A DNA stretch of 64,000 nt from Advenella incenata (GTDB taxonomy: Bacteria > Pseudomonadota > Gammaproteobacteria > Burkholderiales > Burkholderiaceae_B), in NCBI RefSeq assembly GCF_004217095.1, contig NZ_SHKO01000002.1:186001-250000 (forward strand). The letters are read 5' to 3'. The notes beneath the pieces are model-generated. The model did not search any database, was not told the origin of the DNA, and saw only the letters and a program-made list of their open reading frames with translations. The translations under genes were made by a program, and so were the position numbers. Shown here piece by piece: positions 1-64,000 of this stretch (positions are counted from its first letter, which is position 1; each line of letters starts with the position of its first letter).

Positions 1-367
1 CTGGGTCCTGCCCGGCCTGGAAGAGGGTCGTATCCTCACCGGCGCCGACAGTGAAGAGGGGATCGCGGCGTTTTATCAGGGCCTGGGCGCACAGGCCGTT
101 ATCGTCAAGCTGGGCGCCCGCGGCGCGTTTGGACAGGCCGGAGACCTGCAGTTCCGGGTGCCAGGCTATCCCGTGGAAAAAGTCGTGGATACCGTCGGCG
201 CCGGGGACGGGTTTGCCGCCGGGCTGATCAGCGGCCGGCTCGAAGGGCTGGACTGGCAGGCCAGCGTACGCCGCGCTACCATCATCGGGGCCTGTGCCGT
301 ACAGGTCGCAGGCGATACCGAAGGCTACCCCGACCGTGCCAGGCTGGCGCAGCTGGATGGGGGTTAA
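1..367 (+). CDS. PfkB-family sugar kinase, C-terminal part (probable 2-keto-3-deoxygluconate kinase)
   Basis: Only the last 121 residues are present; the start lies left of the window and the reading frame enters at base 2. The visible part carries the ribokinase/PfkB signature DTVGAGDGFAAG (about residues 63-74 of the visible part), whose Asp is the catalytic base and whose GAGD forms the anion hole for phosphoryl transfer from ATP. The VIVKLGARGAF stretch before it is also typical of the fold. Family assignment is firm. The 2-keto-3-deoxygluconate substrate is inferred from the nearby sugar-acid genes and the aldolase at 14711; ribokinase or fructokinase remain possible. A terminator follows directly, so this gene ends an operon. 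Confidence 0.85.
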   Translation, partial: WVLPGLEEGRILTGADSEEGIAAFYQGLGAQAVIVKLGARGAFGQAGDLQFRVPGYPVEKVVDTVGAGDGFAAGLISGRLEGLDWQASVRRATIIGACAVQVAGDTEGYPDRARLAQLDGG

Positions 368-383
368 GGCATTCTACACATTA

Positions 384-412
384 CGGAATCTCCTGATTCC
401 GCTTCTTTTTTT
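384..412 (+). terminator. Rho-independent terminator after the sugar kinase
   Basis: A 7-bp perfect stem (CGGAATC at 384-390, GATTCCG at 395-401) with a 4-nt loop is followed by a T-rich tract (403-412). It lies 17 bases after the kinase stop codon and insulates the next promoter. Confidence 0.75.
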
Positions 413-419
413 GCACTGA

Positions 420-442
420 TATAATGTACATTATTATGTACA
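420..442 (+). promoter_or_regulatory. Promoter -10 box overlapped by palindromic operator of the toxin-antitoxin operon
   Basis: A perfect TATAAT (420-425) overlaps a perfect 14-bp palindrome ATAATGTACATTAT (421-434). A second TGTACA half-like box follows at 437-442, 12 bases from the first (425-430). Antitoxins of this type usually repress their own promoter, so this is a strong candidate operator. Binding is inferred. Confidence 0.6.
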
Positions 443-469
443 AATAGTTGTATGAATGGGAGCAATACC

Positions 470-769
470 ATGGGAATCACCTCCGGTGATGTTATTTCGC
501 TATCCCAGGCCCGGGCAAATTTGTCCGAACTGGCCGATCAGGTCAAAGGGGGCGCTGAGAAAATCATCACCAAAAATGGCGAAAGCTATGTGGCTATCAT
601 TGATGCCCAGCGACTGGATTACTATCATCAACTGGAACGCGAGCGCATCCACTTGCTGCTCATTGATGATGCCAGCAAGGGGCTGGTCGATGTCGCCACT
701 GGGAAAGTGAAAGATGCTCAGTCTACCCTGGCGGCAATCAAACGCCGTCGCGCCGCAGCAGCAGGCTGA
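470..769 (+). CDS. Phd/YefM-family antitoxin
   Basis: This 99-residue protein has the usual Phd/YefM layout. An N-terminal DNA-binding and dimerisation part (SLSQARANLSELADQV, about residues 10-25) is followed by the KNGESYVAIIDAQRLDYY strand-helix segment and a charged C-terminus that would wrap the toxin. In this family the antitoxin neutralises a RelE/ParE toxin and autorepresses. ATG 470 is preferred over ATG 452 because GGGAG (458-462) sits 7 bases before it; the earlier ATG overlaps the leader and has no ribosome site. The toxin gene starts within 10 bases after the stop, so the two are translationally coupled. Confidence 0.85.
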   Translation: MGITSGDVISLSQARANLSELADQVKGGAEKIITKNGESYVAIIDAQRLDYYHQLERERIHLLLIDDASKGLVDVATGKVKDAQSTLAAIKRRRAAAAG

Positions 770-777
770 CGGTGCAT

Positions 778-1173
778 ATGGCAGAAACAGCTCGCTATAC
801 CGTCAGGCTGACAGCCCACTTTGAACGCAACCTCGAACAAATTGAAGGGTTCCTGTGGGAGACCGAAGCGCCTCAGACGTTTGACGCGCTTTTGGATGAA
901 CTGACAGACACCATCATTCCGAATCTTGCGCGTTTTCCGCATATGGGCCGTGTGTTCTCGGCCCGACCCGCACGCTCGGTCGAAGTTGCTAATGGTATTG
1001 AACGTCTGGGCGCACAATTTGACGTCATTGCCAATTCAGGCGATCAGTTGCGCGAATATGTGATGTCGAACTATTTGCTACTGTATGCAACAATCAATAC
1101 GACCGTCTACTTGCTCTCCATCCGGCATCAACGCCAACTGTCTTTCGACTTCGCAAATCACTGGCCGTCCTGA
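778..1173 (+). CDS. RelE/ParE-family toxin
   Basis: This 131-residue protein begins YTVRLTAHFERNLEQIEGFL and ends in a strand pair containing YLLLYATINTTVYLLSIRHQRQLSFD. That is the compact RelE/ParE fold, with the C-terminal basic/aromatic segment (SIRHQRQ) where RelE-type mRNases carry active-site residues. Whether it cleaves ribosome-bound mRNA (RelE) or poisons gyrase (ParE) cannot be decided from sequence alone. GTG 772 is an alternative start two codons upstream. It is slightly longer than the usual 90-110 residues. It pairs with the antitoxin at 470 and is closed by a terminator overlapping its stop. Confidence 0.8.
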   Translation: MAETARYTVRLTAHFERNLEQIEGFLWETEAPQTFDALLDELTDTIIPNLARFPHMGRVFSARPARSVEVANGIERLGAQFDVIANSGDQLREYVMSNYLLLYATINTTVYLLSIRHQRQLSFDFANHWPS

Positions 1174-1189
1174 AAATCAGGGCTTTTTT
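1169..1189 (+). terminator. Terminator of the toxin-antitoxin operon
   Basis: CCTGA (1169-1173) pairs with TCAGG (1177-1181) across a 3-nt loop and is followed by GC and six T's (1184-1189). The left arm includes the toxin stop codon, so the cassette is tightly packed. Confidence 0.7.
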
Positions 1190-1230
1190 GTCCTACCTAG
1201 GGTTTTCTACAGTTGCGGCATGTCATTCAG

Positions 1231-1241
1231 TGGTCTTACCA
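1231..1241 (+). promoter_or_regulatory. Candidate FadR-type GntR operator
   Basis: TGGTCTTACCA is a perfect TGGT-N3-ACCA inverted repeat, the half-site arrangement recognised by many FadR-subfamily GntR regulators. It lies 86 bases upstream of the GntR start codon, where autoregulation would be expected. Confidence 0.5.
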
Positions 1242-1326
1242 TTGAACGCTAATTTGAAATCCACGGTTTACCGGGTTATTTCAGATAAACGGCCCAGCCA
1301 AAAACAGAAAAAGCGAAAAGAGACAA

Positions 1327-2073
1327 GTGAAGTTCGAAGCCATCAAATCCCGCTCCGTGTCGGAACTGGTTGCCCAGCGGTTGATCGATATGATCCGCAA
1401 GGGGCAACTGGTGGCTGGCCAGCAACTGCCGCCAGAGCGGGAGCTGGCGGTATTGTTCGATGTGGGCAGGCCCGCCGTCCGGGAAGCTATCCGGGGCCTG
1501 TCGCTGCTGGGGCTGGTCAAGATCCAGCAGGGTGAAGGCAATTTCATCAGCTCACTGAATGTGGAAGACCTGATCGAGCCGCTCAGCCTGCTGATTGACC
1601 TGCATTTTGACCAGATCAACGAACTGTTCGATGCGCGCAAGATTATCGAAGGTGGTATTACACGTCTGGCTTGCGAGCGGCTGACTGAAGCCGAAATCGA
1701 CCGTCTGCGAGTCAATGTAGAGGAAGCGCGCGCCGCGCTGGCCCGCAATGACCACGCAGCCATTCGCCATCTGGATATCGAACTGCATCAGACCATCATC
1801 AACGCCTGTGGCAATGTTTACCTGCAACGGGTGGCGCAAAGCATCAGTTTGCTCAGCCGCAAGAGCCGTACGATCACAACCGTCATTCCGTCGATCCTGC
1901 AATCGACCTTTGATGACCACGAACATATTGTGCGGGCGCTGGCCGAACGCAATCCGGCCAAGGCTTCCGAAGCCATGTACCGGCACCTGGATCATGTGCA
2001 GAAGCACTACAACGACTATCAGCAAGCCGGCGCAACGACACCGGCACATACAAACCAACAGGAGTCAGTATGA
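1327..2073 (+). CDS. GntR-family transcriptional regulator, FadR subfamily (FCD domain)
   Basis: This 248-residue protein has an N-terminal winged helix (about residues 5-75) with the family signature LPPERELAVLFDVGRPAVREAIRGL. A C-terminal FCD ligand domain (about 90-225) carries acidic and His residues (LDIELHQTI, DDHEHIVRAL, MYRHLDHV) that typically bind a metal and a carboxylate ligand. Such regulators usually sense sugar acids or lactate/pyruvate-like acids, which fits the catabolic genes that follow. The start is GTG, preceded by a purine-rich AAAAGAGA. Its stop overlaps the ATG of the FAH hydrolase (ATGA), so regulator and enzyme are co-translated. It probably controls the downstream cluster. 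Confidence 0.85.
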   Translation: MKFEAIKSRSVSELVAQRLIDMIRKGQLVAGQQLPPERELAVLFDVGRPAVREAIRGLSLLGLVKIQQGEGNFISSLNVEDLIEPLSLLIDLHFDQINELFDARKIIEGGITRLACERLTEAEIDRLRVNVEEARAALARNDHAAIRHLDIELHQTIINACGNVYLQRVAQSISLLSRKSRTITTVIPSILQSTFDDHEHIVRALAERNPAKASEAMYRHLDHVQKHYNDYQQAGATTPAHTNQQESV

Positions 2074-2915
2074 AACTCATTCGTTATGGGGAAAGCAAGC
2101 AGGAAAAACCGGGCATCGTCGATAGCGACGGCCGTATCCGTGATCTGTCCGGCGTCATCAGCGATGTCGACGGCAGCACCATCACAGAAAGCGGCCTGGC
2201 GCGCCTGCGCGGTCTGGATATCTCGACCCTGCCTGTTGTCGAAGGCAATCCGCGTGTTGGCCCCTGCGTTGGCAACATCGGCAAATTCGTTTGTATCGGA
2301 CTGAACTATTCGGATCATGCTGCTGAGTCTGGTCTGCCTGAGCCTTCGGAGCCTGTGGTCTTTAATAAGTGGACCAGCGCCATTGTTGGACCCAATGACG
2401 ACGTGGCCATTCCCCGCGGTTCGAAGAAGACCGACTGGGAAGTAGAGCTGGGCGTGGTGATCGGCAAGGAAGCACGTTACATCAGCAAGGAAGACGCACT
2501 CTCGCATGTGGCCGGCTATTGCGTGATCAATGACGTGTCGGAACGCGAGTACCAGACCGAGCGTGGCGGCACATGGGACAAGGGCAAGGGCTGCGACACA
2601 TTTGGTCCTATTGGCCCCTGGCTGGTGACGGCAGACGAGGTGCCTGATCCGCAGGCACTGAATCTGTGGCTGGAAGTAGATGGCAAACGCTATCAGGACG
2701 GCACCACTGCCAAAATGATTTTTGATGTTGCCACGATCATTTCGTATCTGAGCAATTTCATGAGTCTGCAGCCAGGCGATGTGATTTCCACAGGCACGCC
2801 ACCCGGCGTTGGCATGGGTGTCAAGCCTGAACCTGTTTACCTGAAGGCCGGCCAGACCATGCGTCTGGGCATCGAAGGCCTGGGTGAACAGACACAGAAA
2901 GTGGTGCAGGCCTAA
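2070..2915 (+). CDS. FAH-family hydrolase, probable 2,4-diketo-3-deoxy-sugar-acid hydrolase
   Basis: This 281-residue member of the fumarylacetoacetate hydrolase family has metal-ligand positions E124 and E126 (DWEVELGVVIG) and D155 (VINDVSERE), followed by a substrate loop and the conserved STGTPPGVGMG near residues 239-250. Enzymes of this length and pattern include 2,4-diketo-3-deoxy-L-rhamnonate/L-fuconate hydrolases, which split the diketo acid into pyruvate and lactate (or glycolate for pentonates). The neighbouring sugar-acid dehydratase, SDR and flavin oxidase support this. Some homologues are annotated ureidoglycolate lyase; no purine genes are nearby, so I consider that unlikely. 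It probably acts in the cytoplasm as a Mg-dependent enzyme. Confidence 0.8.
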   Translation: MKLIRYGESKQEKPGIVDSDGRIRDLSGVISDVDGSTITESGLARLRGLDISTLPVVEGNPRVGPCVGNIGKFVCIGLNYSDHAAESGLPEPSEPVVFNKWTSAIVGPNDDVAIPRGSKKTDWEVELGVVIGKEARYISKEDALSHVAGYCVINDVSEREYQTERGGTWDKGKGCDTFGPIGPWLVTADEVPDPQALNLWLEVDGKRYQDGTTAKMIFDVATIISYLSNFMSLQPGDVISTGTPPGVGMGVKPEPVYLKAGQTMRLGIEGLGEQTQKVVQA

Positions 2916-2927
2916 GGCTGGCACAAG

Positions 2928-2950
2928 CGCGGCGCGAAGGAGGCGCCGCG
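2928..2950 (+). terminator. GC-rich hairpin after the FAH hydrolase
   Basis: An 8-bp perfect stem (CGCGGCGC 2928-2935, GCGCCGCG 2943-2950) has a 7-nt loop. The following TTGCTTTAA is only moderately T-rich, so this may be a weak terminator or attenuator before the transporter genes rather than a full stop. Confidence 0.45.
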
Positions 2951-3151
2951 TTGCTTTAACCCTGAATGCCGCTTGTGTTATTCAGGTTGTTGATGAAGTC
3001 GGGCGTGCGATCACCGGAACAAGGTTGGTGCGATGCCAGACAGTGGTTGTAGATGTATAAAAATAGAACCGTCCGTCGCGCAATCCGTGTGTACGGACAC
3101 CACATCTCAGGAGCCCGGCTGCGCCGGGGCTGCCTGTAAACGGAGACAGAC

Positions 3152-4120
3152 ATGAACAAACGCAATATGCTCAAAGGGTTGCTGGGATTGACGTTGACAG
3201 TGGGCGCAGGCATGGCTCACGCCGCTTACCCCGAGCGTCCCATCACCATGATCGTGCCGTGGGGCGCAGGCGGCGGCACAGACGCCACGGCCCGCATGAT
3301 CGCGACCCTGCTGGAAAAAGAACTGGACAACCCGGTCAATGTGGTCAACCGCACAGGCGGCAATGGCGTGGTGGGGCATATGGCCATCTCCAAAGGCAAG
3401 CCTGATGGATACACGCTGGGCATGCTCACGGTAGAAATTGCCACCATGAAGCATCTGGGCCTGACCACCATTACCACTTCCGACTACACGCCTCTGGCCC
3501 TGATGAACGAGGACCCGGCCGGTGTGACCGTCAGTGCTACATCCGAATATAAAGACATGAAAGGGCTGATGGAGGCCATCAAGGCCAATCCCGGCAAGCT
3601 CAAAGCCTCTGGCACCGGCCAGGGCGGCATCTGGCATATCGCTATTGCCGGTCTGGTCAATAAAGCCGGCCTGCCAGCCAACTCGGTTCCTTTTGTTCCC
3701 TCCAACGGCTCGGCGCCTGCCATGCTGGAACTTGTTGCCGGCGGGATTGACATTGTTCCGACATCCTTGCCCGAAGCCCGCGCGATGATTGACGCCGAAA
3801 AAGCCAAGCCGCTGGCCATCATGGCCAAAGAGCGTTCACCCATGTACCCGGATGTGCCAACGTTGAAGGAAACCACCGGCAATGACTGGACCGTGGGCGT
3901 ATGGCGTGGCATTGCCGGTCCCAAGGGGCTGCCAGATGATGTGACCGCCAAGCTGGAAGCCGCACTCAAGAAAGTCAACGAGAGCAAGGAATTTCGTGAT
4001 TTCATGGCCAAGCGCGGTTTTGGTGTTGCCTATGCCAGCGGCAAGGAATATGGCGATTACATGGCCAAGTCCACCGCTGATTTCGGCGAGGTGCTCAAAG
4101 CCATCGGGATGGCCAAATAA
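3152..4120 (+). CDS. Bug/TctC-family periplasmic solute receptor of a TTT transporter
   Basis: This 322-residue protein has a signal peptide (cleavage near AHA/AYPERP, about residue 24). It then shows the Bug hallmark YPERPITMIVPWGAGGGTDATAR, whose loop contacts the carboxylate of the ligand, and the second conserved KPDGYTLG near residue 90. It captures a carboxylate in the periplasm and delivers it to the TctAB membrane pair encoded immediately downstream. GGAGA before the ATG supports the start. The ligand cannot be read from sequence; the setting suggests a sugar acid or keto acid. Confidence 0.9.
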   Translation: MNKRNMLKGLLGLTLTVGAGMAHAAYPERPITMIVPWGAGGGTDATARMIATLLEKELDNPVNVVNRTGGNGVVGHMAISKGKPDGYTLGMLTVEIATMKHLGLTTITTSDYTPLALMNEDPAGVTVSATSEYKDMKGLMEAIKANPGKLKASGTGQGGIWHIAIAGLVNKAGLPANSVPFVPSNGSAPAMLELVAGGIDIVPTSLPEARAMIDAEKAKPLAIMAKERSPMYPDVPTLKETTGNDWTVGVWRGIAGPKGLPDDVTAKLEAALKKVNESKEFRDFMAKRGFGVAYASGKEYGDYMAKSTADFGEVLKAIGMAK

Positions 4121-4197
4121 ACTGATATGAACCGGGTGGTCGGCCCCTTGCGCCTTGTGCGCACCGGACCGCACTGCCGACCCTGTGGACAATTCCC

Positions 4198-4665
4198 ATG
4201 AAGATCAGTGATACCCTTTCCGGCATTATCATCGGCATTTTTGCCATTATTGTTTTCGTAATGGCGCTGTCGTTTCCCCCTACACCCGGCCAGGAATATG
4301 GCTCGGGGCTATTTCCCCGGCTCATTGCGGTCGGCCTGCTTATTTGCGGCGTCTTTCTCATCGTGCAAAGCAGACGACGCAGGGACAACCAGCAGTGGCT
4401 GGCCTGGCCCGGCCTGAACACCGTTGCGCTCTTGCGTTTTTGCATGATTCCGGCTGTTCTCATTTTCTATTTTCTGACTGCAGACTTCCTGGGATTCTTT
4501 ATTTCATCCGGCATTATTCTGATGATCACGTTCCTGGTGTTTGGCGTCAAACCCGTGCGCGGCCTGATTCTGACCGTGATAAGCGTGCTGGTCATCCACT
4601 TCTCCTTCTACAATATTCTGCAAGTCCCGCTGCCCTGGGGATTGCTCGAAACCTTCGCGTGGTGA
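4198..4665 (+). CDS. TctB-family small membrane subunit of TTT transporter
   Basis: This 155-residue protein has about four hydrophobic segments (roughly residues 8-24, 40-57, 78-98 and 118-140), the layout of the small TctB subunit. Its sequence is poorly conserved as is usual for TctB; the call rests on topology and position between receptor and TctA. It pairs with the large subunit to carry the receptor-delivered solute across the inner membrane, driven by an ion gradient. Confidence 0.85.
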   Translation: MKISDTLSGIIIGIFAIIVFVMALSFPPTPGQEYGSGLFPRLIAVGLLICGVFLIVQSRRRRDNQQWLAWPGLNTVALLRFCMIPAVLIFYFLTADFLGFFISSGIILMITFLVFGVKPVRGLILTVISVLVIHFSFYNILQVPLPWGLLETFAW

Positions 4666-4669
4666 CCCT

Positions 4670-6208
4670 ATGTTCATGAGCAATTTTACTGCTGCACTGG
4701 GTCAGGTGACCGATCCGTTTGTGCTGGGCGTTATTCTGGTCGCCGCCATTTTCGGCCTTTTCGTAGGTGCTATCCCGGGCCTGAGCGCCACCATGGCCGT
4801 TGCCCTGCTGGTGCCGGTGACCTTTTTCATGGATGCCGTCCCTGCCATTGCCATGATGGTCACTTCGACCGCCATGGCCATTACATCGGGCGATGTGCCT
4901 GGATGTCTGCTGCGGATTCCCGGTACGCCATCGTCGGCGGCCTACACGGACGAAGCCTACAATATGACTCGCAAGGGCCTGGCGGATCAGGCACTGGGCG
5001 CCAGCATCGTGTTCTCTTTTGTGGGTGGTCTGTTTGGCACAATTGTGCTGATTACCTGCGCTCCCATGCTGGCCAACTTTGCATTGAATTTTTCTTCGTA
5101 TGAATTTTTCTGGCTGGTTGTGCTGGGTCTGTCCTGCTCCATTGTGATTACGCCAGCCAGCCAGCTCAAGGGTTTCGTCTCTCTGCTTATCGGCCTGTTG
5201 CTGGCCTGCGTGGGTATGAACAACCCGGCCGCCTATCCGCGGTTTACCTTCGGTAATGAAGACCTGATGAATGGCGTAACACTGCTGCCGATGATGGTGG
5301 GCATGTTCGCCATTGCCGAAGTGCTGCGTTATGCCGTCAATTCCGAAGACAAGCTGGGCGAAGTCAAAGCGCAGATCGGCAATATTTTTACCGGCATGTG
5401 GACGCTGACCAAAAAATACCCGATATCCATTTTGCGCGGAAGCGTGCTGGGTACGATTGTGGGTGCATTGCCGGGTGCCGGCGCCGATATTGCGGCCTGG
5501 ATGTCCTATGGTATGAGCAAGAAGTTTTCCAAAGAGCCGGAAAAATTTGGCACAGGGCATGTGGAAGGCATTGTAGAGGCTGGTGCATCGAATAATTCGG
5601 CGTTGGCTGGCGCCTGGATTCCGGCGCTGGTTTTCGGGATTCCGGGCGATTCTATTACCGCAATCGTGGTAGGTGTGCTGTACATGAAAAACCTCACCCC
5701 GGGGCCCATGATTTTTACCAATAATGCAGTTGAAATGTACTCCATTTTCCTGGTGTTCATTATTGCCAATATCCTGATGCTGCCGCTGGGCTATGCGTTG
5801 GTAAAAATTGCCAGAAACGTGCTGCAGGTGCCGCGTTCCTTGCTGATGCCTATCATATTACTGTTCAGTATTGTTGGCACGTTCGCTATCAACAACAGCC
5901 CGTTCGACGTGATCATCATGATGCTTATGGGTCTGCTGGCCTATGTCATGGAAGAAAATGAATTTCCCATCGCGCCGGCGGTGCTGGGCGTGGTGCTGGG
6001 CGGCATGCTCGAAGAAAACTTTATTTCATCCATGATCAAGGCTGACGGCGACTTCTCCATGTTCTTCAGCCGGCCCATTGCCGCCATTCTGGGCGTGGTG
6101 GCCATCCTGATCTGGACTATTCCCATTATCAAACTGTTCTTCGGTAAACCCAAGCCACCAGCCGGCGGCAACGGGGATCCGGTGACCAAACCAGGAATCA
6201 CGACATGA
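4670..6208 (+). CDS. TctA-family large membrane subunit of TTT transporter
   Basis: This 512-residue hydrophobic protein has about 11-12 membrane segments. It carries the duplicated TctA motifs, with GAIPGLSATMAVALLVP near the N-terminus and GALPGAGADIAAWMSYG in the middle, plus PGDSITAIVVGVLYMKNLTPGP. These loops form the substrate and ion path in the TctA family. Only 4 bases separate it from tctB, and its stop overlaps the next ATG (ATGA), so transporter and dehydrogenase are one transcription unit. A second ATG two codons in is an alternative start. Confidence 0.9.
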   Translation: MFMSNFTAALGQVTDPFVLGVILVAAIFGLFVGAIPGLSATMAVALLVPVTFFMDAVPAIAMMVTSTAMAITSGDVPGCLLRIPGTPSSAAYTDEAYNMTRKGLADQALGASIVFSFVGGLFGTIVLITCAPMLANFALNFSSYEFFWLVVLGLSCSIVITPASQLKGFVSLLIGLLLACVGMNNPAAYPRFTFGNEDLMNGVTLLPMMVGMFAIAEVLRYAVNSEDKLGEVKAQIGNIFTGMWTLTKKYPISILRGSVLGTIVGALPGAGADIAAWMSYGMSKKFSKEPEKFGTGHVEGIVEAGASNNSALAGAWIPALVFGIPGDSITAIVVGVLYMKNLTPGPMIFTNNAVEMYSIFLVFIIANILMLPLGYALVKIARNVLQVPRSLLMPIILLFSIVGTFAINNSPFDVIIMMLMGLLAYVMEENEFPIAPAVLGVVLGGMLEENFISSMIKADGDFSMFFSRPIAAILGVVAILIWTIPIIKLFFGKPKPPAGGNGDPVTKPGITT

Positions 6209-7287
6209 ACCAGACTGCCAACCTCGCTGTGCAACCGACCGGCGAGCGATATGACGCCGAGGCATTGCGCGAGTTTGCGCGTGCGCTGCTGGTGGCCGCA
6301 GGCACCTCGGACGACATTGCACGCAATGTATCGGATGTGCTGCTCGACGGGGATCTGCTGGGCCATACCACACACGGCCTGGCGCTGCTCAATCCCTACC
6401 TGCAGCAGATCGAACAGGGCAAGATGAGCACGCAAGGCAGCGCCGATATTGTCTCCGACAAAGGGGCATCGCTGCTGCTGGACGGGCGGCGCCTGCCGGG
6501 ACCGTGGCTGGTGAATCAGGCTATAGACATGCTGCTGCCGCGTGCGCGGCAATACGGCAACGCCACGGCAGTGATCCGCCAAAGCCATCACATTGCCTGC
6601 CTGGCCAGTTATCTGCTGCGGGCGGTGCGTGAAAACATGCTGATTGTGCTTAGCTGCTCCGATCCTTCGGGCCAGAGCGTTGCACCGTTTGGTGGTACCC
6701 GCGCCGTGTTCACGCCCAATCCGATTGCCGTTGGCATACCGTCGGCATCGCCCTTTCTGGTTGATATTTCGGCATCGATTACCACGAATGGTATGAGCGG
6801 TCGCCTGGCCAAGGAAGGTAAGCAATTCGAGGAAGAATGGCTGATCGACAGCGCCGGCAAGCCGACACGTGATCCCGCTGTGCTGTCGCAAGAGCCGCCA
6901 GGCACCATCTTGCCGCTGGGCGGCCTGTCGGTGGGACACAAGGGCTTTGGGCTGGCGCTGCTGATTGAAGCGCTGACCGGCGGTCTGGCCGGCCATGGCC
7001 GAGCCGACAACGTTCAGGGCTGGGGCGCGACGGTTTTCGTCAGTCTGTATGATCCGGCCGCTTTCGGTGGTAGCGACGCGTTTCTGCGCCAGATGGACTG
7101 GATTGCCGACGCCTGCCGCAACAATCCCCCTCGCGAAGGCTTTGACAATGTGCGCATGCCCGGGGATCGCGGCCTGGCATTGTATGAGCAGCAGAAGAAA
7201 AACGGCGTGCTCTTGCACCCATCCATTGCGCCGCTGCTGCAGGAATCGGCGCAAACCTATGGCATCGGCATGCCGGCCACACTTTAA
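6205..7287 (+). CDS. Malate/L-lactate dehydrogenase family (Ldh-2/YlbC-YiaK type) NAD(P)-dependent oxidoreductase
   Basis: This 360-residue protein has the non-Rossmann Ldh_2 fold: GHTTHGLALLNPYL (about 53-66), the catalytic His segment RQSHHIACLASYL, the FTPNPIAVGIPS cofactor loop and LPLGGLSVGHKGFGLALLIEALTGGL. Members reduce or oxidise 2-keto acids, 2,3-diketogulonate or ureidoglycolate. Translational coupling to tctA (ATGA overlap) suggests that it acts on the imported solute or its first product. A paralogue lies at 15670; the two differ clearly in length and sequence, so they probably act on different substrates. Confidence 0.8.
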   Translation: MNQTANLAVQPTGERYDAEALREFARALLVAAGTSDDIARNVSDVLLDGDLLGHTTHGLALLNPYLQQIEQGKMSTQGSADIVSDKGASLLLDGRRLPGPWLVNQAIDMLLPRARQYGNATAVIRQSHHIACLASYLLRAVRENMLIVLSCSDPSGQSVAPFGGTRAVFTPNPIAVGIPSASPFLVDISASITTNGMSGRLAKEGKQFEEEWLIDSAGKPTRDPAVLSQEPPGTILPLGGLSVGHKGFGLALLIEALTGGLAGHGRADNVQGWGATVFVSLYDPAAFGGSDAFLRQMDWIADACRNNPPREGFDNVRMPGDRGLALYEQQKKNGVLLHPSIAPLLQESAQTYGIGMPATL

Positions 7288-7306
7288 TTTACGACAAGGA
7301 TAGACA

Positions 7307-8059
7307 ATGAGTCAGAACAGTTTACAGAACCGGGTAGCCGTCATTACAGGCGGTGCACGCGGTATTGGCCTGGCTGCCGCAAAACGCATGCTCGAATCGG
7401 GTGCGTCGGTCGCGCTATGGGACCTTGATGCCGATCGGCTGGCGCAATCGCGCCAGCAACTGGACGCACTGGGCAAGGTGACTGCGCATGCGCTGGACCT
7501 GACCGATCTGGCCGCGGTGGAAAACGCAGCGACCGAGACGTTGCAGCAACATGGCAAGGTCGATATTCTGGTGAACAACGCCGGCATTACCGGTGGCAAC
7601 GGCGTGACCTGGGAGCTGGATCCGGCCGTATGGCAGCAGGTGGTGCAGACCAATTTGATGGCCCCGTACTATACCTGCCGCGTGCTGGTGCCTGCCATGT
7701 TGAAAAACGGCTATGGCCGCATCGTCAATATCGCCTCGATTGCCGGTAAAGAGGGCAATCCGAATGCATCGCATTACAGTGCCTCCAAGGCCGGGCTGAT
7801 CGGGCTGACCAAATCGCTGGGCAAGGAACTGGCCGAGCGCAATATTCTGGTCAACGCCATTACCCCGGCAGCGGCAAAGACTGAAATTTTCGATTCGATG
7901 TCGCAGGAACATATTGACTATATGTTGTCCCGGATTCCCATGAAGCGGTTTCTTGCCGTGGACGAGGCCGCCTCTATGATCTGCTGGCTGGCCTCGGAAG
8001 AATGTGCATTCAGTACAGGCGCCGTATTCGATCTGTCAGGCGGGCGGGCAACCTATTGA
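7307..8059 (+). CDS. Short-chain dehydrogenase/reductase (SDR)
   Basis: This 250-residue classical SDR has the cofactor motif TGGARGIG (14-21), NNAG (90-93) and catalytic S144, Y157 and K161 (YSASK). D39 after the second strand favours NAD over NADP. The C-terminal GAVFDLSGGRATY is typical of sugar-acid and 3-oxoacyl-type SDRs. In this cluster it is a candidate for oxidising a 2-keto-3-deoxy sugar acid at C4 to the diketo acid that the FAH enzyme at 2070 would hydrolyse. That role is inferred from context; the SDR fold and NAD use are read from the sequence. AAGGA precedes the start. Confidence 0.85.
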   Translation: MSQNSLQNRVAVITGGARGIGLAAAKRMLESGASVALWDLDADRLAQSRQQLDALGKVTAHALDLTDLAAVENAATETLQQHGKVDILVNNAGITGGNGVTWELDPAVWQQVVQTNLMAPYYTCRVLVPAMLKNGYGRIVNIASIAGKEGNPNASHYSASKAGLIGLTKSLGKELAERNILVNAITPAAAKTEIFDSMSQEHIDYMLSRIPMKRFLAVDEAASMICWLASEECAFSTGAVFDLSGGRATY

Positions 8060-8173
8060 CGACACCATAGCGTCACAAACCCGCGCGATTGTGTGCCATA
8101 CATGGGATGCAATGCAAAAAAAATGATACATGCAGCCAGAAGCCGCATGGCATCTTAGCAAAAGGAGATATTC

Positions 8174-8731
8174 ATGACGATATTGGAAAGTCCTGTTTTC
8201 CAATCGGTGGCAGCGATTACGCGAACGGTGGAAAAAACACTGACCTATGTACTGGGGCTTTGCGTACTGGTGATGCTGCTGCTGGTGTTCGGCAACGTCG
8301 TACTCAGGTACGGCTTTAACTCGGGCATCACCATTTCCGAGGAGGTCGCCCGGATGTCCTTCGTGTGGCTGATTTTTCTGGGCACTGTCATCGCGTTTCG
8401 CACCAAGCAACATCTTGGCGTGAACATGCTGCTGGACCGCCTGCCGGTCATGTTGCAGAAAATCATCCATATCCTGCGTCAACTCATCATCATGTGGATC
8501 CTCTGGCTGCTGATGCAGGGTGGCTGGGATCAGATGGTGATTGGCATGAATACGGCCTTGCCGGTTACCGGCTGGTCGCAGGCCCTGTTCAGCGGCATGG
8601 TGTGGTTCAGTGCGGTGGCCATGTTTGTCCTGGCCATCGGCGACATTGCCATTTCAATCATGACGCCGGCAGAGCGCAGCTATCAGCACCGTTTCAGAAC
8701 CGCGGTCGACACTGTCGATGACATGGAATAA
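8174..8731 (+). CDS. dctQ: TRAP transporter small membrane subunit (DctQ family)
   Basis: This 185-residue protein has four hydrophobic segments (about 28-48, 64-82, 100-118 and 137-157). It carries the DctQ hallmark FGNVVLRYGFNSGITISEE and a following W-rich segment ending in GTVIAFRTKQHLGV. It works with the DctM subunit directly downstream in a sodium-driven, receptor-dependent uptake system. A strong AAAAGGAGA supports the start. A 114-bp gap before it could carry its own promoter. Confidence 0.92.
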   Translation: MTILESPVFQSVAAITRTVEKTLTYVLGLCVLVMLLLVFGNVVLRYGFNSGITISEEVARMSFVWLIFLGTVIAFRTKQHLGVNMLLDRLPVMLQKIIHILRQLIIMWILWLLMQGGWDQMVIGMNTALPVTGWSQALFSGMVWFSAVAMFVLAIGDIAISIMTPAERSYQHRFRTAVDTVDDME

Positions 8732-8752
8732 CACGAGTAACAGGAAACCAGA

Positions 8753-10033
8753 ATGACCGTAACCATATTTCTTTCCGTGCTGCTTGGCTTTATGGCATTT
8801 GGCATGCCAATCGCCTTTGCACTGTTGCTCTCTGCCATTGGCCTGATGTTCTATCTGGACTTCTTTGATGTGCAGATTCTGGCCCAGAACATGCTGGCCG
8901 GTGCCGACAACTTCTCCCTGATGGCTGTCCCGCTTTTCATGCTGGCCGGCGAAGCTATGAATGCCGGCGGTATGTCCCGCCGCATGGTGGCCCTTGCCAG
9001 TTCTTTGGTGGGCCACGTGCATGGCGGGCTGGGCTATGTTGCCATTATGGCAAGCGTGTTGCTGGCCGCGCTCTCTGGCTCGGCGGTTGCCGATTCGGCC
9101 GCGCTGGCTGCCATGCTGGTGCCCATGCTGCGCAATCGTGGCTATGATCTGAAGCAGTCCTGCGGCCTGATCGCTGCTGGCGGCATTATTGCACCCATCA
9201 TTCCACCGTCCATCTCGTTCATTATTTTTGGCGTGGCTACCAATATTTCAGTGACTAAACTGTTCATGGCCGGCATTGTGCCCGGGCTGCTGATGGGCCT
9301 GACACTGGTTTTGGTATGGACGTTCGTAGCGCGCCGCTCCACCAGCTTCAAGCCCTTTCCAAAAGAGCCCTGGTCCGTCAGGGCCAAGGCGCTGCGTGAT
9401 TCGGGCTGGGCGCTGGTGCTGCCGGTCATCATTATCGGCGGTCTGCGCTTCGGTATTTTTACGCCAACAGAGGCGGCCGCTGTGGCGGCGGTCTACGCGC
9501 TGTTCGTGGGTATGGTGATATATCGCGAAATCAAGCCACGCGACTTGATGAAGCTGCTGGTCAACGCGGCTACTACCACCAGCGTGGTGATGTTCCTGGT
9601 GGCGGCGGCCCTGGTGACATCCTATATGATCACACTGGCCGATCTGCCCAAGGAACTGATTTCCCTGCTGGGTCCGCTGGTTGACTCGCCCACCTTGCTG
9701 ATGATCGTATTGGTGATTCTGCTCACGCTGGTTGGAACGGCCATGGATCTGACGCCGACGATCCTGATTCTGGCGCCGGTGCTGATGCCGGTGGTCAAAG
9801 AAGCCGGGATTGATCCCACTTACTTCGGAGTGATCTTCATCATGGTCGGTTGCGCCGGCCTGTTGACGCCACCCGTAGGAACCGTGCTGAATGTGGTCTG
9901 CGGCGTCGCCCGCATTCGCATGGAAGACATCATCAAGGGTGTATGGCCGTACGTGGCCGCCTACACTCTGCTGATTCTGCTGCTTGTGATTTTCCCGCAG
10001 ATTGTCACGGTACCGATGAACTGGTTCTATTGA
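8753..10033 (+). CDS. dctM: TRAP transporter large membrane subunit (DctM family)
   Basis: This 426-residue protein has about 12 membrane segments, with the DctM signatures FGMPIAFALLLSAIG near the start, GGIIAPIIPPSISFIIFG in the middle and LLTPPVGTVLNVVCGVARI near the end. It is the ion-coupled translocation subunit. A 21-bp gap to dctQ and a 32-bp gap to dctP show a standard dctQMP operon. Confidence 0.94.
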   Translation: MTVTIFLSVLLGFMAFGMPIAFALLLSAIGLMFYLDFFDVQILAQNMLAGADNFSLMAVPLFMLAGEAMNAGGMSRRMVALASSLVGHVHGGLGYVAIMASVLLAALSGSAVADSAALAAMLVPMLRNRGYDLKQSCGLIAAGGIIAPIIPPSISFIIFGVATNISVTKLFMAGIVPGLLMGLTLVLVWTFVARRSTSFKPFPKEPWSVRAKALRDSGWALVLPVIIIGGLRFGIFTPTEAAAVAAVYALFVGMVIYREIKPRDLMKLLVNAATTTSVVMFLVAAALVTSYMITLADLPKELISLLGPLVDSPTLLMIVLVILLTLVGTAMDLTPTILILAPVLMPVVKEAGIDPTYFGVIFIMVGCAGLLTPPVGTVLNVVCGVARIRMEDIIKGVWPYVAAYTLLILLLVIFPQIVTVPMNWFY

Positions 10034-10065
10034 TCTGCAACTATACCTATATCCTGGAGATGAAA

Positions 10066-11085
10066 ATGAAGACATTGAAAAAGACCGTTGTGGGCTTGAC
10101 AGCAGTAGCGCTGCTGGGCATGGGATCGGCGGCCGTATGGGCCAAGGACATCAAGCCACGCATTATCCGCTTTGGCTATGGCCTGGCCGATGACAGTCCG
10201 ACCGGCAAGGCGTCGGCGCACTTTGCCGAAGTGGTCAGCAAGCTGAGCGATGGCAAAATGAAGGTCAAGACTTTCGGCAATGGCGCCCTGGGCCCTGATG
10301 AACAATTGATCAATTCTCTGATCAGCGGTTCCGGAGAAATCACATTTGTGTCGACCGCACCGATTGCCAGTTTGATTCCCGAGTTCGGGGTATTTGACTT
10401 GCCGTTTCTGTTCGACAATGAAAAAGTAGCAGACGCAGTACTGGACGGCCCAGAAGGCAAGAAACTGCTGGACAAGCTGCCGGCCAAGGGGTTGATCGGA
10501 CTGAACTACTGGGAAAACGGCTTTCGCAATATCACTAACTCCCGTCATGAGATCTCCAAGCTGGATGATATCGGTGGCATCAAGCTGCGCGTGATGCAGA
10601 ACCAGGTGGCCTTGAGCGTGTTCAAGGGCCTGGGCGCCAATGCCATCCCTATGCCGTTTACGGAACTGTTTACTGCGCTGGAAACCAAAACGGTAGATGG
10701 CCAGGAGAACCCGCTGTCCACGATCCAGACCAGCAAATTCTATGAGGTCCAGCCCTACCTGACGCTGTCCAACCACGTGTATACGCCGTTTGTATTCCTG
10801 GCATCCAAGAAATGGTTTGATCAACTGTCCCAGGATGAAAAAGACGTCATTGTGCAAGCGGCCAAAGACAGCCAGGAATTTCAGCGCAAAGCCAGCCGTC
10901 AGGGCAATGAGGACGCACTCAAGTACCTGAAAGAGCACAACGTCAAGGTGGCCGAATTTTCTACCGAGGAAAAAGAGAAAATTCGTGAAAAAGTGGCACC
11001 GATTGTGGAAGGCCTGAAAGCCAAGATTGGCAAGGAAACAGTCGAAGGTGTACTGGAAGCGGCCAAAAAGGCTTCCGGCGCTTAA
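10066..11085 (+). CDS. dctP: TRAP transporter periplasmic solute-binding protein (DctP family)
   Basis: This 339-residue protein has a signal peptide (cleavage after VWA, about residue 26). The DctP fold shows KLRVMQNQVALSVFKGLGANAIPMPFTELFTALETKTVDGQENP (about 168-211), including the Arg that forms the salt bridge with the substrate carboxylate. The start at ATG 10066 is chosen because GGAG (10056-10059) lies 6 bases before it; ATG 10060 overlaps that site. The family position suggests a sugar-acid ligand such as a hexonate, pentonate or diketogulonate. Confidence 0.92.
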   Translation: MKTLKKTVVGLTAVALLGMGSAAVWAKDIKPRIIRFGYGLADDSPTGKASAHFAEVVSKLSDGKMKVKTFGNGALGPDEQLINSLISGSGEITFVSTAPIASLIPEFGVFDLPFLFDNEKVADAVLDGPEGKKLLDKLPAKGLIGLNYWENGFRNITNSRHEISKLDDIGGIKLRVMQNQVALSVFKGLGANAIPMPFTELFTALETKTVDGQENPLSTIQTSKFYEVQPYLTLSNHVYTPFVFLASKKWFDQLSQDEKDVIVQAAKDSQEFQRKASRQGNEDALKYLKEHNVKVAEFSTEEKEKIREKVAPIVEGLKAKIGKETVEGVLEAAKKASGA

Positions 11086-11118
11086 GTATTATTACAATTG
11101 AAATAGAAGGAACCCGTT

Positions 11119-12903
11119 ATGTCTACGTCAGAAAAAACGCCTTTGCGCAGCCGCCGGTGGTTTGATAATCCGGCCAATCCAGGCATGACCGCCCTGTATA
11201 TCGAACGCTACATGAATTACGGTATCACCAGGGAAGAACTGCAGTCGGGCAAGCCTATTATCGGCATTGCCCAAACGGGTTCCGATCTATCTCCATGTAA
11301 CCGGCATCACATAGAATTGGCTACACGGGTGCGTGATGGCATTCGTGATATGGGCGGGATTCCGCTGGAGTTCCCGGTCCATCCCATTCAGGAAACCGGC
11401 AAACGCCCGACCGCGGCCCTCGATCGCAACCTGGCCTATCTGGGCCTGGTTGAAATCCTGCACGGCTATCCGCTGGATGGCGTGGTGCTGACCACAGGCT
11501 GCGACAAAACCACGCCGGCATGCCTGATGGCGGCAGCCACCGTCAATATTCCTGCCATTGTGCTGTCGGGCGGACCCATGCTCGATGGCTGGTGGAAAGG
11601 CAAGCTGGCCGGCTCCGGCACTGTTGTCTGGGACGCGCGCAAGCGCCTGTCTGCCGGTGAGATCGGCTATGACGAATTCATGAACAATGTGGCCTCGTCC
11701 GCCCCCTCGGTGGGTCACTGCAATACCATGGGCACCGCACTGTCGATGAACTCCCTGGCTGAAGCTCTGGGCATGTCTCTGCCGGGCTGCGCTGCCATTC
11801 CAGGGCCGCATCGCGAGCGGGGCTGGATGGCCTATGAAACAGGGCGTCGCATTGTCGATATGGTTCGGGAAAATCTGCGCCCCTCCGATATCATGACCCG
11901 CGCCGCCTTTGAAAACGCGGTGGTCGCAGCCGCTGCGCTGGGCGGCTCATCCAACTGCCCGATTCATATGGTGGCCATTGCCCGCCATATGGGCGTCGAT
12001 CACACATTGGCAGACTGGCAGCGTCTGGGGCCAGACATTCCATTGTTGGTAGACTGTCAGCCTGCGGGGCGTTTCCTTGGGGAAGCGTTCCACCGTGCCG
12101 GGGGCGTACCGGCAGTGATGAAAGAGCTGCTGGATGCAGGCAAAATTGATGGTGCTGCCATGACCGTGACCGGCAAAACGCTGGCCGACAATCTGGCAGC
12201 GGTGCCAACTCCGGATCGCGAAGTCATTCGCGCCTACGACACACCGTTGCGAGAAGCTGCAGGCTACGTTGTCCTTACCGGCAATCTGTTTGACAACGCG
12301 GTGATCAAGACCAGCGTGATCGATGATAAATTCAGGGCTCGTTTCCTGTCTGACCCGGCGCGCCCCAATGTGATGGAGCTAAAGGCGGTGGTTTTTGAAG
12401 GGCCGGAAGACTATCACGATCGTATTGAAGATCCGGCACTGGGGATTGACGACAAATCCATTCTTGTTATTCGCAACAGCGGCCCGGTAGGCTACCCTGG
12501 CGGCGCAGAAGTGGTCAATATGCAGCCGCCGGCTTACCTGCTCAACAAGGGAATCGATACGCTGCCTACCATGGGCGATGGCCGTCAGAGTGGTACCTCG
12601 GCCAGCCCATCCATTCTGAACGTCTCGCCCGAATCGGCGGTCGGCGGGGGCCTTGCCTTGCTGCGCACCGGTGATATCGTTCGGGTTGATCTGAACACCT
12701 GTCGCGTAGATGTCCTGCTGCCTGAAGAGGAACTACAGGCTCGGCGTGCGGCATGGGTCAAACCGGAGCTGTTGAACATGACGCCGTGGGAAGAAATTTA
12801 CCGTGGTATGGTGGGCCAGCAGGGCGATGGTGCATGTCTGGAAGCGGCTACCGCCTATGTGGATATTATCCAGACACGGGGCGAATCGCGCGATAATCAT
12901 TAA
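11119..12903 (+). CDS. IlvD/Edd-family sugar-acid dehydratase (aldonate/pentonate dehydratase)
   Basis: This 594-residue protein is full length for the family. The three Fe-S ligand cysteines are at C60 (DLSPCN), C128 (TTGCDKTTPACLM) and C201 (GHCNTMGTA). The C-terminal substrate end has GPVGYPGGAEVVN, GDGRQSGTSASPSILNVSPESA and GDIVRVDLN. Close relatives with GGPMLDGWWKGK dehydrate L-arabinonate, D-xylonate or related aldonates to 2-keto-3-deoxy acids; dihydroxyacid dehydratase for branched-chain synthesis is less likely given this motif and the context. It stands immediately downstream of the TRAP genes (33 bp), so uptake and first catabolic step are linked. Confidence 0.88.
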   Translation: MSTSEKTPLRSRRWFDNPANPGMTALYIERYMNYGITREELQSGKPIIGIAQTGSDLSPCNRHHIELATRVRDGIRDMGGIPLEFPVHPIQETGKRPTAALDRNLAYLGLVEILHGYPLDGVVLTTGCDKTTPACLMAAATVNIPAIVLSGGPMLDGWWKGKLAGSGTVVWDARKRLSAGEIGYDEFMNNVASSAPSVGHCNTMGTALSMNSLAEALGMSLPGCAAIPGPHRERGWMAYETGRRIVDMVRENLRPSDIMTRAAFENAVVAAAALGGSSNCPIHMVAIARHMGVDHTLADWQRLGPDIPLLVDCQPAGRFLGEAFHRAGGVPAVMKELLDAGKIDGAAMTVTGKTLADNLAAVPTPDREVIRAYDTPLREAAGYVVLTGNLFDNAVIKTSVIDDKFRARFLSDPARPNVMELKAVVFEGPEDYHDRIEDPALGIDDKSILVIRNSGPVGYPGGAEVVNMQPPAYLLNKGIDTLPTMGDGRQSGTSASPSILNVSPESAVGGGLALLRTGDIVRVDLNTCRVDVLLPEEELQARRAAWVKPELLNMTPWEEIYRGMVGQQGDGACLEAATAYVDIIQTRGESRDNH

Positions 12904-13164
12904 TGTCATTTATCGTGGCTATTTTGTTTGCCGTTTCGTCTGCTATATTGGCAGCGAAATGGCGAGCAAATGGCACACAAATTGCAACCCAATTGCAGCG
13001 GGCTGCAGCAATGTCACAGCGCCCAGGTCTCGTGCCAACGCGGGGCGCAGTGCGCGGTAGCGCCGCTACAGGCAGGCATGAATCATGTCTGTCACTTTTT
13101 CATTCATTATTGACGCCTTGCCTGTGTCATACAACATAGCCAACAGCAGGGCAGCGAGCATACT

Positions 13165-14574
13165 ATGACAGTTCTGGACAAGAAAGCCATTCGTACCCTT
13201 CCCGAAGCCGCCATTGCCGCTTTTCGCCAGCGCTTCGGTGAGCGTTTCATTACCTCCATGGCCGTGCGCGAGCACCACGGTACCGACGAATCTCCCTATC
13301 CGGTGTGTCCACCCGAAGCAGTCATCTTTCCGCGCGACACCGATGAAGTGGTCGACGCTGTCAAAATCTGCAACCAGTACAAAGTACCGGTCATTCCTTT
13401 CGGCATTGGTTCATCGCTGGAAGGGCATGTGTTGCCCATCGAGGGTGGCGTCACGCTGGACTTTAACGAGATGAACAAGGTGCTGGCCATCAATGCCGAA
13501 GACTTCACCGTGACTGTGCAGCCGGGCGTGATCCGCACGCAGCTCAATGACGAGATCCGGCACACGGGTCTGTTCTTTCCCATCGATCCTGGAGCCCATG
13601 CATCCATCGGGGGCATGACCAGCACGCGCGCCTCGGGCACCAATGCCGTGCGCTACGGCACCATGCGCGAGAATGTGGTCTCCATGAAAGTGGTGACGGC
13701 GACCGGCAAGGTGATTCGCACCAGCAGTCGGGCCCGCAAATCTTCATCAGGTTACGACCTGACCCGTCTGTTTGTTGGCAGCGAAGGCACACTGGGCATC
13801 ATTGTCGAGGTGACCGTACGCGTCTATCCGCAACCCGAGGCGGTGACCGCAGCCATCTGCAATTTCCCCACGCTGGAGTCTGCGGTGCAGTCGGTGATTG
13901 AAATCATGCAGTCGGGCGTGGCCATTGCCCGGGTCGAATTCATGGACACCCGGGCGGTCAAGGCCGTCAATGCCTACAGCAAGCTCACGCTCAAGGAAAC
14001 ACCGCTGTTGCTGTTTGAATTTCATGGCAGCGAAACCGGCGTGCGCGAGCAGGCCGAGATCGTGCAGGAAATAGCCAAGGATAACGGCGGCATGGACTTT
14101 GAATGGGCAGAAAAGCCCGAAGATCGCAAACGTCTGTGGACGGCCCGTCATAATTCACACTATTCCGGCCTGCAATTGCGTCCTGGCTCGCGTTCGGTGG
14201 CGACCGATGTTTGCGTGCCGATTTCGCGGCTGGCCGAGTGTGTCAGCGAGACAGCCCAGGAACTCGAGGACATGCCCTTTCCGTACACCATCGTTGGGCA
14301 CGTGGGTGATGGCAACTTCCATGTGCAAATGCTGATCGATCCTGACAGCCGCGAAGAATGGGATATGTCCGAAGGCATCAATCGCCGGCTGGTATCGCGC
14401 GCCATTCGCATGGACGGTACCTGCTCGGGCGAGCACGGGGTGGGCATTCATAAAATGGAGTTCCTCAAAGAAGAGCATGGTGAGGACGCACTGCAATTGA
14501 TGCGGCTGATCAAGCATGCTTATGATCCCAACAATATTTTCAATCCGGGTAAACTGGTTTCCTGGGATGCGTAA
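13165..14574 (+). CDS. FAD-linked oxidase of the GlcD/D-lactate dehydrogenase family
   Basis: This 469-residue protein has a PCMH-type FAD domain (about residues 45-220; PFGIGSSLEGH and GGMTSTRASGTNAVRYGTM contact FAD) and a C-terminal FAD_oxidase_C domain with IVGHVGDGNFH and CSGEHGVGIHKMEFL. Family members oxidise D-2-hydroxy acids such as D-lactate or glycolate and pass electrons to quinone or cytochrome c. In this setting it could use the glycolate or lactate released by the FAH hydrolase. It is a single-protein type; no GlcE or GlcF subunit is nearby. The 261-bp gap upstream may hold its own promoter. Confidence 0.85.
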   Translation: MTVLDKKAIRTLPEAAIAAFRQRFGERFITSMAVREHHGTDESPYPVCPPEAVIFPRDTDEVVDAVKICNQYKVPVIPFGIGSSLEGHVLPIEGGVTLDFNEMNKVLAINAEDFTVTVQPGVIRTQLNDEIRHTGLFFPIDPGAHASIGGMTSTRASGTNAVRYGTMRENVVSMKVVTATGKVIRTSSRARKSSSGYDLTRLFVGSEGTLGIIVEVTVRVYPQPEAVTAAICNFPTLESAVQSVIEIMQSGVAIARVEFMDTRAVKAVNAYSKLTLKETPLLLFEFHGSETGVREQAEIVQEIAKDNGGMDFEWAEKPEDRKRLWTARHNSHYSGLQLRPGSRSVATDVCVPISRLAECVSETAQELEDMPFPYTIVGHVGDGNFHVQMLIDPDSREEWDMSEGINRRLVSRAIRMDGTCSGEHGVGIHKMEFLKEEHGEDALQLMRLIKHAYDPNNIFNPGKLVSWDA

Positions 14575-14710
14575 ATCACAGTTGAACTGATGGCGCGGGT
14601 GGTTGCTATGCAGTTGCTGCCCGTGCCTGGCTCAAAACCAATTCCGTGACGCGCCTTCTCTTGGAAGCGAGCCTGCGCCGGGTGAGATTAATTACAAAGG
14701 AAATACTGTC

Positions 14711-15340
14711 GTGGATACACTTGCCATTCTTAAGCGGGGCCCGGTCATGCCGGTCATGGTCATTCAATCGGTCGACGAGGCCCTGCAAGTTACCCGTGCG
14801 TTGCTGGACGGGGGCATTGACACATTTGAAATCACGCTGCGCACCCCCGCCGCACTCGATGGTGTGCGCGAACTGGTTAACGCATTTCCGCAAGCATTGA
14901 TCGGTGTCGGCACGGTACGGGATGCAGGCCAACTGGAAGCGGCGCTGCAGGCAGGTGCACGCTTTGCGGTCTCGCCTGGCCTGCCCGCAGCGCTGCTGCC
15001 GGCCCTGGCCGCCAACCGCATGCCTTTCCTGCCAGGCGTTGCCACGCCCACCGAGGCCATGAACGCCTTTGATGCCGGCTTTACCGCCCAAAAGCTTTTC
15101 CCGGCAGAAGCCGTAGGCGGGGTGCCGTTGATCAAATCGCTGTATAGCCCCTTGCCTGATATTGTTTTTTGTCCTACCGGCGGGATTCATGCGGCAAATG
15201 CAGCTGCTTATCTGGCGCTGCCCAACGTCGCCTGCGTAGGTGGCTCCTGGCTGGCGCCCGCAGATCTGGTGCTGGCTGGCGATTGGCAAGCAATCACGGC
15301 GCTGGCCGCCACCGCATTGGCACAGGCGCGCCAGGCCTGA
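14711..15340 (+). CDS. 2-dehydro-3-deoxy-phosphogluconate (KDPG/KDPGal-type) aldolase
   Basis: This 209-residue class I aldolase of the KDPG family has general-base E40 (TFEITLRTP), GVGTV, Schiff-base K128 (FTAQKLFPAEAVGG) and the phosphate-binding CPTGGI near the C-terminus. It splits a 2-keto-3-deoxy-6-phospho acid into pyruvate and glyceraldehyde 3-phosphate. I place the start at GTG 14711, which has AAAGGAAA 7 bases upstream and gives the normal family length; the frame is open further upstream without a comparable site. With the PfkB kinase at the left edge it would form a phosphorylative Entner-Doudoroff branch. Confidence 0.88.
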   Translation: MDTLAILKRGPVMPVMVIQSVDEALQVTRALLDGGIDTFEITLRTPAALDGVRELVNAFPQALIGVGTVRDAGQLEAALQAGARFAVSPGLPAALLPALAANRMPFLPGVATPTEAMNAFDAGFTAQKLFPAEAVGGVPLIKSLYSPLPDIVFCPTGGIHAANAAAYLALPNVACVGGSWLAPADLVLAGDWQAITALAATALAQARQA

Positions 15341-15669
15341 TCCTGGCCGTATTACAGGTGGCCACCCGGCGGCGGGGCCTGCTCACCGGTCTGCCGTTCA
15401 TCGGTGGCCCACGCTGGTCTTTTTACTGATCCTCTTTCTTTACTGATTCTCTTTCGTTTTCCGAAAAACAAGCAGCCTGCCCGGTGTGCGGCTGCTTGTT
15501 GTCGCTACGCTCCATCAAATTGCACGGGTGCACCGACAAATTGGCGGTGTTCCCGGCGATCTGCGGCAGTGCTGGACCTTCCTGAATTATCATTAGGTTG
15601 ATACAGGCCGTGTTGCGGATATCTCGCAGCACAGCCACGGATTACACACAACAATATGGACGAGGCAGC
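15341..15669. other. Gene-free stretch with an 11-bp perfect hairpin
   Basis: The region holds a perfect 11-bp inverted repeat (AACAAGCAGCC 15467-15477, GGCTGCTTGTT 15490-15500) with a 12-nt loop. The T tract lies only on the minus-strand side (A's at 15464-15468), which would suit a minus-strand transcript although both flanking genes are plus. No other gene or clear promoter was seen. Confidence 0.5.
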
Positions 15670-16665
15670 ATGAGCACAATTTCACTTTCTTCCCTGATTA
15701 CCCTGGCGCAGGACACACTGGCCGCCGCCGGGGCTAATCCGGCCATGGCCGAGACTACCGCCAAGGCGCTGGTCTTTGCCGATGCGCACGGCATTGCCAC
15801 GCATGGCGTATCGCGTGTACCCAGTTACGCGCTGCATCTGTCTTCAGGACGGGCCGACGGGGGCGCAGAACCGGAAATTGTGCAGGAAAAAGCATCGGCG
15901 CTGCTGGTGGATGCGCGTACCGGGCTGGCCTTTCCGGCCTGCGAACTGGCCATTACCACGGCGATAGAAAAGGCCAAACAGACCGGTATTTGCATTGCCG
16001 GGGTGACCAACAGCCATCATTTCGGCATGGCGGCCTACCATCTGGAGCCGGTAGCCCATGCCGGACTGATCGGTCTGGCTTTCAGCAACTCGCCATCGGC
16101 CATCACAGCTTGGGGCGGTAAGCGACCGTTGTTTGGCACCAATCCCATCGCAGCGGCTTTTCCGCGCGAGCAGGCCGAGCCGGTAGTGATTGACTTGTCT
16201 TTATCGCAGGTAGCCCGGGGTAAAGTCATTCTGGCCGCACGTGATGATAAACCCATTCCCGATGGCTGGGCGCTCGATAGCGAAGGCCGGCCCACCAATG
16301 ATGCCAAGGCCGCCCTCAAAGGCAGTATGCAGGCCGCTGGCGGCGTCAAGGGATCCATGCTGGCCCTGATGGTTGAAGTGCTCTGCGTGGCGCTTACCGG
16401 GGCCAATTTCGGCTATGAGGCCGATCCGCTTTATGATGATACCGGCAACGAACCCAGACTGGGTCAGGTATTTATTCTGATCGATCCACAGGCCCTGGCC
16501 GGCCAGCAGACGTATTTCAATCGTCTTGAAGATCTGATTGCCGCCATGCTGGAAGATGACGGGGTTCGCCTGCCCGGCGCGCGCCGTCATGATCTGGCCA
16601 ATACGGCGCAAGAAGAGGGCATCACGGTGCCCGACAGCCTGCTGGCGCAAATGGGATATCAATAA
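15670..16665 (+). CDS. Second malate/L-lactate dehydrogenase family (Ldh-2) oxidoreductase
   Basis: This 331-residue member of the same non-Rossmann family as the gene at 6205 has DAHGIATHGVSRVPSYA, the catalytic-His segment TNSHHFGMAAYH and FGTNPIAAAFPR. These are closer to the classical YbiC/YiaK/DpkA form, which reduces imine or diketo acids with NAD(P)H. ATG 15670 is chosen because GAGG lies just upstream and the protein then matches the family N-terminus; an in-frame upstream ATG (15598) would add 24 atypical residues. Its stop overlaps the next start by one base, linking it to the isomerase. Confidence 0.83.
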   Translation: MSTISLSSLITLAQDTLAAAGANPAMAETTAKALVFADAHGIATHGVSRVPSYALHLSSGRADGGAEPEIVQEKASALLVDARTGLAFPACELAITTAIEKAKQTGICIAGVTNSHHFGMAAYHLEPVAHAGLIGLAFSNSPSAITAWGGKRPLFGTNPIAAAFPREQAEPVVIDLSLSQVARGKVILAARDDKPIPDGWALDSEGRPTNDAKAALKGSMQAAGGVKGSMLALMVEVLCVALTGANFGYEADPLYDDTGNEPRLGQVFILIDPQALAGQQTYFNRLEDLIAAMLEDDGVRLPGARRHDLANTAQEEGITVPDSLLAQMGYQ

Positions 16666-17477
16666 TGTTGAAGTTCGCTGCAAACCTGTCCTTGCTGTAC
16701 ACCGAGGTGCCTTTCCTGGATCGTTACGCGCTGGCGGCGCAGGATGGTTTCAAAGGGGTCGAATGTCTGTTCCCTTATGATGAACAGGCGCATGCGATCG
16801 GCAGTCGGCTGCAGGATCACGGCTTGCAGCAAGTGCTGATTAATGCGCCACCGGGCGTTGCGGCGGCCGGCGAAAAAGGGCTGGCCTGTCTGCCGGGCCG
16901 CCAGGCCGAATGCCTGGATGGCGTGAAAAAAGCCATTGATTACGCATTGATTCTGGGTGTGCCGCGCATCCATGTCATGGCCGGAATCGTACCCGACCAG
17001 GGCGCGTATGCTGCTGCGCACGAGCAATATCTGGATACGCTGTCCAAAGCGGCTGCGCTGCTGCAGGGCGCCGATCTGGAGCTGATGATCGAACCGATCA
17101 ATCCGATTGATATGCCCGGCTATTTTCTGTCCCGCCAGGCGCAGGCGCGCGATGTGCTGGCGCAGGTCAATATGGATAACCTGCGTATCCAGATGGATCT
17201 TTACCATTGCCAGCGAACCGAAGGCGATGTCACGCGTCATATTGGCCAATCGCTTGGCGCCGGGCAGCTGGGCCATATGCAGATTGCCGGCGCACCGGAC
17301 CGGCACGAACCCGATACGGGAGAACTGAATTATTCGTATGTGTTCGGGCAACTCGAGGCGCTGGGCTACGACGGCTGGATCGGCTGCGAGTATCGGCCGG
17401 CCCGTGGCACCCGAGACGGGCTCGGCTGGCTGCAACGCTATTGGGCATCTGCCGCAGCGGTGGCGCCGGCAGCCTGA
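16665..17477 (+). CDS. Hydroxypyruvate isomerase-like TIM-barrel protein
   Basis: This 270-residue protein of the xylose-isomerase-like TIM-barrel superfamily resembles Hyi/OtnI: FAANLSLLYTEVPFLDRYALAAQDGFKGVE at the N-terminus, MIEPINPIDMPGYF (about 143-156) with the metal-binding Glu, QMDLYHCQ and GCEYRPA at the end. Hyi interconverts hydroxypyruvate and tartronate semialdehyde; related OtnI enzymes isomerise 2-oxo-tetronates. The start overlaps the preceding stop (TAATG). It could process a C3 or C4 product of the sugar-acid pathway. The exact substrate is not settled by sequence. Confidence 0.8.
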   Translation: MLKFAANLSLLYTEVPFLDRYALAAQDGFKGVECLFPYDEQAHAIGSRLQDHGLQQVLINAPPGVAAAGEKGLACLPGRQAECLDGVKKAIDYALILGVPRIHVMAGIVPDQGAYAAAHEQYLDTLSKAAALLQGADLELMIEPINPIDMPGYFLSRQAQARDVLAQVNMDNLRIQMDLYHCQRTEGDVTRHIGQSLGAGQLGHMQIAGAPDRHEPDTGELNYSYVFGQLEALGYDGWIGCEYRPARGTRDGLGWLQRYWASAAAVAPAA

Positions 17478-17512
17478 ACCTGACATATACATTGCACAAA
17501 AAAGGACACCGA

Positions 17513-18421
17513 ATGAGTAAAACGAAATTGATTACCCTGCGTGCCGACCAGGCCGAATTGATTGTTGCGCCTCATATCGGCGGCGCCATTTGCGGTTACC
17601 GGCATCGCATTGATAACGTCATATGCCCTTGGTTGCGCGACGCTTCTGCGCAGGCGATCGAGGAAGGTCTGGTCTCCGAGATGTCCAGCTTTCCGCTGTT
17701 GCCCTGGTTCGGACGGCTGCGCAACGGCACCTTCGAGTTCGAAGGCCAGCGCGTGACCTACCCTTCGGCCAAGCCCGACTCACCACACAGCATCCATGGC
17801 ATTGTGCGTAACAAACCCTGGACCGTAGAGTCAGCGCAGGAAAACGAGCTGCTCTTGCATTATGCGCACACGCCGGATGCCTGGCCCTACGCGTTTGTTG
17901 CCGAGCAGCGTTTCGTACTGGAGCCGCTAAGACTGAAGGTGCACTTGACGGTGACCAATACCGGCCACCGCGTCATGCCGGTGGGCATGGGGCATCATCC
18001 CTACTTCGTGCGTCATCCCAATACAACTCTGACAGCAGGCGTGGGCCAGGCCTGGATCAGCGACGAGGAGGTCATGCCGCTGAATCTGGCCATGCATCCG
18101 GACACCGATGCGCTCAAACAGGGTATTGCGATCGATCGGCATGTTTTCGATCATCCTTTCACTGCCTGGGATCACGTGGCCGACATCCACTGGCCGGATG
18201 AGCGCCGCACGCTACGCATGACGGCGACCCAGCCGCTGGATTTCCTGGTGGTCTACAGCCCGCCAGGCAAAGACTGGTTCTGCGCCGAGCCGGTCAGCAA
18301 TACGTCCGATGCGTTTAATCTGAACGCTACCTACGGCCCGACACAGGTCGGTGGGCAACCGCTGGAGCCGGGGCAATCGCTTACTTCGGTGATGACATTT
18401 GATGTTGCCTTCAGTGACTAA
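17513..18421 (+). CDS. Aldose 1-epimerase family protein
   Basis: This 302-residue galactose-mutarotase-like protein has the catalytic pair and acid in the expected order: His in DSPHSIHGIVRNKPW (about residue 90), His in GMGHHPYF (about 163) and Glu in WFCAEPVSNTSDAFN (about 261). The FPLLPWFGRLRNGTFEFEG motif contacts the sugar. It interconverts alpha and beta anomers, which would help supply the right form of a free sugar to an oxidising enzyme. AAAGGA lies 7 bases before the ATG. It is the last gene of the plus-strand cluster. Confidence 0.85.
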   Translation: MSKTKLITLRADQAELIVAPHIGGAICGYRHRIDNVICPWLRDASAQAIEEGLVSEMSSFPLLPWFGRLRNGTFEFEGQRVTYPSAKPDSPHSIHGIVRNKPWTVESAQENELLLHYAHTPDAWPYAFVAEQRFVLEPLRLKVHLTVTNTGHRVMPVGMGHHPYFVRHPNTTLTAGVGQAWISDEEVMPLNLAMHPDTDALKQGIAIDRHVFDHPFTAWDHVADIHWPDERRTLRMTATQPLDFLVVYSPPGKDWFCAEPVSNTSDAFNLNATYGPTQVGGQPLEPGQSLTSVMTFDVAFSD

Positions 18422-18458
18422 TACTGCCCAAGGCAGCGCAAGCCGGCGTCTGTAACGC

Positions 18459-18492
18459 GAAAAAAAGCCTGTGAGGATCGAGCTTCACAGGC
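18459..18492 (-). terminator. Rho-independent terminator of the orphan Bug receptor gene
   Basis: Read on the minus strand, an 8-bp GCCTGTGA/TCACAGGC stem (arms 18467-18474 and 18485-18492) with a 10-nt loop is followed by seven T's (A's at 18460-18466). It lies 46 bases after the stop of the minus-strand gene and also separates it from the convergent epimerase. Confidence 0.8.
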
Positions 18493-18537
18493 GCAATCGC
18501 GGCGGGCAATGCCGCCGACCTTAAGTATCAATGCGAT

Positions 18538-19515
18538 TTAGTTGACGCTGATGTTTTCCGCTTTCAGGATAGGGCCCCATTTGGCCACTTCGGCGGCCAG
18601 CCATTTTTGCAGCGACTCGGGGGTCTGACGCTCTTCGCTGACGATCTGGGCGCCTAGTTGCTCCATGCGTTGCACAAAAGCGGGCGCTTTGAGGGCCACC
18701 TTCAGAGACTCGTTCAATTTGTCTACGGCTTGTTTGGGCGTGCCTTTAGGTGCGTACAGGCCATGCCACACTTTGACGTCAAATCCCTTGAGTCCCTGTT
18801 CGGCCAATGTCGGCGCATCGGGTAGCTGCTTGATCCGCTCGGGTGTTGTCACGCCGTAGAACTTCAGATCTTTTGCCTTGATATGCGGCAGGGTTTGTGT
18901 GGTCTGGTCACACAGCACATCAACCTGCTTGCCCATCAGCGCCGTCATGGCAGGCCCGGTACCCTGGAAGGGTACGGTGGTAAATTTCACGCCCATGGCT
19001 TGTTGCAGTAGCGAACCACATAGCTGGGAGACCGCACCTGGGCCTGCATTGGCCAGATTGATTTTGTCGCCATTGGCTTTGGCGTAATCAACAAACTCCT
19101 TGAAATTGTTCGGTGGCAGATCGGCACGCGCCATCAACGTCATGGGGACATCGACAACTTCGCCAATATATTCAAAGCTTTTGAGCGGGTCATAGCGCAG
19201 TTTGCTGTACATGGCGGGGGCTGTTGCCATGCCGGTGTGGTGCAGGAAAATGGTGTGACCATCAGGCTTGGCAGCAGCCACGTAGCCGGCCGCCAGTGTG
19301 CCACCGGCGCCGGTCCTGTTTTCCACCACCACGGTCTGCTTGAGCACCTTGCCCATTTCGTTGGCAAGGGAGCGGGCGACAACATCGGTCGGGCCGCCGG
19401 CGGCAAAAGGCACAATCAATGAAATGGGACGTTGTGGATAATCGGCAGCTGCGGCCAGGGCGGGGGTAATCAGCAGGGCCATCGTAGCTGCAAGGCTTAG
19501 GGGTGTCATTTTCAT
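18538..19515 (-). CDS. Orphan Bug/TctC-family periplasmic receptor
   Basis: This 325-residue protein has a signal peptide (cleavage after AAA in LAAAADYPQ, about residue 24). It shows the Bug signature YPQRPISLIVPFAAGGPTDVVAR and AKPDGHTIFLHHTGM. GGAG lies 8 bases before the ATG. No TctA or TctB gene is adjacent, as for most Bug receptors of Bordetella-like bacteria, so it either feeds a membrane pair encoded elsewhere or acts as a sensor. It is on the strand opposite to its neighbours and has its own terminator, a monocistronic unit. Confidence 0.9.
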   Translation of the reverse strand: MKMTPLSLAATMALLITPALAAAADYPQRPISLIVPFAAGGPTDVVARSLANEMGKVLKQTVVVENRTGAGGTLAAGYVAAAKPDGHTIFLHHTGMATAPAMYSKLRYDPLKSFEYIGEVVDVPMTLMARADLPPNNFKEFVDYAKANGDKINLANAGPGAVSQLCGSLLQQAMGVKFTTVPFQGTGPAMTALMGKQVDVLCDQTTQTLPHIKAKDLKFYGVTTPERIKQLPDAPTLAEQGLKGFDVKVWHGLYAPKGTPKQAVDKLNESLKVALKAPAFVQRMEQLGAQIVSEERQTPESLQKWLAAEVAKWGPILKAENISVN

Positions 19516-19878
19516 ATGAGTGTCTCCTTATGGGGGCGTGGGCGCACAATGGGGCATGCGGATCGGTGTGCCCGGTAGTATGTCGGCAAACGCCATGAAT
19601 GCCTATCGTTAAATCCGAAAGGCAGGCTTTTTCATTTTGATAACCCCCTGTGGCAAACGGCGATAAGAGGGCAGTGCAAAGGGGGATGGGCAAACCTATC
19701 GGCCATTGTCTTTTGCGTAAACGTGGATCGGCCAGGAACAAACCTGTTACACGCATTGCTGGTGGGCCTGATCGGGGGGGCGCGCACCCGATCGGTGCAA
19801 CAAAAAACAGTTGCCTGTCGGGTTTTTCTGTTCTACACTTAGTGCAACCATATGGTTGCACATAAACAGGAGGAGTAA
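19516..19878. other. Divergent intergenic region with ArsR-type operator
   Basis: This 363-bp gap lies between the minus-strand Bug gene and the plus-strand SRPBCC gene and must hold both promoters. The one clear element is the 20-bp palindrome at 19842-19861, listed separately. The rest is GC-rich and I see no further gene. Confidence 0.5.
19842..19861 (+). promoter_or_regulatory. Perfect 20-bp palindrome, candidate ArsR operator
   Basis: GTGCAACCATATGGTTGCAC is identical to its reverse complement over all 20 bases. It ends 17 bases before the SRPBCC start codon, overlapping where the transcription start and leader should be. The ArsR-type regulator two genes downstream in the same operon is the obvious candidate to bind it. 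Confidence 0.7.
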
Positions 19879-20394
19879 ATGTCTTCAAATCAGATCGAAA
19901 AAAGCGTCACGCTTGCCGCGCCTGTCTCCCGGGTGTGGCAAGCCGTGACCGATGCGCAGCAGTTCGGGCAGTGGTTCGGGGTCGCGCTGGAAGGGCCCTT
20001 TATTGAGGCCGAGACGGTCCGGGGCAAATATATCGGGCCATTGGACGAGGCCGTGATCCAGCAATATCAACGTCAGGCCGGCGTCACGCCAGGACCGGTC
20101 AATCTGCCGCAAGAGAGTACGACGTTCTGCACGGTGCAAACGATTGAGCCCGAGCGATACTTCAGCTTTCGCTGGATCCCTTTCGGTATCGATGCCCAGG
20201 CCGATCCCCATAACGAGCCCACCACCCTGGTTGAGTTCCGCCTGGAACCTGTTGCAGACGGCACGCAGCTTACGATTACCGAATCCGGGTTCGATACCGT
20301 ACCGGCACATCGCCGCGCTCGCGCCTTCCTGATGAACACGGGCGGCTGGGAGGAGCAGATTCGTAATGTGAAGCAATATGTCGAGCGAGATTGA
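19879..20394 (+). CDS. SRPBCC/AHSA1-domain protein
   Basis: This 171-residue protein has the START/Bet v1-like layout: IEKSVTLAAPVSRVWQAVTDAQQFGQWFGV at the start, then alternating strands (TVQTIEPERYFSFRW, TTLVEFRLEPVADGTQLTITESGF) and a long C-terminal helix. These proteins form a hydrophobic ligand cavity; the biochemical function of the ArsR-linked group is mostly unknown. GGAGG lies before the ATG. It overlaps the ArsR gene by 17 bases, so both are expressed together. Confidence 0.85.
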   Translation: MSSNQIEKSVTLAAPVSRVWQAVTDAQQFGQWFGVALEGPFIEAETVRGKYIGPLDEAVIQQYQRQAGVTPGPVNLPQESTTFCTVQTIEPERYFSFRWIPFGIDAQADPHNEPTTLVEFRLEPVADGTQLTITESGFDTVPAHRRARAFLMNTGGWEEQIRNVKQYVERD

Positions 20395-20728
20395 TCAAAC
20401 CGTTGCCGATGGCCAGCACATTGCAGATGTGTTCTCTGCGCTTGGCGATGGCACCCGGCTTGCTCTTGTGCAGCGGCTGGTTGAACAAGGCGCGCAATCG
20501 GCCTCGCGCCTTTCGGTGAACGCGCCTGTCTCGCGCCAGGCCATCATCAAGCATTTGCAGGTGCTCGAGGGGGTCGGGCTGGTGCAGCACCAAAGGCATG
20601 GTCGCGAAGTACGCTACGCGCTGCAACCACAACGGCTGGAAGAAGCACAAGCCTTTCTGCACGGCATCTCGGCCGGCTGGGATCGCGCGCTCGAACGCCT
20701 GCGACACATGGTAGAGACGGATATGTAA
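20378..20728 (+). CDS. ArsR-family transcriptional regulator
   Basis: This 116-residue winged-helix repressor has VFSALGDGTRLALVQRLVEQG (about 18-38), recognition helix APVSRQAIIKHLQVLEGVGLV and wing HQRHGREVRYAL. It lacks the Cys-rich metal sites of classical arsenic or cadmium sensors, so it more likely answers to an organic signal or acts as a SdpR-like repressor. The 17-base overlap with the SRPBCC gene and the 20-bp palindrome upstream suggest autoregulation of the pair. Confidence 0.88.
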   Translation: MSSEIDQTVADGQHIADVFSALGDGTRLALVQRLVEQGAQSASRLSVNAPVSRQAIIKHLQVLEGVGLVQHQRHGREVRYALQPQRLEEAQAFLHGISAGWDRALERLRHMVETDM

Positions 20729-21174
20729 AAAACTGCCATTGATGCACATGTGGCACGCTGCAGAAAAGGTCAGCGCAGGCTATCTGTCAGCCTGGCAATG
20801 CACGCCGCATCGAATATGACAATTGAAATAATTGGCGACCATTAAAGTCGATCCCCTTATCAAAAACGGCCAGCCGGGCCGCGAAAAGGACTCGGCCTGG
20901 GGGACAGACCGGTATGGTAATGAATCAGCGGGGTCGACATTTATTCTGATTTGGTGCAAACAATTGTCGCCTATGCGACAGACTATGTTTCTAAAATGGG
21001 CTTTTTTTATCCAATCGTCTCTGAATCTTCCGTATTGTGTCTTCAATTATCGTCTTCGGCAATTCACCTATGGTTAGCACTAATAGCAAATTGACGTGTT
21101 CGTAAGCATACTGTCTGCTACAAACGGCAGCGGGTGAACTACCTGCTTTCTTGCGGGTTTCACAAGACAAGAAT
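20729..21174. other. Gene-free stretch before the Liv-type ABC operon
   Basis: The region has 446 bp of lower GC than its surroundings. A TTGACG (21091-21096) resembles a -35 box but no convincing -10 follows at the right distance. Short reading frames here have no ribosome site or recognisable similarity. It probably holds the promoter of the ABC operon. Confidence 0.4.
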
Positions 21175-21948
21175 ATGACAGATCTAATATTAGAGACAAA
21201 AAAACTGACCAAGGAATTCCTTGGTTTTGTGGCGGTAAATGCTGTTGATCTGCAGGTGGAAAGAGGGTCCATCCATGCGCTTATCGGCCCTAACGGTGCG
21301 GGCAAAACAACGTGCTTTAACCTGCTGACAAAATTTATCACGCCAACATCGGGCGAGATTTTTTTCAACGGCCAGAATATTACATCTGAAAAGCCTGCAC
21401 AAATTGCACGCAAGGGTATTATCCGTTCCTTTCAGATTTCCGCCGTGTTTCCGAATATGACTGTACTTGAAAATGTACGTATCGGGCTGCAGCGCGAAGA
21501 AGGCACCTCGTTTCATTTCTGGAAAAGCGACACGTCGCTGAACCTGCTCAATGATCGGGCCCGCGCACTTCTGGCAGAAGTCGATCTGCTGGATTTCCAG
21601 GATCACATTACTTCCAGCCTGCCCTATGGCCGCAAGCGCGCGCTGGAAATCGCCACAACGCTGGCGATGGAACCCGAACTGATGCTGCTGGACGAACCTA
21701 CCCAGGGAATGGGACACGAAGACGTAGACCGCGTCACGCAATTGATCAAGAAAGTCAGTGCCGGGCGCACCATTCTGATGGTCGAGCACAACATGAATGT
21801 GATCTCCTCTATTGCCGATCGTATTACGGTGCTGGCGCGCGGAACCGTGCTGGCCGAAGGCGACTACGCAACGGTTTCAACCAACCCTGCCGTCATGGAA
21901 GCCTATATGGGCACCGCCGACGCCGCTTTGCAGGGAGCTCACGCATGA
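21175..21948 (+). CDS. livG: Branched-chain amino-acid-type ABC transporter ATPase (LivG)
   Basis: This 257-residue ATPase has Walker A GPNGAGKTT (about 40-48), a Q-loop RSFQISAVFPNMTVLENV, a LivG-type signature LPYGRKRALEIAT, Walker B LMLLDEP and the switch His in VEHNMNVI. It energises uptake with LivF and the permeases LivH and LivM. ATG 21175 is preferred, since the frame further upstream would start with TTG and lacks the family N-terminus. The ATPases come first in this operon, before the binding protein and permeases, a reversed order compared with E. coli. Ligand unknown; amino acids, amides or aromatic acids are possible. Confidence 0.9.
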   Translation: MTDLILETKKLTKEFLGFVAVNAVDLQVERGSIHALIGPNGAGKTTCFNLLTKFITPTSGEIFFNGQNITSEKPAQIARKGIIRSFQISAVFPNMTVLENVRIGLQREEGTSFHFWKSDTSLNLLNDRARALLAEVDLLDFQDHITSSLPYGRKRALEIATTLAMEPELMLLDEPTQGMGHEDVDRVTQLIKKVSAGRTILMVEHNMNVISSIADRITVLARGTVLAEGDYATVSTNPAVMEAYMGTADAALQGAHA

Positions 21949-22664
21949 GCGCCCTTGCCCTTGAAATAAAAGACCTGCACGCCTGGTATGGCGAGTCGCA
22001 TATTTTGCACGGCGTAAACATGACCGTGCCCAAAGGCAGTGTCGTGACCCTGCTGGGCCGTAACGGCGCCGGTCGCACCACGACCATGCGCGCCATGCTG
22101 GGCCTGACCGGCAGCCGCAAGGGTTCGGTGCGGATTCACGGCGAGGAGGCCATCAGCCTGCCGACCCACCGCATTGCCCACCTGGGCGTTGGATATTGCC
22201 CGGAAGAGCGCGGTATTTTCGCCAGCTTAAGCTGTGAAGAAAACCTGTTGCTGCCGCCGCCGCTGAAAAACGACAAGGCCGCGGCCAACGCCATGTCGCT
22301 CGATGAAATCTACGCCATGTTCCCGAATCTGAAGGAACGTCGCAATTCGCCCGGCACCCGCTTGTCTGGCGGAGAGCAGCAGATGCTGGCGGTGGCGCGT
22401 ATCCTGCGCACCGGTGCCGATATTCTGTTGCTGGATGAAATTTCCGAAGGGCTGGCTCCGGTCATTGTGCAGGCGTTGGCCCGCATGATTACCACGCTCA
22501 AGCAAAAGGGGTTGACCATCATCATGGTCGAACAGAATTTTCACTTTGCCGCGCCCCTGGCAGATCATTTCTATGTCATGGAACATGGCGAAATCGTAGA
22601 ATCTTTTCCGGCTGCACAACTGACTGCAAAACAGGATACGTTAAACGAGCTGCTTGGCGTTTAA
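21945..22664 (+). CDS. livF: Branched-chain amino-acid-type ABC transporter ATPase (LivF), with Walker A Lys-to-Arg change
   Basis: This 239-residue ATPase overlaps livG by 4 bases (ATGA). It has signature LSGGEQQMLAVARIL, Walker B ILLLDEISEGLAP and switch EQNFHFA. The Walker A reads GRNGAGRTT: the normally invariant Lys is Arg (codon CGC at about 22072-22074). I recall the same Arg in some other LivF-type proteins, so this may be a tolerated subfamily variant rather than a dead site, but it deserves notice. The normal LivG partner could carry the catalytic load. Confidence 0.9.
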   Translation: MSALALEIKDLHAWYGESHILHGVNMTVPKGSVVTLLGRNGAGRTTTMRAMLGLTGSRKGSVRIHGEEAISLPTHRIAHLGVGYCPEERGIFASLSCEENLLLPPPLKNDKAAANAMSLDEIYAMFPNLKERRNSPGTRLSGGEQQMLAVARILRTGADILLLDEISEGLAPVIVQALARMITTLKQKGLTIIMVEQNFHFAAPLADHFYVMEHGEIVESFPAAQLTAKQDTLNELLGV

Positions 22665-22707
22665 CGTTTCAATTAACAACAATTATCATATCTATTGGAG
22701 AGTAACG

Positions 22708-23904
22708 ATGAGACTCACAAAAACACTTTGTGCGCTTGCTCTGGCTTCGTTGGGCACCCACGCCATGGCTGCGGGCATTTCTGATGACGTCATCCGTATT
22801 GGTTTCATTACCGATATGTCGGGCGTCTATTCCGATATCGACGGCAAGGCCGGTATAGAAGCCATCAAGATGGCCATTGAAGACGCGGGCGGCGCGATCG
22901 ACGGCAAGAAAATCGAACTGCTCACCGCCGATCACCAGAACAAGGCCGATGTGGCTTCGGCCCGGGTACGGCAATGGATTGACCAGAACCAGGTAGACAT
23001 GATTGTCGGCGGCACCAATTCGGCCACGGCGCTGGCTTCGGCAGCCGTTGCTGCCGGCAAGAAAGTGCCCTATATCGCCATTGGCCCCGGCACCACCGCA
23101 CTGACCAATGCCAACTGTACGCCCTACACGATTCACTACGCCTACAACACCAAGGCGCTGGCCAATGTAACCGGTGGCGCCGTGGTCAAGCAGGGTGGTA
23201 CCAAATGGTTCTTTCTGACCGCTGATTACGCTTTCGGTCACGCGCTTGAAGCCGACACCACCACGGTAGTCAAGGCCAACAAGGGTGAAGTCGTGGGTTC
23301 GGTCAAGGTGCCGCTTGGCACAACGGACTTTTCTTCCTACATGCTGCAGGCGCAGTCTTCGGGCGCACAGATCATGGGCCTGGCCAATGCCGGTGGCGAC
23401 TTCATCAACTCCATGAAAGCCGGCAGTGAATTCGGTGTTTTTCCCGCCATCAAGCCGGCCGGGCTGCTCGTGTTCATCAACGATGTTCACTCGCTGGGTC
23501 TGAAAACCACACAGGGCCTGTACCTGACTTCCTCCTGGTACTGGGATCAGGATGATGAGTCGCGCGCCTGGTCCAAGAAATTCGAGGACCGCGTCAAACG
23601 CAAGCCTTCTTTCCTTCAGGCCGGTGACTATGCAGCGGTGGGCACTTATCTGAAAGCCGTGGCGGAAACCAAGACCGATAACGGTGATGAGATCATCAAG
23701 TGGTTCAAGTCCAACAAGATCAACAACATGTTCATGAAAAACGGCGTCACCCGCAAAGACGGCCTGGTGGTGCATGACATGTATCTGATGCAGGTGAAAA
23801 CGCCGGAAGAATCCAAAGGGCCTTGGGATTATTACAAGGTTGTGGAAAAAGTGCCGGGCGACGTAGCCTACGGGCCTGAAAGCGAATCAACCTGCAAGCT
23901 CTGA
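22708..23904 (+). CDS. livK: ABC transporter periplasmic substrate-binding protein (LivK/amide-binding family)
   Basis: This 398-residue protein has a signal peptide (MRLTKTLCALALASLGTHAMA, cleavage near residue 21) and the type I periplasmic binding fold of the Peripla_BP_6 group: IRIGFITDMSGVYSDIDGKAG, LTADHQNKADVASARVRQWID and VGGTNSATALASAAVAA. TTGGAG lies 7 bases before the ATG. The length and DMSG.YSD pattern suit receptors for aromatic or short-chain carboxylates as well as amino acids. It lies between the ATPase and permease genes, separated from livH by a hairpin. Confidence 0.9.
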   Translation: MRLTKTLCALALASLGTHAMAAGISDDVIRIGFITDMSGVYSDIDGKAGIEAIKMAIEDAGGAIDGKKIELLTADHQNKADVASARVRQWIDQNQVDMIVGGTNSATALASAAVAAGKKVPYIAIGPGTTALTNANCTPYTIHYAYNTKALANVTGGAVVKQGGTKWFFLTADYAFGHALEADTTTVVKANKGEVVGSVKVPLGTTDFSSYMLQAQSSGAQIMGLANAGGDFINSMKAGSEFGVFPAIKPAGLLVFINDVHSLGLKTTQGLYLTSSWYWDQDDESRAWSKKFEDRVKRKPSFLQAGDYAAVGTYLKAVAETKTDNGDEIIKWFKSNKINNMFMKNGVTRKDGLVVHDMYLMQVKTPEESKGPWDYYKVVEKVPGDVAYGPESESTCKL

Positions 23905-23921
23905 TACTGCAGGCCTATCCT

Positions 23922-23948
23922 GGCAGGCGCGCCAATTGGGCGTCTGCC
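23922..23948 (+). other. Hairpin between livK and livH
   Basis: GGCAGGCGC (23922-23930) pairs with GCGTCTGCC (23940-23948), 9 pairs including one G-U, across a 9-nt loop. No T tract follows. It may protect the 3' end of the binding-protein transcript or attenuate permease expression. Confidence 0.45.
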
Positions 23949-23989
23949 GGATTCATGAGTGTTATTTAAACTGACGCAGTCGTTGAAAT

Positions 23990-24877
23990 ATGATTACCAT
24001 TTTTGGCATACCCCTTGCTGCTTTTCTGGGCCAGATTCTTCTGGGCCTGGTCAACGGCTCTTTTTATGCAGTGCTATCGCTTGGCCTTGCCGTGATCTTC
24101 GGCCTGCTCAATGTGATCAACTTCGCTCACGGCGCACTGTATATGCTTGGCGCATTCGTGGCGTGGATGGGCCTGCAATTTCTGGGCCTGAACTATTGGG
24201 TCATGCTGATTGTCGCCCCGCTGGTTGTAGGCCTGCTCGGCATTATTATCGAACGGCTGCTGTTGCGTCATCTGTACAAGCTGGATCATTTATATGGCCT
24301 GCTGCTTACTTTCGGCCTGACTTTGCTCATCGAAGGCATTTTCCGCAGCATGTACGGCGTCTCCGGACAACCCTATCCCACCCCCGAATCATTGCGTGGC
24401 GCAGTCAACCTGGGGTTCATGGTATTGCCTATCTATCGCGGCTGGGTGGTCGTCGCCTCGATTATCGCCTGCCTGGTGACCTGGTATGTGATTGAACGTA
24501 CCCGCCTGGGTGCGTTGCTGCGCGCCGGCACCGAAAACTCCAAGCTGGTGGAAGCATTCGGCATCAATGTGCCGCTCATGGTGACCCTGACCTATGGCTT
24601 TGGCGTTGCCCTGGCCGGTTTTGCCGGCGTGCTGGCCGCACCAGTGCTGCAGGTATCCCCGCTGATGGGATCGAATCTTATTATTGTCGTGTTCGCCGTC
24701 GTGGTGATTGGCGGCATGGGGTCCATCATGGGCTCTATTGTCACCGGTCTCGGACTGGGCGTTATTGAAGGGTTGACCAAAGTATTCTGGCCGGAAGCGT
24801 CCAGTACGGTCGTCTTCATTATTATGGCAATTGTCTTGTTATTGCGTCCTGCCGGACTTTTCGGGAAAGTGAAATGA
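23990..24877 (+). CDS. livH: Branched-chain amino-acid-type ABC transporter permease (LivH)
   Basis: This 295-residue inner-membrane protein has about eight hydrophobic segments. Family landmarks are LGLAVIFGLLNVINFAHGALYMLGAF near the start, the EAFGIN coupling motif (about 184-189) that contacts the ATPase, and VVVIGGMGSIMGSIVTGLGLGV near the end. It forms the transport channel with LivM, whose start overlaps its stop by four bases. Confidence 0.92.
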   Translation: MITIFGIPLAAFLGQILLGLVNGSFYAVLSLGLAVIFGLLNVINFAHGALYMLGAFVAWMGLQFLGLNYWVMLIVAPLVVGLLGIIIERLLLRHLYKLDHLYGLLLTFGLTLLIEGIFRSMYGVSGQPYPTPESLRGAVNLGFMVLPIYRGWVVVASIIACLVTWYVIERTRLGALLRAGTENSKLVEAFGINVPLMVTLTYGFGVALAGFAGVLAAPVLQVSPLMGSNLIIVVFAVVVIGGMGSIMGSIVTGLGLGVIEGLTKVFWPEASSTVVFIIMAIVLLLRPAGLFGKVK

Positions 24878-25854
24878 ACCGCCAACTGCTTGCCATGCTG
24901 GTTTTTGCCCTGGCACTGGCCTTTCTGCCTGCTTTGGGTGTCTATCCGATTTTCGTCATGAAAATCCTGTGTTATGCGCTATTTGCCTGCGCCTTCAATC
25001 TGCTGTTGGGCTATGTGGGCTTGCTGTCCTTTGGTCATGCCGCCTTCTTTGGCGGGGCGGCCTACGCCGCCGGCCACGCCATCAAGGTCTGGGGGCTGAC
25101 GCCGGAACTGGGTATTATTTTTGGCGTTGTCATCGCAGCCCTGCTGGGATTGATCGTGGGCTGGCTGGCCATCCGGCGCAGCGGCATTTATTTCACCATG
25201 ATTACGCTTGCCATGTCGCAGATGGTCTTCTTCTATTTTCTGCAAGCGCCCTTTACCGGCGGCGAAGACGGCCTGCAAGGCGTACCGCGCGGCAAGCTGT
25301 TCGGCATAATAGACCTGAGCAACGATCTGAATCTGTACTATTTGGTGATTGTCATTTTCCTGATCGGCTATTACATCTGCTGGCGCACCGTGAAGTCGCC
25401 CTTTGGCCAGGTGTTGCATGCGATCAAGGAAAATGAACCACGCACCGTTTCGCTGGGATATGACGTCGACAAGTTCAAACTGCTGGCCTTTGTGTTATCT
25501 GCAGGCCTGGCAGGCCTGGCGGGCGCCACCAAGACCCTGGTATTTGTTTCTGCAACGCTGTCTGACGCCATGTGGCAGATGTCGGGCACGGTTGTTCTGA
25601 TGACCCTGATCGGCGGCGTAGGCACCTTTACCGGACCCGTGATCGGCGCGCTGATCGTGGTGTTTATTGAGAACAAAATCGGAGATATCGGACGCATGCT
25701 GGCCAACTCCACCGGTATTCAGTGGTTTCAGACGCTGGGCGAGTCGGTCACCATTGTCATGGGGTTGATTTTCATTCTGTGTGTCATGGCTTTCCGCAAG
25801 GGTATTGTAGGTGAGTTGCTGGCCCTGCTGCCGGCAAATCGCAAGAAGCACTAG
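24874..25854 (+). CDS. livM: Branched-chain amino-acid-type ABC transporter permease (LivM)
   Basis: This 326-residue protein has about nine to ten membrane segments and the LivM features NLLLGYVGLLSFGHAAFFGGAAYAAG, FAMITLAMSQ-like FTMITLAMSQMVFF and the coupling loop SLGYDVDKFKLLAFVLSAGLAGLAGA. It closes the operon livGFKHM and is followed by a clear terminator. Confidence 0.92.
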   Translation: MNRQLLAMLVFALALAFLPALGVYPIFVMKILCYALFACAFNLLLGYVGLLSFGHAAFFGGAAYAAGHAIKVWGLTPELGIIFGVVIAALLGLIVGWLAIRRSGIYFTMITLAMSQMVFFYFLQAPFTGGEDGLQGVPRGKLFGIIDLSNDLNLYYLVIVIFLIGYYICWRTVKSPFGQVLHAIKENEPRTVSLGYDVDKFKLLAFVLSAGLAGLAGATKTLVFVSATLSDAMWQMSGTVVLMTLIGGVGTFTGPVIGALIVVFIENKIGDIGRMLANSTGIQWFQTLGESVTIVMGLIFILCVMAFRKGIVGELLALLPANRKKH

Positions 25855-25885
25855 CCACCCCCTGCGGCGCGGGCGCAAATGCCTG

Positions 25886-25919
25886 CAGCCCGTCTGAAAT
25901 CGCCTCAGCGGGCTGTTTT
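25886..25919 (+). terminator. Terminator of the Liv-type operon
   Basis: CAGCCCG (25886-25892) pairs with CGGGCTG (25909-25915) across a 16-nt loop and is followed directly by TTTT. It lies 31 bases after the livM stop. Confidence 0.75.
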
Positions 25920-26560
25920 ATTTGCAATGCTCTTTGCAGGAGAGGGGCTCAGGTGATCCCGACCCTGATGACTGGCGATTGCGTGCATAACCCTAGTGAC
26001 CTGCGGATGCAGCCAGGTGCACTGCTTGACCGTAATTGGCCGCCCGCCTGTTTTGTGTTGTGCATGCAGAATGGAAAAATCAGGAAGCCGTCGCGAGCGA
26101 GATGGCGCAATAAATTGCCGGATGGTGCATTAAAGGCGGACATGGCAAGATAAGGTTGTATGGCAAGATCGGATATCAGACAATTGCCGCGGGCCGTCAC
26201 GATGCGCATTGGCCGATCATTTCACATACGTGCAAGTTTTCCAGCATTTACCGTGCAATTGCGGCCAATCACGGAAAGAGTATCCATATGAGTTGTAATA
26301 TCACGCATGTCGTACGCCGGATGCCTGCGCAAATAGGAAGCACCAAGGCATCACATTACTGCACGGTTACATGGCATCAATGTCTCCGCAATTACCCTAG
26401 GTTCAAATATTAGGGCTTGCTTCCGGTGCATGTTCCTTAATACTATCTTGTTTTAATTGAAGCCAAGTGCGCGCAATCCGCCACTGTGTTTGAATTAAAT
26501 CCGCCAGGATTTCATCTGTAATGATGCCATCTCCGAGAATTCTATAACTAAGGAATGTCA
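25920..26560. other. Long gene-free stretch before the second TTT operon
   Basis: These 641 bases hold no reading frame that I can support. The 10-bp word ATGGCAAGAT occurs twice close together near 26141-26169. No clear terminator, RNA gene or insertion-sequence end was recognised. The promoter of the Bug receptor at 26561 must be in the final part. Confidence 0.4.
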
Positions 26561-27544
26561 ATGAAAAAGCGTACCCTTTTTTCAGTTGTTGCATCCGCCC
26601 TTTGCCTGAGTGCCGTAGCTGTAGGCTCTGCACAGGCTGCGGATTATCCAAGTAAACCTATACGCGTCATTGTGCCGTTTGCACCAGGCGGCTCTACCGA
26701 TATCGTTGCTCGCGTTGTTAGCGCAAAAATGAGTGATATCCTGGGCAAACCCATGGTCATCGAAAACAAAGGTGGCGCAGGCGGTGCACTGGGCGCAACT
26801 GAAGCGGCCCGCGCCAAACCAGATGGCTACACGCTGTCCATTGCCACCGTCTCTACCATGGCGGTCAATCCTGCGTGCAAACCCACCGGCCTGGGCTACG
26901 ATGCGCTCAAAGATTTCGCACCCGTGGTCAACTTCGCCAATGTACCCAACATCCTGGAAGTGAACCCCAAGTTTCCTTCCAAAGACTTCAAGGCTTTTCT
27001 TGAAGAAGTCAAGGCCAATCCTGGCAAATTTTCCTATGGTTCTTCAGGCACCTGCGGCGTACTGCACCTGTTCGGAGAAGCCTTCAAGCAAACCACCCAA
27101 ACCGATATTGTGCACGTGCCTTACCGTGGCTCGGGCCCTGCCGTAACCGACGCTGTCGGCGGACAGATACAAATCCTGTTCGACAATCTGCCTTCATCAT
27201 TACCCCAGATCCAAGGTGGCAACCTGCGGCCAATGGCAATCGCCTGGAAAGAGCGTTTGCCTGCCCTCAAAGATGTACCCACTTTCGCTGAACTTGGTTA
27301 CGAAAACCTGAATCAGCCCGTCTGGTATGGCCTTCTGGCCCCTGCCGGCACACCCAAGGAAGTGATCGATAAACTCAACAGTGCGGCTGTAGAAGCACTG
27401 AAAGATCCCAAAGTTGTTGAAGCACTGGAGAAACAGGGTGCATTTGCTTCCGGTAACTCGCCAGAAGAATTTGGCAAGGAAATCCAGCAACAATTCGATT
27501 GGGCCAAGGAAGTCGTCAAGAAAGGCAATATCAAGCTCGACTGA
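26561..27544 (+). CDS. Bug/TctC-family periplasmic receptor of the second TTT system
   Basis: This 327-residue protein has a signal peptide cleaved near AQA/ADYPSKP (about residue 28), the signature YPSKPIRVIVPFAPGGSTDIVAR and AKPDGYTLSIATVSTMAVNPAC. TAAGGA lies 6 bases before ATG 26561; ATG 26555 overlaps that site. C112-like and C157-like cysteines (NPACKPT, GTCGVLH) may form a disulphide. It precedes tctB and tctA of the same operon and captures an unknown carboxylate. Confidence 0.92.
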   Translation: MKKRTLFSVVASALCLSAVAVGSAQAADYPSKPIRVIVPFAPGGSTDIVARVVSAKMSDILGKPMVIENKGGAGGALGATEAARAKPDGYTLSIATVSTMAVNPACKPTGLGYDALKDFAPVVNFANVPNILEVNPKFPSKDFKAFLEEVKANPGKFSYGSSGTCGVLHLFGEAFKQTTQTDIVHVPYRGSGPAVTDAVGGQIQILFDNLPSSLPQIQGGNLRPMAIAWKERLPALKDVPTFAELGYENLNQPVWYGLLAPAGTPKEVIDKLNSAAVEALKDPKVVEALEKQGAFASGNSPEEFGKEIQQQFDWAKEVVKKGNIKLD

Positions 27545-27648
27545 CGCATCAGGCTGACCGTCAAGTGCAGTGGGGACTGGGCATCCCGGCTGCACCGTGA
27601 CCGCAGCATTTCCTTGCGCAAAGTAAATTAAAAACGAAGGTTTAGTAT

Positions 27649-28194
27649 ATGCACATCAAAAGTCAACAGGATTTCTGGGCAGGAATCATGTTCGTCGTTA
27701 TCGGAGTGGGCTTTGCCCTGTTCTCCGAATCGTATGACATGGGTACTCCAGCCCGCATGGGTCCGGGTTATTTCCCTTTCTGGCTGGGCGTCTGCCTGGC
27801 TCTGCTTGGCGCTATCGTCTTTATGAGCTCGCTGCGAGGCGAAGCTAAAGAAGACACCGATATCGGTCATTTCGACTGGGACATCCTTTTTCTGATCATT
27901 GGTTCGATTTCCATTTTCGCGCTCATGCTGGACCATCTGGGACTGTACATTTCGGTTCCATTGCTGATCATCTTCAGCAGCCTGGCCAGTCATGAATTCA
28001 GTATCAAAATCGCGATCTTCAATGCCATTTTCCTCACGCTGTTCACCTGGCTGGCGTTCATCAAGGGGCTTGGCCTGATTTTCCCCTTGCTGCCAGTCCC
28101 TTTCGGCGAATGGTCTCTGCTCGCGCAGATCTTCGTCCCTCTGTCACTCATTATTGCTGTTGTGACGCTGGCACGTCGTCTCAAAGGAAAATAA
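27649..28194 (+). CDS. TctB-family small membrane subunit of the second TTT system
   Basis: This 181-residue protein has four hydrophobic segments (about 9-28, 45-62, 80-115 split by a short loop, and 150-172). It includes the common TctB start FWAGIMFVVIGVGFALFSESYDMGTPARMGPGYFP, in which the MGPGYFP loop is a family landmark. It lies 4 bases before tctA. Its function is the same as the tctB at 4198. Confidence 0.9.
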   Translation: MHIKSQQDFWAGIMFVVIGVGFALFSESYDMGTPARMGPGYFPFWLGVCLALLGAIVFMSSLRGEAKEDTDIGHFDWDILFLIIGSISIFALMLDHLGLYISVPLLIIFSSLASHEFSIKIAIFNAIFLTLFTWLAFIKGLGLIFPLLPVPFGEWSLLAQIFVPLSLIIAVVTLARRLKGK

Positions 28195-28198
28195 CATT

Positions 28199-29704
28199 AT
28201 GGAACTACTTGAACACTTGGCGCTGGGGTTTTCGGTCGCGTTTACGCCTGAAAATCTGCTTTATGCGCTGCTCGGATGTATTCTCGGAACATTGATCGGC
28301 GTATTGCCCGGTATCGGCCCTGTGCCTACCATTGCGATGCTGCTGCCGCTTACCTATGTTCTGCCTCCTGTTGCCGGTTTGATTATGCTTGCCGGTATTT
28401 ACTACGGCTCCCAGTACGGGGGGTCAACCACGGCTATTCTGGTGGCGCTACCGGGGGAAACCTCGGCGGTGGTCACGGTGCTCGATGGTCACCAGATGGC
28501 CAAGAACGGGCGAGCGGGGGCGGCGCTGTCGATCGCTGCGCTGGGCTCTTTCTTTGCCGGCTGCTTTGCAACGGTCCTGCTGGCCGCGTTCGCGCCACCA
28601 CTGGCTGAAGTCGCCTTCAAGTTCGGGCCTGCGGAGTATTTCTCGCTCATGGTACTGGGTCTGATCGGCGCTGTGGTGCTCGCTTCTGGTTCGCTGCCCA
28701 AAGCCATCTGTATGATTCTGTTGGGTCTGCTGCTGGGTATGGTAGGGACCGATGTGAACTCGGGCGTGGCCCGCTTTGACTTCGGCATTCCCGAACTGCA
28801 GGACGGCATTGACTTTGCTGTGGTTGCCATGGGTGTTTTCGGTCTGGCCGAAATCATGAACAACTTGGCGCAAAAGGAAAATCGCGTCAACATTACCGAC
28901 AAAATCGGCAGCCTGTATCCGAACAAGCAGGAATTCAAGGAAGCGGCGCCAGCCGTCCTGCGCGGTACGCTGCTGGGTTCAGCGCTGGGTATTCTGCCTG
29001 GGGGCGGCGCCGTATTGTCGTCCTTTGCCTCCTATACGATGGAGAAAAAGCTTTCCAAAAATCCGGAACGCTTTGGCAAGGGCCACCCCGCCGGTCTGGC
29101 CGGCCCTGAGTCTGCCAACAACGCCGCTGCGCAAACCTCGTTCATTCCGCTACTCACATTGGGTATTCCGGGTAACGCGGTAACGGCGCTGATGGTGGGT
29201 GCGATGACCATTCACAATATTCAGCCTGGCCCGCAGGTCATGAGCAGCAACCCCGATCTGTTCTGGGGTCTGATCGTGTCCATGTGGATCGGTAACATGA
29301 TGCTGGTGATCCTGAACCTGCCGCTGGTTGGTCTGTGGGTCAAACTGCTCAAAGTGCCTTACCGCATGCTGTTCCCGGCCATTGTGCTGTTCTGCTCGAT
29401 TGGTGTGTACTCGTTGAACTACAACGTGTTCGATATCTACATCATGGCTATCTTCGGCATCATCGGCTATTTCTGGACCAAGCTCAAATGCGAGGGCGCG
29501 CCGTTGTTGCTGGGACTGGTATTGGGCCCGATGATGGAAGAGAACTTCCGTCGTGCCCTGCTGCTGTCAAGGGGTGATTTCACTACCTTTGTCACACGAC
29601 CGCTGTCCATGTCACTGCTTATTGCAGCTGCCATTCTTGTGGTGATCGTTGCCATCCCATCGATCCGTAAGAAACGCGAGGAAACCTTCGTCGAAGAAGA
29701 CTAA
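28199..29704 (+). CDS. TctA-family large membrane subunit of the second TTT system
   Basis: This 501-residue protein has about 12 membrane segments, the first motif GVLPGIGPVPTIAMLLPLTY, the mid-protein motif GILPGGGAVLSSFASY and the PGNAVTALMVGAMTIHNIQPGP loop. It is more typical of tricarboxylate-type TctA than the copy at 4670. Two terminators follow. Confidence 0.93.
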   Translation: MELLEHLALGFSVAFTPENLLYALLGCILGTLIGVLPGIGPVPTIAMLLPLTYVLPPVAGLIMLAGIYYGSQYGGSTTAILVALPGETSAVVTVLDGHQMAKNGRAGAALSIAALGSFFAGCFATVLLAAFAPPLAEVAFKFGPAEYFSLMVLGLIGAVVLASGSLPKAICMILLGLLLGMVGTDVNSGVARFDFGIPELQDGIDFAVVAMGVFGLAEIMNNLAQKENRVNITDKIGSLYPNKQEFKEAAPAVLRGTLLGSALGILPGGGAVLSSFASYTMEKKLSKNPERFGKGHPAGLAGPESANNAAAQTSFIPLLTLGIPGNAVTALMVGAMTIHNIQPGPQVMSSNPDLFWGLIVSMWIGNMMLVILNLPLVGLWVKLLKVPYRMLFPAIVLFCSIGVYSLNYNVFDIYIMAIFGIIGYFWTKLKCEGAPLLLGLVLGPMMEENFRRALLLSRGDFTTFVTRPLSMSLLIAAAILVVIVAIPSIRKKREETFVEED

Positions 29705-29723
29705 CCCCGCATTCTGAAAGAAT

Positions 29724-29781
29724 AATCCCCGCCCGGGCCTGTCGTTAAAAACAACAGGATCCGATCAGGCGGGGATTTTTT
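29724..29781 (+). terminator. Terminator of the second TTT operon
   Basis: AATCCCCGCC (29724-29733) pairs perfectly with GGCGGGGATT (29768-29777), and a T tract continues through 29780. An inner CCTGT/ACAGG stem makes the loop structured. Confidence 0.85.
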
Positions 29782-29831
29782 ATTGGTGTTTGAAAATGGC
29801 CTGGACAATAACGCCAATGGCCTGAAGCAAT

Positions 29832-29881
29832 AAAAACAATAAAGCGTGCTCACCTGACGGTTGGCACGCTTTATTGTTTTT
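29832..29881. terminator. Bidirectional terminator, 18-bp perfect inverted repeat
   Basis: Bases 29832-29849 and 29864-29881 are exact reverse complements over 18 bp, with a core CAATAAAGCGTGC flanked by A's on one side and T's on the other and a 14-nt loop. The layout works on both strands, as expected between convergent genes. Confidence 0.85.
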
Positions 29882-30029
29882 TAAACGAGCGTCACTTGCA
29901 AGGCAGTTGCCCGTCTGTCTATGTAATGTACAGCCCGGGCGTTACTGCTGTGTGGTGGACAGCAAAGGGTTCTCTTGGACTGGTGATCGTTCTCAATAGT
30001 TGCCGGTTCTGAAGATCCGGCATAAATAA

Positions 30030-30836
<807 letters not shown>

Positions 30837-30967
30837 TTACCGGAATAGTTGGAGCGCTTCAATCTTCGTCGTCTATCTGTCACTGAGGATTTACCCCAAC
30901 GCCCGGTCGGCCCTTGGCAAAACCTCGTATACTCTGGCATCACTTTTATTAGTAAAACATTATTTTT

Positions 30968-31753
30968 ATGACTGGAAAGACGCCCGCCACCAACCCATCG
31001 CGTTATTCGGCGCCCGCGCTGGAAAAAGGAATGGCCATTCTTGAAGTGCTGAGCGAGAGCACCCACGGCTGCACCATGAATGAACTGAGTGCCAGGCTTG
31101 GACGCTCGGTCAGTGAGATTTTCCGCATGGTGATTGTGCTGGAAAAGCTCGGCTATATTGCCGCCGATACAAGCGATCGTTACGCGCTGACATTGCGGCT
31201 GTTTCATCTGGCCCACCGGCATTATCCGGTTCGCCAGTTAACCGAATGCGCTCTGCCGCTGTTGCAGGAGCTGGCGGTGCGCTGCCAGCAGTCCTGTCAT
31301 CTGAGCATTTACCGCCAGGGCCGACTGGTGATCATCGCCCAAGTGGATAGCCCGGCCAGGTGGTCGCTCAGTCTTAAACTGGGAACTGAAATGGGGTTGG
31401 GCGATACCTCTTCAGGACAGGTGCTGCTGGCGTTTTGCGATGACGAGGAACGCGCGCGCATGCTGCAGAATCATGTTCCGACAGACGGCGAACTCATCCT
31501 GCCCGAGGAGCAATTACGCCGGCAACTGGCCAAGGTCAGGAAAACGGGATACTCGGTCATGAAAAGCCGGCAAATCCAGGGCGTGACCAATGTGGCAGCG
31601 CCTGTGCGCAATGAGCACGGGCAGGTTATTGCTGCCATCAATGTGCCGCATATTGCGCGTATCGATGCCCTGCATACGCCCTCGGCAGACGCCATCCGTC
31701 CGATGCTACTGGATACCGCAGAACGCATCTCGCGCCGGCTGGGGCATGAATAA
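30968..31753 (+). CDS. IclR-family transcriptional regulator
   Basis: This 261-residue protein has an N-terminal winged helix (about 12-75; ALEKGMAILEVLSE, MNELSARLGRSVSEIFRMVIVLEKLGY). A C-terminal IclR effector domain (about 90-255) contains RCQQSCHLSIYRQGRLVIIAQ, TSSGQVLLAF and GVTNVAAPVRNEHGQVIAAINVPHI. Such regulators often sense aromatic or sugar-derived acids. It is divergent from the SDR gene with 191 bp between them, a common arrangement of regulator and target. A run of nine G's follows its stop. Confidence 0.9.
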   Translation: MTGKTPATNPSRYSAPALEKGMAILEVLSESTHGCTMNELSARLGRSVSEIFRMVIVLEKLGYIAADTSDRYALTLRLFHLAHRHYPVRQLTECALPLLQELAVRCQQSCHLSIYRQGRLVIIAQVDSPARWSLSLKLGTEMGLGDTSSGQVLLAFCDDEERARMLQNHVPTDGELILPEEQLRRQLAKVRKTGYSVMKSRQIQGVTNVAAPVRNEHGQVIAAINVPHIARIDALHTPSADAIRPMLLDTAERISRRLGHE

Positions 31754-31793
31754 CGCGAACAGGGGGGGGGTACGGACTGTATGTATCGGTAAG

Positions 31794-31842
31794 TAAAGAA
31801 AGGGACTCTGTCGCCAGCCATGTTCGCTGCGGCAGAGTCCCT
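31794..31842 (-). terminator. Terminator of the glucose dehydrogenase gene
   Basis: On the minus strand a 10-bp stem AGGGACTCTG/CAGAGTCCCT (arms within 31801-31813 and 31830-31842, extended by a wobble and two pairs) is followed by TTTCTTTACTTA. It begins 15 bases after the gcd stop and also lies behind the convergent IclR gene. Confidence 0.7.
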
Positions 31843-31856
31843 GATGCACCGGCCGG

Positions 31857-34340
31857 TTACTGCGCCAGTTTGTAGGCCATGACGTAGTCACCCAGTTTGG
31901 TGCCGACCGACCCATGGCCGCCAGCAACCAGTACGACCATCTGCTCATTTTTACTGTTCAGATAGGTCATGGGAGTTGCCTGTCCGCCAGCGGGCAGCCG
32001 GGCGTTCCACAGTACCTTGCCGGTCGTCAGATCGTAGGCCCGCAGATAATCATCCACGGCAGCGCCCATGAAGACCACGCCGGAGCCGGTGATCATCGGG
32101 CCGCCAATGCCCGGTACGCCCATGGTTATGGGCAGTGGCAGTGGTGACAGGTCGCGAATGGTACCGTTTTTGTGTTGCCATGCCGTTTGGCCGGTGCGCA
32201 AGTCTACCCCGGCCACATAGCCCCAGGGCGGTTGCTGGCAAGGTACGCCAAGTGGCGACAGGAACGGATGCATATTGACAGCATACGGCGCGCCCTCATT
32301 GCTATTGACGCCCTGTTCACCCACGTTCATCTGCACATCTTTACCCAGTTCTTCCTTGGGCACAAGCTGTGACACGAACGCCAGGTGCAGCGGCATGCCG
32401 AACATGACCTGGCGTTTTGGATCGACCGCGATCCCGCCCCAGTTAAAGGCGCCGAAGTTGCCCGGATACACAATCGTTCCCTGCAGTGAGGGCGGCGTGT
32501 ACTGGCCTTCGTAGCGCAGGGACTTGAACTGAATGCGGCACCACAGCTGATCAAACGGTGTACCACCCCACATTTTGCCTTCGGTCAGGGGATCGGGCTT
32601 GAAGTTCAATGCCGATTCCGGTTGTGTTGGCGCGCTATGCTCGCCTTTAATCGTGCCTTGTGGCGCCTGCACTTCGCGTACCGGCAACACGGCCTCGCCG
32701 GTACGACGGTCCAGCACGAAAATATCACCCTGTTTGGTGGGCACAACCATGGACGGCACCACGCCGCCGGCGGTGCTGATGTCCATCAGGCTGGGCTGCG
32801 CGGGTGAATCCATGTCCCACAGGTCGTGGTGAATGAACTGGTGAACCCATTTTGCCTGGCCGTTGTTCAGGTCCAGTGCGACCACCGACGTTGCATATTT
32901 TTCCTCATGCTCGTTGCGGTATTGGCCCAGTTGATCGGGCGTGCGGTTACCCATGGGGAAATACACCAAACCCAGTTTCTCGTCGACACTGCCGACAGAC
33001 CAGCTGTTGGGCGAGCTGACCGTGTATTTCTGATCCGGATTGTTCGGATCAAATGGTGCCGTATCGTCGGGGTTGCCCGAGTCCCAGTTCCACAACAGCT
33101 TGCCGGTGCGAGCGTCATAGGCCCGGATTACGCCGGAGGGCGAGTTGATATCATAGTTATCATTGACTGCACCGGCCACCACGATTTTGCCATCGGCAAC
33201 CACCGGTGGGGAGGTGGAATAATAATACCCGTGCTGCTTGAACGGCATATTGTGGGTCAAATCAAGTTCACCGTTATCGGCAAAATCCTTGCAGACTTCG
33301 CCAGTTTGCGGATCCAGCGCGATCAGCTTGGCTGTGGCTGTTGGCAGAAACAGGCGGGTGCTGCAAGCGGCGCCGGAGTCGGCAGTTGTTGCAGGCGTAG
33401 CGGTGGCGGGTGCAGGTGTGGCACCTGTCGCGGCAGCCTGGCCATTGTCGGCCGTTGCCGTTGTGGTCTCGCCTGCTGTAGGCGCTGCAGCGTCCGTTGC
33501 GGCGCCGTCACCGGCCCAGTAGGACAGGCCGCGGCAGGTCTGGTGCTGGCGCTGGCCATCGGCCACCACATCGGCCTTGTATTCCCATTTTTTCTCGCCG
33601 GTATCGGCATCCAGTGCAATCGCCCAGTTATGCGGTGTGCATAGATAAAGCGTATTGCCTATCTTGATTGGCGTTGCCTGGTAGGTGAACTCATTGGTAT
33701 CGCCTTCAAGCTTGACGTCTCCCGTCTGATAGGACCAGGCCAGCTTCAGCTTGCTCACGTTGTCCGGCGTTATCTGGTCCAGCGGCGAATAGCGCTGGCC
33801 ATAACCCGTGCGGCCATAGGCGTGCCAGTCTTTATCACCGGTTTGGGCGTTGTTGCCCATGTCCGGCTCAGCACTTACTACGGCATCAGGCAGTTGCCCG
33901 TCGATTTCATGCGTTGGGTTGGCGATACTGCCCAGCGTGCCGATCGCAATCACGACTGTGATAACAGCGAGCACGGCCTTGGAGTTGGTGGCCTCGTTGG
34001 CGGCCATGCGACGATCGGACTCAAGACGGCTGCGCAGCGGACGCGCAACACCGGGCAACAGCAGGATAAGGCCGAGAATCAGGAAAAAACCCAGACGGGC
34101 AGCCAACGGCCACCAGTCATAGCCGGATTCGAAAAACGCCCATACGGCGGTGCCGATCAGAAAGGCAGCGTATAGCACGAGTGCGAAAGGGCGGCGCTTG
34201 AACAGAAGAAATGCCGTGATCAGCAGGACAATACCCGCAGACACATAATAGATGCTGCCCCCAAGTGACAACAGCCAGCCGCCTCCGGCGGCAAGTGCCA
34301 GGCCGGATAGTAGCGTGAGTAATGCCGCGATGGCGTTCAT
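31857..34340 (-). CDS. gcd: Membrane-bound PQQ-dependent glucose/quinate-type dehydrogenase
   Basis: This 827-residue protein has five hydrophobic segments in the first 140 residues, which anchor it and bind ubiquinone. A periplasmic eight-bladed quinoprotein propeller follows, with DKDWHAYGRTGYGQRYSPLDQI, W-docking-like repeats GKLLWNWDSGNPDDTAPFDPNNP and GQAKWVHQFIHHDLWDMDSPAQPSL. It oxidises an aldose to the lactone in the periplasm and feeds electrons to ubiquinone. GGAG before ATG 34340 supports the start. An Ala/Thr-rich insert of about 45 residues interrupts the propeller near residues 275-320. Glucose is the likeliest substrate; quinate/shikimate dehydrogenase is the alternative. Confidence 0.88.
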   Translation of the reverse strand: MNAIAALLTLLSGLALAAGGGWLLSLGGSIYYVSAGIVLLITAFLLFKRRPFALVLYAAFLIGTAVWAFFESGYDWWPLAARLGFFLILGLILLLPGVARPLRSRLESDRRMAANEATNSKAVLAVITVVIAIGTLGSIANPTHEIDGQLPDAVVSAEPDMGNNAQTGDKDWHAYGRTGYGQRYSPLDQITPDNVSKLKLAWSYQTGDVKLEGDTNEFTYQATPIKIGNTLYLCTPHNWAIALDADTGEKKWEYKADVVADGQRQHQTCRGLSYWAGDGAATDAAAPTAGETTTATADNGQAAATGATPAPATATPATTADSGAACSTRLFLPTATAKLIALDPQTGEVCKDFADNGELDLTHNMPFKQHGYYYSTSPPVVADGKIVVAGAVNDNYDINSPSGVIRAYDARTGKLLWNWDSGNPDDTAPFDPNNPDQKYTVSSPNSWSVGSVDEKLGLVYFPMGNRTPDQLGQYRNEHEEKYATSVVALDLNNGQAKWVHQFIHHDLWDMDSPAQPSLMDISTAGGVVPSMVVPTKQGDIFVLDRRTGEAVLPVREVQAPQGTIKGEHSAPTQPESALNFKPDPLTEGKMWGGTPFDQLWCRIQFKSLRYEGQYTPPSLQGTIVYPGNFGAFNWGGIAVDPKRQVMFGMPLHLAFVSQLVPKEELGKDVQMNVGEQGVNSNEGAPYAVNMHPFLSPLGVPCQQPPWGYVAGVDLRTGQTAWQHKNGTIRDLSPLPLPITMGVPGIGGPMITGSGVVFMGAAVDDYLRAYDLTTGKVLWNARLPAGGQATPMTYLNSKNEQMVVLVAGGHGSVGTKLGDYVMAYKLAQ

Positions 34341-34641
34341 GATCTGCTCCGTTTGTTGATAATACATTTGTCATAGACACTATGCTCACTTACAACATGT
34401 CCTGAAAACAAAGCAGCAGGCATGGCCAGCACTGTGTCAGATGCGATTTTGTCATTCTAGCACTGCTGTAAGTCAAATAACCGGGTCGTGAGCGCGGACA
34501 TTCGTTCCCATATGTTAATTGGCGTGGGCCACAACGGCCGGCCATAAAAAACCGGCGCCCCTTGCGGGAGCGCCGGTCATATACCAACAGCAAATGCACG
34601 ACATCATTTTGACCAGGCTGCAAGAGCCGGGTCAGCACTCA
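34341..34641. other. Gap between the glucose dehydrogenase and aldehyde dehydrogenase genes
   Basis: Both flanking genes are on the minus strand. The stretch holds the aldehyde dehydrogenase terminator (34545-34577) and, by position, the promoter of the glucose dehydrogenase. I see no gene. Confidence 0.5.
34545..34577 (-). terminator. Terminator of the aldehyde dehydrogenase gene
   Basis: On the minus strand ACCGGCGC pairs with GCGCCGGT (34551-34558 and 34570-34577), partly extended in the loop by CCC/GGG, and is followed by a run of T's (A's at 34545-34551). Confidence 0.85.
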
Positions 34642-36075
34642 TCAGATCTGGGTAATGAATTTGGTTACCAGATAACCGTCAAAGGTTTCAGTACCGCCTT
34701 CGCTGCCGATGCCGCTGTCCTTGACGCCACCAAACGGCGTTTCGGGCAGAGCGACGCCGAAGTGGTTGATGTTGACCATGCCCGCTTCGATTTCATTGGA
34801 TGCCTTGGTGGCGGTCTGCAATGATGTGGTGAACACATATGAAGAAAGGCCGAAAGGCAGGCTGTTGGCACGCTTGATTACTTCCTCCGTATCGGAAAAA
34901 CGCACCACCGGCGCGATCGGGCCAAACGGCTCTTCGGTCATCAGGCGGGACTCGTCACTGATATTGGTGACAACAGTCGGTGGGAAGAAGTATCCCTGCC
35001 CGCCCAGCGGATCGCCGCCCAGTTCAATGGTCGCGCCCCCCTTGCGGGCATCTTCGACGAAAGAGGAAATGGCGCCCACACGACGCTCATGCGCCAGCGG
35101 TCCCATTTCCGTGTCCTTGGCCGTGCCATCACCTACCTTGACACCCTTGAGCGTCTCGACAAATACCGAAAGGAACTGGTCATAGGCCTTTTCCTGAACG
35201 TAGAAACGAGTCGGGGAGATGCACACCTGGCCGGCGTTGCGGATCTTGAATTTGGCCAGCATTTTGGCTGCTTTTGGAATATCCGCATCGTCAAACACCA
35301 GCACCGGAGAGTGTCCGCCCAGTTCCATTGTGATGCGTTTCATGTGAGCGCCGGCCAGCGCGGCCAGTTGCTTGCCCACAGGAACAGAACCGGTGAATGA
35401 TACTTTGCGCACGATCGGTGAGCGGATCAGGTAATCGGATACTTTTGGCGGATCGCCCCAGACAATGTTCAAAATGCCTTTGGGCAGGCCGGCGTCATGG
35501 AAAATGCGGGCGATGGCCATCACGGCACTGGGTGCGTCTTCCGGACCCTTCAGGATGATGGTGCAACCTGCGCCGATAGCAGCGGAAATTTTGCGGATCG
35601 CCTGATTGAATGGAAAGTTCCATGGCGTGAAGGCAGCGCATACACCAATGGGTTCGCGCACGACCAGCTGGCGTACTGCCGGGTTGCGTGGCGGTACGAT
35701 ACGGCCATAAATGCGGCGGCATTCCTCGGCATGCCAGTCGCAATGATCGGCGCAACTGACGATCTCGCCGACGGCCTCGGCCAGTGGCTTGCCCTGGTCA
35801 CGTGTCAGATTCAGGCCGATATCCTGGGCCCGTTCACGCGCAAGTTCAGCTGCCTTGCGCAAAATGGCCGAACGATCCATGGGAGAGCTGTGCCGCCAGG
35901 TCTGGAAGGCGCGATCTGCTGCTTTGAGGGCGCGATCCAGGTCTGCTTCGCTGGCGTGCGGCAATTGCGCCAGTACCTCGCCGGTAGCGGGGTTGACGAC
36001 ATCCTGCGTGGTACGACCGTCTCCTGAAAGAAACTCACCATCAATGTAAAGACTGAGTGCTTCATACTGGCTCAT
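34642..36075 (-). CDS. NAD(P)-dependent aldehyde dehydrogenase (succinate- or 2-ketoglutaric-semialdehyde type)
   Basis: This 477-residue ALDH has the expected landmarks: oxyanion Asn in [10 protein letters not shown] (about 151), a cofactor Lys in [19 protein letters not shown], catalytic Glu in MELGGHSP (about 250), catalytic Cys in [11 protein letters not shown] (about 284), and [10 protein letters not shown]. The closest styles are succinate-semialdehyde and 2-ketoglutarate-semialdehyde dehydrogenases; the latter would end a non-phosphorylative pentonate pathway and fits the sugar-acid genes. AAAGGAT precedes the ATG. It is a single-gene unit ended by its own terminator. Confidence 0.85.
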
Positions 36076-36413
36076 TGCTTATCCTTTCTGTGTCTATGGT
36101 ATTTATATAAAAATGCGCCGCACCATCGCAAGCGACGGTACCGCATAAGGTTGGTTTTTTATATTCTTGTGCCTATCCCGATAATAAACGGACTGGCGCA
36201 ATTTTGCATGCGCAGCACGTGGTAATGAAATATTTTTCATCCGATCTTCCACCGACCGGCTTGCGGGCAAACCCAAAAAGGCCGCCTTTTGCACTTGCCC
36301 GGGTCCGTTGCCAGACCGTGCAAGACAGTTGCAGTTCATGGCTCCAGGGTTCATAATCGCCCCATCCAATCTCCTTCTGCCTCCCGGGCGTATGCCTGTG
36401 CTGTATCGTAACA
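36076..36413. other. Divergent gap between the aldehyde dehydrogenase and tctD genes
   Basis: These 338 bases must carry the promoters for both directions. They are AT-richer near both ends. I did not find a clear repeat, hairpin or gene. Confidence 0.4.
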
Positions 36414-37094
36414 ATGAGAATATTACTTGTAGAAGACGAACCGTCCCTGGCCAAATGGCTTGCCAAAAGCCTGGCGCGCTATGCAGGTTTTATCGTCGAA
36501 TGGGCTGACGATGGGCTGTTGGCGGTGCGACGTCTGGAGCTTGAGGAGTATGATGCGGTGATTCTGGACCTGGGCCTGCCGGGGCTGGACGGCGCCGGCG
36601 TGCTGGCGCGCATGCGGGCACGCGACGATCGCACGCCCGTGCTGGTTTTGACTGCGCGCGACTCCCTGAACCAGCGCATTGATCTGCTGCATCAGGGCGC
36701 CGATGATTTTCTGGCCAAGCCTTTTGAAATGGGCGAGCTGGAAGCGCGCCTGACGGCGCTGATCCGGCGCAGTCGTGGCAAAAGCCGTCCGCGGTTGCTA
36801 TTGGGCAACCTGTCCCTGGACGCGGGCCTGCAGCAGTTTTATCTGGCCGACCAGCCGCTGGCGCTGTCGCCCCGGGAAACCGCCGTATTGCGTGTGCTGA
36901 TGCAACGTAGTGGCGAACCGGTGAGCAAGCAATCCATTCTGGACCGGGTCGTGGCCGACGATAAGGAAGTCAATCTGGAAGCCATTGAAGTGATCGTGCA
37001 TCGCCTGCGCAAGAAACTGGCCGATAGCGGCACGCAAATTGTCACGGTGCGTGGCGTGGGTTACAGCCTGGAAGCATTGGCGGCGCAGGCATGA
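36414..37094 (+). CDS. tctD: OmpR-family response regulator, TctD-like
   Basis: This 226-residue protein has a receiver domain (1-117) with acidic pocket E7-D8, phosphoacceptor D52 (AVILDLGLPG) and the conserved Lys in FLAKPF. A winged-helix DNA-binding domain (about 130-222) contains LSPRETAVLRVLMQRSGEPVSKQSIL and EVIVHRLRKKL. It receives the phosphoryl group from the kinase whose gene overlaps its stop by 4 bases. Its position ahead of tctCBA matches TctDE systems that turn on tricarboxylate uptake. Confidence 0.92.
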   Translation: MRILLVEDEPSLAKWLAKSLARYAGFIVEWADDGLLAVRRLELEEYDAVILDLGLPGLDGAGVLARMRARDDRTPVLVLTARDSLNQRIDLLHQGADDFLAKPFEMGELEARLTALIRRSRGKSRPRLLLGNLSLDAGLQQFYLADQPLALSPRETAVLRVLMQRSGEPVSKQSILDRVVADDKEVNLEAIEVIVHRLRKKLADSGTQIVTVRGVGYSLEALAAQA

Positions 37095-38506
37095 AGCTGT
37101 TTTCGCGCAGCCTCAAATCCATTTTGCTATGGCTGCTGGTGCCGGCGCTTTTGCTTACCATGCTGACCGCCCTGGGATTGTCGAGCAAGGACCTGCGCAA
37201 GCAAATTACAGTGGCCTACGATCGCTCCCTGGTCGGCGCGCTCAATTCACTGAACCATAACATCTCTACCCAAAGTGGCGGGCTCTCGCTGGAGCAGCCC
37301 TACACTCTGCTGGAGTTTTACGAGCTGACGGCCAATGCCGACGTATTTTTCAAGATTGCCGCCGACGACGGCCTGTCGGTTATTGGCAATGCCGATCTGC
37401 CGATGCCGGAAATGGCTCTGGAGTCGGGCAAAGCCTATTTTTTCGATACTGTTTATCTGGGCGAGCCGGTGCGCTCGGTGGTCATGGCGCGCGAAGCCGT
37501 GCCGCCCCTGTACGGCGATAAAAGCGTACGCATCATCATTCAGGTTGCCGAAGGCATTGGCGATAGGGAATCCTTTATCAACCGCATGTTATGGCGCTCG
37601 GTAGGGCGGGATCTGCTGCTCATTGCCGTTGTGATGATCATTGTGATCGTCGGTATTGTTTTCGCCGTACGGCCGCTGGAGCGCCTGCGCTACGAGATGC
37701 GCTCGCGCACCCTCAATGATCTGCGGCCGGTAAGCACAGAGGGGATGCCCAAAGAGGTCAAGCCGCTGGTCAATGCGATCAACCAGCACATGCAGCGCTA
37801 TACCGAGCAGGCGGGCCGCCAGCGCCAGTTTCTGGATGACGCTTCGCATCAGCTGAAAACTCCGTTGGCTGTGCTCAAGACACAGCTGGATTACGCCTTG
37901 CGTGAATCGGACCCGCAGGAAGTGCGCGAGGTGCTGCTGTCCATGCATGAAGGGGTGGATCGAGCCATCCGCATGACCAGCCAGATGCTGGCGTTGGCGC
38001 GCGTGCGCGATTCGCTGGATACCCAGGTCTGGCAAGATAGCGCCCCGGTTGATCTGGGTGCAGTGGTCAATGAACTGGTGCGCGATCTGTGGCCGGTCAT
38101 ACGCGAGCGACGCATTGACCTGGAAGTCATGCCGCCCGATACCCCGCTGTACGTGCGCGGGGTTGCCTGGTTGTTGCAGGAAGCGTTGCGTAACGTGCTG
38201 GATAATGCCATTCGCTATTGTCCGCAACAGGGGACGGTCGCAATTTCGCTGGTGCGCCTGGACGATACGACGGCCCAGGTCGTGGTCGAAGATAATGGCC
38301 CGGGGATGTCCGAAGAGGACAGGCAGAAAGCCGGCACCCGCTTCCGGCGGGGCAAGGCGGGCAAACATTTGCCCGGAGCCGGCCTGGGGCTGGCCATTGT
38401 CAGCACCATCTTGCAAATGCATCAGGCCCGGATGGTTCTCGAGCCTGGCGAGCGGCTCAAGGGCTTGCGTGTGCGCCTAGTGTTTACCCTTAATTTGACG
38501 CCTTAA
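37091..38506 (+). CDS. tctE: Sensor histidine kinase, TctE-like
   Basis: This 471-residue inner-membrane kinase has TM1 (about 11-31), a periplasmic sensor part (about 32-170), TM2 (about 176-196), a HAMP-like linker, the H-box DDASHQLKTPLAVLK with phosphoacceptor H253, and an ATPase domain with N-box LLQEALRNVLDNAIRY, G1 VEDNGPGMS and G2 PGAGLGLAIV. The periplasmic part resembles the 2CSK_N sensor of TctE-type kinases. It would sense external tricarboxylate and phosphorylate TctD. Confidence 0.92.
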   Translation: MKLFSRSLKSILLWLLVPALLLTMLTALGLSSKDLRKQITVAYDRSLVGALNSLNHNISTQSGGLSLEQPYTLLEFYELTANADVFFKIAADDGLSVIGNADLPMPEMALESGKAYFFDTVYLGEPVRSVVMAREAVPPLYGDKSVRIIIQVAEGIGDRESFINRMLWRSVGRDLLLIAVVMIIVIVGIVFAVRPLERLRYEMRSRTLNDLRPVSTEGMPKEVKPLVNAINQHMQRYTEQAGRQRQFLDDASHQLKTPLAVLKTQLDYALRESDPQEVREVLLSMHEGVDRAIRMTSQMLALARVRDSLDTQVWQDSAPVDLGAVVNELVRDLWPVIRERRIDLEVMPPDTPLYVRGVAWLLQEALRNVLDNAIRYCPQQGTVAISLVRLDDTTAQVVVEDNGPGMSEEDRQKAGTRFRRGKAGKHLPGAGLGLAIVSTILQMHQARMVLEPGERLKGLRVRLVFTLNLTP

Positions 38507-38728
38507 ACGGCATTGCCGCCGTTTTTGAAAGGCAATCGAAAGGTTCCATCTGTAAGGTACGCAAAGTTCATTGGTCCCGTGCGTCGCGGCGGTTGCGCAA
38601 CGCGCAGGGCGGGTTTTGCCAGGATTTGGTGCGCGCATGTGCGCCAGAGCAACAGGCAGAACCGAACGGCTGGTCAGGCTGCAGGCCCGGCCAATTCCTA
38701 CCATTTAATTATAAAGATGAGACTAACC

Positions 38729-39724
38729 ATGCGTTCTTCTTTCCTGTCCCGAGCCTTCGGTGCTTCTGTCATTGCTGCTCAGCTTGCGATTGCACCGGCC
38801 GCGTTTGCCGACGAACCCCGTCGTCCTGAATGTATTGCACCGGCCCAGCCGGGTGGTGGTTTTGACCTGACCTGCCGTCTGGCGCAGGAAGGCCTCAAAC
38901 AGAGTGGCGCCCTCAAGTCCGCGATGCGCATCGTGTATATGCCCGGTGGCATTGGCGCTGTTGCCTACAATAACGTGGTTGCACAAAAACCGTCTGAAGG
39001 CGGCAATATTGTGGCGTTTTCGGGCGGCTCATTGCTCAATCTGGCCCAGGGCAAGTTCGGCAAGTACAACGAAAACGATGTCCGCTGGCTTGCCGCCGTG
39101 GGTACCGATTACGGCGTGGCTGTCGTACGCGATGATTCTCCCTATAAAGATCTGAAATCGCTAATGCAGGCGTTCAAGGATGATCCGACCAAGATCGTGC
39201 TTGGCGCCGGTGGCACCGTAGGCAGTCAGGACTGGATGAAGGCGGCGCTCACGGCCAAGGCAGCGGGCGTGGATTACAAGAAGATGCGTTTTGTCGCCTT
39301 TGAAGGGGGCGGCGAGTCTGTCACCGCACTGCGTGGCGGCCATATTCAAGCCTATATGGGTGATGCGGCAGAAGCCTTCACCATGCTCGAAGGCGGCGCG
39401 CCCATCAGAGTGCTGGCCGTATTCAACGACAAGCGTCTGGAAGGCAAGTTCAAGGACGTACCCACCGCCAAGGAACAGGGCTTTGATATTCAGTGGCCGA
39501 TTATTCGCGGTTACTATGTCGGCCCCAAAGTGTCCGACGCAGATTACACCTTCTGGCTTGATGCTTTCAAGAAGATGACTGGCGATCCGGGCTTTGCCAA
39601 ACTGCGCGAACAGCAGGGCCTGTTTCCCTTTGACAAAACCGGTCCCGAGCTGGACGCCTACGTTAAGCAACAGGTTGCCGAGTACCGGAAACTGGCCGAT
39701 TCCTTTGGCCTGATGAAAAAATAA
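38729..39724 (+). CDS. tctC: Tricarboxylate-type periplasmic receptor (TctC)
   Basis: This 331-residue protein has a signal peptide (cleavage after AFA, about residue 25). It carries the TctC-specific start ECIAPAQPGGGFDLTCRL, which differs from ordinary Bug proteins (YP.KPI..IVP) and matches the citrate-type receptor. IRGYYVGPKVSDADYTFW is another TctC-type segment. The start at ATG 38729 is tentative; ATG 38717 four codons upstream is equally in frame. Citrate or a related tricarboxylate is the probable ligand, supported by the adjacent TctDE. Confidence 0.88.
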   Translation: MRSSFLSRAFGASVIAAQLAIAPAAFADEPRRPECIAPAQPGGGFDLTCRLAQEGLKQSGALKSAMRIVYMPGGIGAVAYNNVVAQKPSEGGNIVAFSGGSLLNLAQGKFGKYNENDVRWLAAVGTDYGVAVVRDDSPYKDLKSLMQAFKDDPTKIVLGAGGTVGSQDWMKAALTAKAAGVDYKKMRFVAFEGGGESVTALRGGHIQAYMGDAAEAFTMLEGGAPIRVLAVFNDKRLEGKFKDVPTAKEQGFDIQWPIIRGYYVGPKVSDADYTFWLDAFKKMTGDPGFAKLREQQGLFPFDKTGPELDAYVKQQVAEYRKLADSFGLMKK

Positions 39725-39810
39725 CAGTGCCGCCTGACCGCTGCCGCCAGTACACGCGGGCAGCGGCCGGCGCTGACGCGCTGTGACAATCTCTGTCTGG
39801 AACTACCACC

Positions 39811-40248
39811 ATGAATGATCGCATATTGGGGATTGTATCCCTGGGGCTTGCCATATTCCTGACCATCTTCGGCTGGAACCTGCATGCACCCGTTTCCTAC
39901 GAGCCCGTGGGCCCGCGCGCCTTTCCGTTGCTCATTGCGCTGGTCATCGGCCTGTGCGGGCTGTGGCTTATTTACAAAAACGAATTTACCGCCGAGGCCA
40001 ATCCGCCCGGCGCCAATAGCCGCATTTTCCTGATGGTGCTGGTTGCCATGGGTTACGCATTCCTGTTTCAATGGCTCGGCTTCATTATTGCTACCGCGCT
40101 CATGACTGTGCTGGTCGGTCGCCTGTTCGGCGGTGCCTGGATCAAGTGTCTGATCGGCGGCGTTGTCATGGGTATTTTGTTTTTCCTGCTGTTTGATCGC
40201 GCGCTTGATGTCGTGCTGCCAACAGGTATTCTGGAGGGCTTGCTATGA
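39811..40248 (+). CDS. tctB: TctB small membrane subunit of the tricarboxylate transporter
   Basis: This 145-residue protein has four membrane segments (about 5-22, 38-54, 71-105 split, and 115-133) and the family landmark SYEPVGPRAFPLLIALVIGL. Its stop overlaps the tctA start by four bases. Confidence 0.9.
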   Translation: MNDRILGIVSLGLAIFLTIFGWNLHAPVSYEPVGPRAFPLLIALVIGLCGLWLIYKNEFTAEANPPGANSRIFLMVLVAMGYAFLFQWLGFIIATALMTVLVGRLFGGAWIKCLIGGVVMGILFFLLFDRALDVVLPTGILEGLL

Positions 40249-41786
40249 GCGGCTTACTCGATCATTTATCTATCGGTTTCGGTGTTGCACTGACCTGGAG
40301 TAATCTGCTCATTGCGGCGGTCGGCGCTTTCCTTGGTACGCTGGTGGGCGTGCTGCCCGGCCTGGGACCCATCAATGGCGTAGCCATGTTGATTCCGTTG
40401 GCATTTGCCATGAACTTTCCGCCTGAATCTGCCCTGATTCTGCTGGCGGCCGTCTATGTAGGCGCTGAATATGGCGGGCGGATTACATCGATTCTGCTCA
40501 ACGTACCTGGTGAAGCCAGTGCGATCATGACCACGCTTGATGGCTATCCGCTGGCGCGCCAGGGCCTGGCCAATGTCGCGCTGTCGTTGTCTGCCTGGTC
40601 TGCTTTCTTCGGCGCCATGGTTTCGGTGGTCGGCATTATGCTGCTGGCGCCGATGCTGGCGCGCTGGGCCCTGGCTTTTGGCCCGCCCGAGTATTTTGTC
40701 CTGATGATTTTTTCGTTTTGCTGCCTGACCAGCCTGCTGGGTAAAAAACCGGTCAAGGGAACGCTGGCGGCCATGCTGGGTCTGGCCATTTCTGTGGTTG
40801 GCGTGGATGCCAACTCCGGGGTCTATCGCTATACGTTTGACTCGGTGCATCTGGCCGATGGCATCGAGTTCGTGGTCGTCGTGATTGCGCTGTTTGCAGT
40901 GGCCGAGCTACTTGAAATGCTTGAGAAGGTCATGGGCGGACAGCACGTGGAAGTCGATTCCAGTGGCCGTAAAATGTTCAATCTGAAAGAGCTGGCCTTT
41001 ACCTGGTGGAGTGTCGTGCGCAGCTCCTTTGTCGGCTTTGTCGTGGGCGTACTGCCGGGTGCCGGTGCCAGTGTGGCCGCAGCGGTGGCCTATTCACAGG
41101 AAAAGCGCATCATCGAGGGCAAGGATCCCAATGCCAAGTTTGGTAAGGGCGATATGCGTGGCCTGGTTGCACCGGAAGCGGCAGCGACCGGCTCTGCCAT
41201 CGGCTCCTTTGTGCCCATGCTGACCCTGGGGGTACCTGGTTCGGGCACCACGGCGGTGATGATGGGTGCGCTCACGCTGTATAACATTACGCCCGGTCCG
41301 GTGCTGTTTGAATCCAAACCCGAACTGGTGTGGGGGCTGATCGCATCGCTGTTTATTGCCAACGTCATGCTGTTTATCATGAACGTACCGATGGTGCGGG
41401 TGTTCTCCAAAGTGCTTGCCGTTCCTGGCTGGCTACTGGTCCCGGGCATTTTGTGCATCAGCTTTATCGGTGTGTATGCGATCAATGCAGGCAGTTTTGA
41501 TCTGATGATGGTTGTGATAGTCGGCGTGATCGGTTACTGGTTGCGCAAGATGGAAATTCCCATGGCGCCGCTGGTGCTTGGGGTGGTGCTGGGCGACATG
41601 ATGGAGCAAAACCTGCGCCGCGCCCTGTCCATTACCAATGGCGACGCCACGATCCTGGTTCAGAGCAATATCTCCATCGGCCTGTGGATCGCGTCGGCGG
41701 CGGTTGTGGTAGTGCCGTTGCTGTTGCGCAAGTTCAGTCGCAAAGGCAAAAAGCTGTTGGCGCAAGCCGCAGACGACGGTGAGTAA
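40245..41786 (+). CDS. tctA: TctA large membrane subunit of the tricarboxylate transporter
   Basis: This 513-residue protein has about 12 membrane segments and typical TctA loops: GVLPGLGPINGVAMLIPLAFA near the start, GVLPGAGASVAAAVAYSQEK in the middle, and GVPGSGTTAVMMGALTLYNITPGP. It completes the unit tctCBA downstream of tctDE, the classic arrangement first known from Salmonella citrate uptake. A terminator follows. Confidence 0.93.
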   Translation: MSGLLDHLSIGFGVALTWSNLLIAAVGAFLGTLVGVLPGLGPINGVAMLIPLAFAMNFPPESALILLAAVYVGAEYGGRITSILLNVPGEASAIMTTLDGYPLARQGLANVALSLSAWSAFFGAMVSVVGIMLLAPMLARWALAFGPPEYFVLMIFSFCCLTSLLGKKPVKGTLAAMLGLAISVVGVDANSGVYRYTFDSVHLADGIEFVVVVIALFAVAELLEMLEKVMGGQHVEVDSSGRKMFNLKELAFTWWSVVRSSFVGFVVGVLPGAGASVAAAVAYSQEKRIIEGKDPNAKFGKGDMRGLVAPEAAATGSAIGSFVPMLTLGVPGSGTTAVMMGALTLYNITPGPVLFESKPELVWGLIASLFIANVMLFIMNVPMVRVFSKVLAVPGWLLVPGILCISFIGVYAINAGSFDLMMVVIVGVIGYWLRKMEIPMAPLVLGVVLGDMMEQNLRRALSITNGDATILVQSNISIGLWIASAAVVVVPLLLRKFSRKGKKLLAQAADDGE

Positions 41787-41816
41787 GCGGTACTGATCGT
41801 ACTGTGCCGCAGTATC

Positions 41817-41848
41817 AAAAAGGGGTGCCCGGTGGGGCGCCCCTTTTT
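41817..41848. terminator. Bidirectional terminator between tctA and the N-formylglutamate amidohydrolase gene
   Basis: AAAAAGGGG-T-GCCC (41817-41830) is matched by GGGC-G-CCCCTTTTT (41835-41848) with one wobble in the stem, and A and T tails on the two sides. It serves both convergent genes. Confidence 0.8.
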
Positions 41849-41925
41849 GTTTGAGCAAGTAAAGCGTGATGGCCGTGGGTTATTTCATACGTCATAGGGT
41901 GACGGACTGCGCAACACGGAGCCAA

Positions 41926-42723
41926 TCACATTTGTGCGTAGCGCAACGTGGTTTCCAGCGCCTGCTGCAGCAATGGGGTAACCCTGGCTGCCTTGGCCTG
42001 ATCGTAGGCAAAGGGCCGGGACTCCTGCATATAGGCAATCTGGGTCAGTTCCAGTTGTACTGCGTGAATGCGCTCGGCCGGGTTGCCATACTGGCGGGTG
42101 ATATAGCCGCCCTTGAAGCGACCATTGGCCGCAGCGGTAAACTGTCCATCCTGTTCGATCTGTTGCGCGAGCACCGAGCACAGTTGTGGATGCGCGCTTT
42201 GATTATTGGCGGTGCCGAAATTGAAGTCTGTCAGTTTGCCGGGAAAAAAACGGCTGATCTCGGAACGGATGGAATGCGCTTCCCACAGAACCGCAAACCC
42301 GTGTTCCTGCTTGATACGCTGCAGCTCTGTTTGCAGCGCCGTGTGATACGGCTCCCAGAACAATTGCCGACGCCGGATTTTTTCCTGCTCTGACGGTTCG
42401 CGCCCCGCCAGATAAAGTGGTTCCTTGTCAAAGGTGTCTACGGGACACAAGCCGGTGGTGTCCTGGCCCGGATACAGGTTCTCGTCATCGTGCGGGCGGT
42501 TCAGATCAATAATATAGCGCGAATAGACCGGCGTCAGAAAAGAGGCGCCGCCATCCCTGGCGAATCCGTAAAGCCGGTCCAGATGCCAGTCGGTATCATC
42601 CACGAATCCGGCCACTTGCGTGAAGTTCGTGGCAATCTGCGGATCCAGCCTGGTCCCCATGTGGGGAATGGAAATGAGCAGGGGGATAGCGCCTTGCTGC
42701 AGGGAAAAAATGGGTTCCGACAT
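41926..42723 (-). CDS. hutG: N-formylglutamate amidohydrolase (HutG-like)
   Basis: This 265-residue protein has the family motifs ISIPHMGTRL, DDTDWHLDRLY, YIIDLNRPHDDENLYPGQ and LWEAHSIRSEI, containing the His and Glu residues that bind the catalytic zinc. It hydrolyses N-formyl-L-glutamate to formate and glutamate, the last step of one histidine pathway. No other hut genes are in the window; instead it follows a gamma-glutamyltransferase gene by 30 bases on the same strand. It may therefore act on another N-acyl-glutamate. Confidence 0.85.
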   Translation of the reverse strand: MSEPIFSLQQGAIPLLISIPHMGTRLDPQIATNFTQVAGFVDDTDWHLDRLYGFARDGGASFLTPVYSRYIIDLNRPHDDENLYPGQDTTGLCPVDTFDKEPLYLAGREPSEQEKIRRRQLFWEPYHTALQTELQRIKQEHGFAVLWEAHSIRSEISRFFPGKLTDFNFGTANNQSAHPQLCSVLAQQIEQDGQFTAAANGRFKGGYITRQYGNPAERIHAVQLELTQIAYMQESRPFAYDQAKAARVTPLLQQALETTLRYAQM

Positions 42724-42753
42724 GGTTACTCCGTTGGGTCGTTCAACGTGGCT

Positions 42754-44343
42754 TCAGAAACCGACGGCCTGACCATCGCGGCGGGAGTCGGACGCTGCGT
42801 AATAGCCATGCTCTGCTTTATAAATAAGCTGTGCGGAGCCAAACTCAAGGCTGTCGGCAGCTGCGACGTCTACCCGGTGCCCACGCGCCTTCAGGCTCTG
42901 GATCACGGCCTCAGGCGTATGGGCTTCCAGATACACGATAGGACCGTTTTCCACGCGAAAGCGCGGCGCATCGCTCATGGCTTGCGGGTTTTGTGCGAAT
43001 GCCCCCAGGCGCGCCACCATTTGCGCATGTCCCTGCGCCTGCATGCTGCCGCCCATGACGCCAAATGACATCAGCGGCTTGCCCTGGCGGGTGATAAAGC
43101 CGGGGATAATGGTGTGCATGGGTTTTTTCTTTGGTCCGACACAGTTGGCATGCCCCTGACGAACATTGAAGCCGCAGCCGCGGTTATGCAATGCAATGCC
43201 GGTGCCCGGGACAACCACGCCGGAGCCAAAGCCGTGATAATTGGACTGGATGAACGACACCATCGTGCCGTCCTGATCAGCGGCGGTCAGATAAACCGTA
43301 CCGCCACTGGCAGGCATGCCGGCCGCCGGCGTCGACGCTTTGTCCATATTAATAAGGCGGGCGCGTTCCTTCAGATAGGCAGGCGACAACAGGTCTGCCG
43401 TGGTCATTGTCATATGGGCAGGATCGGCAATATGTTCATGCAGATCGGCAAACGCCAGTTTCATGGCCTCAACGCCCACATGATAAAAGTCGGGGCTGTC
43501 TACGCCCATGGATTCAAGATCGAACTGATCCAGGATGCCGACACCCATCAGGGCGGCAATACCCTGGCCATTGGGCGGAATCTCGTGCAGCGTCAGGTCA
43601 CGAAAGTTGGCACTGATGGGCTCAACCCATTCTGCCGCAGCGCTGTCCATGTCGGCCGCAGTCAGATAGCCGCCGGTCTGCTCGGCAAAGGCAATGATTT
43701 TTTCGGCAAGTGCGCCGCGGTAGAAGCTTTCGCCGCGGGTCTGGGCAATGTCCTTCAGGGTCGCGGCCTGTTCAGGAAACGTCCATAACTGGCCGGCCGT
43801 GGGAAACCCGCCCTCAGGCATAAATGCCTGGGCAAAACCGGGCTGGTCCTTGCAGGTCTCGCCCTGTGCAGCCCAGATGCGTGCAATGGTCGGTGAAACC
43901 ATAAAGCCCTGTTCCGCATAGCGGATGGCTGGTTCAAACAGCGCTTCAAAGGGCAATTTGCCGAATCGTTCCGACAGGGCACGCCAGCCGGCCACCTGCG
44001 TAGGTACGGTGACGGTGCCCCACCCCTTGCCGGGCATCGTCGGCTGGTCCTTGAACAGGTCATACGTCCATTTTTCGGGAGAGCGGCCACACGCGCTCAG
44101 TCCGTACAGTTTGCCTTCATGCCAGATCTGCACGAACAGATCGCCGCCAATACCGTTCATGACCGGTTCCACCACTGTCAGGGCGATCGCGGTAGCCAGC
44201 GCGCTGTCGACCGCGTTGCCGCCGCGGTAAAGCATGGACAGCCCGGCCTGCGCGGCCAGCGGTTGCGAAGTGCTGACAACATTGCGAGCAAAAACGGGCA
44301 TTTTCTGTGAACGGTAAGGGAAGGACCAGTTTAAATCGGACAT
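42754..44343 (-). CDS. Gamma-glutamyltransferase family protein without signal peptide (YwrD-like)
   Basis: This 529-residue Ntn-hydrolase has the usual large-subunit start VSTSQPLAAQAGLSMLYRGGNAVDSALATAIALTVVEPVMNGIGGD and a self-processing site at T349 in ASGGTVYLTAADQDG, after which the small subunit begins with the catalytic Thr. LHNRGCGF, which forms the active-site wall, follows. There is no N-terminal signal sequence, unlike periplasmic Ggt, so it should act in the cytoplasm. It probably cleaves or transfers a gamma-glutamyl group; the substrate is unknown. It is in one operon with the HutG-like gene and divergent from the aminotransferase gene. Confidence 0.88.
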   Translation of the reverse strand: MSDLNWSFPYRSQKMPVFARNVVSTSQPLAAQAGLSMLYRGGNAVDSALATAIALTVVEPVMNGIGGDLFVQIWHEGKLYGLSACGRSPEKWTYDLFKDQPTMPGKGWGTVTVPTQVAGWRALSERFGKLPFEALFEPAIRYAEQGFMVSPTIARIWAAQGETCKDQPGFAQAFMPEGGFPTAGQLWTFPEQAATLKDIAQTRGESFYRGALAEKIIAFAEQTGGYLTAADMDSAAAEWVEPISANFRDLTLHEIPPNGQGIAALMGVGILDQFDLESMGVDSPDFYHVGVEAMKLAFADLHEHIADPAHMTMTTADLLSPAYLKERARLINMDKASTPAAGMPASGGTVYLTAADQDGTMVSFIQSNYHGFGSGVVVPGTGIALHNRGCGFNVRQGHANCVGPKKKPMHTIIPGFITRQGKPLMSFGVMGGSMQAQGHAQMVARLGAFAQNPQAMSDAPRFRVENGPIVYLEAHTPEAVIQSLKARGHRVDVAAADSLEFGSAQLIYKAEHGYYAASDSRRDGQAVGF

Positions 44344-44655
44344 GGGAAATATTTCACTTCTGTTGAATGGAGGGAAGCAGCGCTCAAAAGCGATGCCATT
44401 TGTGTTATTTCATAATGAACATGATAATCATAGCTTATTATCAATGCACAACCGGCAGGACGCAGCGGGCCCCCGCATTTGCGTGAGCGGCCTGGCTACT
44501 TTGCCGGCCCACTCGCACGCGCTCAGGCGCTAGCCTGTGCCTGCTCTGCGACAATTCCTTTGGTGATTTCCCGGACAAAAGCCGGCGCGCTCGCCAAGCG
44601 GGCAGATAGCATGGATAATAACTATGAACCAGACGCAACCGATATTGGAGACACA
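44344..44655. other. Divergent gap between gamma-glutamyltransferase and aminotransferase genes
   Basis: These 312 bases hold promoters for both directions. The main element is an AT-rich inverted repeat at 44422-44443, listed separately. An upstream in-frame ATG at 44611 for the aminotransferase lacks a better ribosome site than the chosen one. Confidence 0.5.
44422..44443. promoter_or_regulatory. Inverted repeat TGATAAT-N8-ATTATCA, candidate operator
   Basis: The 7-bp arms (44422-44428 and 44437-44443) are perfect with an 8-nt spacer. The left half overlaps an 11-bp palindrome ATGATAATCAT (44421-44431) that also resembles a Fur half-site. It lies 79 bases upstream of the gamma-glutamyltransferase start and 213 bases upstream of the aminotransferase start. 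Confidence 0.5.
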
Positions 44656-46026
44656 ATGAGCAATTCAATTTCACAGCAGGGCAGTGACGACATCGCCTTT
44701 CACATGCATCCCTACACCAATGCGATCACGCATGCGTCACAGGGGCCATTGGTTATCACCCGCGGTGATGGCATTTATGTGGAAGATGAAAACGGCAAAA
44801 AATACATCGAAGCCATGGCTGGCTTGTGGAGCGTTGCGGTCGGTTTCAGTGAGCAGCGACTGGTAGATGCCGCCATGCGCCAGATGCAGACGCTGCCGTT
44901 CTATCATTTGTTTACGCACAAAACGCATGAAGCCGCTGTCCGTTTTGCCAAAACCCTGATTGACCTGGCGCCGGTGCCGATGAGCAAGGTGTTCTTTACC
45001 AATTCCGGCTCAGAAGCCAACGATACGGTCATGAAACTTCTGTGGTATCGCTCCAATGCATTGGGCCAGCCGAACAAGAAAAAACTCATCGCCCGTCATA
45101 AGGGCTACCACGGTGTCACCATCGCATCGGCCAGCCTGACCGGCCTGCCGGGCAATCACAAAGGCTTTGACCTGCCCATTGAACGCGTATTGCATACGAC
45201 ATGTCCTCACTACTGGCGCGAAGGGCGGGACGGCGAAACCGAAGAGGAATTTGCCACCCGCATGGCGGCAGACCTGGAGGCGCTGATCCAGAAAGAAGGT
45301 CCCGATACCATCGCTGCCTTCTTTGCCGAACCGGTCATGGGCGCGGGCGGGGTCATTGTGCCGCCGAAAACCTATTGGGAAAAAATCCAGGCCGTGCTGA
45401 ACAAATATGACGTGCTGCTGGTGGCCGACGAGGTCATTTGCGGGTTCGGACGCACCGGCAAAATGTTTGCCAGTGAAACCTATGACATCAAACCTGATGT
45501 GATGGTGCTGTCCAAACAGATTTCCTCTTCGTATCAGCCGCTGTCAGCCATATTGCTCAACAGCCGCATGTTTGATCCGATTGCAGACGAAAGCAACAAG
45601 CTTGGCGTGCTGGGGCATGGTTTTACAGCCGGCGGCCATCCGGTCGCGGTTGCCGTGGGCCAGGAAAACGTGAATATCATTCGCGAGAGAAATCTTGTAC
45701 AAAATGCATCTGTGACAGGTGCGCATCTGCAGCAACGGCTTGCCGGCCTGAGTGATCATCCGCTGGTGGGCGAGGTGCGCGGAGTGGGGCTGATCGCGGG
45801 CGTAGAGCTGGTGACGGACAAAGCGGCCAAAACGGCATTGGCCAGTCCCGGGCAACTGGGCACCGCCGTTGGCCGCAAGCTGCAGGAACTGGGTGTGATT
45901 ACGCGCAATATCGGCGATACCCTGGCGTTTTGCCCGCCGTTGATTATTACTGCCGAGCAGGTGGATACCCTGGTCGACGCGGTCACGCAGGCGCTGGATG
46001 CCACCCAGCAGTCGCTCAGGTCCTGA
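44656..46026 (+). CDS. spuC: Class III PLP-dependent aminotransferase (putrescine/polyamine-pyruvate type)
   Basis: This 456-residue fold-type I omega-transaminase has GMAGLWSV-like EAMAGLWSVAVGF, the PLP phosphate site TNSGSEANDTVMKL, RHKGYHGVTIASASLTG, D in LLVADEVICGFGRTG and Schiff-base K287 (VLSKQISSSYQPLSAI). The LSKQISS and VPPKTYWE patterns suit the putrescine- or beta-alanine-pyruvate aminotransferase group. TTGGAG lies 5 bases before ATG 44656. The polyamine-type ABC transporter directly downstream supports a role in degrading imported putrescine or another diamine. Confidence 0.85.
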   Translation: MSNSISQQGSDDIAFHMHPYTNAITHASQGPLVITRGDGIYVEDENGKKYIEAMAGLWSVAVGFSEQRLVDAAMRQMQTLPFYHLFTHKTHEAAVRFAKTLIDLAPVPMSKVFFTNSGSEANDTVMKLLWYRSNALGQPNKKKLIARHKGYHGVTIASASLTGLPGNHKGFDLPIERVLHTTCPHYWREGRDGETEEEFATRMAADLEALIQKEGPDTIAAFFAEPVMGAGGVIVPPKTYWEKIQAVLNKYDVLLVADEVICGFGRTGKMFASETYDIKPDVMVLSKQISSSYQPLSAILLNSRMFDPIADESNKLGVLGHGFTAGGHPVAVAVGQENVNIIRERNLVQNASVTGAHLQQRLAGLSDHPLVGEVRGVGLIAGVELVTDKAAKTALASPGQLGTAVGRKLQELGVITRNIGDTLAFCPPLIITAEQVDTLVDAVTQALDATQQSLRS

Positions 46027-46067
46027 ACCTGATCCACCCGGGCTGCAAACCTGACGGGGCGCAGCCA

Positions 46068-46103
46068 GGCAAACACATTTGAAATATTTCAGATGTGTTT
46101 GCC
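46068..46103. repeat. 36-bp near-perfect inverted repeat between spuC and the Pot-type operon
   Basis: GGCAAACACATTTGAAAT (46068-46085) is followed without spacer by its reverse complement with a single mismatch (46086-46103). The centre TGAAATATTTCA is itself palindromic. No T tract follows. It may be an operator for the transport operon or a loopless hairpin at the end of the spuC transcript. Confidence 0.65.
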
Positions 46104-46195
46104 ATGTGCAATACAATGATATGCGCCGGTTGGTGGCGGGGTCGTCGTAGGCGGGACCTGTCGCTGCATGAGTGATACTGGGAGAAGCAAGGCTT

Positions 46196-47320
46196 ATGTC
46201 TGCAGCAATTGCGAATAACAACAATCCTCTGGTGCGTTTTAAGAACGTGCGCAAGAGTTACGATGGCAAAAACCAGGTTGTCAGGCACCTGAACCTGGAT
46301 ATCCGGCAAGGCGAGTTTCTGACGCTGCTGGGTCCTTCAGGATCGGGTAAAACCACCACGCTCATGATGCTGGCCGGTTTCGAGACGCCGACCTCCGGCA
46401 CCATTGAACTGGCCGGCGAGCAAATAGATAACCTGCCGCCTCACAAACGTAATATCGGCATGGTCTTTCAGAATTACGCCCTGTTTCCGCATATGACGGT
46501 TCAGGAAAATGTGGCCTTTCCCCTCAAAGTGCGCAAATTTGATGCCGACGCGCAGCAAAAGAAAGTCAAAACGGCGTTGGCCATGGTGCAGCTCGATGGG
46601 ATGGAAAAGCGTTATCCCGCGCAATTGTCTGGCGGGCAGCAGCAACGTGTGGCGCTGGCCCGGGCACTGGTCTTTGAGCCAGAGCTGGTGCTGATGGACG
46701 AACCGCTGGGGGCGCTGGACAAACAGTTGCGCGAACACATGCAACTGGAAATCAAACGGCTGCATGGCGAACTGGGTGTCACGGTCGTTTATGTGACGCA
46801 TGATCAGGACGAGGCGTTGACCATGTCGGATCGCGTTGCCGTTTTCCATGACGGCATGGTCCAGCAAATTGGCTCTCCCCAGGATATATACGAAACGCCT
46901 GACACCGCCTTTGTCGCCGGTTTTATCGGCGAGAACAATCGCACCCATGGCACCATTACGCAGGCCGGCGTGCGCCAGGCCACGGTCAACCTCGATAGCG
47001 GCATGCAACTGCAGGGCACGCAACAATTGGGAATGAAGGTCGGTGACCGTGTTTCAGTCTCCATTCGTCCCGAACGAATTGCGCTCAATCCGGCGGAAAA
47101 TTCCACCGATGTGCGTTGTCAGGGCAAGGTACGGGAAGTCATTTATCTGGGAGATCACGTTCGTGTTCGACTGGTGATCAACGGCGATCCTGATTTTGTG
47201 GTGAAACAGCCGGTGTCACAGGTGCGGCAGAAAATAACGGTAGGCGATACAGTTGATCTGGGCTGGAATCACGAGTTTGTGCGGCTTCTGGATCCCATCG
47301 AGAAGACGGCAGCGGTATAA
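46196..47320 (+). CDS. potA: Spermidine/putrescine-type ABC transporter ATPase (PotA/PotG)
   Basis: This 374-residue ATPase has Walker A GPSGSGKTT (about 42-50), Q-loop VFQNYALFPHMTVQENVAFPL, signature LSGGQQQRVALARAL, Walker B LVLMDEPLGALD, switch VTHDQDEALTMSDR and a C-terminal TOBE domain (about 285-365) that regulates polyamine importers. ATG 46196 has GGAGAAG 8 bases upstream; a GTG eight codons earlier is in frame but less likely. First gene of the operon potA-F-B-C-type. Confidence 0.92.
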   Translation: MSAAIANNNNPLVRFKNVRKSYDGKNQVVRHLNLDIRQGEFLTLLGPSGSGKTTTLMMLAGFETPTSGTIELAGEQIDNLPPHKRNIGMVFQNYALFPHMTVQENVAFPLKVRKFDADAQQKKVKTALAMVQLDGMEKRYPAQLSGGQQQRVALARALVFEPELVLMDEPLGALDKQLREHMQLEIKRLHGELGVTVVYVTHDQDEALTMSDRVAVFHDGMVQQIGSPQDIYETPDTAFVAGFIGENNRTHGTITQAGVRQATVNLDSGMQLQGTQQLGMKVGDRVSVSIRPERIALNPAENSTDVRCQGKVREVIYLGDHVRVRLVINGDPDFVVKQPVSQVRQKITVGDTVDLGWNHEFVRLLDPIEKTAAV

Positions 47321-47345
47321 CAACCTTTTATGTGGAGCGGACAAA

Positions 47346-48407
47346 ATGAAAAAGACAACAATCAAAGCTGCAGTGTTGCGCACGGCGGCCATGGCCTGTC
47401 TGGGGTTGGGCATGAGCGGCGTGTATGCGGCCGATAGCCTGACACTGGTCTCCTTTGGCGGGGATAATAAAACCGCGCAGGAAAAAGCCTATTACGGACC
47501 GTATGAAAAGGCGACGGGCACCAAGATAACGGCTGCTGAATACAACGGAGAGCAAGCCAAGATCAAGGCCATGGTAGATACCAACAGCGTCAGCTGGGAT
47601 GCGGTGGAAGTGGAAAGCCCCGAGCTGGTGCGCGGTTGCGAAGAGGGGCTGTTCGAACCCATCGACTGGGGTGTGATCGGCAACAAGGCCGATTTTATCG
47701 AGGCGGCGACCGACAAGGACTGCGGCGTGGGCATGTTTGTGTGGTCGGTCGCACTGTCCTACAATGCCGACAAATTCAAGGACAATGCCCCCAAAAGCTG
47801 GGCCGACTTCTGGGACGTGAAAAAATATCCCGGCAAGCGGGGCTTGCGCAAGGGCGCCAAGTACACACTTGAAATTGCCCTGATGGCCGATGGCGTACCG
47901 CCCAAAGAAGTGTACAAAGTGCTGGCGACGCCGGAAGGCGTGGATCGCGCCTTTGCCAAGCTCGATCAGCTCAAGCCCAATATCCAGTGGTGGGAATCCG
48001 GTGCGCAGCCTGCACAGTATCTGGTGTCCGGCGATGTAGTCATGACCTCTGCCTATAACGGCAGGATCTCGCAGGCGACCCGCGAAGGTAAAAATCTAAA
48101 AGTGGTCTGGGATGGCAGCGTCTACGACCTGGACTATTGGGCGATTCCCAAAGGCGGCGCCAACAAGGCAGAGACAATGAAATTTATCGCCTTTGCCAGC
48201 AAGCCTGAAACACAGAAAGTGTATGCTGAAAATATCGCTTATGGCGCCGTCAATAAAAACGCAATCGGGCTGATCGACAAGAAATACCTGGCCGATATGC
48301 CGACTGCCCCGGATAATGAAAAGAATGCCATTGCACTGGATGTGAACTTCTGGATCGATAACGGTGTTTCTCTGGAGCAGCGTTATAACGCCTGGGTTGC
48401 CAAATAA
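47346..48407 (+). CDS. potF: Polyamine-type ABC transporter periplasmic binding protein (PotF/PotD family)
   Basis: This 353-residue protein has a signal peptide (cleavage after VYA, about residue 28), the start SLTLVSFGGDNKTAQEKAYYGPYEKATG and core YNGEQAKIKAMVDTNSVSWDAVEVESPELVRGCEEG. YWAIPKGGANKAETMKFI is the polyamine-receptor pattern near residue 260. Substrate may be putrescine, spermidine or a similar cation. Its stop overlaps the first permease start by one base (TAATG). Confidence 0.9.
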   Translation: MKKTTIKAAVLRTAAMACLGLGMSGVYAADSLTLVSFGGDNKTAQEKAYYGPYEKATGTKITAAEYNGEQAKIKAMVDTNSVSWDAVEVESPELVRGCEEGLFEPIDWGVIGNKADFIEAATDKDCGVGMFVWSVALSYNADKFKDNAPKSWADFWDVKKYPGKRGLRKGAKYTLEIALMADGVPPKEVYKVLATPEGVDRAFAKLDQLKPNIQWWESGAQPAQYLVSGDVVMTSAYNGRISQATREGKNLKVVWDGSVYDLDYWAIPKGGANKAETMKFIAFASKPETQKVYAENIAYGAVNKNAIGLIDKKYLADMPTAPDNEKNAIALDVNFWIDNGVSLEQRYNAWVAK

Positions 48408-49585
48408 TGGCTGGGCCACGCAAGGCGCTCTGGCTGGTTATGCCGCTGCTGCTGTTTCTGCTGCTGACCTTTGTGGCGCCGATCGCTTCGTTTCTGGGCA
48501 AAAGCGTGGCCAATCCCGAGGTGGTCACGGTCCTGCCGGCCACCGTCAAAGCACTTAACAAGTGGGAGCCGGGTACGCCGGTAGATGAAGATATGTACCG
48601 TGCCCTGGCCGATGATCTGGCCCGGGCGCGGGCCGAGCAGGCCATGGGCCCGCTGATGCAGCGGCTCAATTTCGAGCAGGCGGGGTTTCGCACGCTGATT
48701 GCCAAAACAGCACGCAGGCTGCCTTTCAAGATAGATCCGCCCAGTTTCCAGAAAGCGTTTGAAGAGATTGACCCGCGTTGGTCGGATCAGGATTATTGGG
48801 GCATATTGAAAAACAATGCCCGCGCGCAAACGCCATACTATCTGCTGACCGCCCTGGATCTCAGACAGGCTCCCGATGGCAGCATCCAGGCGGCACCGCC
48901 GGACCAGGGCATTTTCAAGGCCATTTATTTGCGCACGTTCTGGATGGCTGCCGTGGTCACGCTGGTGGCGCTGGTGCTGGCTTATCCGCTGGCCTATCTG
49001 CTGGCGCGCTTGCCGGCGCGCACCAGCAACCTGTTGATGATTCTGGTGTTGCTGCCGTTCTGGACCTCGTTGTTGGTGCGTACGGCGGCATGGATCGTGC
49101 TATTGCAAAATGGCGGCCTGATCAATCGCCTACTGATACAGATCGGGCTCATCGATGCGCCGATGCAATTGGTGTTCAACCGTCTGGGCGTCTATATTGC
49201 CATGGTACACATCATGCTTCCGTTCATGATCCTGCCTTTATATAGTGTGATGAAAGGCATTTCTCCTACCTATATGCGTGCGGCCGTGTCTCTCGGCTGC
49301 CATCCCTTGCGCAGTTTCTGGGCGGTGTACTTTCCGCAGACGCTGCCCGGCATTGGCGCAGGCTGTCTGCTGGTCTTCATTACGGCAATTGGCTATTACA
49401 TTACACCCGCACTGCTGGGCGGACCGAAAGATCAGATGATCAGCTACTTTATTGCCTTCTATACCAACGGCACCATCAATTGGGGCCTGGCCGGGGCGTT
49501 GGCGGCCATGCTGCTGCTGGCGACATTGATACTGTATGCGGTCTACAGCCGGTTAAGCGGCTCGACCCGCCTGGGGGTGGCCTAA
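48407..49585 (+). CDS. potH: Polyamine-type ABC transporter permease with extended N-terminus (PotB/PotH family)
   Basis: This 392-residue permease has a first membrane segment (about 8-26) followed by a predicted periplasmic insertion of about 140 residues before the second segment (about 180-200). This makes the protein some 75 residues longer than the E. coli PotH. The core carries the permease signature RAAVSLGCHPLRSFWAVYFPQTLPGIGAG (EAA loop, about 288-316). The insertion is rich in charged residues and helical in appearance. It starts by overlap with potF and is followed directly by potI. Confidence 0.9.
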   Translation: MAGPRKALWLVMPLLLFLLLTFVAPIASFLGKSVANPEVVTVLPATVKALNKWEPGTPVDEDMYRALADDLARARAEQAMGPLMQRLNFEQAGFRTLIAKTARRLPFKIDPPSFQKAFEEIDPRWSDQDYWGILKNNARAQTPYYLLTALDLRQAPDGSIQAAPPDQGIFKAIYLRTFWMAAVVTLVALVLAYPLAYLLARLPARTSNLLMILVLLPFWTSLLVRTAAWIVLLQNGGLINRLLIQIGLIDAPMQLVFNRLGVYIAMVHIMLPFMILPLYSVMKGISPTYMRAAVSLGCHPLRSFWAVYFPQTLPGIGAGCLLVFITAIGYYITPALLGGPKDQMISYFIAFYTNGTINWGLAGALAAMLLLATLILYAVYSRLSGSTRLGVA

Positions 49586-50422
49586 ATGGCGCAGGAAAAT
49601 ACCATTCGCACGCCGTCCGAGCGCATCTGGCGCGTACTGCACTGGCTGCTGGCCATCCTGGTGTTGCTGTTTCTGATTGTGCCGGTGCTGGTCATTGTCC
49701 CGTTGTCCTTCAACGACAGTTCCTTTCTGGTGTATCCGCTCAGTGGTTTTTCCCTGCGCTGGTATGAGAATTTTTTCCAGTCGCCTGAATGGATGCTTGG
49801 CCTGAAAAATACGCTGATTGTCGCGCCGCTGGCGACGGTGATTGCCACGGTATTGGGAACGGCGGCCGCGCTGGCGCTGTACCGGGCGCGTTTTCCGGGC
49901 AAGGGGCTATTGCTGGCGTTGCTGATTTCTCCCATGGTCGTGCCGGTTGTCATCCTGGGTGTAGCTGCCTATCTGTTTTTCGCACCAATGGGCCTGGCCA
50001 ATAATCTGGGCTTGCTGGTGGTCATGCATGCGGTGCTGGGTGCGCCCTTTGTGCTGATCACCGTGATGGCCACGCTCGAGGGTTACGATACCAATCTTGC
50101 AAGGGCGGCGGCCAGCCTGGGTGCCCCTCCCTTGTATGTGTTCCGTCGGGTCACGCTGCCGCTGATTGCGCCTGGCGTGATCTCGGGGGCGCTGTTCGCT
50201 TTTGGCACCTCTTTCGATGAAGTGGTCATGACGCTGTTCATTGCGGGCCCTGACCAGTACACCTTGCCGCGCGTCATGTTCAGCGGGATCCGCGAGAATC
50301 TGAATCCGACGATCGCTGCCGCAGCGACATTGCTGATTCTGTTTTCGGTCGCCATGCTGCTGACGCTGGAATGGCTGCGGCGCCGGGCAGAAAAGCTGCG
50401 CATGGCGATGCCCCAGGCATAA
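49586..50422 (+). CDS. potI: Polyamine-type ABC transporter permease (PotC/PotI family)
   Basis: This 278-residue inner-membrane protein has six membrane segments and the EAA loop RAAASLGAPPLYVFRRVTLPLIAPGVISG (about 172-200). It begins with VPLSFNDSSFLVYPLSGFSLRWYENFF, typical of PotC/PotI. Its ATG follows the potH stop with no spacer. Only 30 bases separate its end from the convergent TonB-receptor gene, and no strong terminator is visible there. Confidence 0.92.
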   Translation: MAQENTIRTPSERIWRVLHWLLAILVLLFLIVPVLVIVPLSFNDSSFLVYPLSGFSLRWYENFFQSPEWMLGLKNTLIVAPLATVIATVLGTAAALALYRARFPGKGLLLALLISPMVVPVVILGVAAYLFFAPMGLANNLGLLVVMHAVLGAPFVLITVMATLEGYDTNLARAAASLGAPPLYVFRRVTLPLIAPGVISGALFAFGTSFDEVVMTLFIAGPDQYTLPRVMFSGIRENLNPTIAAAATLLILFSVAMLLTLEWLRRRAEKLRMAMPQA

Positions 50423-50452
50423 AACGACATTGCAGCCGAGCGCTTGATATTT

Positions 50453-52684
50453 TTAGTATTTGTAATTTAGCGTTGCCATAAAGTTGCGCCCTTCGCCCCA
50501 CGCGCCCTGACTGTAGAAGCCAACTTGCTGATAATATTTTTTGTTCAAAATATTGTTCAGATTCAACTGCACCGACACCCGATCATTGACCTGATAGCGG
50601 GCCATTAAATCGACCAGGGCATAGGATCCCTGCGAGACCCGTTCCTGGCCGTCAGGGCCATTGGCCTTCGCATACAGCTTGCTTTGCCAATTGACGCCGC
50701 CGCCTACGGTCAGGCCGTGGAGCATGCCAGATAACCGATAGGTCGTAAACAATTTGAATAATGTTCTTGGCTGATTGGTCTGGATTGCGTTTCGCTCTGC
50801 ATCATGCGCAGTCCAGTGGGTAAGGCCGGCAGCCAGGTTCCATCCCTCCAGTGGCTCGCCCGAAATTTCCAGGTCGTAGCCCCGGCTGCGCGTTCCTTTT
50901 GCTGCATAATAGGCTTGGTTCACTGTGCCAGGAATCAGGTAGCCCACGTCGGTCTGAGCCAGGTTGTCCTGGTCAATCTGAAACAGCGCTGCGCTTGCAT
51001 TCAGTCGCCCCTCCAGAAAACTGCCTTTGATGCCCACTTCATAGGCTTCGCCTTCCAGCGGATCCAGCCAGCGTCCATCCCGATCCTGGTAGTCCTGGGG
51101 ATTGAAAATGCTGGTATAGCTCACGTAGGCAGTCAGATTGTCATTCAGATCATAAAGAATACCTGCGTATGGCGTAAAGGCGGATTTGCTGAATTTGTAC
51201 GGAGACGTTCCCTTTTGGTCCGTCTTCCATTCGCTATAGCGACCACCCAGGATCACCTTGAGCGAGTCAGTCAGGTTCACACGGGCAGCGGCGTAGAGCC
51301 CGGTCTGCCGGGTCCTGCCATCCAGCGAGACCGATTCCTCTGCCCATTGCGGCTGCGCATACGACCCGTCCCACTCAAGGAAGTTGCCTATGGGGGCGAC
51401 ATTCATGGGCGAGCGCCCGTGAAACAGCTCTTTTTGTCGGCTGTGACTGGCGCCGAAAACAAGCTCATGCTGGCGCCCGAACAGCTCGATAGGCCCGGAC
51501 ACTTTGATATCTGCGCTCTTTTGCGTGCGGTCGCCGTAATAACGAGCCGGGCTGGCAGCCATTCCCAGCCCGGTCTCCCGGTCGGGCCAGCCGCTGGTGA
51601 ACAACAGCTTTTCATCGGATTCGTTTTTGCTGTAATTGAGCAGCGCATCCACCCGCCAGCCATTGTCGAACTCATGCTCAAGATTCAAAAATGCGCCCTG
51701 CGTTGTGCTGGCCCATTTACTCCAGTCCGTGCCGATATTCAGTCCGCGATCCCAGTCTGTACGGCTGCCGTCCGCATACCATAGGGGGAAACCACCCCAT
51801 GCACTTGCTTTGGGCGCATTGTCCTGGTAGTGATAGCCCAGGCGCAGCACCGTGCTATCGGTCAGATCCGCTTCGATGGTCCCGTAGAAAATCGATTTGC
51901 GTGTGCTGTAGCGGTCCAGATAGGAGTGACCCTGCTGGTGCGCGCCCACGATGCGGCCACGGACGCGGCCGTCTGCCGTCAAGGGCGTCTGCAAATCTGC
52001 GGATGCCCGGTAAGTATCGTGGGAACCGGCGCCCAGGGAAAGGTCGGCCGCAAACTGCCTGCTGGTCGCGCGCTTGCGTACGAAATTGACGGCCGCAGAG
52101 GGGTTGCCGGCTCCGGTCATCAACCCCGTAGCGCCTCGCACCACCTCAATACGGTCATAAATGATTGGATCAATGGCCGATTCGCCAGCCGCCCATCCAG
52201 TGCCGCCTGTCACGGCAGTCGGAATGCCGTCATACAAGTAGGTATCGATGGAAAAGCCGCGTGAATTGAAACTGTAGCGCTCGGTGTCGTAATTCTGGAC
52301 TGAGATACCGGGCGTACTTGCCAGTACATCTTTTACAGACTGCATAGTCTGGTCCTCAATGCGCTGGCGGGTAACCACGGTCACGGACTGCGGTGTCTCG
52401 CGCAGAGACAGCGACAAACCGGTACTGGCGCGGGTTGCACGAGGCGTGTATGAGCGCGTGCCTTCGGTAGTTACATCTTCTGCGGCGCGGGCGGCAATAG
52501 CCTGCAGCGTGGTGACTGGCGCTGCAGCGTCGCTGTTGTCGGACGCGCTTGCCGGAACCTGTGCAAATGAAGCGCTATACATTGTCATCGTCAGCGTGCC
52601 TAGCACCAATTGAGTCAGACGCGAGATGGGTAAAGCGTTATCGCGCTGACGAGTAACCGGGCAAGGACCCAAATGCTGGCGCAT
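50453..52684 (-). CDS. TonB-dependent siderophore receptor
   Basis: This 743-residue outer-membrane protein has a signal sequence (cleavage near SFA/QVPA, about residue 42). The plug domain (about 95-215) has LRETPQSVTVVTRQRIEDQ, SVKDVLASTPGISV, YNFNSRGF-like YSFNSRGFSIDTYLYDGIP, IEVVRGATGLMTGAGNPSAAVNFVRK, and a 22-strand barrel ends in MATLNYKY. No N-terminal STN signalling domain is present, so it is a pure transporter rather than a FpvA-type transducer. AGGAG precedes ATG 52684. The exact ferric-siderophore is unknown; hydroxamates (ferrichrome or ferrioxamine type) are plausible. Confidence 0.9.
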   Translation of the reverse strand: MRQHLGPCPVTRQRDNALPISRLTQLVLGTLTMTMYSASFAQVPASASDNSDAAAPVTTLQAIAARAAEDVTTEGTRSYTPRATRASTGLSLSLRETPQSVTVVTRQRIEDQTMQSVKDVLASTPGISVQNYDTERYSFNSRGFSIDTYLYDGIPTAVTGGTGWAAGESAIDPIIYDRIEVVRGATGLMTGAGNPSAAVNFVRKRATSRQFAADLSLGAGSHDTYRASADLQTPLTADGRVRGRIVGAHQQGHSYLDRYSTRKSIFYGTIEADLTDSTVLRLGYHYQDNAPKASAWGGFPLWYADGSRTDWDRGLNIGTDWSKWASTTQGAFLNLEHEFDNGWRVDALLNYSKNESDEKLLFTSGWPDRETGLGMAASPARYYGDRTQKSADIKVSGPIELFGRQHELVFGASHSRQKELFHGRSPMNVAPIGNFLEWDGSYAQPQWAEESVSLDGRTRQTGLYAAARVNLTDSLKVILGGRYSEWKTDQKGTSPYKFSKSAFTPYAGILYDLNDNLTAYVSYTSIFNPQDYQDRDGRWLDPLEGEAYEVGIKGSFLEGRLNASAALFQIDQDNLAQTDVGYLIPGTVNQAYYAAKGTRSRGYDLEISGEPLEGWNLAAGLTHWTAHDAERNAIQTNQPRTLFKLFTTYRLSGMLHGLTVGGGVNWQSKLYAKANGPDGQERVSQGSYALVDLMARYQVNDRVSVQLNLNNILNKKYYQQVGFYSQGAWGEGRNFMATLNYKY

Positions 52685-52745
52685 GACATATTCTCCTGGA
52701 TTGTTTTAGTATTTCAAATGATTACGAGACGTTGAATTGTAATGT

Positions 52746-52760
52746 AAATGATTCGCATTT
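52746..52760 (-). promoter_or_regulatory. Fur-box-like site upstream of the siderophore receptor
   Basis: AAATGATTCGCATTT is an imperfect palindrome matching the Fur half-site pattern (ATGATT...CATT). It is 62 bases before the receptor start codon. Iron-dependent repression is expected for this gene class. Confidence 0.6.
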
Positions 52761-52778
52761 CAACTGTGAGGTTGAAAT
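52757..52778. promoter_or_regulatory. Inverted repeat ATTTCAAC-N6-GTTGAAAT, candidate TetR operator
   Basis: The 8-bp arms (52757-52764 and 52771-52778) are perfect with a 6-nt spacer. It overlaps the edge of the Fur-like site and lies 293 bases upstream of the TetR gene. The symmetry and spacing suit a TetR-family dimer; this is inferred. Confidence 0.4.
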
Positions 52779-53070
52779 TATGCTCATAAACCGTTTAGCC
52801 ACGGGAGAAAATTGCATGAAAATGTTGTTTTAATGATGTCTACGGCTGGGTAGGCATTGACTAGAGCGTGTGACAAGGCAAGCCGGTTTCCAGCAGCGAA
52901 TTACGGAAGTTGTCTGAGGAAAATGAATTGATTTACGCAAAAATCGGTTTGATTTCACCGCTCATGGCACTATTGCATGTAGGCATCCAATGCCATAATA
53001 AGATACGTGATATTCTCTTAAATAGTGATAACAAAATGCTAATCCGACTTCGACGGGTACCCCAGAAAAT

Positions 53071-53664
53071 ATGGCCATAGCGAAATCTGTAAAAACACGG
53101 CGGCGTGGTGCCAGGCTTGAGCAGGCTATTATTGAGGTAGCCTGGGACAGGCTGGTTGAGCATGGGTACACGTCTCTGACCATGGAAATGGTTGCCAGCG
53201 CAGCCCACACCAGTCGCTCGGTGCTTGCGCGGCGCTGGAACAGTAAAGCAGCCCTGGTGCTGGCGGCCATTGAATACCAGCTTTCCAGGCATCCGCCGCA
53301 AGTACGCGATCAGGGCGATGTGCGCGCTGAGCTGCTGGAGTATTTGCAGCGTCTTGGCCAATTTGCGCCCATCTTCGCAACGATTAATGCCTTGCTGTCG
53401 AACGACATGTTTCGCAAGGCCTTTGCGACGCCGGAAGAGGTCAGGCGGGCGCTGAGTGCGGGCAGGACGGATAATCTGAGTGTGATTCTGGACCGTGCTG
53501 TGGCACGCGACGAAATCGATCCGGACAAGTTGATTCCGCCCGTCAAGACTGTTGTCCGGGATCTGTTGCGCCACCATGTCATGATGCACCGGGTCGCGCC
53601 GTCCGAACAATTGTGCGCCGCCTGGGTCGATTCAATTTTTCTTCCGCTGGTGCGACGCCCCTGA
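53071..53664 (+). CDS. TetR-family transcriptional regulator
   Basis: This 197-residue protein has the N-terminal three-helix DNA-binding domain (about 12-60): IIEVAWDRLVEHGYTSLTMEMVASAAHTSRSVLARRWNSKAALVL. A ligand domain follows whose sequence is not close to a known sensor class; RRWNSKAALVLAAIEYQL is typical of the AcrR/TetR_C group. It is divergent from the siderophore receptor and convergent with the MipA gene, so its targets may be either of them. Confidence 0.85.
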   Translation: MAIAKSVKTRRRGARLEQAIIEVAWDRLVEHGYTSLTMEMVASAAHTSRSVLARRWNSKAALVLAAIEYQLSRHPPQVRDQGDVRAELLEYLQRLGQFAPIFATINALLSNDMFRKAFATPEEVRRALSAGRTDNLSVILDRAVARDEIDPDKLIPPVKTVVRDLLRHHVMMHRVAPSEQLCAAWVDSIFLPLVRRP

Positions 53665-53702
53665 GCCTGAGCTCGAGGCCATTGGCCTGCATTGCCCGGT
53701 CA

Positions 53703-54494
53703 CTAGAAGCGATAGGCAACACCAAGGGCGCCCACTGCCTGCGATTTGCGCCGGACCAGCGGGCTGTCAGCCGCGTTCCCCATGAGCCGGCTGACACCGG
53801 CAGCGCCGGTGATGCTCCATGTCTTGGTCAGGTCATAACTGAAGCCAAGCCGCAGGGAAACATCCTTGAATCCGGCAGACGGCCGGTATTCGGACAAGCC
53901 GGAGCGAGCCGCCTGCTGCGCATTGATGCCGAAATAACTGTCCATATACTTGGCGTTGGCCCAATTGAGCGACACACTGGGGATGACTTTAAATCGTTCC
54001 GATATTGAATACGGATAAGAGACGCGTGCATTCGCAATGAGTCCGCGCTCGCTTTTGCTGATTGCCTGCGTTGCCGACACCGTGAAGATCGCTCCCCAGG
54101 CGCTCGTTGATACAAAAATACGTGCGCCCAGGGCATTGGACAGCTTGCCGATGCCCTCAGGCGCGTCGCTTTTGCTATATCCCTCCATCATGTTCACGCC
54201 AGCTCCGATAGTCAGTTGCGCAGACTGCCAGATATTCAAGCCCAGACCATCGCCCGAGCGGGCAAAAAAACGCCCGTACTGGGCGTCCACCACGGGAAAG
54301 GGCTGCAGCCGATATTCATCGGCGCCTTCATAGCGCGGGGCTATGGCTGCGCCCAGGCCGAGTTTCAGATGATCGCCATCTGCGGCGTGAGCGGCCGCGG
54401 CTGTCAGGCTCAATAGAGCCAATAGGAGTCGGGACGGGATAGTCGGGGGTAAAAGGGCTTGTGCAGATCGAGGGGTTGAAACGGCATGCTTCAT
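53703..54494 (-). CDS. MipA/OmpV-family outer-membrane protein
   Basis: This 263-residue protein has a signal peptide (cleavage after AHA, about residue 38) and the family start LKLGLGAAIAPRYEGADEYRLQPFPVVDAQYGRFFARSGDGLGLNIW. Beta-strand repeats follow, ending in GALGVAYRF with a C-terminal Phe for barrel assembly. MipA scaffolds murein enzymes in E. coli; OmpV-like proteins serve as porins or adhesins. The exact role is unknown. The gene faces away from the ribosomal cluster. Confidence 0.87.
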   Translation of the reverse strand: MKHAVSTPRSAQALLPPTIPSRLLLALLSLTAAAAHAADGDHLKLGLGAAIAPRYEGADEYRLQPFPVVDAQYGRFFARSGDGLGLNIWQSAQLTIGAGVNMMEGYSKSDAPEGIGKLSNALGARIFVSTSAWGAIFTVSATQAISKSERGLIANARVSYPYSISERFKVIPSVSLNWANAKYMDSYFGINAQQAARSGLSEYRPSAGFKDVSLRLGFSYDLTKTWSITGAAGVSRLMGNAADSPLVRRKSQAVGALGVAYRF

Positions 54495-54776
54495 GCTGGC
54501 TCCAGAGGAAGGAACTTCGGTTTAAGGTTCGTGAAAGAATCTTAAAGACAATCCCTGGGCTTGTCAAAGTACGTCAATGTATCTTATTTTTGAATGAAAA
54601 AGATGCCGGACGGCGCATTGGCCGGGGCTGGAGGGAGTCTGCTATGTTGCGGGAAATGCGCTGTATCTATATATAGATCGCCGTTGGCTTCAGAGGTCGG
54701 GAGGTGGTGGTGATCTGATGGCGGCCGATTGGCGGCGACACTTGGACGGCTGCGCGAAGGCAGTACATTGAAGATC

Positions 54777-54815
54777 CTACAGAGGAACGCTACAGAGGAA
54801 CGCTATCGAGGTAAC
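54777..54815. repeat. Tandem 13-bp repeats
   Basis: CTACAGAGGAACG occurs twice in a row (54777-54789, 54790-54802), followed by a degenerate third copy CTATCGAGGTAAC (54803-54815). It lies upstream of the ribosomal promoter and has no evident function. Confidence 0.7.
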
Positions 54816-54991
54816 CCTACAAAAGGGCAGGCGAGCCTGGGCGGGCCGTCGTCAATGATGGCGCGCCGGTTTTCGTTGACGCTATGGTCGATTAAACCTG
54901 TCACATTCCTTTTTGCCGCGCTCGCAGGCCCTTCTGCCAAAAAAGTTGTTGTTTTTCAAGTAGTAATTGGTCTTTTTAAGGTGTTTTGCAC

Positions 54992-55020
54992 TTGCATCTG
55001 GTATGCAGATAGGATATATT
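54992..55020 (+). promoter_or_regulatory. Probable promoter of the rplN operon
   Basis: TTGCAT (54992-54997) and TATATT (55015-55020) are separated by 17 bases. Transcription would start near 55027, giving a leader of about 260 bases before rplN. A low-match TTGCAC lies 6 bases upstream of the -35 box. Confidence 0.6.
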
Positions 55021-55288
55021 AGAGGACTTCGTTCGTTTACGGGCGAGGAAACTATTTAAACAGATTTCAACCCAGGGTGGCGCACGCAAACTAACGGGCG
55101 CGGCCTGACGGGACCAAAACTGGTTATATGAATAGCATCTGGTGCTTGCTGGCCTGCCTGACGTGCTTGATTTACCCTGGTGTTTATCACAGGTAAATCG
55201 AAAACGAAGTGGGTCGAAATACCAGAAATGGCAAACGGGCTGTCGGGAGACCGGCAGTGTATGTAACTAAGTTGGAACAGGAATAATC

Positions 55289-55657
55289 ATGATCCAAATG
55301 CAAAGCACGCTAGACGTGGCTGATAACACCGGTGCGCGCCGTATTATGTGCATCAAGGTGTTGGGCGGCTCAAAGCGCCGTTACGCAGCCATCGGTGACA
55401 TCATTAAAGTGACTGTCAAGGATGCAGCTCCGCGCGGACGCGTCAAAAAAGGCGAAATCTATAACGCGGTCGTTGTACGTACCGCCAAGGGCGTTCGTCG
55501 TAAAGACGGTTCGCTGATTCGTTTTGGTGGAAACGCAGCTGTACTGCTGAACGCCAAACTTGAACCTATCGGTACACGTATTTTCGGGCCTGTTACGCGT
55601 GAACTGCGTACCGAGCGCTTCATGAAAATCGTGTCACTGGCACCTGAAGTGCTGTAA
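55289..55657 (+). CDS. rplN: 50S ribosomal protein L14
   Basis: This 122-residue protein is full length and begins [33 protein letters not shown], the universal L14 start, and ends [12 protein letters not shown]. It binds 23S rRNA at the subunit interface next to L19. It is the first gene of the cluster here; the S10-operon genes (ending in rpsQ) are not directly upstream, which sets this order apart from E. coli. Confidence 0.99.
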
Positions 55658-55668
55658 GGGGCAGATAG

Positions 55669-55998
55669 ATGGAAAACATTCGTAAAGGTGACGAGGTTAT
55701 CGTCCTTACCGGTCGTGATAAAAAGCGCCGCGGTGTCGTATTGGCCCGTGTTGACGCTAATTACGTCCTGGTTGAAGGCGTGAACGTTGTCAAAAAACAC
55801 ACTAAACCTAATCCGATGAGCAACAATCCCGGCGGCATCATTGATAAAACAATGCCTATTCACGTTTCTAACGTGGCATTGTTCAATCCTGCAACGGGCA
55901 AGGGCGATCGTGTAGGCGTCAAAGAAGTCGATGGACGTAACGTCCGTATTTACCGTTCTAACGGCGAAGTCGTTGGCGCGAAAGCGAAAGGGGCGTAA
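55669..55998 (+). CDS. rplX: 50S ribosomal protein L24
   Basis: This 109-residue protein starts with the KOW motif [26 protein letters not shown] and carries [16 protein letters not shown]24 initiates assembly of the large subunit by binding the 5' domain of 23S rRNA. It starts 12 bases after rplN; no irregularity was seen. Confidence 0.98.
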
Positions 55999-56000
55999 TC

Positions 56001-56540
56001 ATGGCTCGTTTGCAAGACTTATACAACAGCAAGATTGCTGGCGAAATGAAGAAACAGTTCGGTTACGAAAGTGACATGGAAGTGCCTCGCATTACCAAGA
56101 TCACACTGAACATGGGCGTTTCTGAAGCCGTTGCTGACAAAAAAGTGATCGAACACGCTGTTTCAGACCTGACAAAAATTGCCGGTCAGAAACCCGTGGT
56201 GACTAAAACCAAAAAGGCGATTGCCGGTTTTAAAATCCGTGAAAACTATCCTATCGGCTGCATGGTGACATTGCGCGGTCAGCGTATGTACGAGTTTCTG
56301 GATCGTCTGGTTACGATCGCATTGCCTCGTGTGCGCGACTTCCGTGGTATCTCCGGTCGCGCGTTCGATGGTCGTGGTAACTACAACGTTGGGGTGAAAG
56401 AGCAAATCATTTTCCCTGAAATTGAATACGACAAAATCGACGCACTGCGTGGCCTGAATATCAGTATCACAACGACAGCTAAGACAGACGAAGAAGCCAA
56501 AGCGCTGCTAACAGCCTTCAGCTTCCCGTTTCGTAACTAA
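56001..56540 (+). CDS. rplE: 50S ribosomal protein L5
   Basis: This 179-residue protein has [57 protein letters not shown] and [20 protein letters not shown], the L5 hallmarks. It binds 5S rRNA and contacts the P-site tRNA. It lies 3 bases after rplX. Confidence 0.99.
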
Positions 56541-56551
56541 GGGGCGATGAC

Positions 56552-56857
56552 GTGGCAAAACTTTCACTCATCAATCGCGATATCAAACGCGCCAAACTGG
56601 TTGAGAAATTCGCAGCCAAACGTGCAGCACTGACAGCGATCATTAACGACACATCGAAATCCGACGAAGAGCGCTACGACGCACGTTTGAAATTACAGCA
56701 ATTACCGCGTAATGCAAACCCAACTCGTATGCGTAACCGTTGCGTTATCACCGGACGCCCACGTGGCGTGTTCAGCAAATTTGGTTTGACCCGTCACAAA
56801 CTGCGCGAGATGGCAATGCGCGGAGAAGTGCCCGGTATGACCAAGGCTAGCTGGTAG
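56552..56857 (+). CDS. rpsN: 30S ribosomal protein S14 (zinc-free long form)
   Basis: This 101-residue protein is of the long, zinc-independent type: it lacks the CXXC pair of the short form and has [30 protein letters not shown]. Translation starts with GTG, with AAGGGGCG upstream. It assembles in the 30S head near the decoding region. Confidence 0.98.
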
Positions 56858-56868
56858 GAGAATAAATT

Positions 56869-57264
56869 ATGAGCATGAGCGATCCAATCGCCGATATGCT
56901 GACGCGTATCCGTAACGCGCAGCAAGTCGAGAAAGTCTCGGTATCGATGCCCTCCTCTAAGCTGAAAGTGGCTATTGCCACCGTGCTGAAAGAAGAAGGT
57001 TATATCGAGAGCTTTGAAATCAAAGGTGAAAAAGCCAAGCCCGAGCTTGAAATTTCACTGAAATACTACGCGGGACGTCCCGTGATCGAACGCATTGACC
57101 GCGTATCACGTCCTGGACTGCGCATCTACAAAGGCCGTGCTGCCATCCCTCAGGTGATGAACGGTCTGGGCGTAGCCATCGTCTCCACTTCACGTGGCGT
57201 CATGACAGACCGCAAGGCCCGTCATGAAGGCGTGGGCGGCGAAGTTCTGTGTTACGTGGCATAA
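56869..57264 (+). CDS. rpsH: 30S ribosomal protein S8
   Basis: This 131-residue protein begins [18 protein letters not shown] and ends with [26 protein letters not shown], the conserved S8 C-terminus. It binds helix 21 of 16S rRNA. In E. coli S8 is the translational repressor of the spc operon by binding near rplE; the same may hold here. AGGAG lies 8 bases before the ATG. Confidence 0.99.
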
Positions 57265-57274
57265 GGAGAAGAAT

Positions 57275-57808
57275 ATGTCACGTATAGCAAAATATCCTGT
57301 TGAAGTCCCTAAAGGTGTTGAAGTTAGCATCACGGACAGCAACATTCATGTTAAAGGCCCTTTGGGTGAACTGAACCAGCAATTGGGCGGCGAAGTCGCT
57401 CTCAAGCTGGACGACGGCAAAATCTCTTTTACCGTGGCTGATGATTCACGCCATGCAAAAGAAATGTCCGGCACTCTGCGCGCCCTGGTAAACAATATGG
57501 TTACCGGCGTCAGCAAGGGTTTCGAACGTCGTCTGAATCTGGTTGGCGTGGGTTACCGTGCCCAGGTTCAGGGAGATTCACTCAAGCTTCAACTTGGTTT
57601 CTCGCATGACATCGTGCACCCGCTGCCAAAAAGCGTGAAAGCCGAATGCCCCACTCAGACCGAAATCGTTCTGAAGAGCTTCGACAAACAGGCTGTTGGC
57701 CAGGTTGCCGCGAAAGTCCGCGCCTATCGTCCACCAGAGCCCTACAAAGGCAAAGGTGTTCGTTATGCTGACGAACGCGTCATCATCAAAGAAACCAAGA
57801 AGAAATAA
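57275..57808 (+). CDS. rplF: 50S ribosomal protein L6
   Basis: This 177-residue protein has two related domains. It starts [19 protein letters not shown], and ends with [25 protein letters not shown], which contains the L6 signature. ATG 57275 with AAGGAGAA upstream is the right start; the frame is open further upstream inside rpsH. L6 sits near the factor-binding site. Confidence 0.98.
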
Positions 57809-57829
57809 TAGCGCAGGCAAGGATATATC

Positions 57830-58195
57830 ATGGACAAAAAATTATCCCGTTTGCGTCGTGCAGTGGCGACTCGCCGGAAAATTGCAGAGCTCGGTACATA
57901 CCGTCTGGCAGTTCACCGTTCGAATCTTCACATTTACGCAAACGTTATTTCGCCGGAAGGCGACAAGGTGTTGTTAACCGCTTCTACGCTCGAGCCAGAA
58001 GTCCGCAAGGAACTGGCCGAAGGCAAGAAAAATGGTGGCAACGTTGAGGCAGCCGTCATCGTTGGAAAACGGGTTGCCGAGAAAGCCAAGGCAGCGGGTA
58101 TCGAGTCTGTAGCATTCGACCGTGCCGGTTTCCGTTACCATGGCCGCGTCAAGGCGCTGGCCGAAGCCGCGCGTGAAGCCGGCCTCAAGATCTAA
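57830..58195 (+). CDS. rplR: 50S ribosomal protein L18
   Basis: This 121-residue protein begins [40 protein letters not shown] and ends [26 protein letters not shown]. It binds 5S rRNA with L5 and links it to 23S rRNA. Confidence 0.99.
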
Positions 58196-58210
58196 TCGAG
58201 GAATTGTCAA

Positions 58211-58732
58211 ATGGCAAAAGCACAAGGCAAGAACGCCCCTGAGCAAGAACGCGATGACGGTTTTCGCGAGAAGATGATTGCGGTCAACCGTGTGACCAAG
58301 GTAGTTAAAGGTGGTCGCACAATGAGCTTCGCAGCCCTGACAGTAGTCGGTGATGGCGATGGCCGCATCGGTATGGGTAAAGGTAAAGCACGTGAGGTGC
58401 CCGTCGCAGTTCAGAAAGCAATGGAACAGGCCCGTCGTGGCATGGTTCGTATAGCTCTGAAAGAGGGTACCCTGCATCATACCGTCGTGGGTAAACATGG
58501 CGCATCTACCGTTTTGATTTCACCGGCTGCCGAAGGTACCGGAGTGATCGCCGGCGGTCCAATGCGCGCCATCTTCGAAGTGATGGGTGTACGCAACGTG
58601 GTTGCCAAGAGCCTGGGCTCAAGCAATCCGTACAACCTGGTACGCGCAACATTGAACGGTCTGAACGCCTGCCTGACACCTTCCGAGGTGGCAGCCAAGC
58701 GCGGCAAATCGGTCGAAGAGATTCTGGGGTAA
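58211..58732 (+). CDS. rpsE: 30S ribosomal protein S5
   Basis: This 173-residue protein has the S5 N-terminal domain [49 protein letters not shown] and C-terminal signature [26 protein letters not shown]. It shapes the mRNA entry and affects accuracy; the VVKGGR loop is the region where spectinomycin-resistance changes map in E. coli. Confidence 0.99.
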
Positions 58733-58735
58733 ATG

Positions 58736-58924
58736 ATGGCACAGAAGAAGCAAATTAAAGTCACGCTTGTTCGGTCCGTTATCGGCACCAAACAAAGTCA
58801 CCGCGATACAGTTCGCGGGTTGGGTTTGGGTAAAGTAAACAGCAGCCGTGTGCTGGTGGATACACCGGAAGTTCGCGGGATGATTCGCACAGTCGATTAT
58901 CTCGTGTCCGTTTCGGAAGCCTGA
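58736..58924 (+). CDS. rpmD: 50S ribosomal protein L30
   Basis: This 62-residue protein has [50 protein letters not shown], the complete L30 fold. Two ATG codons in a row (58733 and 58736) follow the rpsE stop; the second has GGGG 6 bases upstream and gives the usual MAQKKQIK start. Confidence 0.97.
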
Positions 58925-58947
58925 AGCCTTATCGTAAAGGAATAGAG

Positions 58948-59391
58948 ATGTCCGAAATGCAACTCAACTCATTGTCCCCCGCTGAAGGCAGCAAGCATGC
59001 CCGGCGCCGTGTTGGTCGCGGCATTGGTTCAGGCTTCGGTAAAACAGCCGGTCGTGGACACAAAGGTCAGAAATCACGCTCAGGCGGCTTTCATAAAGTC
59101 GGCTTCGAGGGTGGTCAGATGCCCCTGCAACGTCGTTTGCCAAAACGTGGCTTTACACCTTTGGGTCAGCACCTGTACGCAGAAGTACGTTTGTCTGAAC
59201 TGCAGAAGGTAACTGGCGACGAAATCGATGTTCAGGTGCTCAAGCAGCAAGGTTTTATTGGTCAGCAAGTACGTTATGTGAAAGTCATCAAGTCTGGTGA
59301 TCTTTCCCGTAAAGTATCCCTCAAAGGGCTGACAGCAACAGCCGGTGCCCGCGCAGCGATCGAAGCCGCTGGTGGTTCATTCGCTGAGTAA
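58948..59391 (+). CDS. rplO: 50S ribosomal protein L15
   Basis: This 147-residue protein starts [41 protein letters not shown] after three extra residues, the Gly/Arg-rich extension that penetrates 23S rRNA. The end GGSFAE is typical. It is followed by secY after 11 bases. Confidence 0.99.
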
Positions 59392-59402
59392 AAGGGGTCA
59401 AA

Positions 59403-60737
59403 GTGGCTAAAGCACAGGCAGCAGGAAAAGCAGGTAGCGGTAAGAAATACGGCGACCTCAGGCAGCGTCTTGTGTTCCTGATTCTCGCGCTGATCGTGTA
59501 TCGGCTGGGTACGCATATTCCGGTGCCGGGTATTAATCCCGATGCCATGCGCCAGCTGTTCAATTCGCAATCGGGCGGGATTCTGGGCCTCTTTAACATG
59601 TTCTCGGGCGGCGCGCTGTCGCGCTTCTCGGTATTTGCTCTGGGTATCATGCCGTATATTTCGGCATCGATTATCATGCAGCTGGTCAGCTCCGTCGTGC
59701 CTTCTCTTGAGGCAATCAAGAAAGAAGGCGAGGCTGGTCGTCGCAAGATAACCCAATACACACGCTACGGCACGGTGTTGCTCGCGCTGGTGCAATCCTT
59801 TGGTATTGCTGCCACGCTGCAGGCTCAGCCGGATCTGGTCAATGCACCGGGGCCCATGTTTGTCTTTACGACAGTGGTCACCCTGGTAACCGGAACCATG
59901 TTCGTGATGTGGCTTGGAGAGCAAATTACCGAGCGCGGTCTTGGCAATGGTATTTCAATCCTGATTTTTGCAGGTATTGTGGCCGGCCTGCCAACCGCTC
60001 TGGCAAGCATGTTCGAGCTGGTCAGTCAGAATCAGATCGGAACGGTGTCCGCACTGTTTATTCTGGTCCTGGTGGTTGCGATTACTGCATTGGTGGTGTT
60101 TGTTGAGCGTGGTCAACGCCGGATTACGGTGAACTACGCCAAGCGTCAAGTCGGCAACAAGGTTTATGGCGGTCAGAGTTCGCATCTGCCCCTGAAGCTG
60201 AATATGGCAGGTGTGATTCCTCCCATCTTCGCTTCGTCCATCATCCTGTTTCCGGCGACCATTGCCAGCTGGTTTTCGCAGTCAAGTAACATGCGCTGGT
60301 TAAGCGACACTGCAGCGGCGCTGCAGCCTGGTCAACCCCTGTATGTGACAGTATTCACCGCTTTGGTTGTGTTCTTCTGCTTTTTCTATACCGCGCTGGT
60401 ATTTAACAGCCGGGAAACTGCAGACAATCTGAAGAAAAGCGGCGCATTTGTTCCGGGTATTCGTCCGGGGCTGCAGACATCAAAATATATCGACAAAATT
60501 TTGATGCGCCTGACACTGATCGGTGCCATTTACATCACTCTGGTGTGCCTGGTTCCCGAGTTTCTCCGGATGCAGTGGCAGAATGTACCGTTTTATTTTG
60601 GCGGCACCTCGCTGTTGATTATCGTGGTGGTAACAATGGATTTCATGGCGCAGGTACAGGCCTATATGATGTCCCACCAGTATGATTCGCTGCTCAAGAA
60701 GACAAGTTTTAAGGGTTCGAGCTTACCTATGAGATAG
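59403..60737 (+). CDS. secY: Protein translocase channel subunit SecY
   Basis: This 444-residue inner-membrane protein has ten membrane segments. Landmarks are [10 protein letters not shown] in the first loop, [38 protein letters not shown] and the cytoplasmic loops with [17 protein letters not shown] near the end. With SecE and SecG it forms the Sec channel. The start codon is GTG, preceded by AAAAGGGG. It is the last large spc-operon gene. Confidence 0.99.
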
Positions 60738-60740
60738 ATC

Positions 60741-60959
60741 ATGGCCAAGGATGACGTCATACAAATGCAGGGTGAGGTTGTCGAGAACCTCCCGAACGCA
60801 ACATTTCGTGTAAAGCTCGAAAACGGACATGTGGTTCTTGGCCACATTTCCGGCAAGATGCGAATGCACTATATTCGGATTCTTCCGGGTGACAAGGTAA
60901 CCGTGGAACTCACGCCCTATGACCTTTCACGTGCAAGAATCGTCTTCCGCTCTAAATAA
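60741..60959 (+). CDS. infA: Translation initiation factor IF-1
   Basis: This 72-residue OB-fold protein reads [72 protein letters not shown]; the [19 protein letters not shown] segment is diagnostic. It occupies the 30S A site during initiation. The location between secY and rpmJ is usual for beta-proteobacteria and differs from E. coli, where infA stands alone. Confidence 0.98.
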
Positions 60960-60984
60960 GCGGAAACAAAACTAGGAGTCAACC

Positions 60985-61098
60985 ATGAAGGTAATGGCAT
61001 CGGTAAAAAAGATCTGCCGTCATTGCAAGATCATTAAACGACACGGAGTTGTACGAGTAATTTGTACAGATCCACGTCACAAGCAGCGTCAGGGTTAA
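60985..61098 (+). CDS. rpmJ: 50S ribosomal protein L36 (zinc-binding form)
   Basis: This 37-residue protein begins [20 protein letters not shown] and ends DPRHKQRQG. Zinc ligands C11, C14, C27 and H32 are present, so it is the zinc-dependent (C+) type, which many bacteria replace by a zinc-free paralogue when zinc is short. AGGAG lies 6 bases before the ATG. Its small size makes it easy to miss. Confidence 0.97.
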
Positions 61099-61129
61099 TC
61101 CTGGCGCATCGATTTAACGAGGAACAGAC

Positions 61130-61495
61130 ATGGCCCGTATAGCTGGCATTAACATTCCGCCGCATCAGCATGCTGAAATCGGTCTGACCGCTATTTTTGG
61201 CATCGGACGCACTCGCTCTCGCAAAATTTGCGAAACAGCCGGTGTGGCCTTTGACAAGAAAGTGAAAGATCTGACAGATGCAGAACTCGAGAAAATCCGT
61301 GAACAGATTGGTCAGTTCACAGTCGAGGGTGATTTGCGTCGTGAAGTACAACTTTCGATTAAACGTCTGATTGACCTGGGTACCTACCGTGGTCTGCGTC
61401 ATAAACGTGGTCTGCCCGTTCGCGGTCAGCGCACACGTACAAACGCACGTACACGCAAGGGCCCACGTCGTTCAGCACAATCACTGAAGAAATAA
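61130..61495 (+). CDS. rpsM: 30S ribosomal protein S13
   Basis: This 121-residue protein starts [35 protein letters not shown] and ends with [29 protein letters not shown], the S13 signature. It bridges the 30S head to the 50S subunit. It opens the alpha-operon part of the cluster. Confidence 0.99.
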
Positions 61496-61507
61496 TCGGG
61501 GTAGATT

Positions 61508-61906
61508 ATGGCGAAAGCTTCTGGCGGCGCTGCACGCGCACGCAAAAAAATTAGAAAGGTTGTATCGGACGGTATTGCACACGTTCATGCATCTTTCAAC
61601 AACACAATCATCACAATTACTGACCGTCAAGGCAATGCCTTGTCATGGGCGACGTCGGGTGGCGCGGGCTTTAAAGGCTCACGTAAATCGACGCCTTTTG
61701 CAGCGCAGGTTGCAGCCGAGTCAGCGGGCCGTGTAGCATTGGAATATGGTATCAAAACACTGGAAGTACGTATCAAGGGCCCTGGTCCTGGTCGTGAATC
61801 TTCAGTGCGTGCATTGAATGCACTGGGTATCAAAATTTCCAGTATCTCAGACATCACGCCAGTCCCGCATAACGGTTGCCGCCCTCCTAAACGCCGTCGT
61901 ATTTAA
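61508..61906 (+). CDS. rpsK: 30S ribosomal protein S11
   Basis: This 132-residue protein has [49 protein letters not shown] and ends with [12 protein letters not shown]. It forms part of the 30S platform next to the mRNA exit. No anomaly. Confidence 0.99.
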
Positions 61907-61923
61907 TTTAGCAAGGGAAAATA

Positions 61924-62547
61924 ATGGCACGATATACTGGACCAAAATGCAAACTTTCGCGTCGCGAAGGCATTGATCTGTTCCTGAAGAGCGCACGTCG
62001 TTCACTCGACTCCAAATGCAAGCTTGACTCCAAACCCGGTCAGCACGGCCGCACCTCTGGTGCCCGTACGTCCGACTACGGCCTGCAACTGCGTGAAAAG
62101 CAAAAACTGAAACGTATGTACGGTGTGCTTGAAAAGCAATTCCGTAAATACTTCGCTGAAGCTGAGCGTCGCCGTGGCAACACTGGCGAGACCCTGATTC
62201 AGTTGCTCGAATCACGTCTGGACAACGTTGTATACCGTATGGGTTACGGTTCAACACGTGCAGAAGCCCGTCAACTGGTTGCCCATGGTGCAATCGAGCT
62301 GAACGGTCACAAAGCAGACATTCCATCAATGCTGGTCAGCAGCGGTGATGTTGTTTCTGTTCGTGAAAAGTCCAAAACACAGGCTCGTATCAAAGAGTCT
62401 ATGGATCTGGCATCCGGCAACGGTCTGCCACAGTGGGTTGAAGTAGACACCAGCAAACTGACTGGTACCTTCAAACAGGCGCCGGATCGCGCTGATGTCG
62501 CTCGTGATATCAACGAATCCATGATCGTCGAGCTGTACTCACGTTAA
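61924..62547 (+). CDS. rpsD: 30S ribosomal protein S4
   Basis: This 207-residue protein begins [42 protein letters not shown] and has the S4 domain [34 protein letters not shown]. It is of the zinc-free form (no CXXC cluster beyond single cysteines). S4 nucleates 30S assembly and in E. coli represses the alpha operon. A terminator-like hairpin follows. Confidence 0.99.
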
Positions 62548-62555
62548 TGCATCAA

Positions 62556-62590
62556 GAAAAACAGGGAACCAATACGGTTTCCTGTTTTTT
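62556..62590 (+). terminator. Terminator-like hairpin between rpsD and rpoA
   Basis: AAAAACAGGGAACC pairs with GGTTTCCTGTTTTTT (arms about 62557-62570 and 62576-62590; one G-U pair), with a 5-nt loop and T-rich end. It starts within 10 bases of the rpsD stop. It is probably a partial terminator, because rpoA lies 91 bases further on in the same direction. Confidence 0.75.
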
Positions 62591-62680
62591 GCAGTTTCAG
62601 ATTTTATCCAAGTAGTATTTATCTTATCCATCAGCCTTATCGGTGTAACGAGCCGAGGGTATTGAAAAGGACACAGAGTT

Positions 62681-63664
62681 ATGTCTCAAGGTTTTTTGAA
62701 ACCCCGTTCCATTGAAGTCACACCGGTTACCGAGAACCACGCTAAAGTGGTTATGGAACCGTTTGAACGTGGTTATGGCCACACGCTGGGTAACGCGCTG
62801 CGTCGCATTTTGCTGTCTTCCATGACAGGTTTTGCGCCTACAGAAGTGCAGATTACAGGTGTGGTTCATGAGTACTCTACGCTGACAGGCGTGCGTGAAG
62901 ATGTCGTTGACATCGTTCTGAACCTGAAGGGCATTGTATTCAAACTGAACAATCGTGAAGAAGTGACCGTTACGCTGCGCAAATCAGGCTCCGGCCCGGT
63001 ATTGGCCAGCGATATCGATCTGCCTCACGACGTAGAAATTATCAATCCGAATCACGTGATTGCGACGCTGACAGACAACGGCAAGCTCGAAATGCAAATC
63101 AAGATCGAGCAGGGTCGTGGTTATGTAGCTGGCAATATGCGCGCACTGACCGACGAGCGTTCGCACACCATCGGCCGTATCCAGATGGACGCCTCTTTCA
63201 GCCCCGTGCGCCGCGTCAGCTATGCTGTCGAAAGCGCCCGTGTTGAACAGCGTACCGACCTGGACAAGCTGATTCTGGATATTGAAACAAACGGCGTGAT
63301 TTCTCCTGAAGAAGCCGTGCGTCAGTCTGCCCGTATCCTGATGGACCAGATTTCCGTATTTGCAGCCCTGGAAGGCGCCAGCGATACATTCGAAACACCG
63401 GTCCGCGGCGTACCGCAAATTGATCCGGTCCTGCTGCGTCCTGTTGACGATCTCGAACTGACCGTTCGTTCGGCCAACTGCCTCAAAGCAGAAAACATCT
63501 ATTACATTGGTGATCTGATCCAGCGTACTGAAAACGAGCTGCTCAAAACACCGAACCTGGGCCGTAAATCTTTGAATGAAATCAAGGAAGTACTGGCTGC
63601 ACGTGGCCTGACCCTGGGCATGAAGCTGGAAAGCTGGCCGCCACTGGGTCTTGAGCGTCCTTAA
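62681..63664 (+). CDS. rpoA: RNA polymerase alpha subunit
   Basis: This 327-residue protein has the N-terminal assembly domain (1-233; [23 protein letters not shown]) and the C-terminal DNA- and activator-binding domain (about 245-327; [70 protein letters not shown]). It is full length. A dimer starts RNA polymerase assembly. An rpsD hairpin precedes it and a 252-bp gap follows before rplQ, so its dosage may be set partly apart from the ribosomal proteins. Confidence 0.99.
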
Positions 63665-63675
63665 GGTTCAATAGT

Positions 63676-63707
63676 GTTGGCAGCAGGCCTCAAAGCCTGC
63701 CGCCAGC
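63676..63707 (+). other. Hairpin after rpoA
   Basis: TGGCAGCAGGC (63678-63688) pairs with GCCTGCCGCCA (63695-63705) with one A-C mismatch and a 6-nt loop, 13 bases after the rpoA stop. No T tract follows, so it is more likely a processing or stability element than an intrinsic terminator. Confidence 0.5.
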
Positions 63708-63830
63708 ATGAGCCCTGGCTCATATTTGCTGTAAAATTGCAGGTTCCCGCAAGGGGCCAAAAGAACCGGATAGTTTCGGGTATTTCATATATGATCTCCT
63801 GATTCTGTTCCTATACCAACCGGACCGCCA

Positions 63831-63850
63831 GTTATGACAGCCGTCATAAC
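63831..63850 (+). repeat. Inverted repeat GTTATGAC-N4-GTCATAAC before rplQ
   Basis: Perfect 8-bp arms (63831-63838 and 63843-63850) with a 4-nt spacer lie 67 bases upstream of rplQ. It could be an mRNA hairpin in the rplQ leader or a protein-binding site. Confidence 0.55.
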
Positions 63851-63916
63851 AGGATAGAAGAACCGGTCAAACAGACGGCATAAGCTGTCTTTAACTTAGA
63901 TTCAAAGGAAATTATT

Positions 63917-64000
63917 ATGCGTCACCGTAGTGGTCTACGTAAGCTGAACCGTACCAGCAGCCATCGCCTGGCGATGTTTCGCAACATGTCTGTATCTCTG
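63917..64000 (+). CDS. rplQ: 50S ribosomal protein L17, N-terminal part
   Basis: Only the first 28 residues lie in the window: [20 protein letters not shown] followed by FRNMSVSL, the universal L17 start. AAAGGAA precedes the ATG. The gene is cut by the window edge, not broken. L17 lies near the peptide exit tunnel. Confidence 0.97.

Follow-up and report, generated by a model that had tools for sequence, protein, structure and literature searches.

A conserved Advenella gene cluster that very probably imports sugar acids and splits them without phosphorylation

CxaP is the sugar-acid binding protein of a TRAP importer already characterised in Advenella mimigardefordensis (PMC12076931). That paper quotes D-xylonate, D-fuconate, D-galactonate and D-gluconate as its ligands, and other papers give Kd values of 1.9-8.0 uM (PMC11668362) and state that periplasmic oxidation precedes uptake, five sugars entering the cell only afterwards (PMC5812351). 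For the catabolic steps, a close described system is Route III of Herbaspirillum huttiense (C785_RS20555/RS20550), a diketo route that yields pyruvate and glycolate (PMC6336799). Its L-KDR/L-KDP dehydrogenase is described as strictly stereoselective (PMC11199699, PMC6336799), and the L-KDR-type short-chain dehydrogenase (SDR) and the L-KDF enzyme are said to have opposite C4 selectivity (PMC11199699). Two solved IlvD-type dehydratases are reported to be strict at C2 and C3 (PMC9795676, in part). Mouse LDHD (8jdc) oxidises D- but not L-2-hydroxyacids and is inactive on glycolate (PMC10589216).

Here we describe a cluster in a 64,000-nucleotide stretch of the Advenella incenata genome (contig NZ_SHKO01000002.1), hereafter the window, which resembles each of these systems in part. 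With Route III it shares the SDR type, via structure 6d9y, and the FAH family, with His83 and Glu86 at the same positions, likenesses that come from annotation and not from direct alignment (PMC6336799, in part); it differs in that a CxaP-type TRAP system, a TTT system, an IlvD dehydratase and a D-2-hydroxyacid flavoprotein are linked. In the L-rhamnose diketo route of Paraburkholderia (for example P. graminis, L090), the SDR is 72% identical to that of Advenella, but water is removed there by an L-rhamnonate dehydratase of the enolase type (782 bits in L090 against a cut-off of 393), whereas the Advenella enzyme is IlvD-type. The CxaP system of A. mimigardefordensis DPN7T (7bbr) has a near-identical binding protein, found in the same cluster in a congener (G049); it belongs to a different genome, and the surrounding enzymes are analysed here.

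Gene content, conservation and regulatory signals

All ORFs from gntR to the FAD oxidase gene (1327-14574, forward strand) are intact in the ORF listing of the window. A first-pass annotation had recognised, between 2070 and 14574, an FAH hydrolase, an SDR, an IlvD-type dehydratase, a GlcD-type flavoprotein and interleaved TTT and TRAP transporters with one GntR gene. These are all present, with gntR (1327-2073; Pfam GntR and FCD) just upstream, but this span overlooked an Ldh_2 gene (6205-7287) and left out the regulator and the neighbours dgoK/dgoA and eda. The cluster is flanked directly upstream by dgoK, dgoA and a PfkB sugar kinase gene (dgoK/dgoA lie just outside the window), and downstream by an eda-type KDPG/KHG aldolase gene on the forward strand (14705-15340, start codon approximate; NF004325, above cut-off). 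A second Ldh_2 gene (ldh2B, 15670-16665) and a gene for OtnI, a 2-oxo-tetronate isomerase (16665-17477), both also on the forward strand, probably form a separate unit. The block upstream of ldh2B is conserved in six of six genomes. The window further encodes a glucose-type PQQ membrane dehydrogenase, one of three above cut-off in the genome.

FAH and ilvD are both missing from four of ten genomes of the genus at the thresholds used. All five congeners that have FAH share one gene order, starting at gntR and running as far as the second Ldh_2 gene, so the cluster is not a chance assembly. Most of its enzymes fall in known pathway families, and the cluster as a whole is ordinary and of a familiar type, with a few testable points.

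A GntR/FadR-type operator-like palindrome, TGGTCTTACCA, was found by pattern match upstream of gntR (1231-1241). It occurs in six of six Advenella genomes (the window and L044-L048), at 96-105 bases before gntR in the five measured (the window, L044-L046 and L048). We take TGGTNNNACCA to be the GntR/FadR operator consensus; it is absent from the intergenic gaps of the window between FAH and ldh2B. Over its first 20 kb the window contains two strict matches, at 1231 and 19251 (the latter inside a coding gene), and a variant with a 4-base spacer matches twice, within coding genes (7640 and 11482). Three of five congeners (L044, L046, L048) have one extra GntR-like match within dctP. Every NCBIfam match of the gntR product is below cut-off, NanR being the best. 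Downstream of ilvD and ahead of the flavoprotein gene, a stem search located a terminator-like stem with a T run (13071-13093, forward strand). Its stem is the longest among 21 terminator-like matches, where shuffled sequences give 16.8 matches, and it is retained, by eye, in three of six genomes. The suggestion that the genes form one regulon receives slight support, the signals seen being a single GntR-like site, placed before gntR, and this stem. Another conserved stem directly follows the FAH gene.

Paired TRAP and TTT transporters

The TRAP system is encoded by dctQ (8174-8731; PF04290), dctM (8753-10033; PF06808, TIGR00786 above cut-off) and dctP (10066-11085, its start placed by aligning the product with 7bbr). 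The dctP product is identical to CxaP at 329 of 339 positions (97%; 718 bits), and the congener G049 encodes a protein identical to CxaP over 339/339 residues inside the same cluster. With dctQ and dctM adjoining the orthologous dctP, this is a CxaP-type TRAP system, and by analogy with the A. mimigardefordensis protein it would bind and import aldonates. The substrate, which the first-pass annotation had considered not known, is thereby narrowed to what an aldonate binder takes.

The TTT system comprises tctC, for a binding protein (3152-4120; PF03401), tctB, for a small membrane protein (4198-4665; PF07331), and a gene for a large membrane protein (4670-6208). The latter had no match in the NCBIfam scan and is presumably tctA, given its place after tctB and its conservation with the other TTT genes. 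The two-transporter design, earlier called unusual, is real but recurs: of 19 family genomes in which ilvD has a close orthologue, 13 carry both systems beside it, and the pairing occurs in two genera besides Advenella, three in total.

Enzymes of the predicted diketo branch

The earlier proposal of a diketo-type set, in which import is combined with a dehydratase, a C4 dehydrogenase and an FAH hydrolase, is supported by enzyme families and nearest structures. The ilvD product (11119-12903), a predicted IlvD/Edd-type [Fe-S] aldonate dehydratase, scores 1024.5 bits against NF009560, above cut-off. It has three cysteines, as first noted (at positions 60, 128 and 201: Cys60, Cys128, Cys201), which we take to be the Fe-S cysteines of IlvD. 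Its best PDB matches are 7m3k, a galactonate dehydratase, and 5oyn, the Caulobacter xylonate dehydratase (PMC9795676, in part).

The SDR (7307-8059) matches best 6d9y (393 bits), itself a putative L-KDR dehydrogenase in PMC11199699, and is predicted by homology to be an L-KDR/L-KDP-type 4-dehydrogenase. Residues N116, S144, Y157 and K161, presumably the SDR tetrad, are present, as are two basic residues, R247 and R209, the latter being Lys in the majority of relatives. Among the 80 best named SDR loci, 22 have an L-rhamnonate dehydratase homologue in the stretch examined, and the SDRs of these 22 are 67-74% identical to that of Advenella. In another genus (g32, L065) the SDR between the TTT and TRAP genes is of another type (32% identity; best PDB 4yqy). 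An in-genome paralogue (50% identity) lies, in L064, among matches to kinase, PdxA and KdgT models, with only PdxA above cut-off.

The FAH-family protein (2070-2915) is a probable 2,4-diketo-3-deoxyaldonate hydrolase. It is closest to the 2,4-didehydro-3-deoxy-L-rhamnonate hydrolase, and its score against that model (NF053535) is 449.4 bits, below the cut-off of 500; it therefore appears to belong to the same family but not to this equivalog. The best PDB match is 8gsr. H83 and E86 of the His/Glu dyad are present, and the acidic metal ligands E124, E126 and D155 sit at exactly the positions first reported. FAH homologues are common (E 1e-70 or better in 174 of 268 family genomes). In genus g5, all four genomes have the set of TTT, SDR, TRAP, ilvD and flavoprotein genes with no FAH in the roughly 20 kb read and encode FAH elsewhere; the neighbourhood of FAH is thus not obligatory.

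The first Ldh_2 gene (6205-7287; PF02615, 293.8 bits) encodes a 2-hydroxyacid dehydrogenase with all NCBIfam equivalog matches below cut-off. It adjoins an SDR homologue (54-68% identity) in L062, L075, L173-L175, L187 and L188. Eight further Ldh_2 loci, sampled out of 41 matching genomes, showed an SDR homologue of at least 49% identity at four (L187, L188, L190, L191) and none at the others (L185, L186, L189, L192).

The gene at 13165-14574 encodes a predicted FAD D-2-hydroxyacid dehydrogenase, a member of the LDHD/GlcD family whose side-chain pocket is polar. Its best PDB match is mouse LDHD (8jdc, 478 bits), with which it has in common the family and the catalytic residues (PMC10589216, in part): R328, H379, H386, E423 and H424 correspond to the catalytic Arg, the three metal ligands and the His. 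GlcD was rejected as an equivalog (372.4 bits, cut-off 567.9), and the gene neighbours at the locus, with regard to a GlcE/GlcF partner, are ilvD and eda. The pocket differs from those of both LDHD and GlcD: V101, W351, A363, S365 and I407 of LDHD (PMC10589216, in part) are here Leu85, His332, Ser344, Ala346 and Gln388, so that His332 and Gln388 replace Trp351 and Ile407 of the hydrophobic subsite B. These five residues are kept in 12 of 12 orthologues aligned, from four genera; the polar pocket of His332, Ser344, Ala346 and Gln388 is absent from two aligned paralogues of the same genome. Such polarity speaks against D-lactate being the preferred substrate; candidates may be D-lactate, glycolate, D-glycerate or an aldonate. 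In 12 of the 19 genomes that carry a close ilvD, this gene comes after it; two of the 12 (G207, G115) show neither SDR nor FAH over the stretch read and have an FAH homologue elsewhere.

Competing readings of the pathway

The explanation we favour, by a narrow balance of probability, is aldonate import joined to a diketo branch for acids of the L-KDR/L-KDP-type C4 configuration. The sequence establishes which genes are present, their conserved order, the identity of the binding protein, and the families and key residues of the enzymes; we infer which acids enter the diketo branch, how its steps are ordered and what the flavoprotein, Ldh_2 and the TTT system do. Aldoses would be oxidised in the periplasm, and the cluster would import the resulting aldonic acids and degrade those not phosphorylatable at C6. 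The CxaP-type TRAP system (8174-11085) would take up acids of a C2-right, C3-left pattern, and IlvD would remove water to give 2-keto-3-deoxyaldonates. The SDR would then oxidise C4 only in the L-KDR/L-KDP configuration, as derived from D-fuconate, L-arabinonate and perhaps D-galactonate; D-xylonate and D-gluconate, of the other C4 configuration, would not take this route. FAH would split the 2,4-diketo acid into pyruvate and a second product (D-lactate from D-fuconate, glycolate from L-arabinonate, D-glycerate from D-galactonate), which the flavoprotein, and possibly Ldh_2, would oxidise. The position of dgoK, dgoA and the PfkB kinase gene directly upstream implies another route for C6-hydroxylated acids, and D-galactonate would have an additional phosphorylative route via dgoK/dgoA. 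By the textbook configurations of the aldonic acids, D-xylonate and D-gluconate, half of the four ligands quoted for CxaP, carry a C4 that does not suit this SDR type, which counts against the favoured explanation. So do the omission of L-arabinonate from the quoted ligands and the closest IlvD structures, which are galactonate and xylonate dehydratases rather than the kind that works best on D-fuconate and L-arabinonate. The FAH score below its cut-off, the wide spread of FAH homologues, the g5 loci that lack FAH and the polar pocket of the flavoprotein also weigh against it. Ldh_2 enzymes are mostly L-specific, a mismatch with D-acids that weighs in the same direction. Titles and abstract openings of the open-access literature yielded no published D-fuconate diketo route, a result that does not prove its absence. 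A wider joint reading, in which the TTT system has its own substrate and is retained in the same cluster across three genera, is rather doubtful.

The first-pass annotation had proposed breakdown of L-rhamnonate or L-fuconate to pyruvate and L-lactate, or of a pentonate to glycolate that the flavin oxidase consumes. The L-rhamnose diketo route uses the same FAH and SDR families, the 22 SDR loci with an L-rhamnonate dehydratase homologue agree with it, Ldh_2 could oxidise L-lactate, and the pentonate half overlaps the favoured explanation through L-arabinonate. We nevertheless regard it as improbable: the dehydratase is IlvD-type, and L-rhamnonate was rejected as substrate, the best L-rhamnonate dehydratase match in the genome reaching 191.3 bits against a cut-off of 393. 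CxaP is quoted for D-sugar acids (PMC12076931, in part), and L-fuconate is disfavoured by the SDR type alone, its C4 selectivity being opposite to that of the L-KDF enzyme (PMC11199699, in part). Consumption of the second product, glycolate, by the flavoprotein is possible, but mouse LDHD is specific for D-acids and shows no activity on glycolate (PMC10589216, in part), the pocket differs, and in two genomes the gene follows ilvD with neither SDR nor FAH in the stretch read. Those arrangements, with the pocket conserved in orthologues and not in the two paralogues aligned, suggest that the flavoprotein may act not on lactate or glycolate but on a polar D-2-hydroxyacid (such as D-glycerate or an aldonate itself), at a step connected with IlvD and TRAP. 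This idea, compatible with the favoured explanation, is tentative and less likely than not, although the genomes concerned have FAH elsewhere and D-glycerate would remain a second product from D-galactonate. It is unlikely, though clearly less so than the L-rhamnonate/L-fuconate proposal, that IlvD is a general dehydration point whose 2-keto-3-deoxyaldonates go mainly to dgoK/dgoA and the PfkB kinase with eda, with SDR/FAH minor or serving a separate TTT substrate. The flanking genes, the nearest IlvD relatives and the SDR-Ldh_2 pairs without TRAP or close IlvD (L062, there with TTT, L075, L187 and L188) fit such an arrangement; 6-deoxyhexonates and pentonates, however, have no C6 hydroxyl to phosphorylate, and CxaP is quoted for D-fuconate and D-xylonate (PMC12076931, in part).

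The favoured explanation ties a biochemically studied TRAP importer, by stereochemistry, to its likely catabolic route, and makes testable predictions as to which imported acids would take the diketo branch and which the kinases. The TTT/TRAP pairing in three genera is a recurring arrangement that merits explanation, and the polar pocket, conserved as it is among orthologues of the flavoprotein, delimits a group of enzymes. Taken as a whole, this conserved Advenella gene set very probably imports sugar acids and splits them without phosphorylation.

Organization of the cluster and its importer

ORF calls and family searches place gntR at 1327-2073 and the TTT transporter genes tctC-tctB-tctA at 3152-6208, both on the plus strand, and between them the gene of the FAH hydrolase (2070-2915, plus) overlaps gntR by four bases. 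Further plus-strand genes encode an Ldh_2 dehydrogenase (6205-7287, overlapping tctA), an SDR (7307-8059), the TRAP transporter (dctQ-dctM-dctP, 8174-11085), an IlvD dehydratase (11119-12903) and a GlcD/LDHD-type flavoprotein (13165-14574). Downstream of the flavoprotein gene is an eda-type aldolase gene (about 14705-15340), and past it are a second Ldh_2, a 2-oxo-tetronate isomerase (OtnI; 352.9 bits, cut-off 325) and an aldose epimerase. The first-pass annotation had proposed a non-phosphorylative sugar-acid pathway here, and the residues it listed were found in place in the translated sequences. Directly 3' of the FAH gene lies a GC-rich stem without a T run (2928-2950), mostly kept in six Advenella genomes.

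Directly 5' of the cluster, before the window (G000 C2:180571-186364, locus L086), are two adjacent GlcD-type flavoproteins, dgoK (PF05035, 294 bits) and dgoA (2-dehydro-3-deoxy-6-phosphogalactonate aldolase; 287 bits, cut-off 207), together with the gene of a PfkB-family kinase that runs into the window and stops at about base 367. Between this sugar kinase and gntR, a small ORF (about 471-769) resembles a Phd/YefM antitoxin by eye and is directly followed by an ORF that looks ParE/RelE-like (772-1173).

DctP is identical at 329 of 339 residues to CxaP (PDB 7bbr), the TRAP sugar-acid binding protein of A. mimigardefordensis, whose quoted ligands are D-xylonate, D-fuconate, D-galactonate and D-gluconate. 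Because the same gene cluster of congener G049 encodes a protein fully identical to 7bbr (339/339), we infer that this genome is A. mimigardefordensis DPN7T or a very near relative. The glucose/quinate-type membrane PQQ dehydrogenase at 31857-34367 (1096 bits, cut-off 833), one of three in the window's genome above the cut-off of this model, is a candidate enzyme for oxidation in the periplasm.

Enzymes and stereochemistry of the predicted route

The closest solved relative of the FAH hydrolase is L-2,4-diketo-3-deoxyrhamnonate hydrolase (8gsr, 344 bits); against the NCBIfam equivalog it scores 449 bits, under the cut-off of 500. That of the SDR is 6d9y (393 bits), termed a putative L-KDR dehydrogenase in PMC11199699. 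IlvD scores 857 bits against galactonate dehydratase 7m3k, 844 against Caulobacter xylonate dehydratase 5oyn and 462 against L-arabinonate dehydratase 5j83.

Among the best 80 named SDR loci in our scan, an L-rhamnonate dehydratase homologue (at least 50% identity) stands at 22, with SDRs 67-74% identical to that of the window, an IlvD homologue (at least 55%) at 19, including Advenella sp. S44, and neither at 39, of which only 19 have a stretch longer than 15 kb. The dehydratase of L090, the sole locus checked with the L-rhamnonate dehydratase model, scored 782 bits (cut-off 393); the same model search found no protein over the cut-off in the window's genome (best 191). In Jiella and Fulvimarina (L125, L135), ilvD, SDR, FAH and tctCBA are grouped, and no TRAP gene was found in the stretch; by gene content, these sets are a simpler version of the Advenella set.

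The C4 configuration is the same in L-rhamnonate, L-arabinonate, D-galactonate and D-fuconate, and opposite in D-xylonate, D-gluconate and L-fuconate. The stereoselectivity of the Herbaspirillum L-KDP/L-KDR dehydrogenase is described as strict in PMC6336799. If the SDR is equally stereoselective, D-fuconate and D-galactonate would be the only quoted CxaP acids to enter the diketo branch, an assignment we base on C4; L-arabinonate is a likely additional substrate. Cleavage would then yield D-lactate, D-glycerate or glycolate as the second product. The 6-deoxyhexonates and pentonates have no C6 hydroxyl, and would therefore be barred from the dgoK/dgoA-type route next door.

The flavoprotein and the regulation of the cluster

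The flavoprotein is closest among solved structures to LDHD, the FAD D-lactate dehydrogenase (478 bits, versus 230 for 9qgz, an entry named glycolate oxidase), and retains all five LDHD catalytic positions. Its side-chain pocket differs, with Leu85, His332, Ser344, Ala346 and Gln388 where mouse LDHD has Val101, Trp351, Ala363, Ser365 and Ile407. This set is identical in 12/12 aligned orthologues (the window, five congeners, four from genus g5, and one each from genera g34 and g12). It differs in a 74% in-genome paralogue, one of the two adjacent flavoproteins directly upstream of the cluster, which has Ile, Tyr, Ala, Thr and Val, and differs also in a 28% in-genome paralogue and in the L165 (52%) and L163 (41%) homologues. 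According to PMC10589216, mouse LDHD uses neither glycolate nor hydrophilic D-2-hydroxyacids. Together with the polar pocket, this suggests that the flavoprotein may act on another substrate; glycolate, as first annotated, and D-lactate, as considered here, are both no more than candidates.

A palindrome, TGGTCTTACCA, lies 5' of gntR in 6/6 Advenella genomes (L087, the same contig as L046, was left out of the count), at 96-105 bases from the start codon in five of them. A pattern scan found no such site in the other intergenic gaps of the window's cluster. Scans for promoter-like (13 versus 10.1) and terminator-like (21 versus 16.8) signals were both near chance. A terminator-like stem of 10 pairs (13071-13093) lies between ilvD and the flavoprotein gene and could separate the latter from the remainder of the cluster. 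Given the lone operator-like site and this possible terminator, a single regulon is plausible as far as ilvD and uncertain past it. A block at 15579-15596, TTCCTGAATTATCATTAG, 5' of the second Ldh_2 gene in 6/6 Advenella genomes, may control a separate unit that contains OtnI.

Conservation across the family

IlvD matches at 80% identity or more occur in 19 of 268 family genomes, and their surroundings were read up to about 20 kb. TRAP adjoins ilvD in 16 of the 19 and was not found in the stretches of G115, G100 and G097; TTT and TRAP occur together in 13 (six Advenella including the window, four g5 and three of genus g32). An L-KDR-type SDR (68% or more) is present in 10/19 and an SDR of another type in three, the flavoprotein in 12/19, Ldh_2 in 9/19 and FAH in 9/19, one of which (G046, locus L048) matches over 185 of 281 residues only, the remaining coding sequence following in another frame. 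Matches to dctM, tctA and Ldh_2 at this locus begin at displaced points too, and these frame shifts may equally well reflect sequencing errors or decay. The core shared by Advenella and g5 is TTT, SDR, TRAP, ilvD and flavoprotein, mostly with Ldh_2. FAH and GntR lie outside it, since none of the g5 stretches read contains FAH, which all four cluster-bearing g5 genomes encode elsewhere, and in L174, the one g5 genome where this was looked at, the cluster is preceded by a divergent IclR-type gene. Within Advenella, FAH and ilvD at these thresholds are present in 6/10 genomes and missing in 4/10.

FAH homologues are widespread in the family (174/268 genomes at E 1e-70). From this list, 28 loci outside Advenella were picked and read for neighbours: an SDR at least 47% identical to that of the window occurs in 10, DctM and IlvD (at least 50%) each in two, both times L065 and L073, and a flavoprotein at least 50% identical in none. 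L073 (G176) groups FAH (65%), TRAP (DctM 58%), IlvD (55%) and a GntR-like gene.

The cluster is an ordinary, well-organised catabolic set, with an importer whose sister-species counterpart is characterised and an enzyme route of a published kind. Of interest beyond that are which substrate the flavoprotein uses, why the set contains two transporters, and the D-fuconate branch predicted here.
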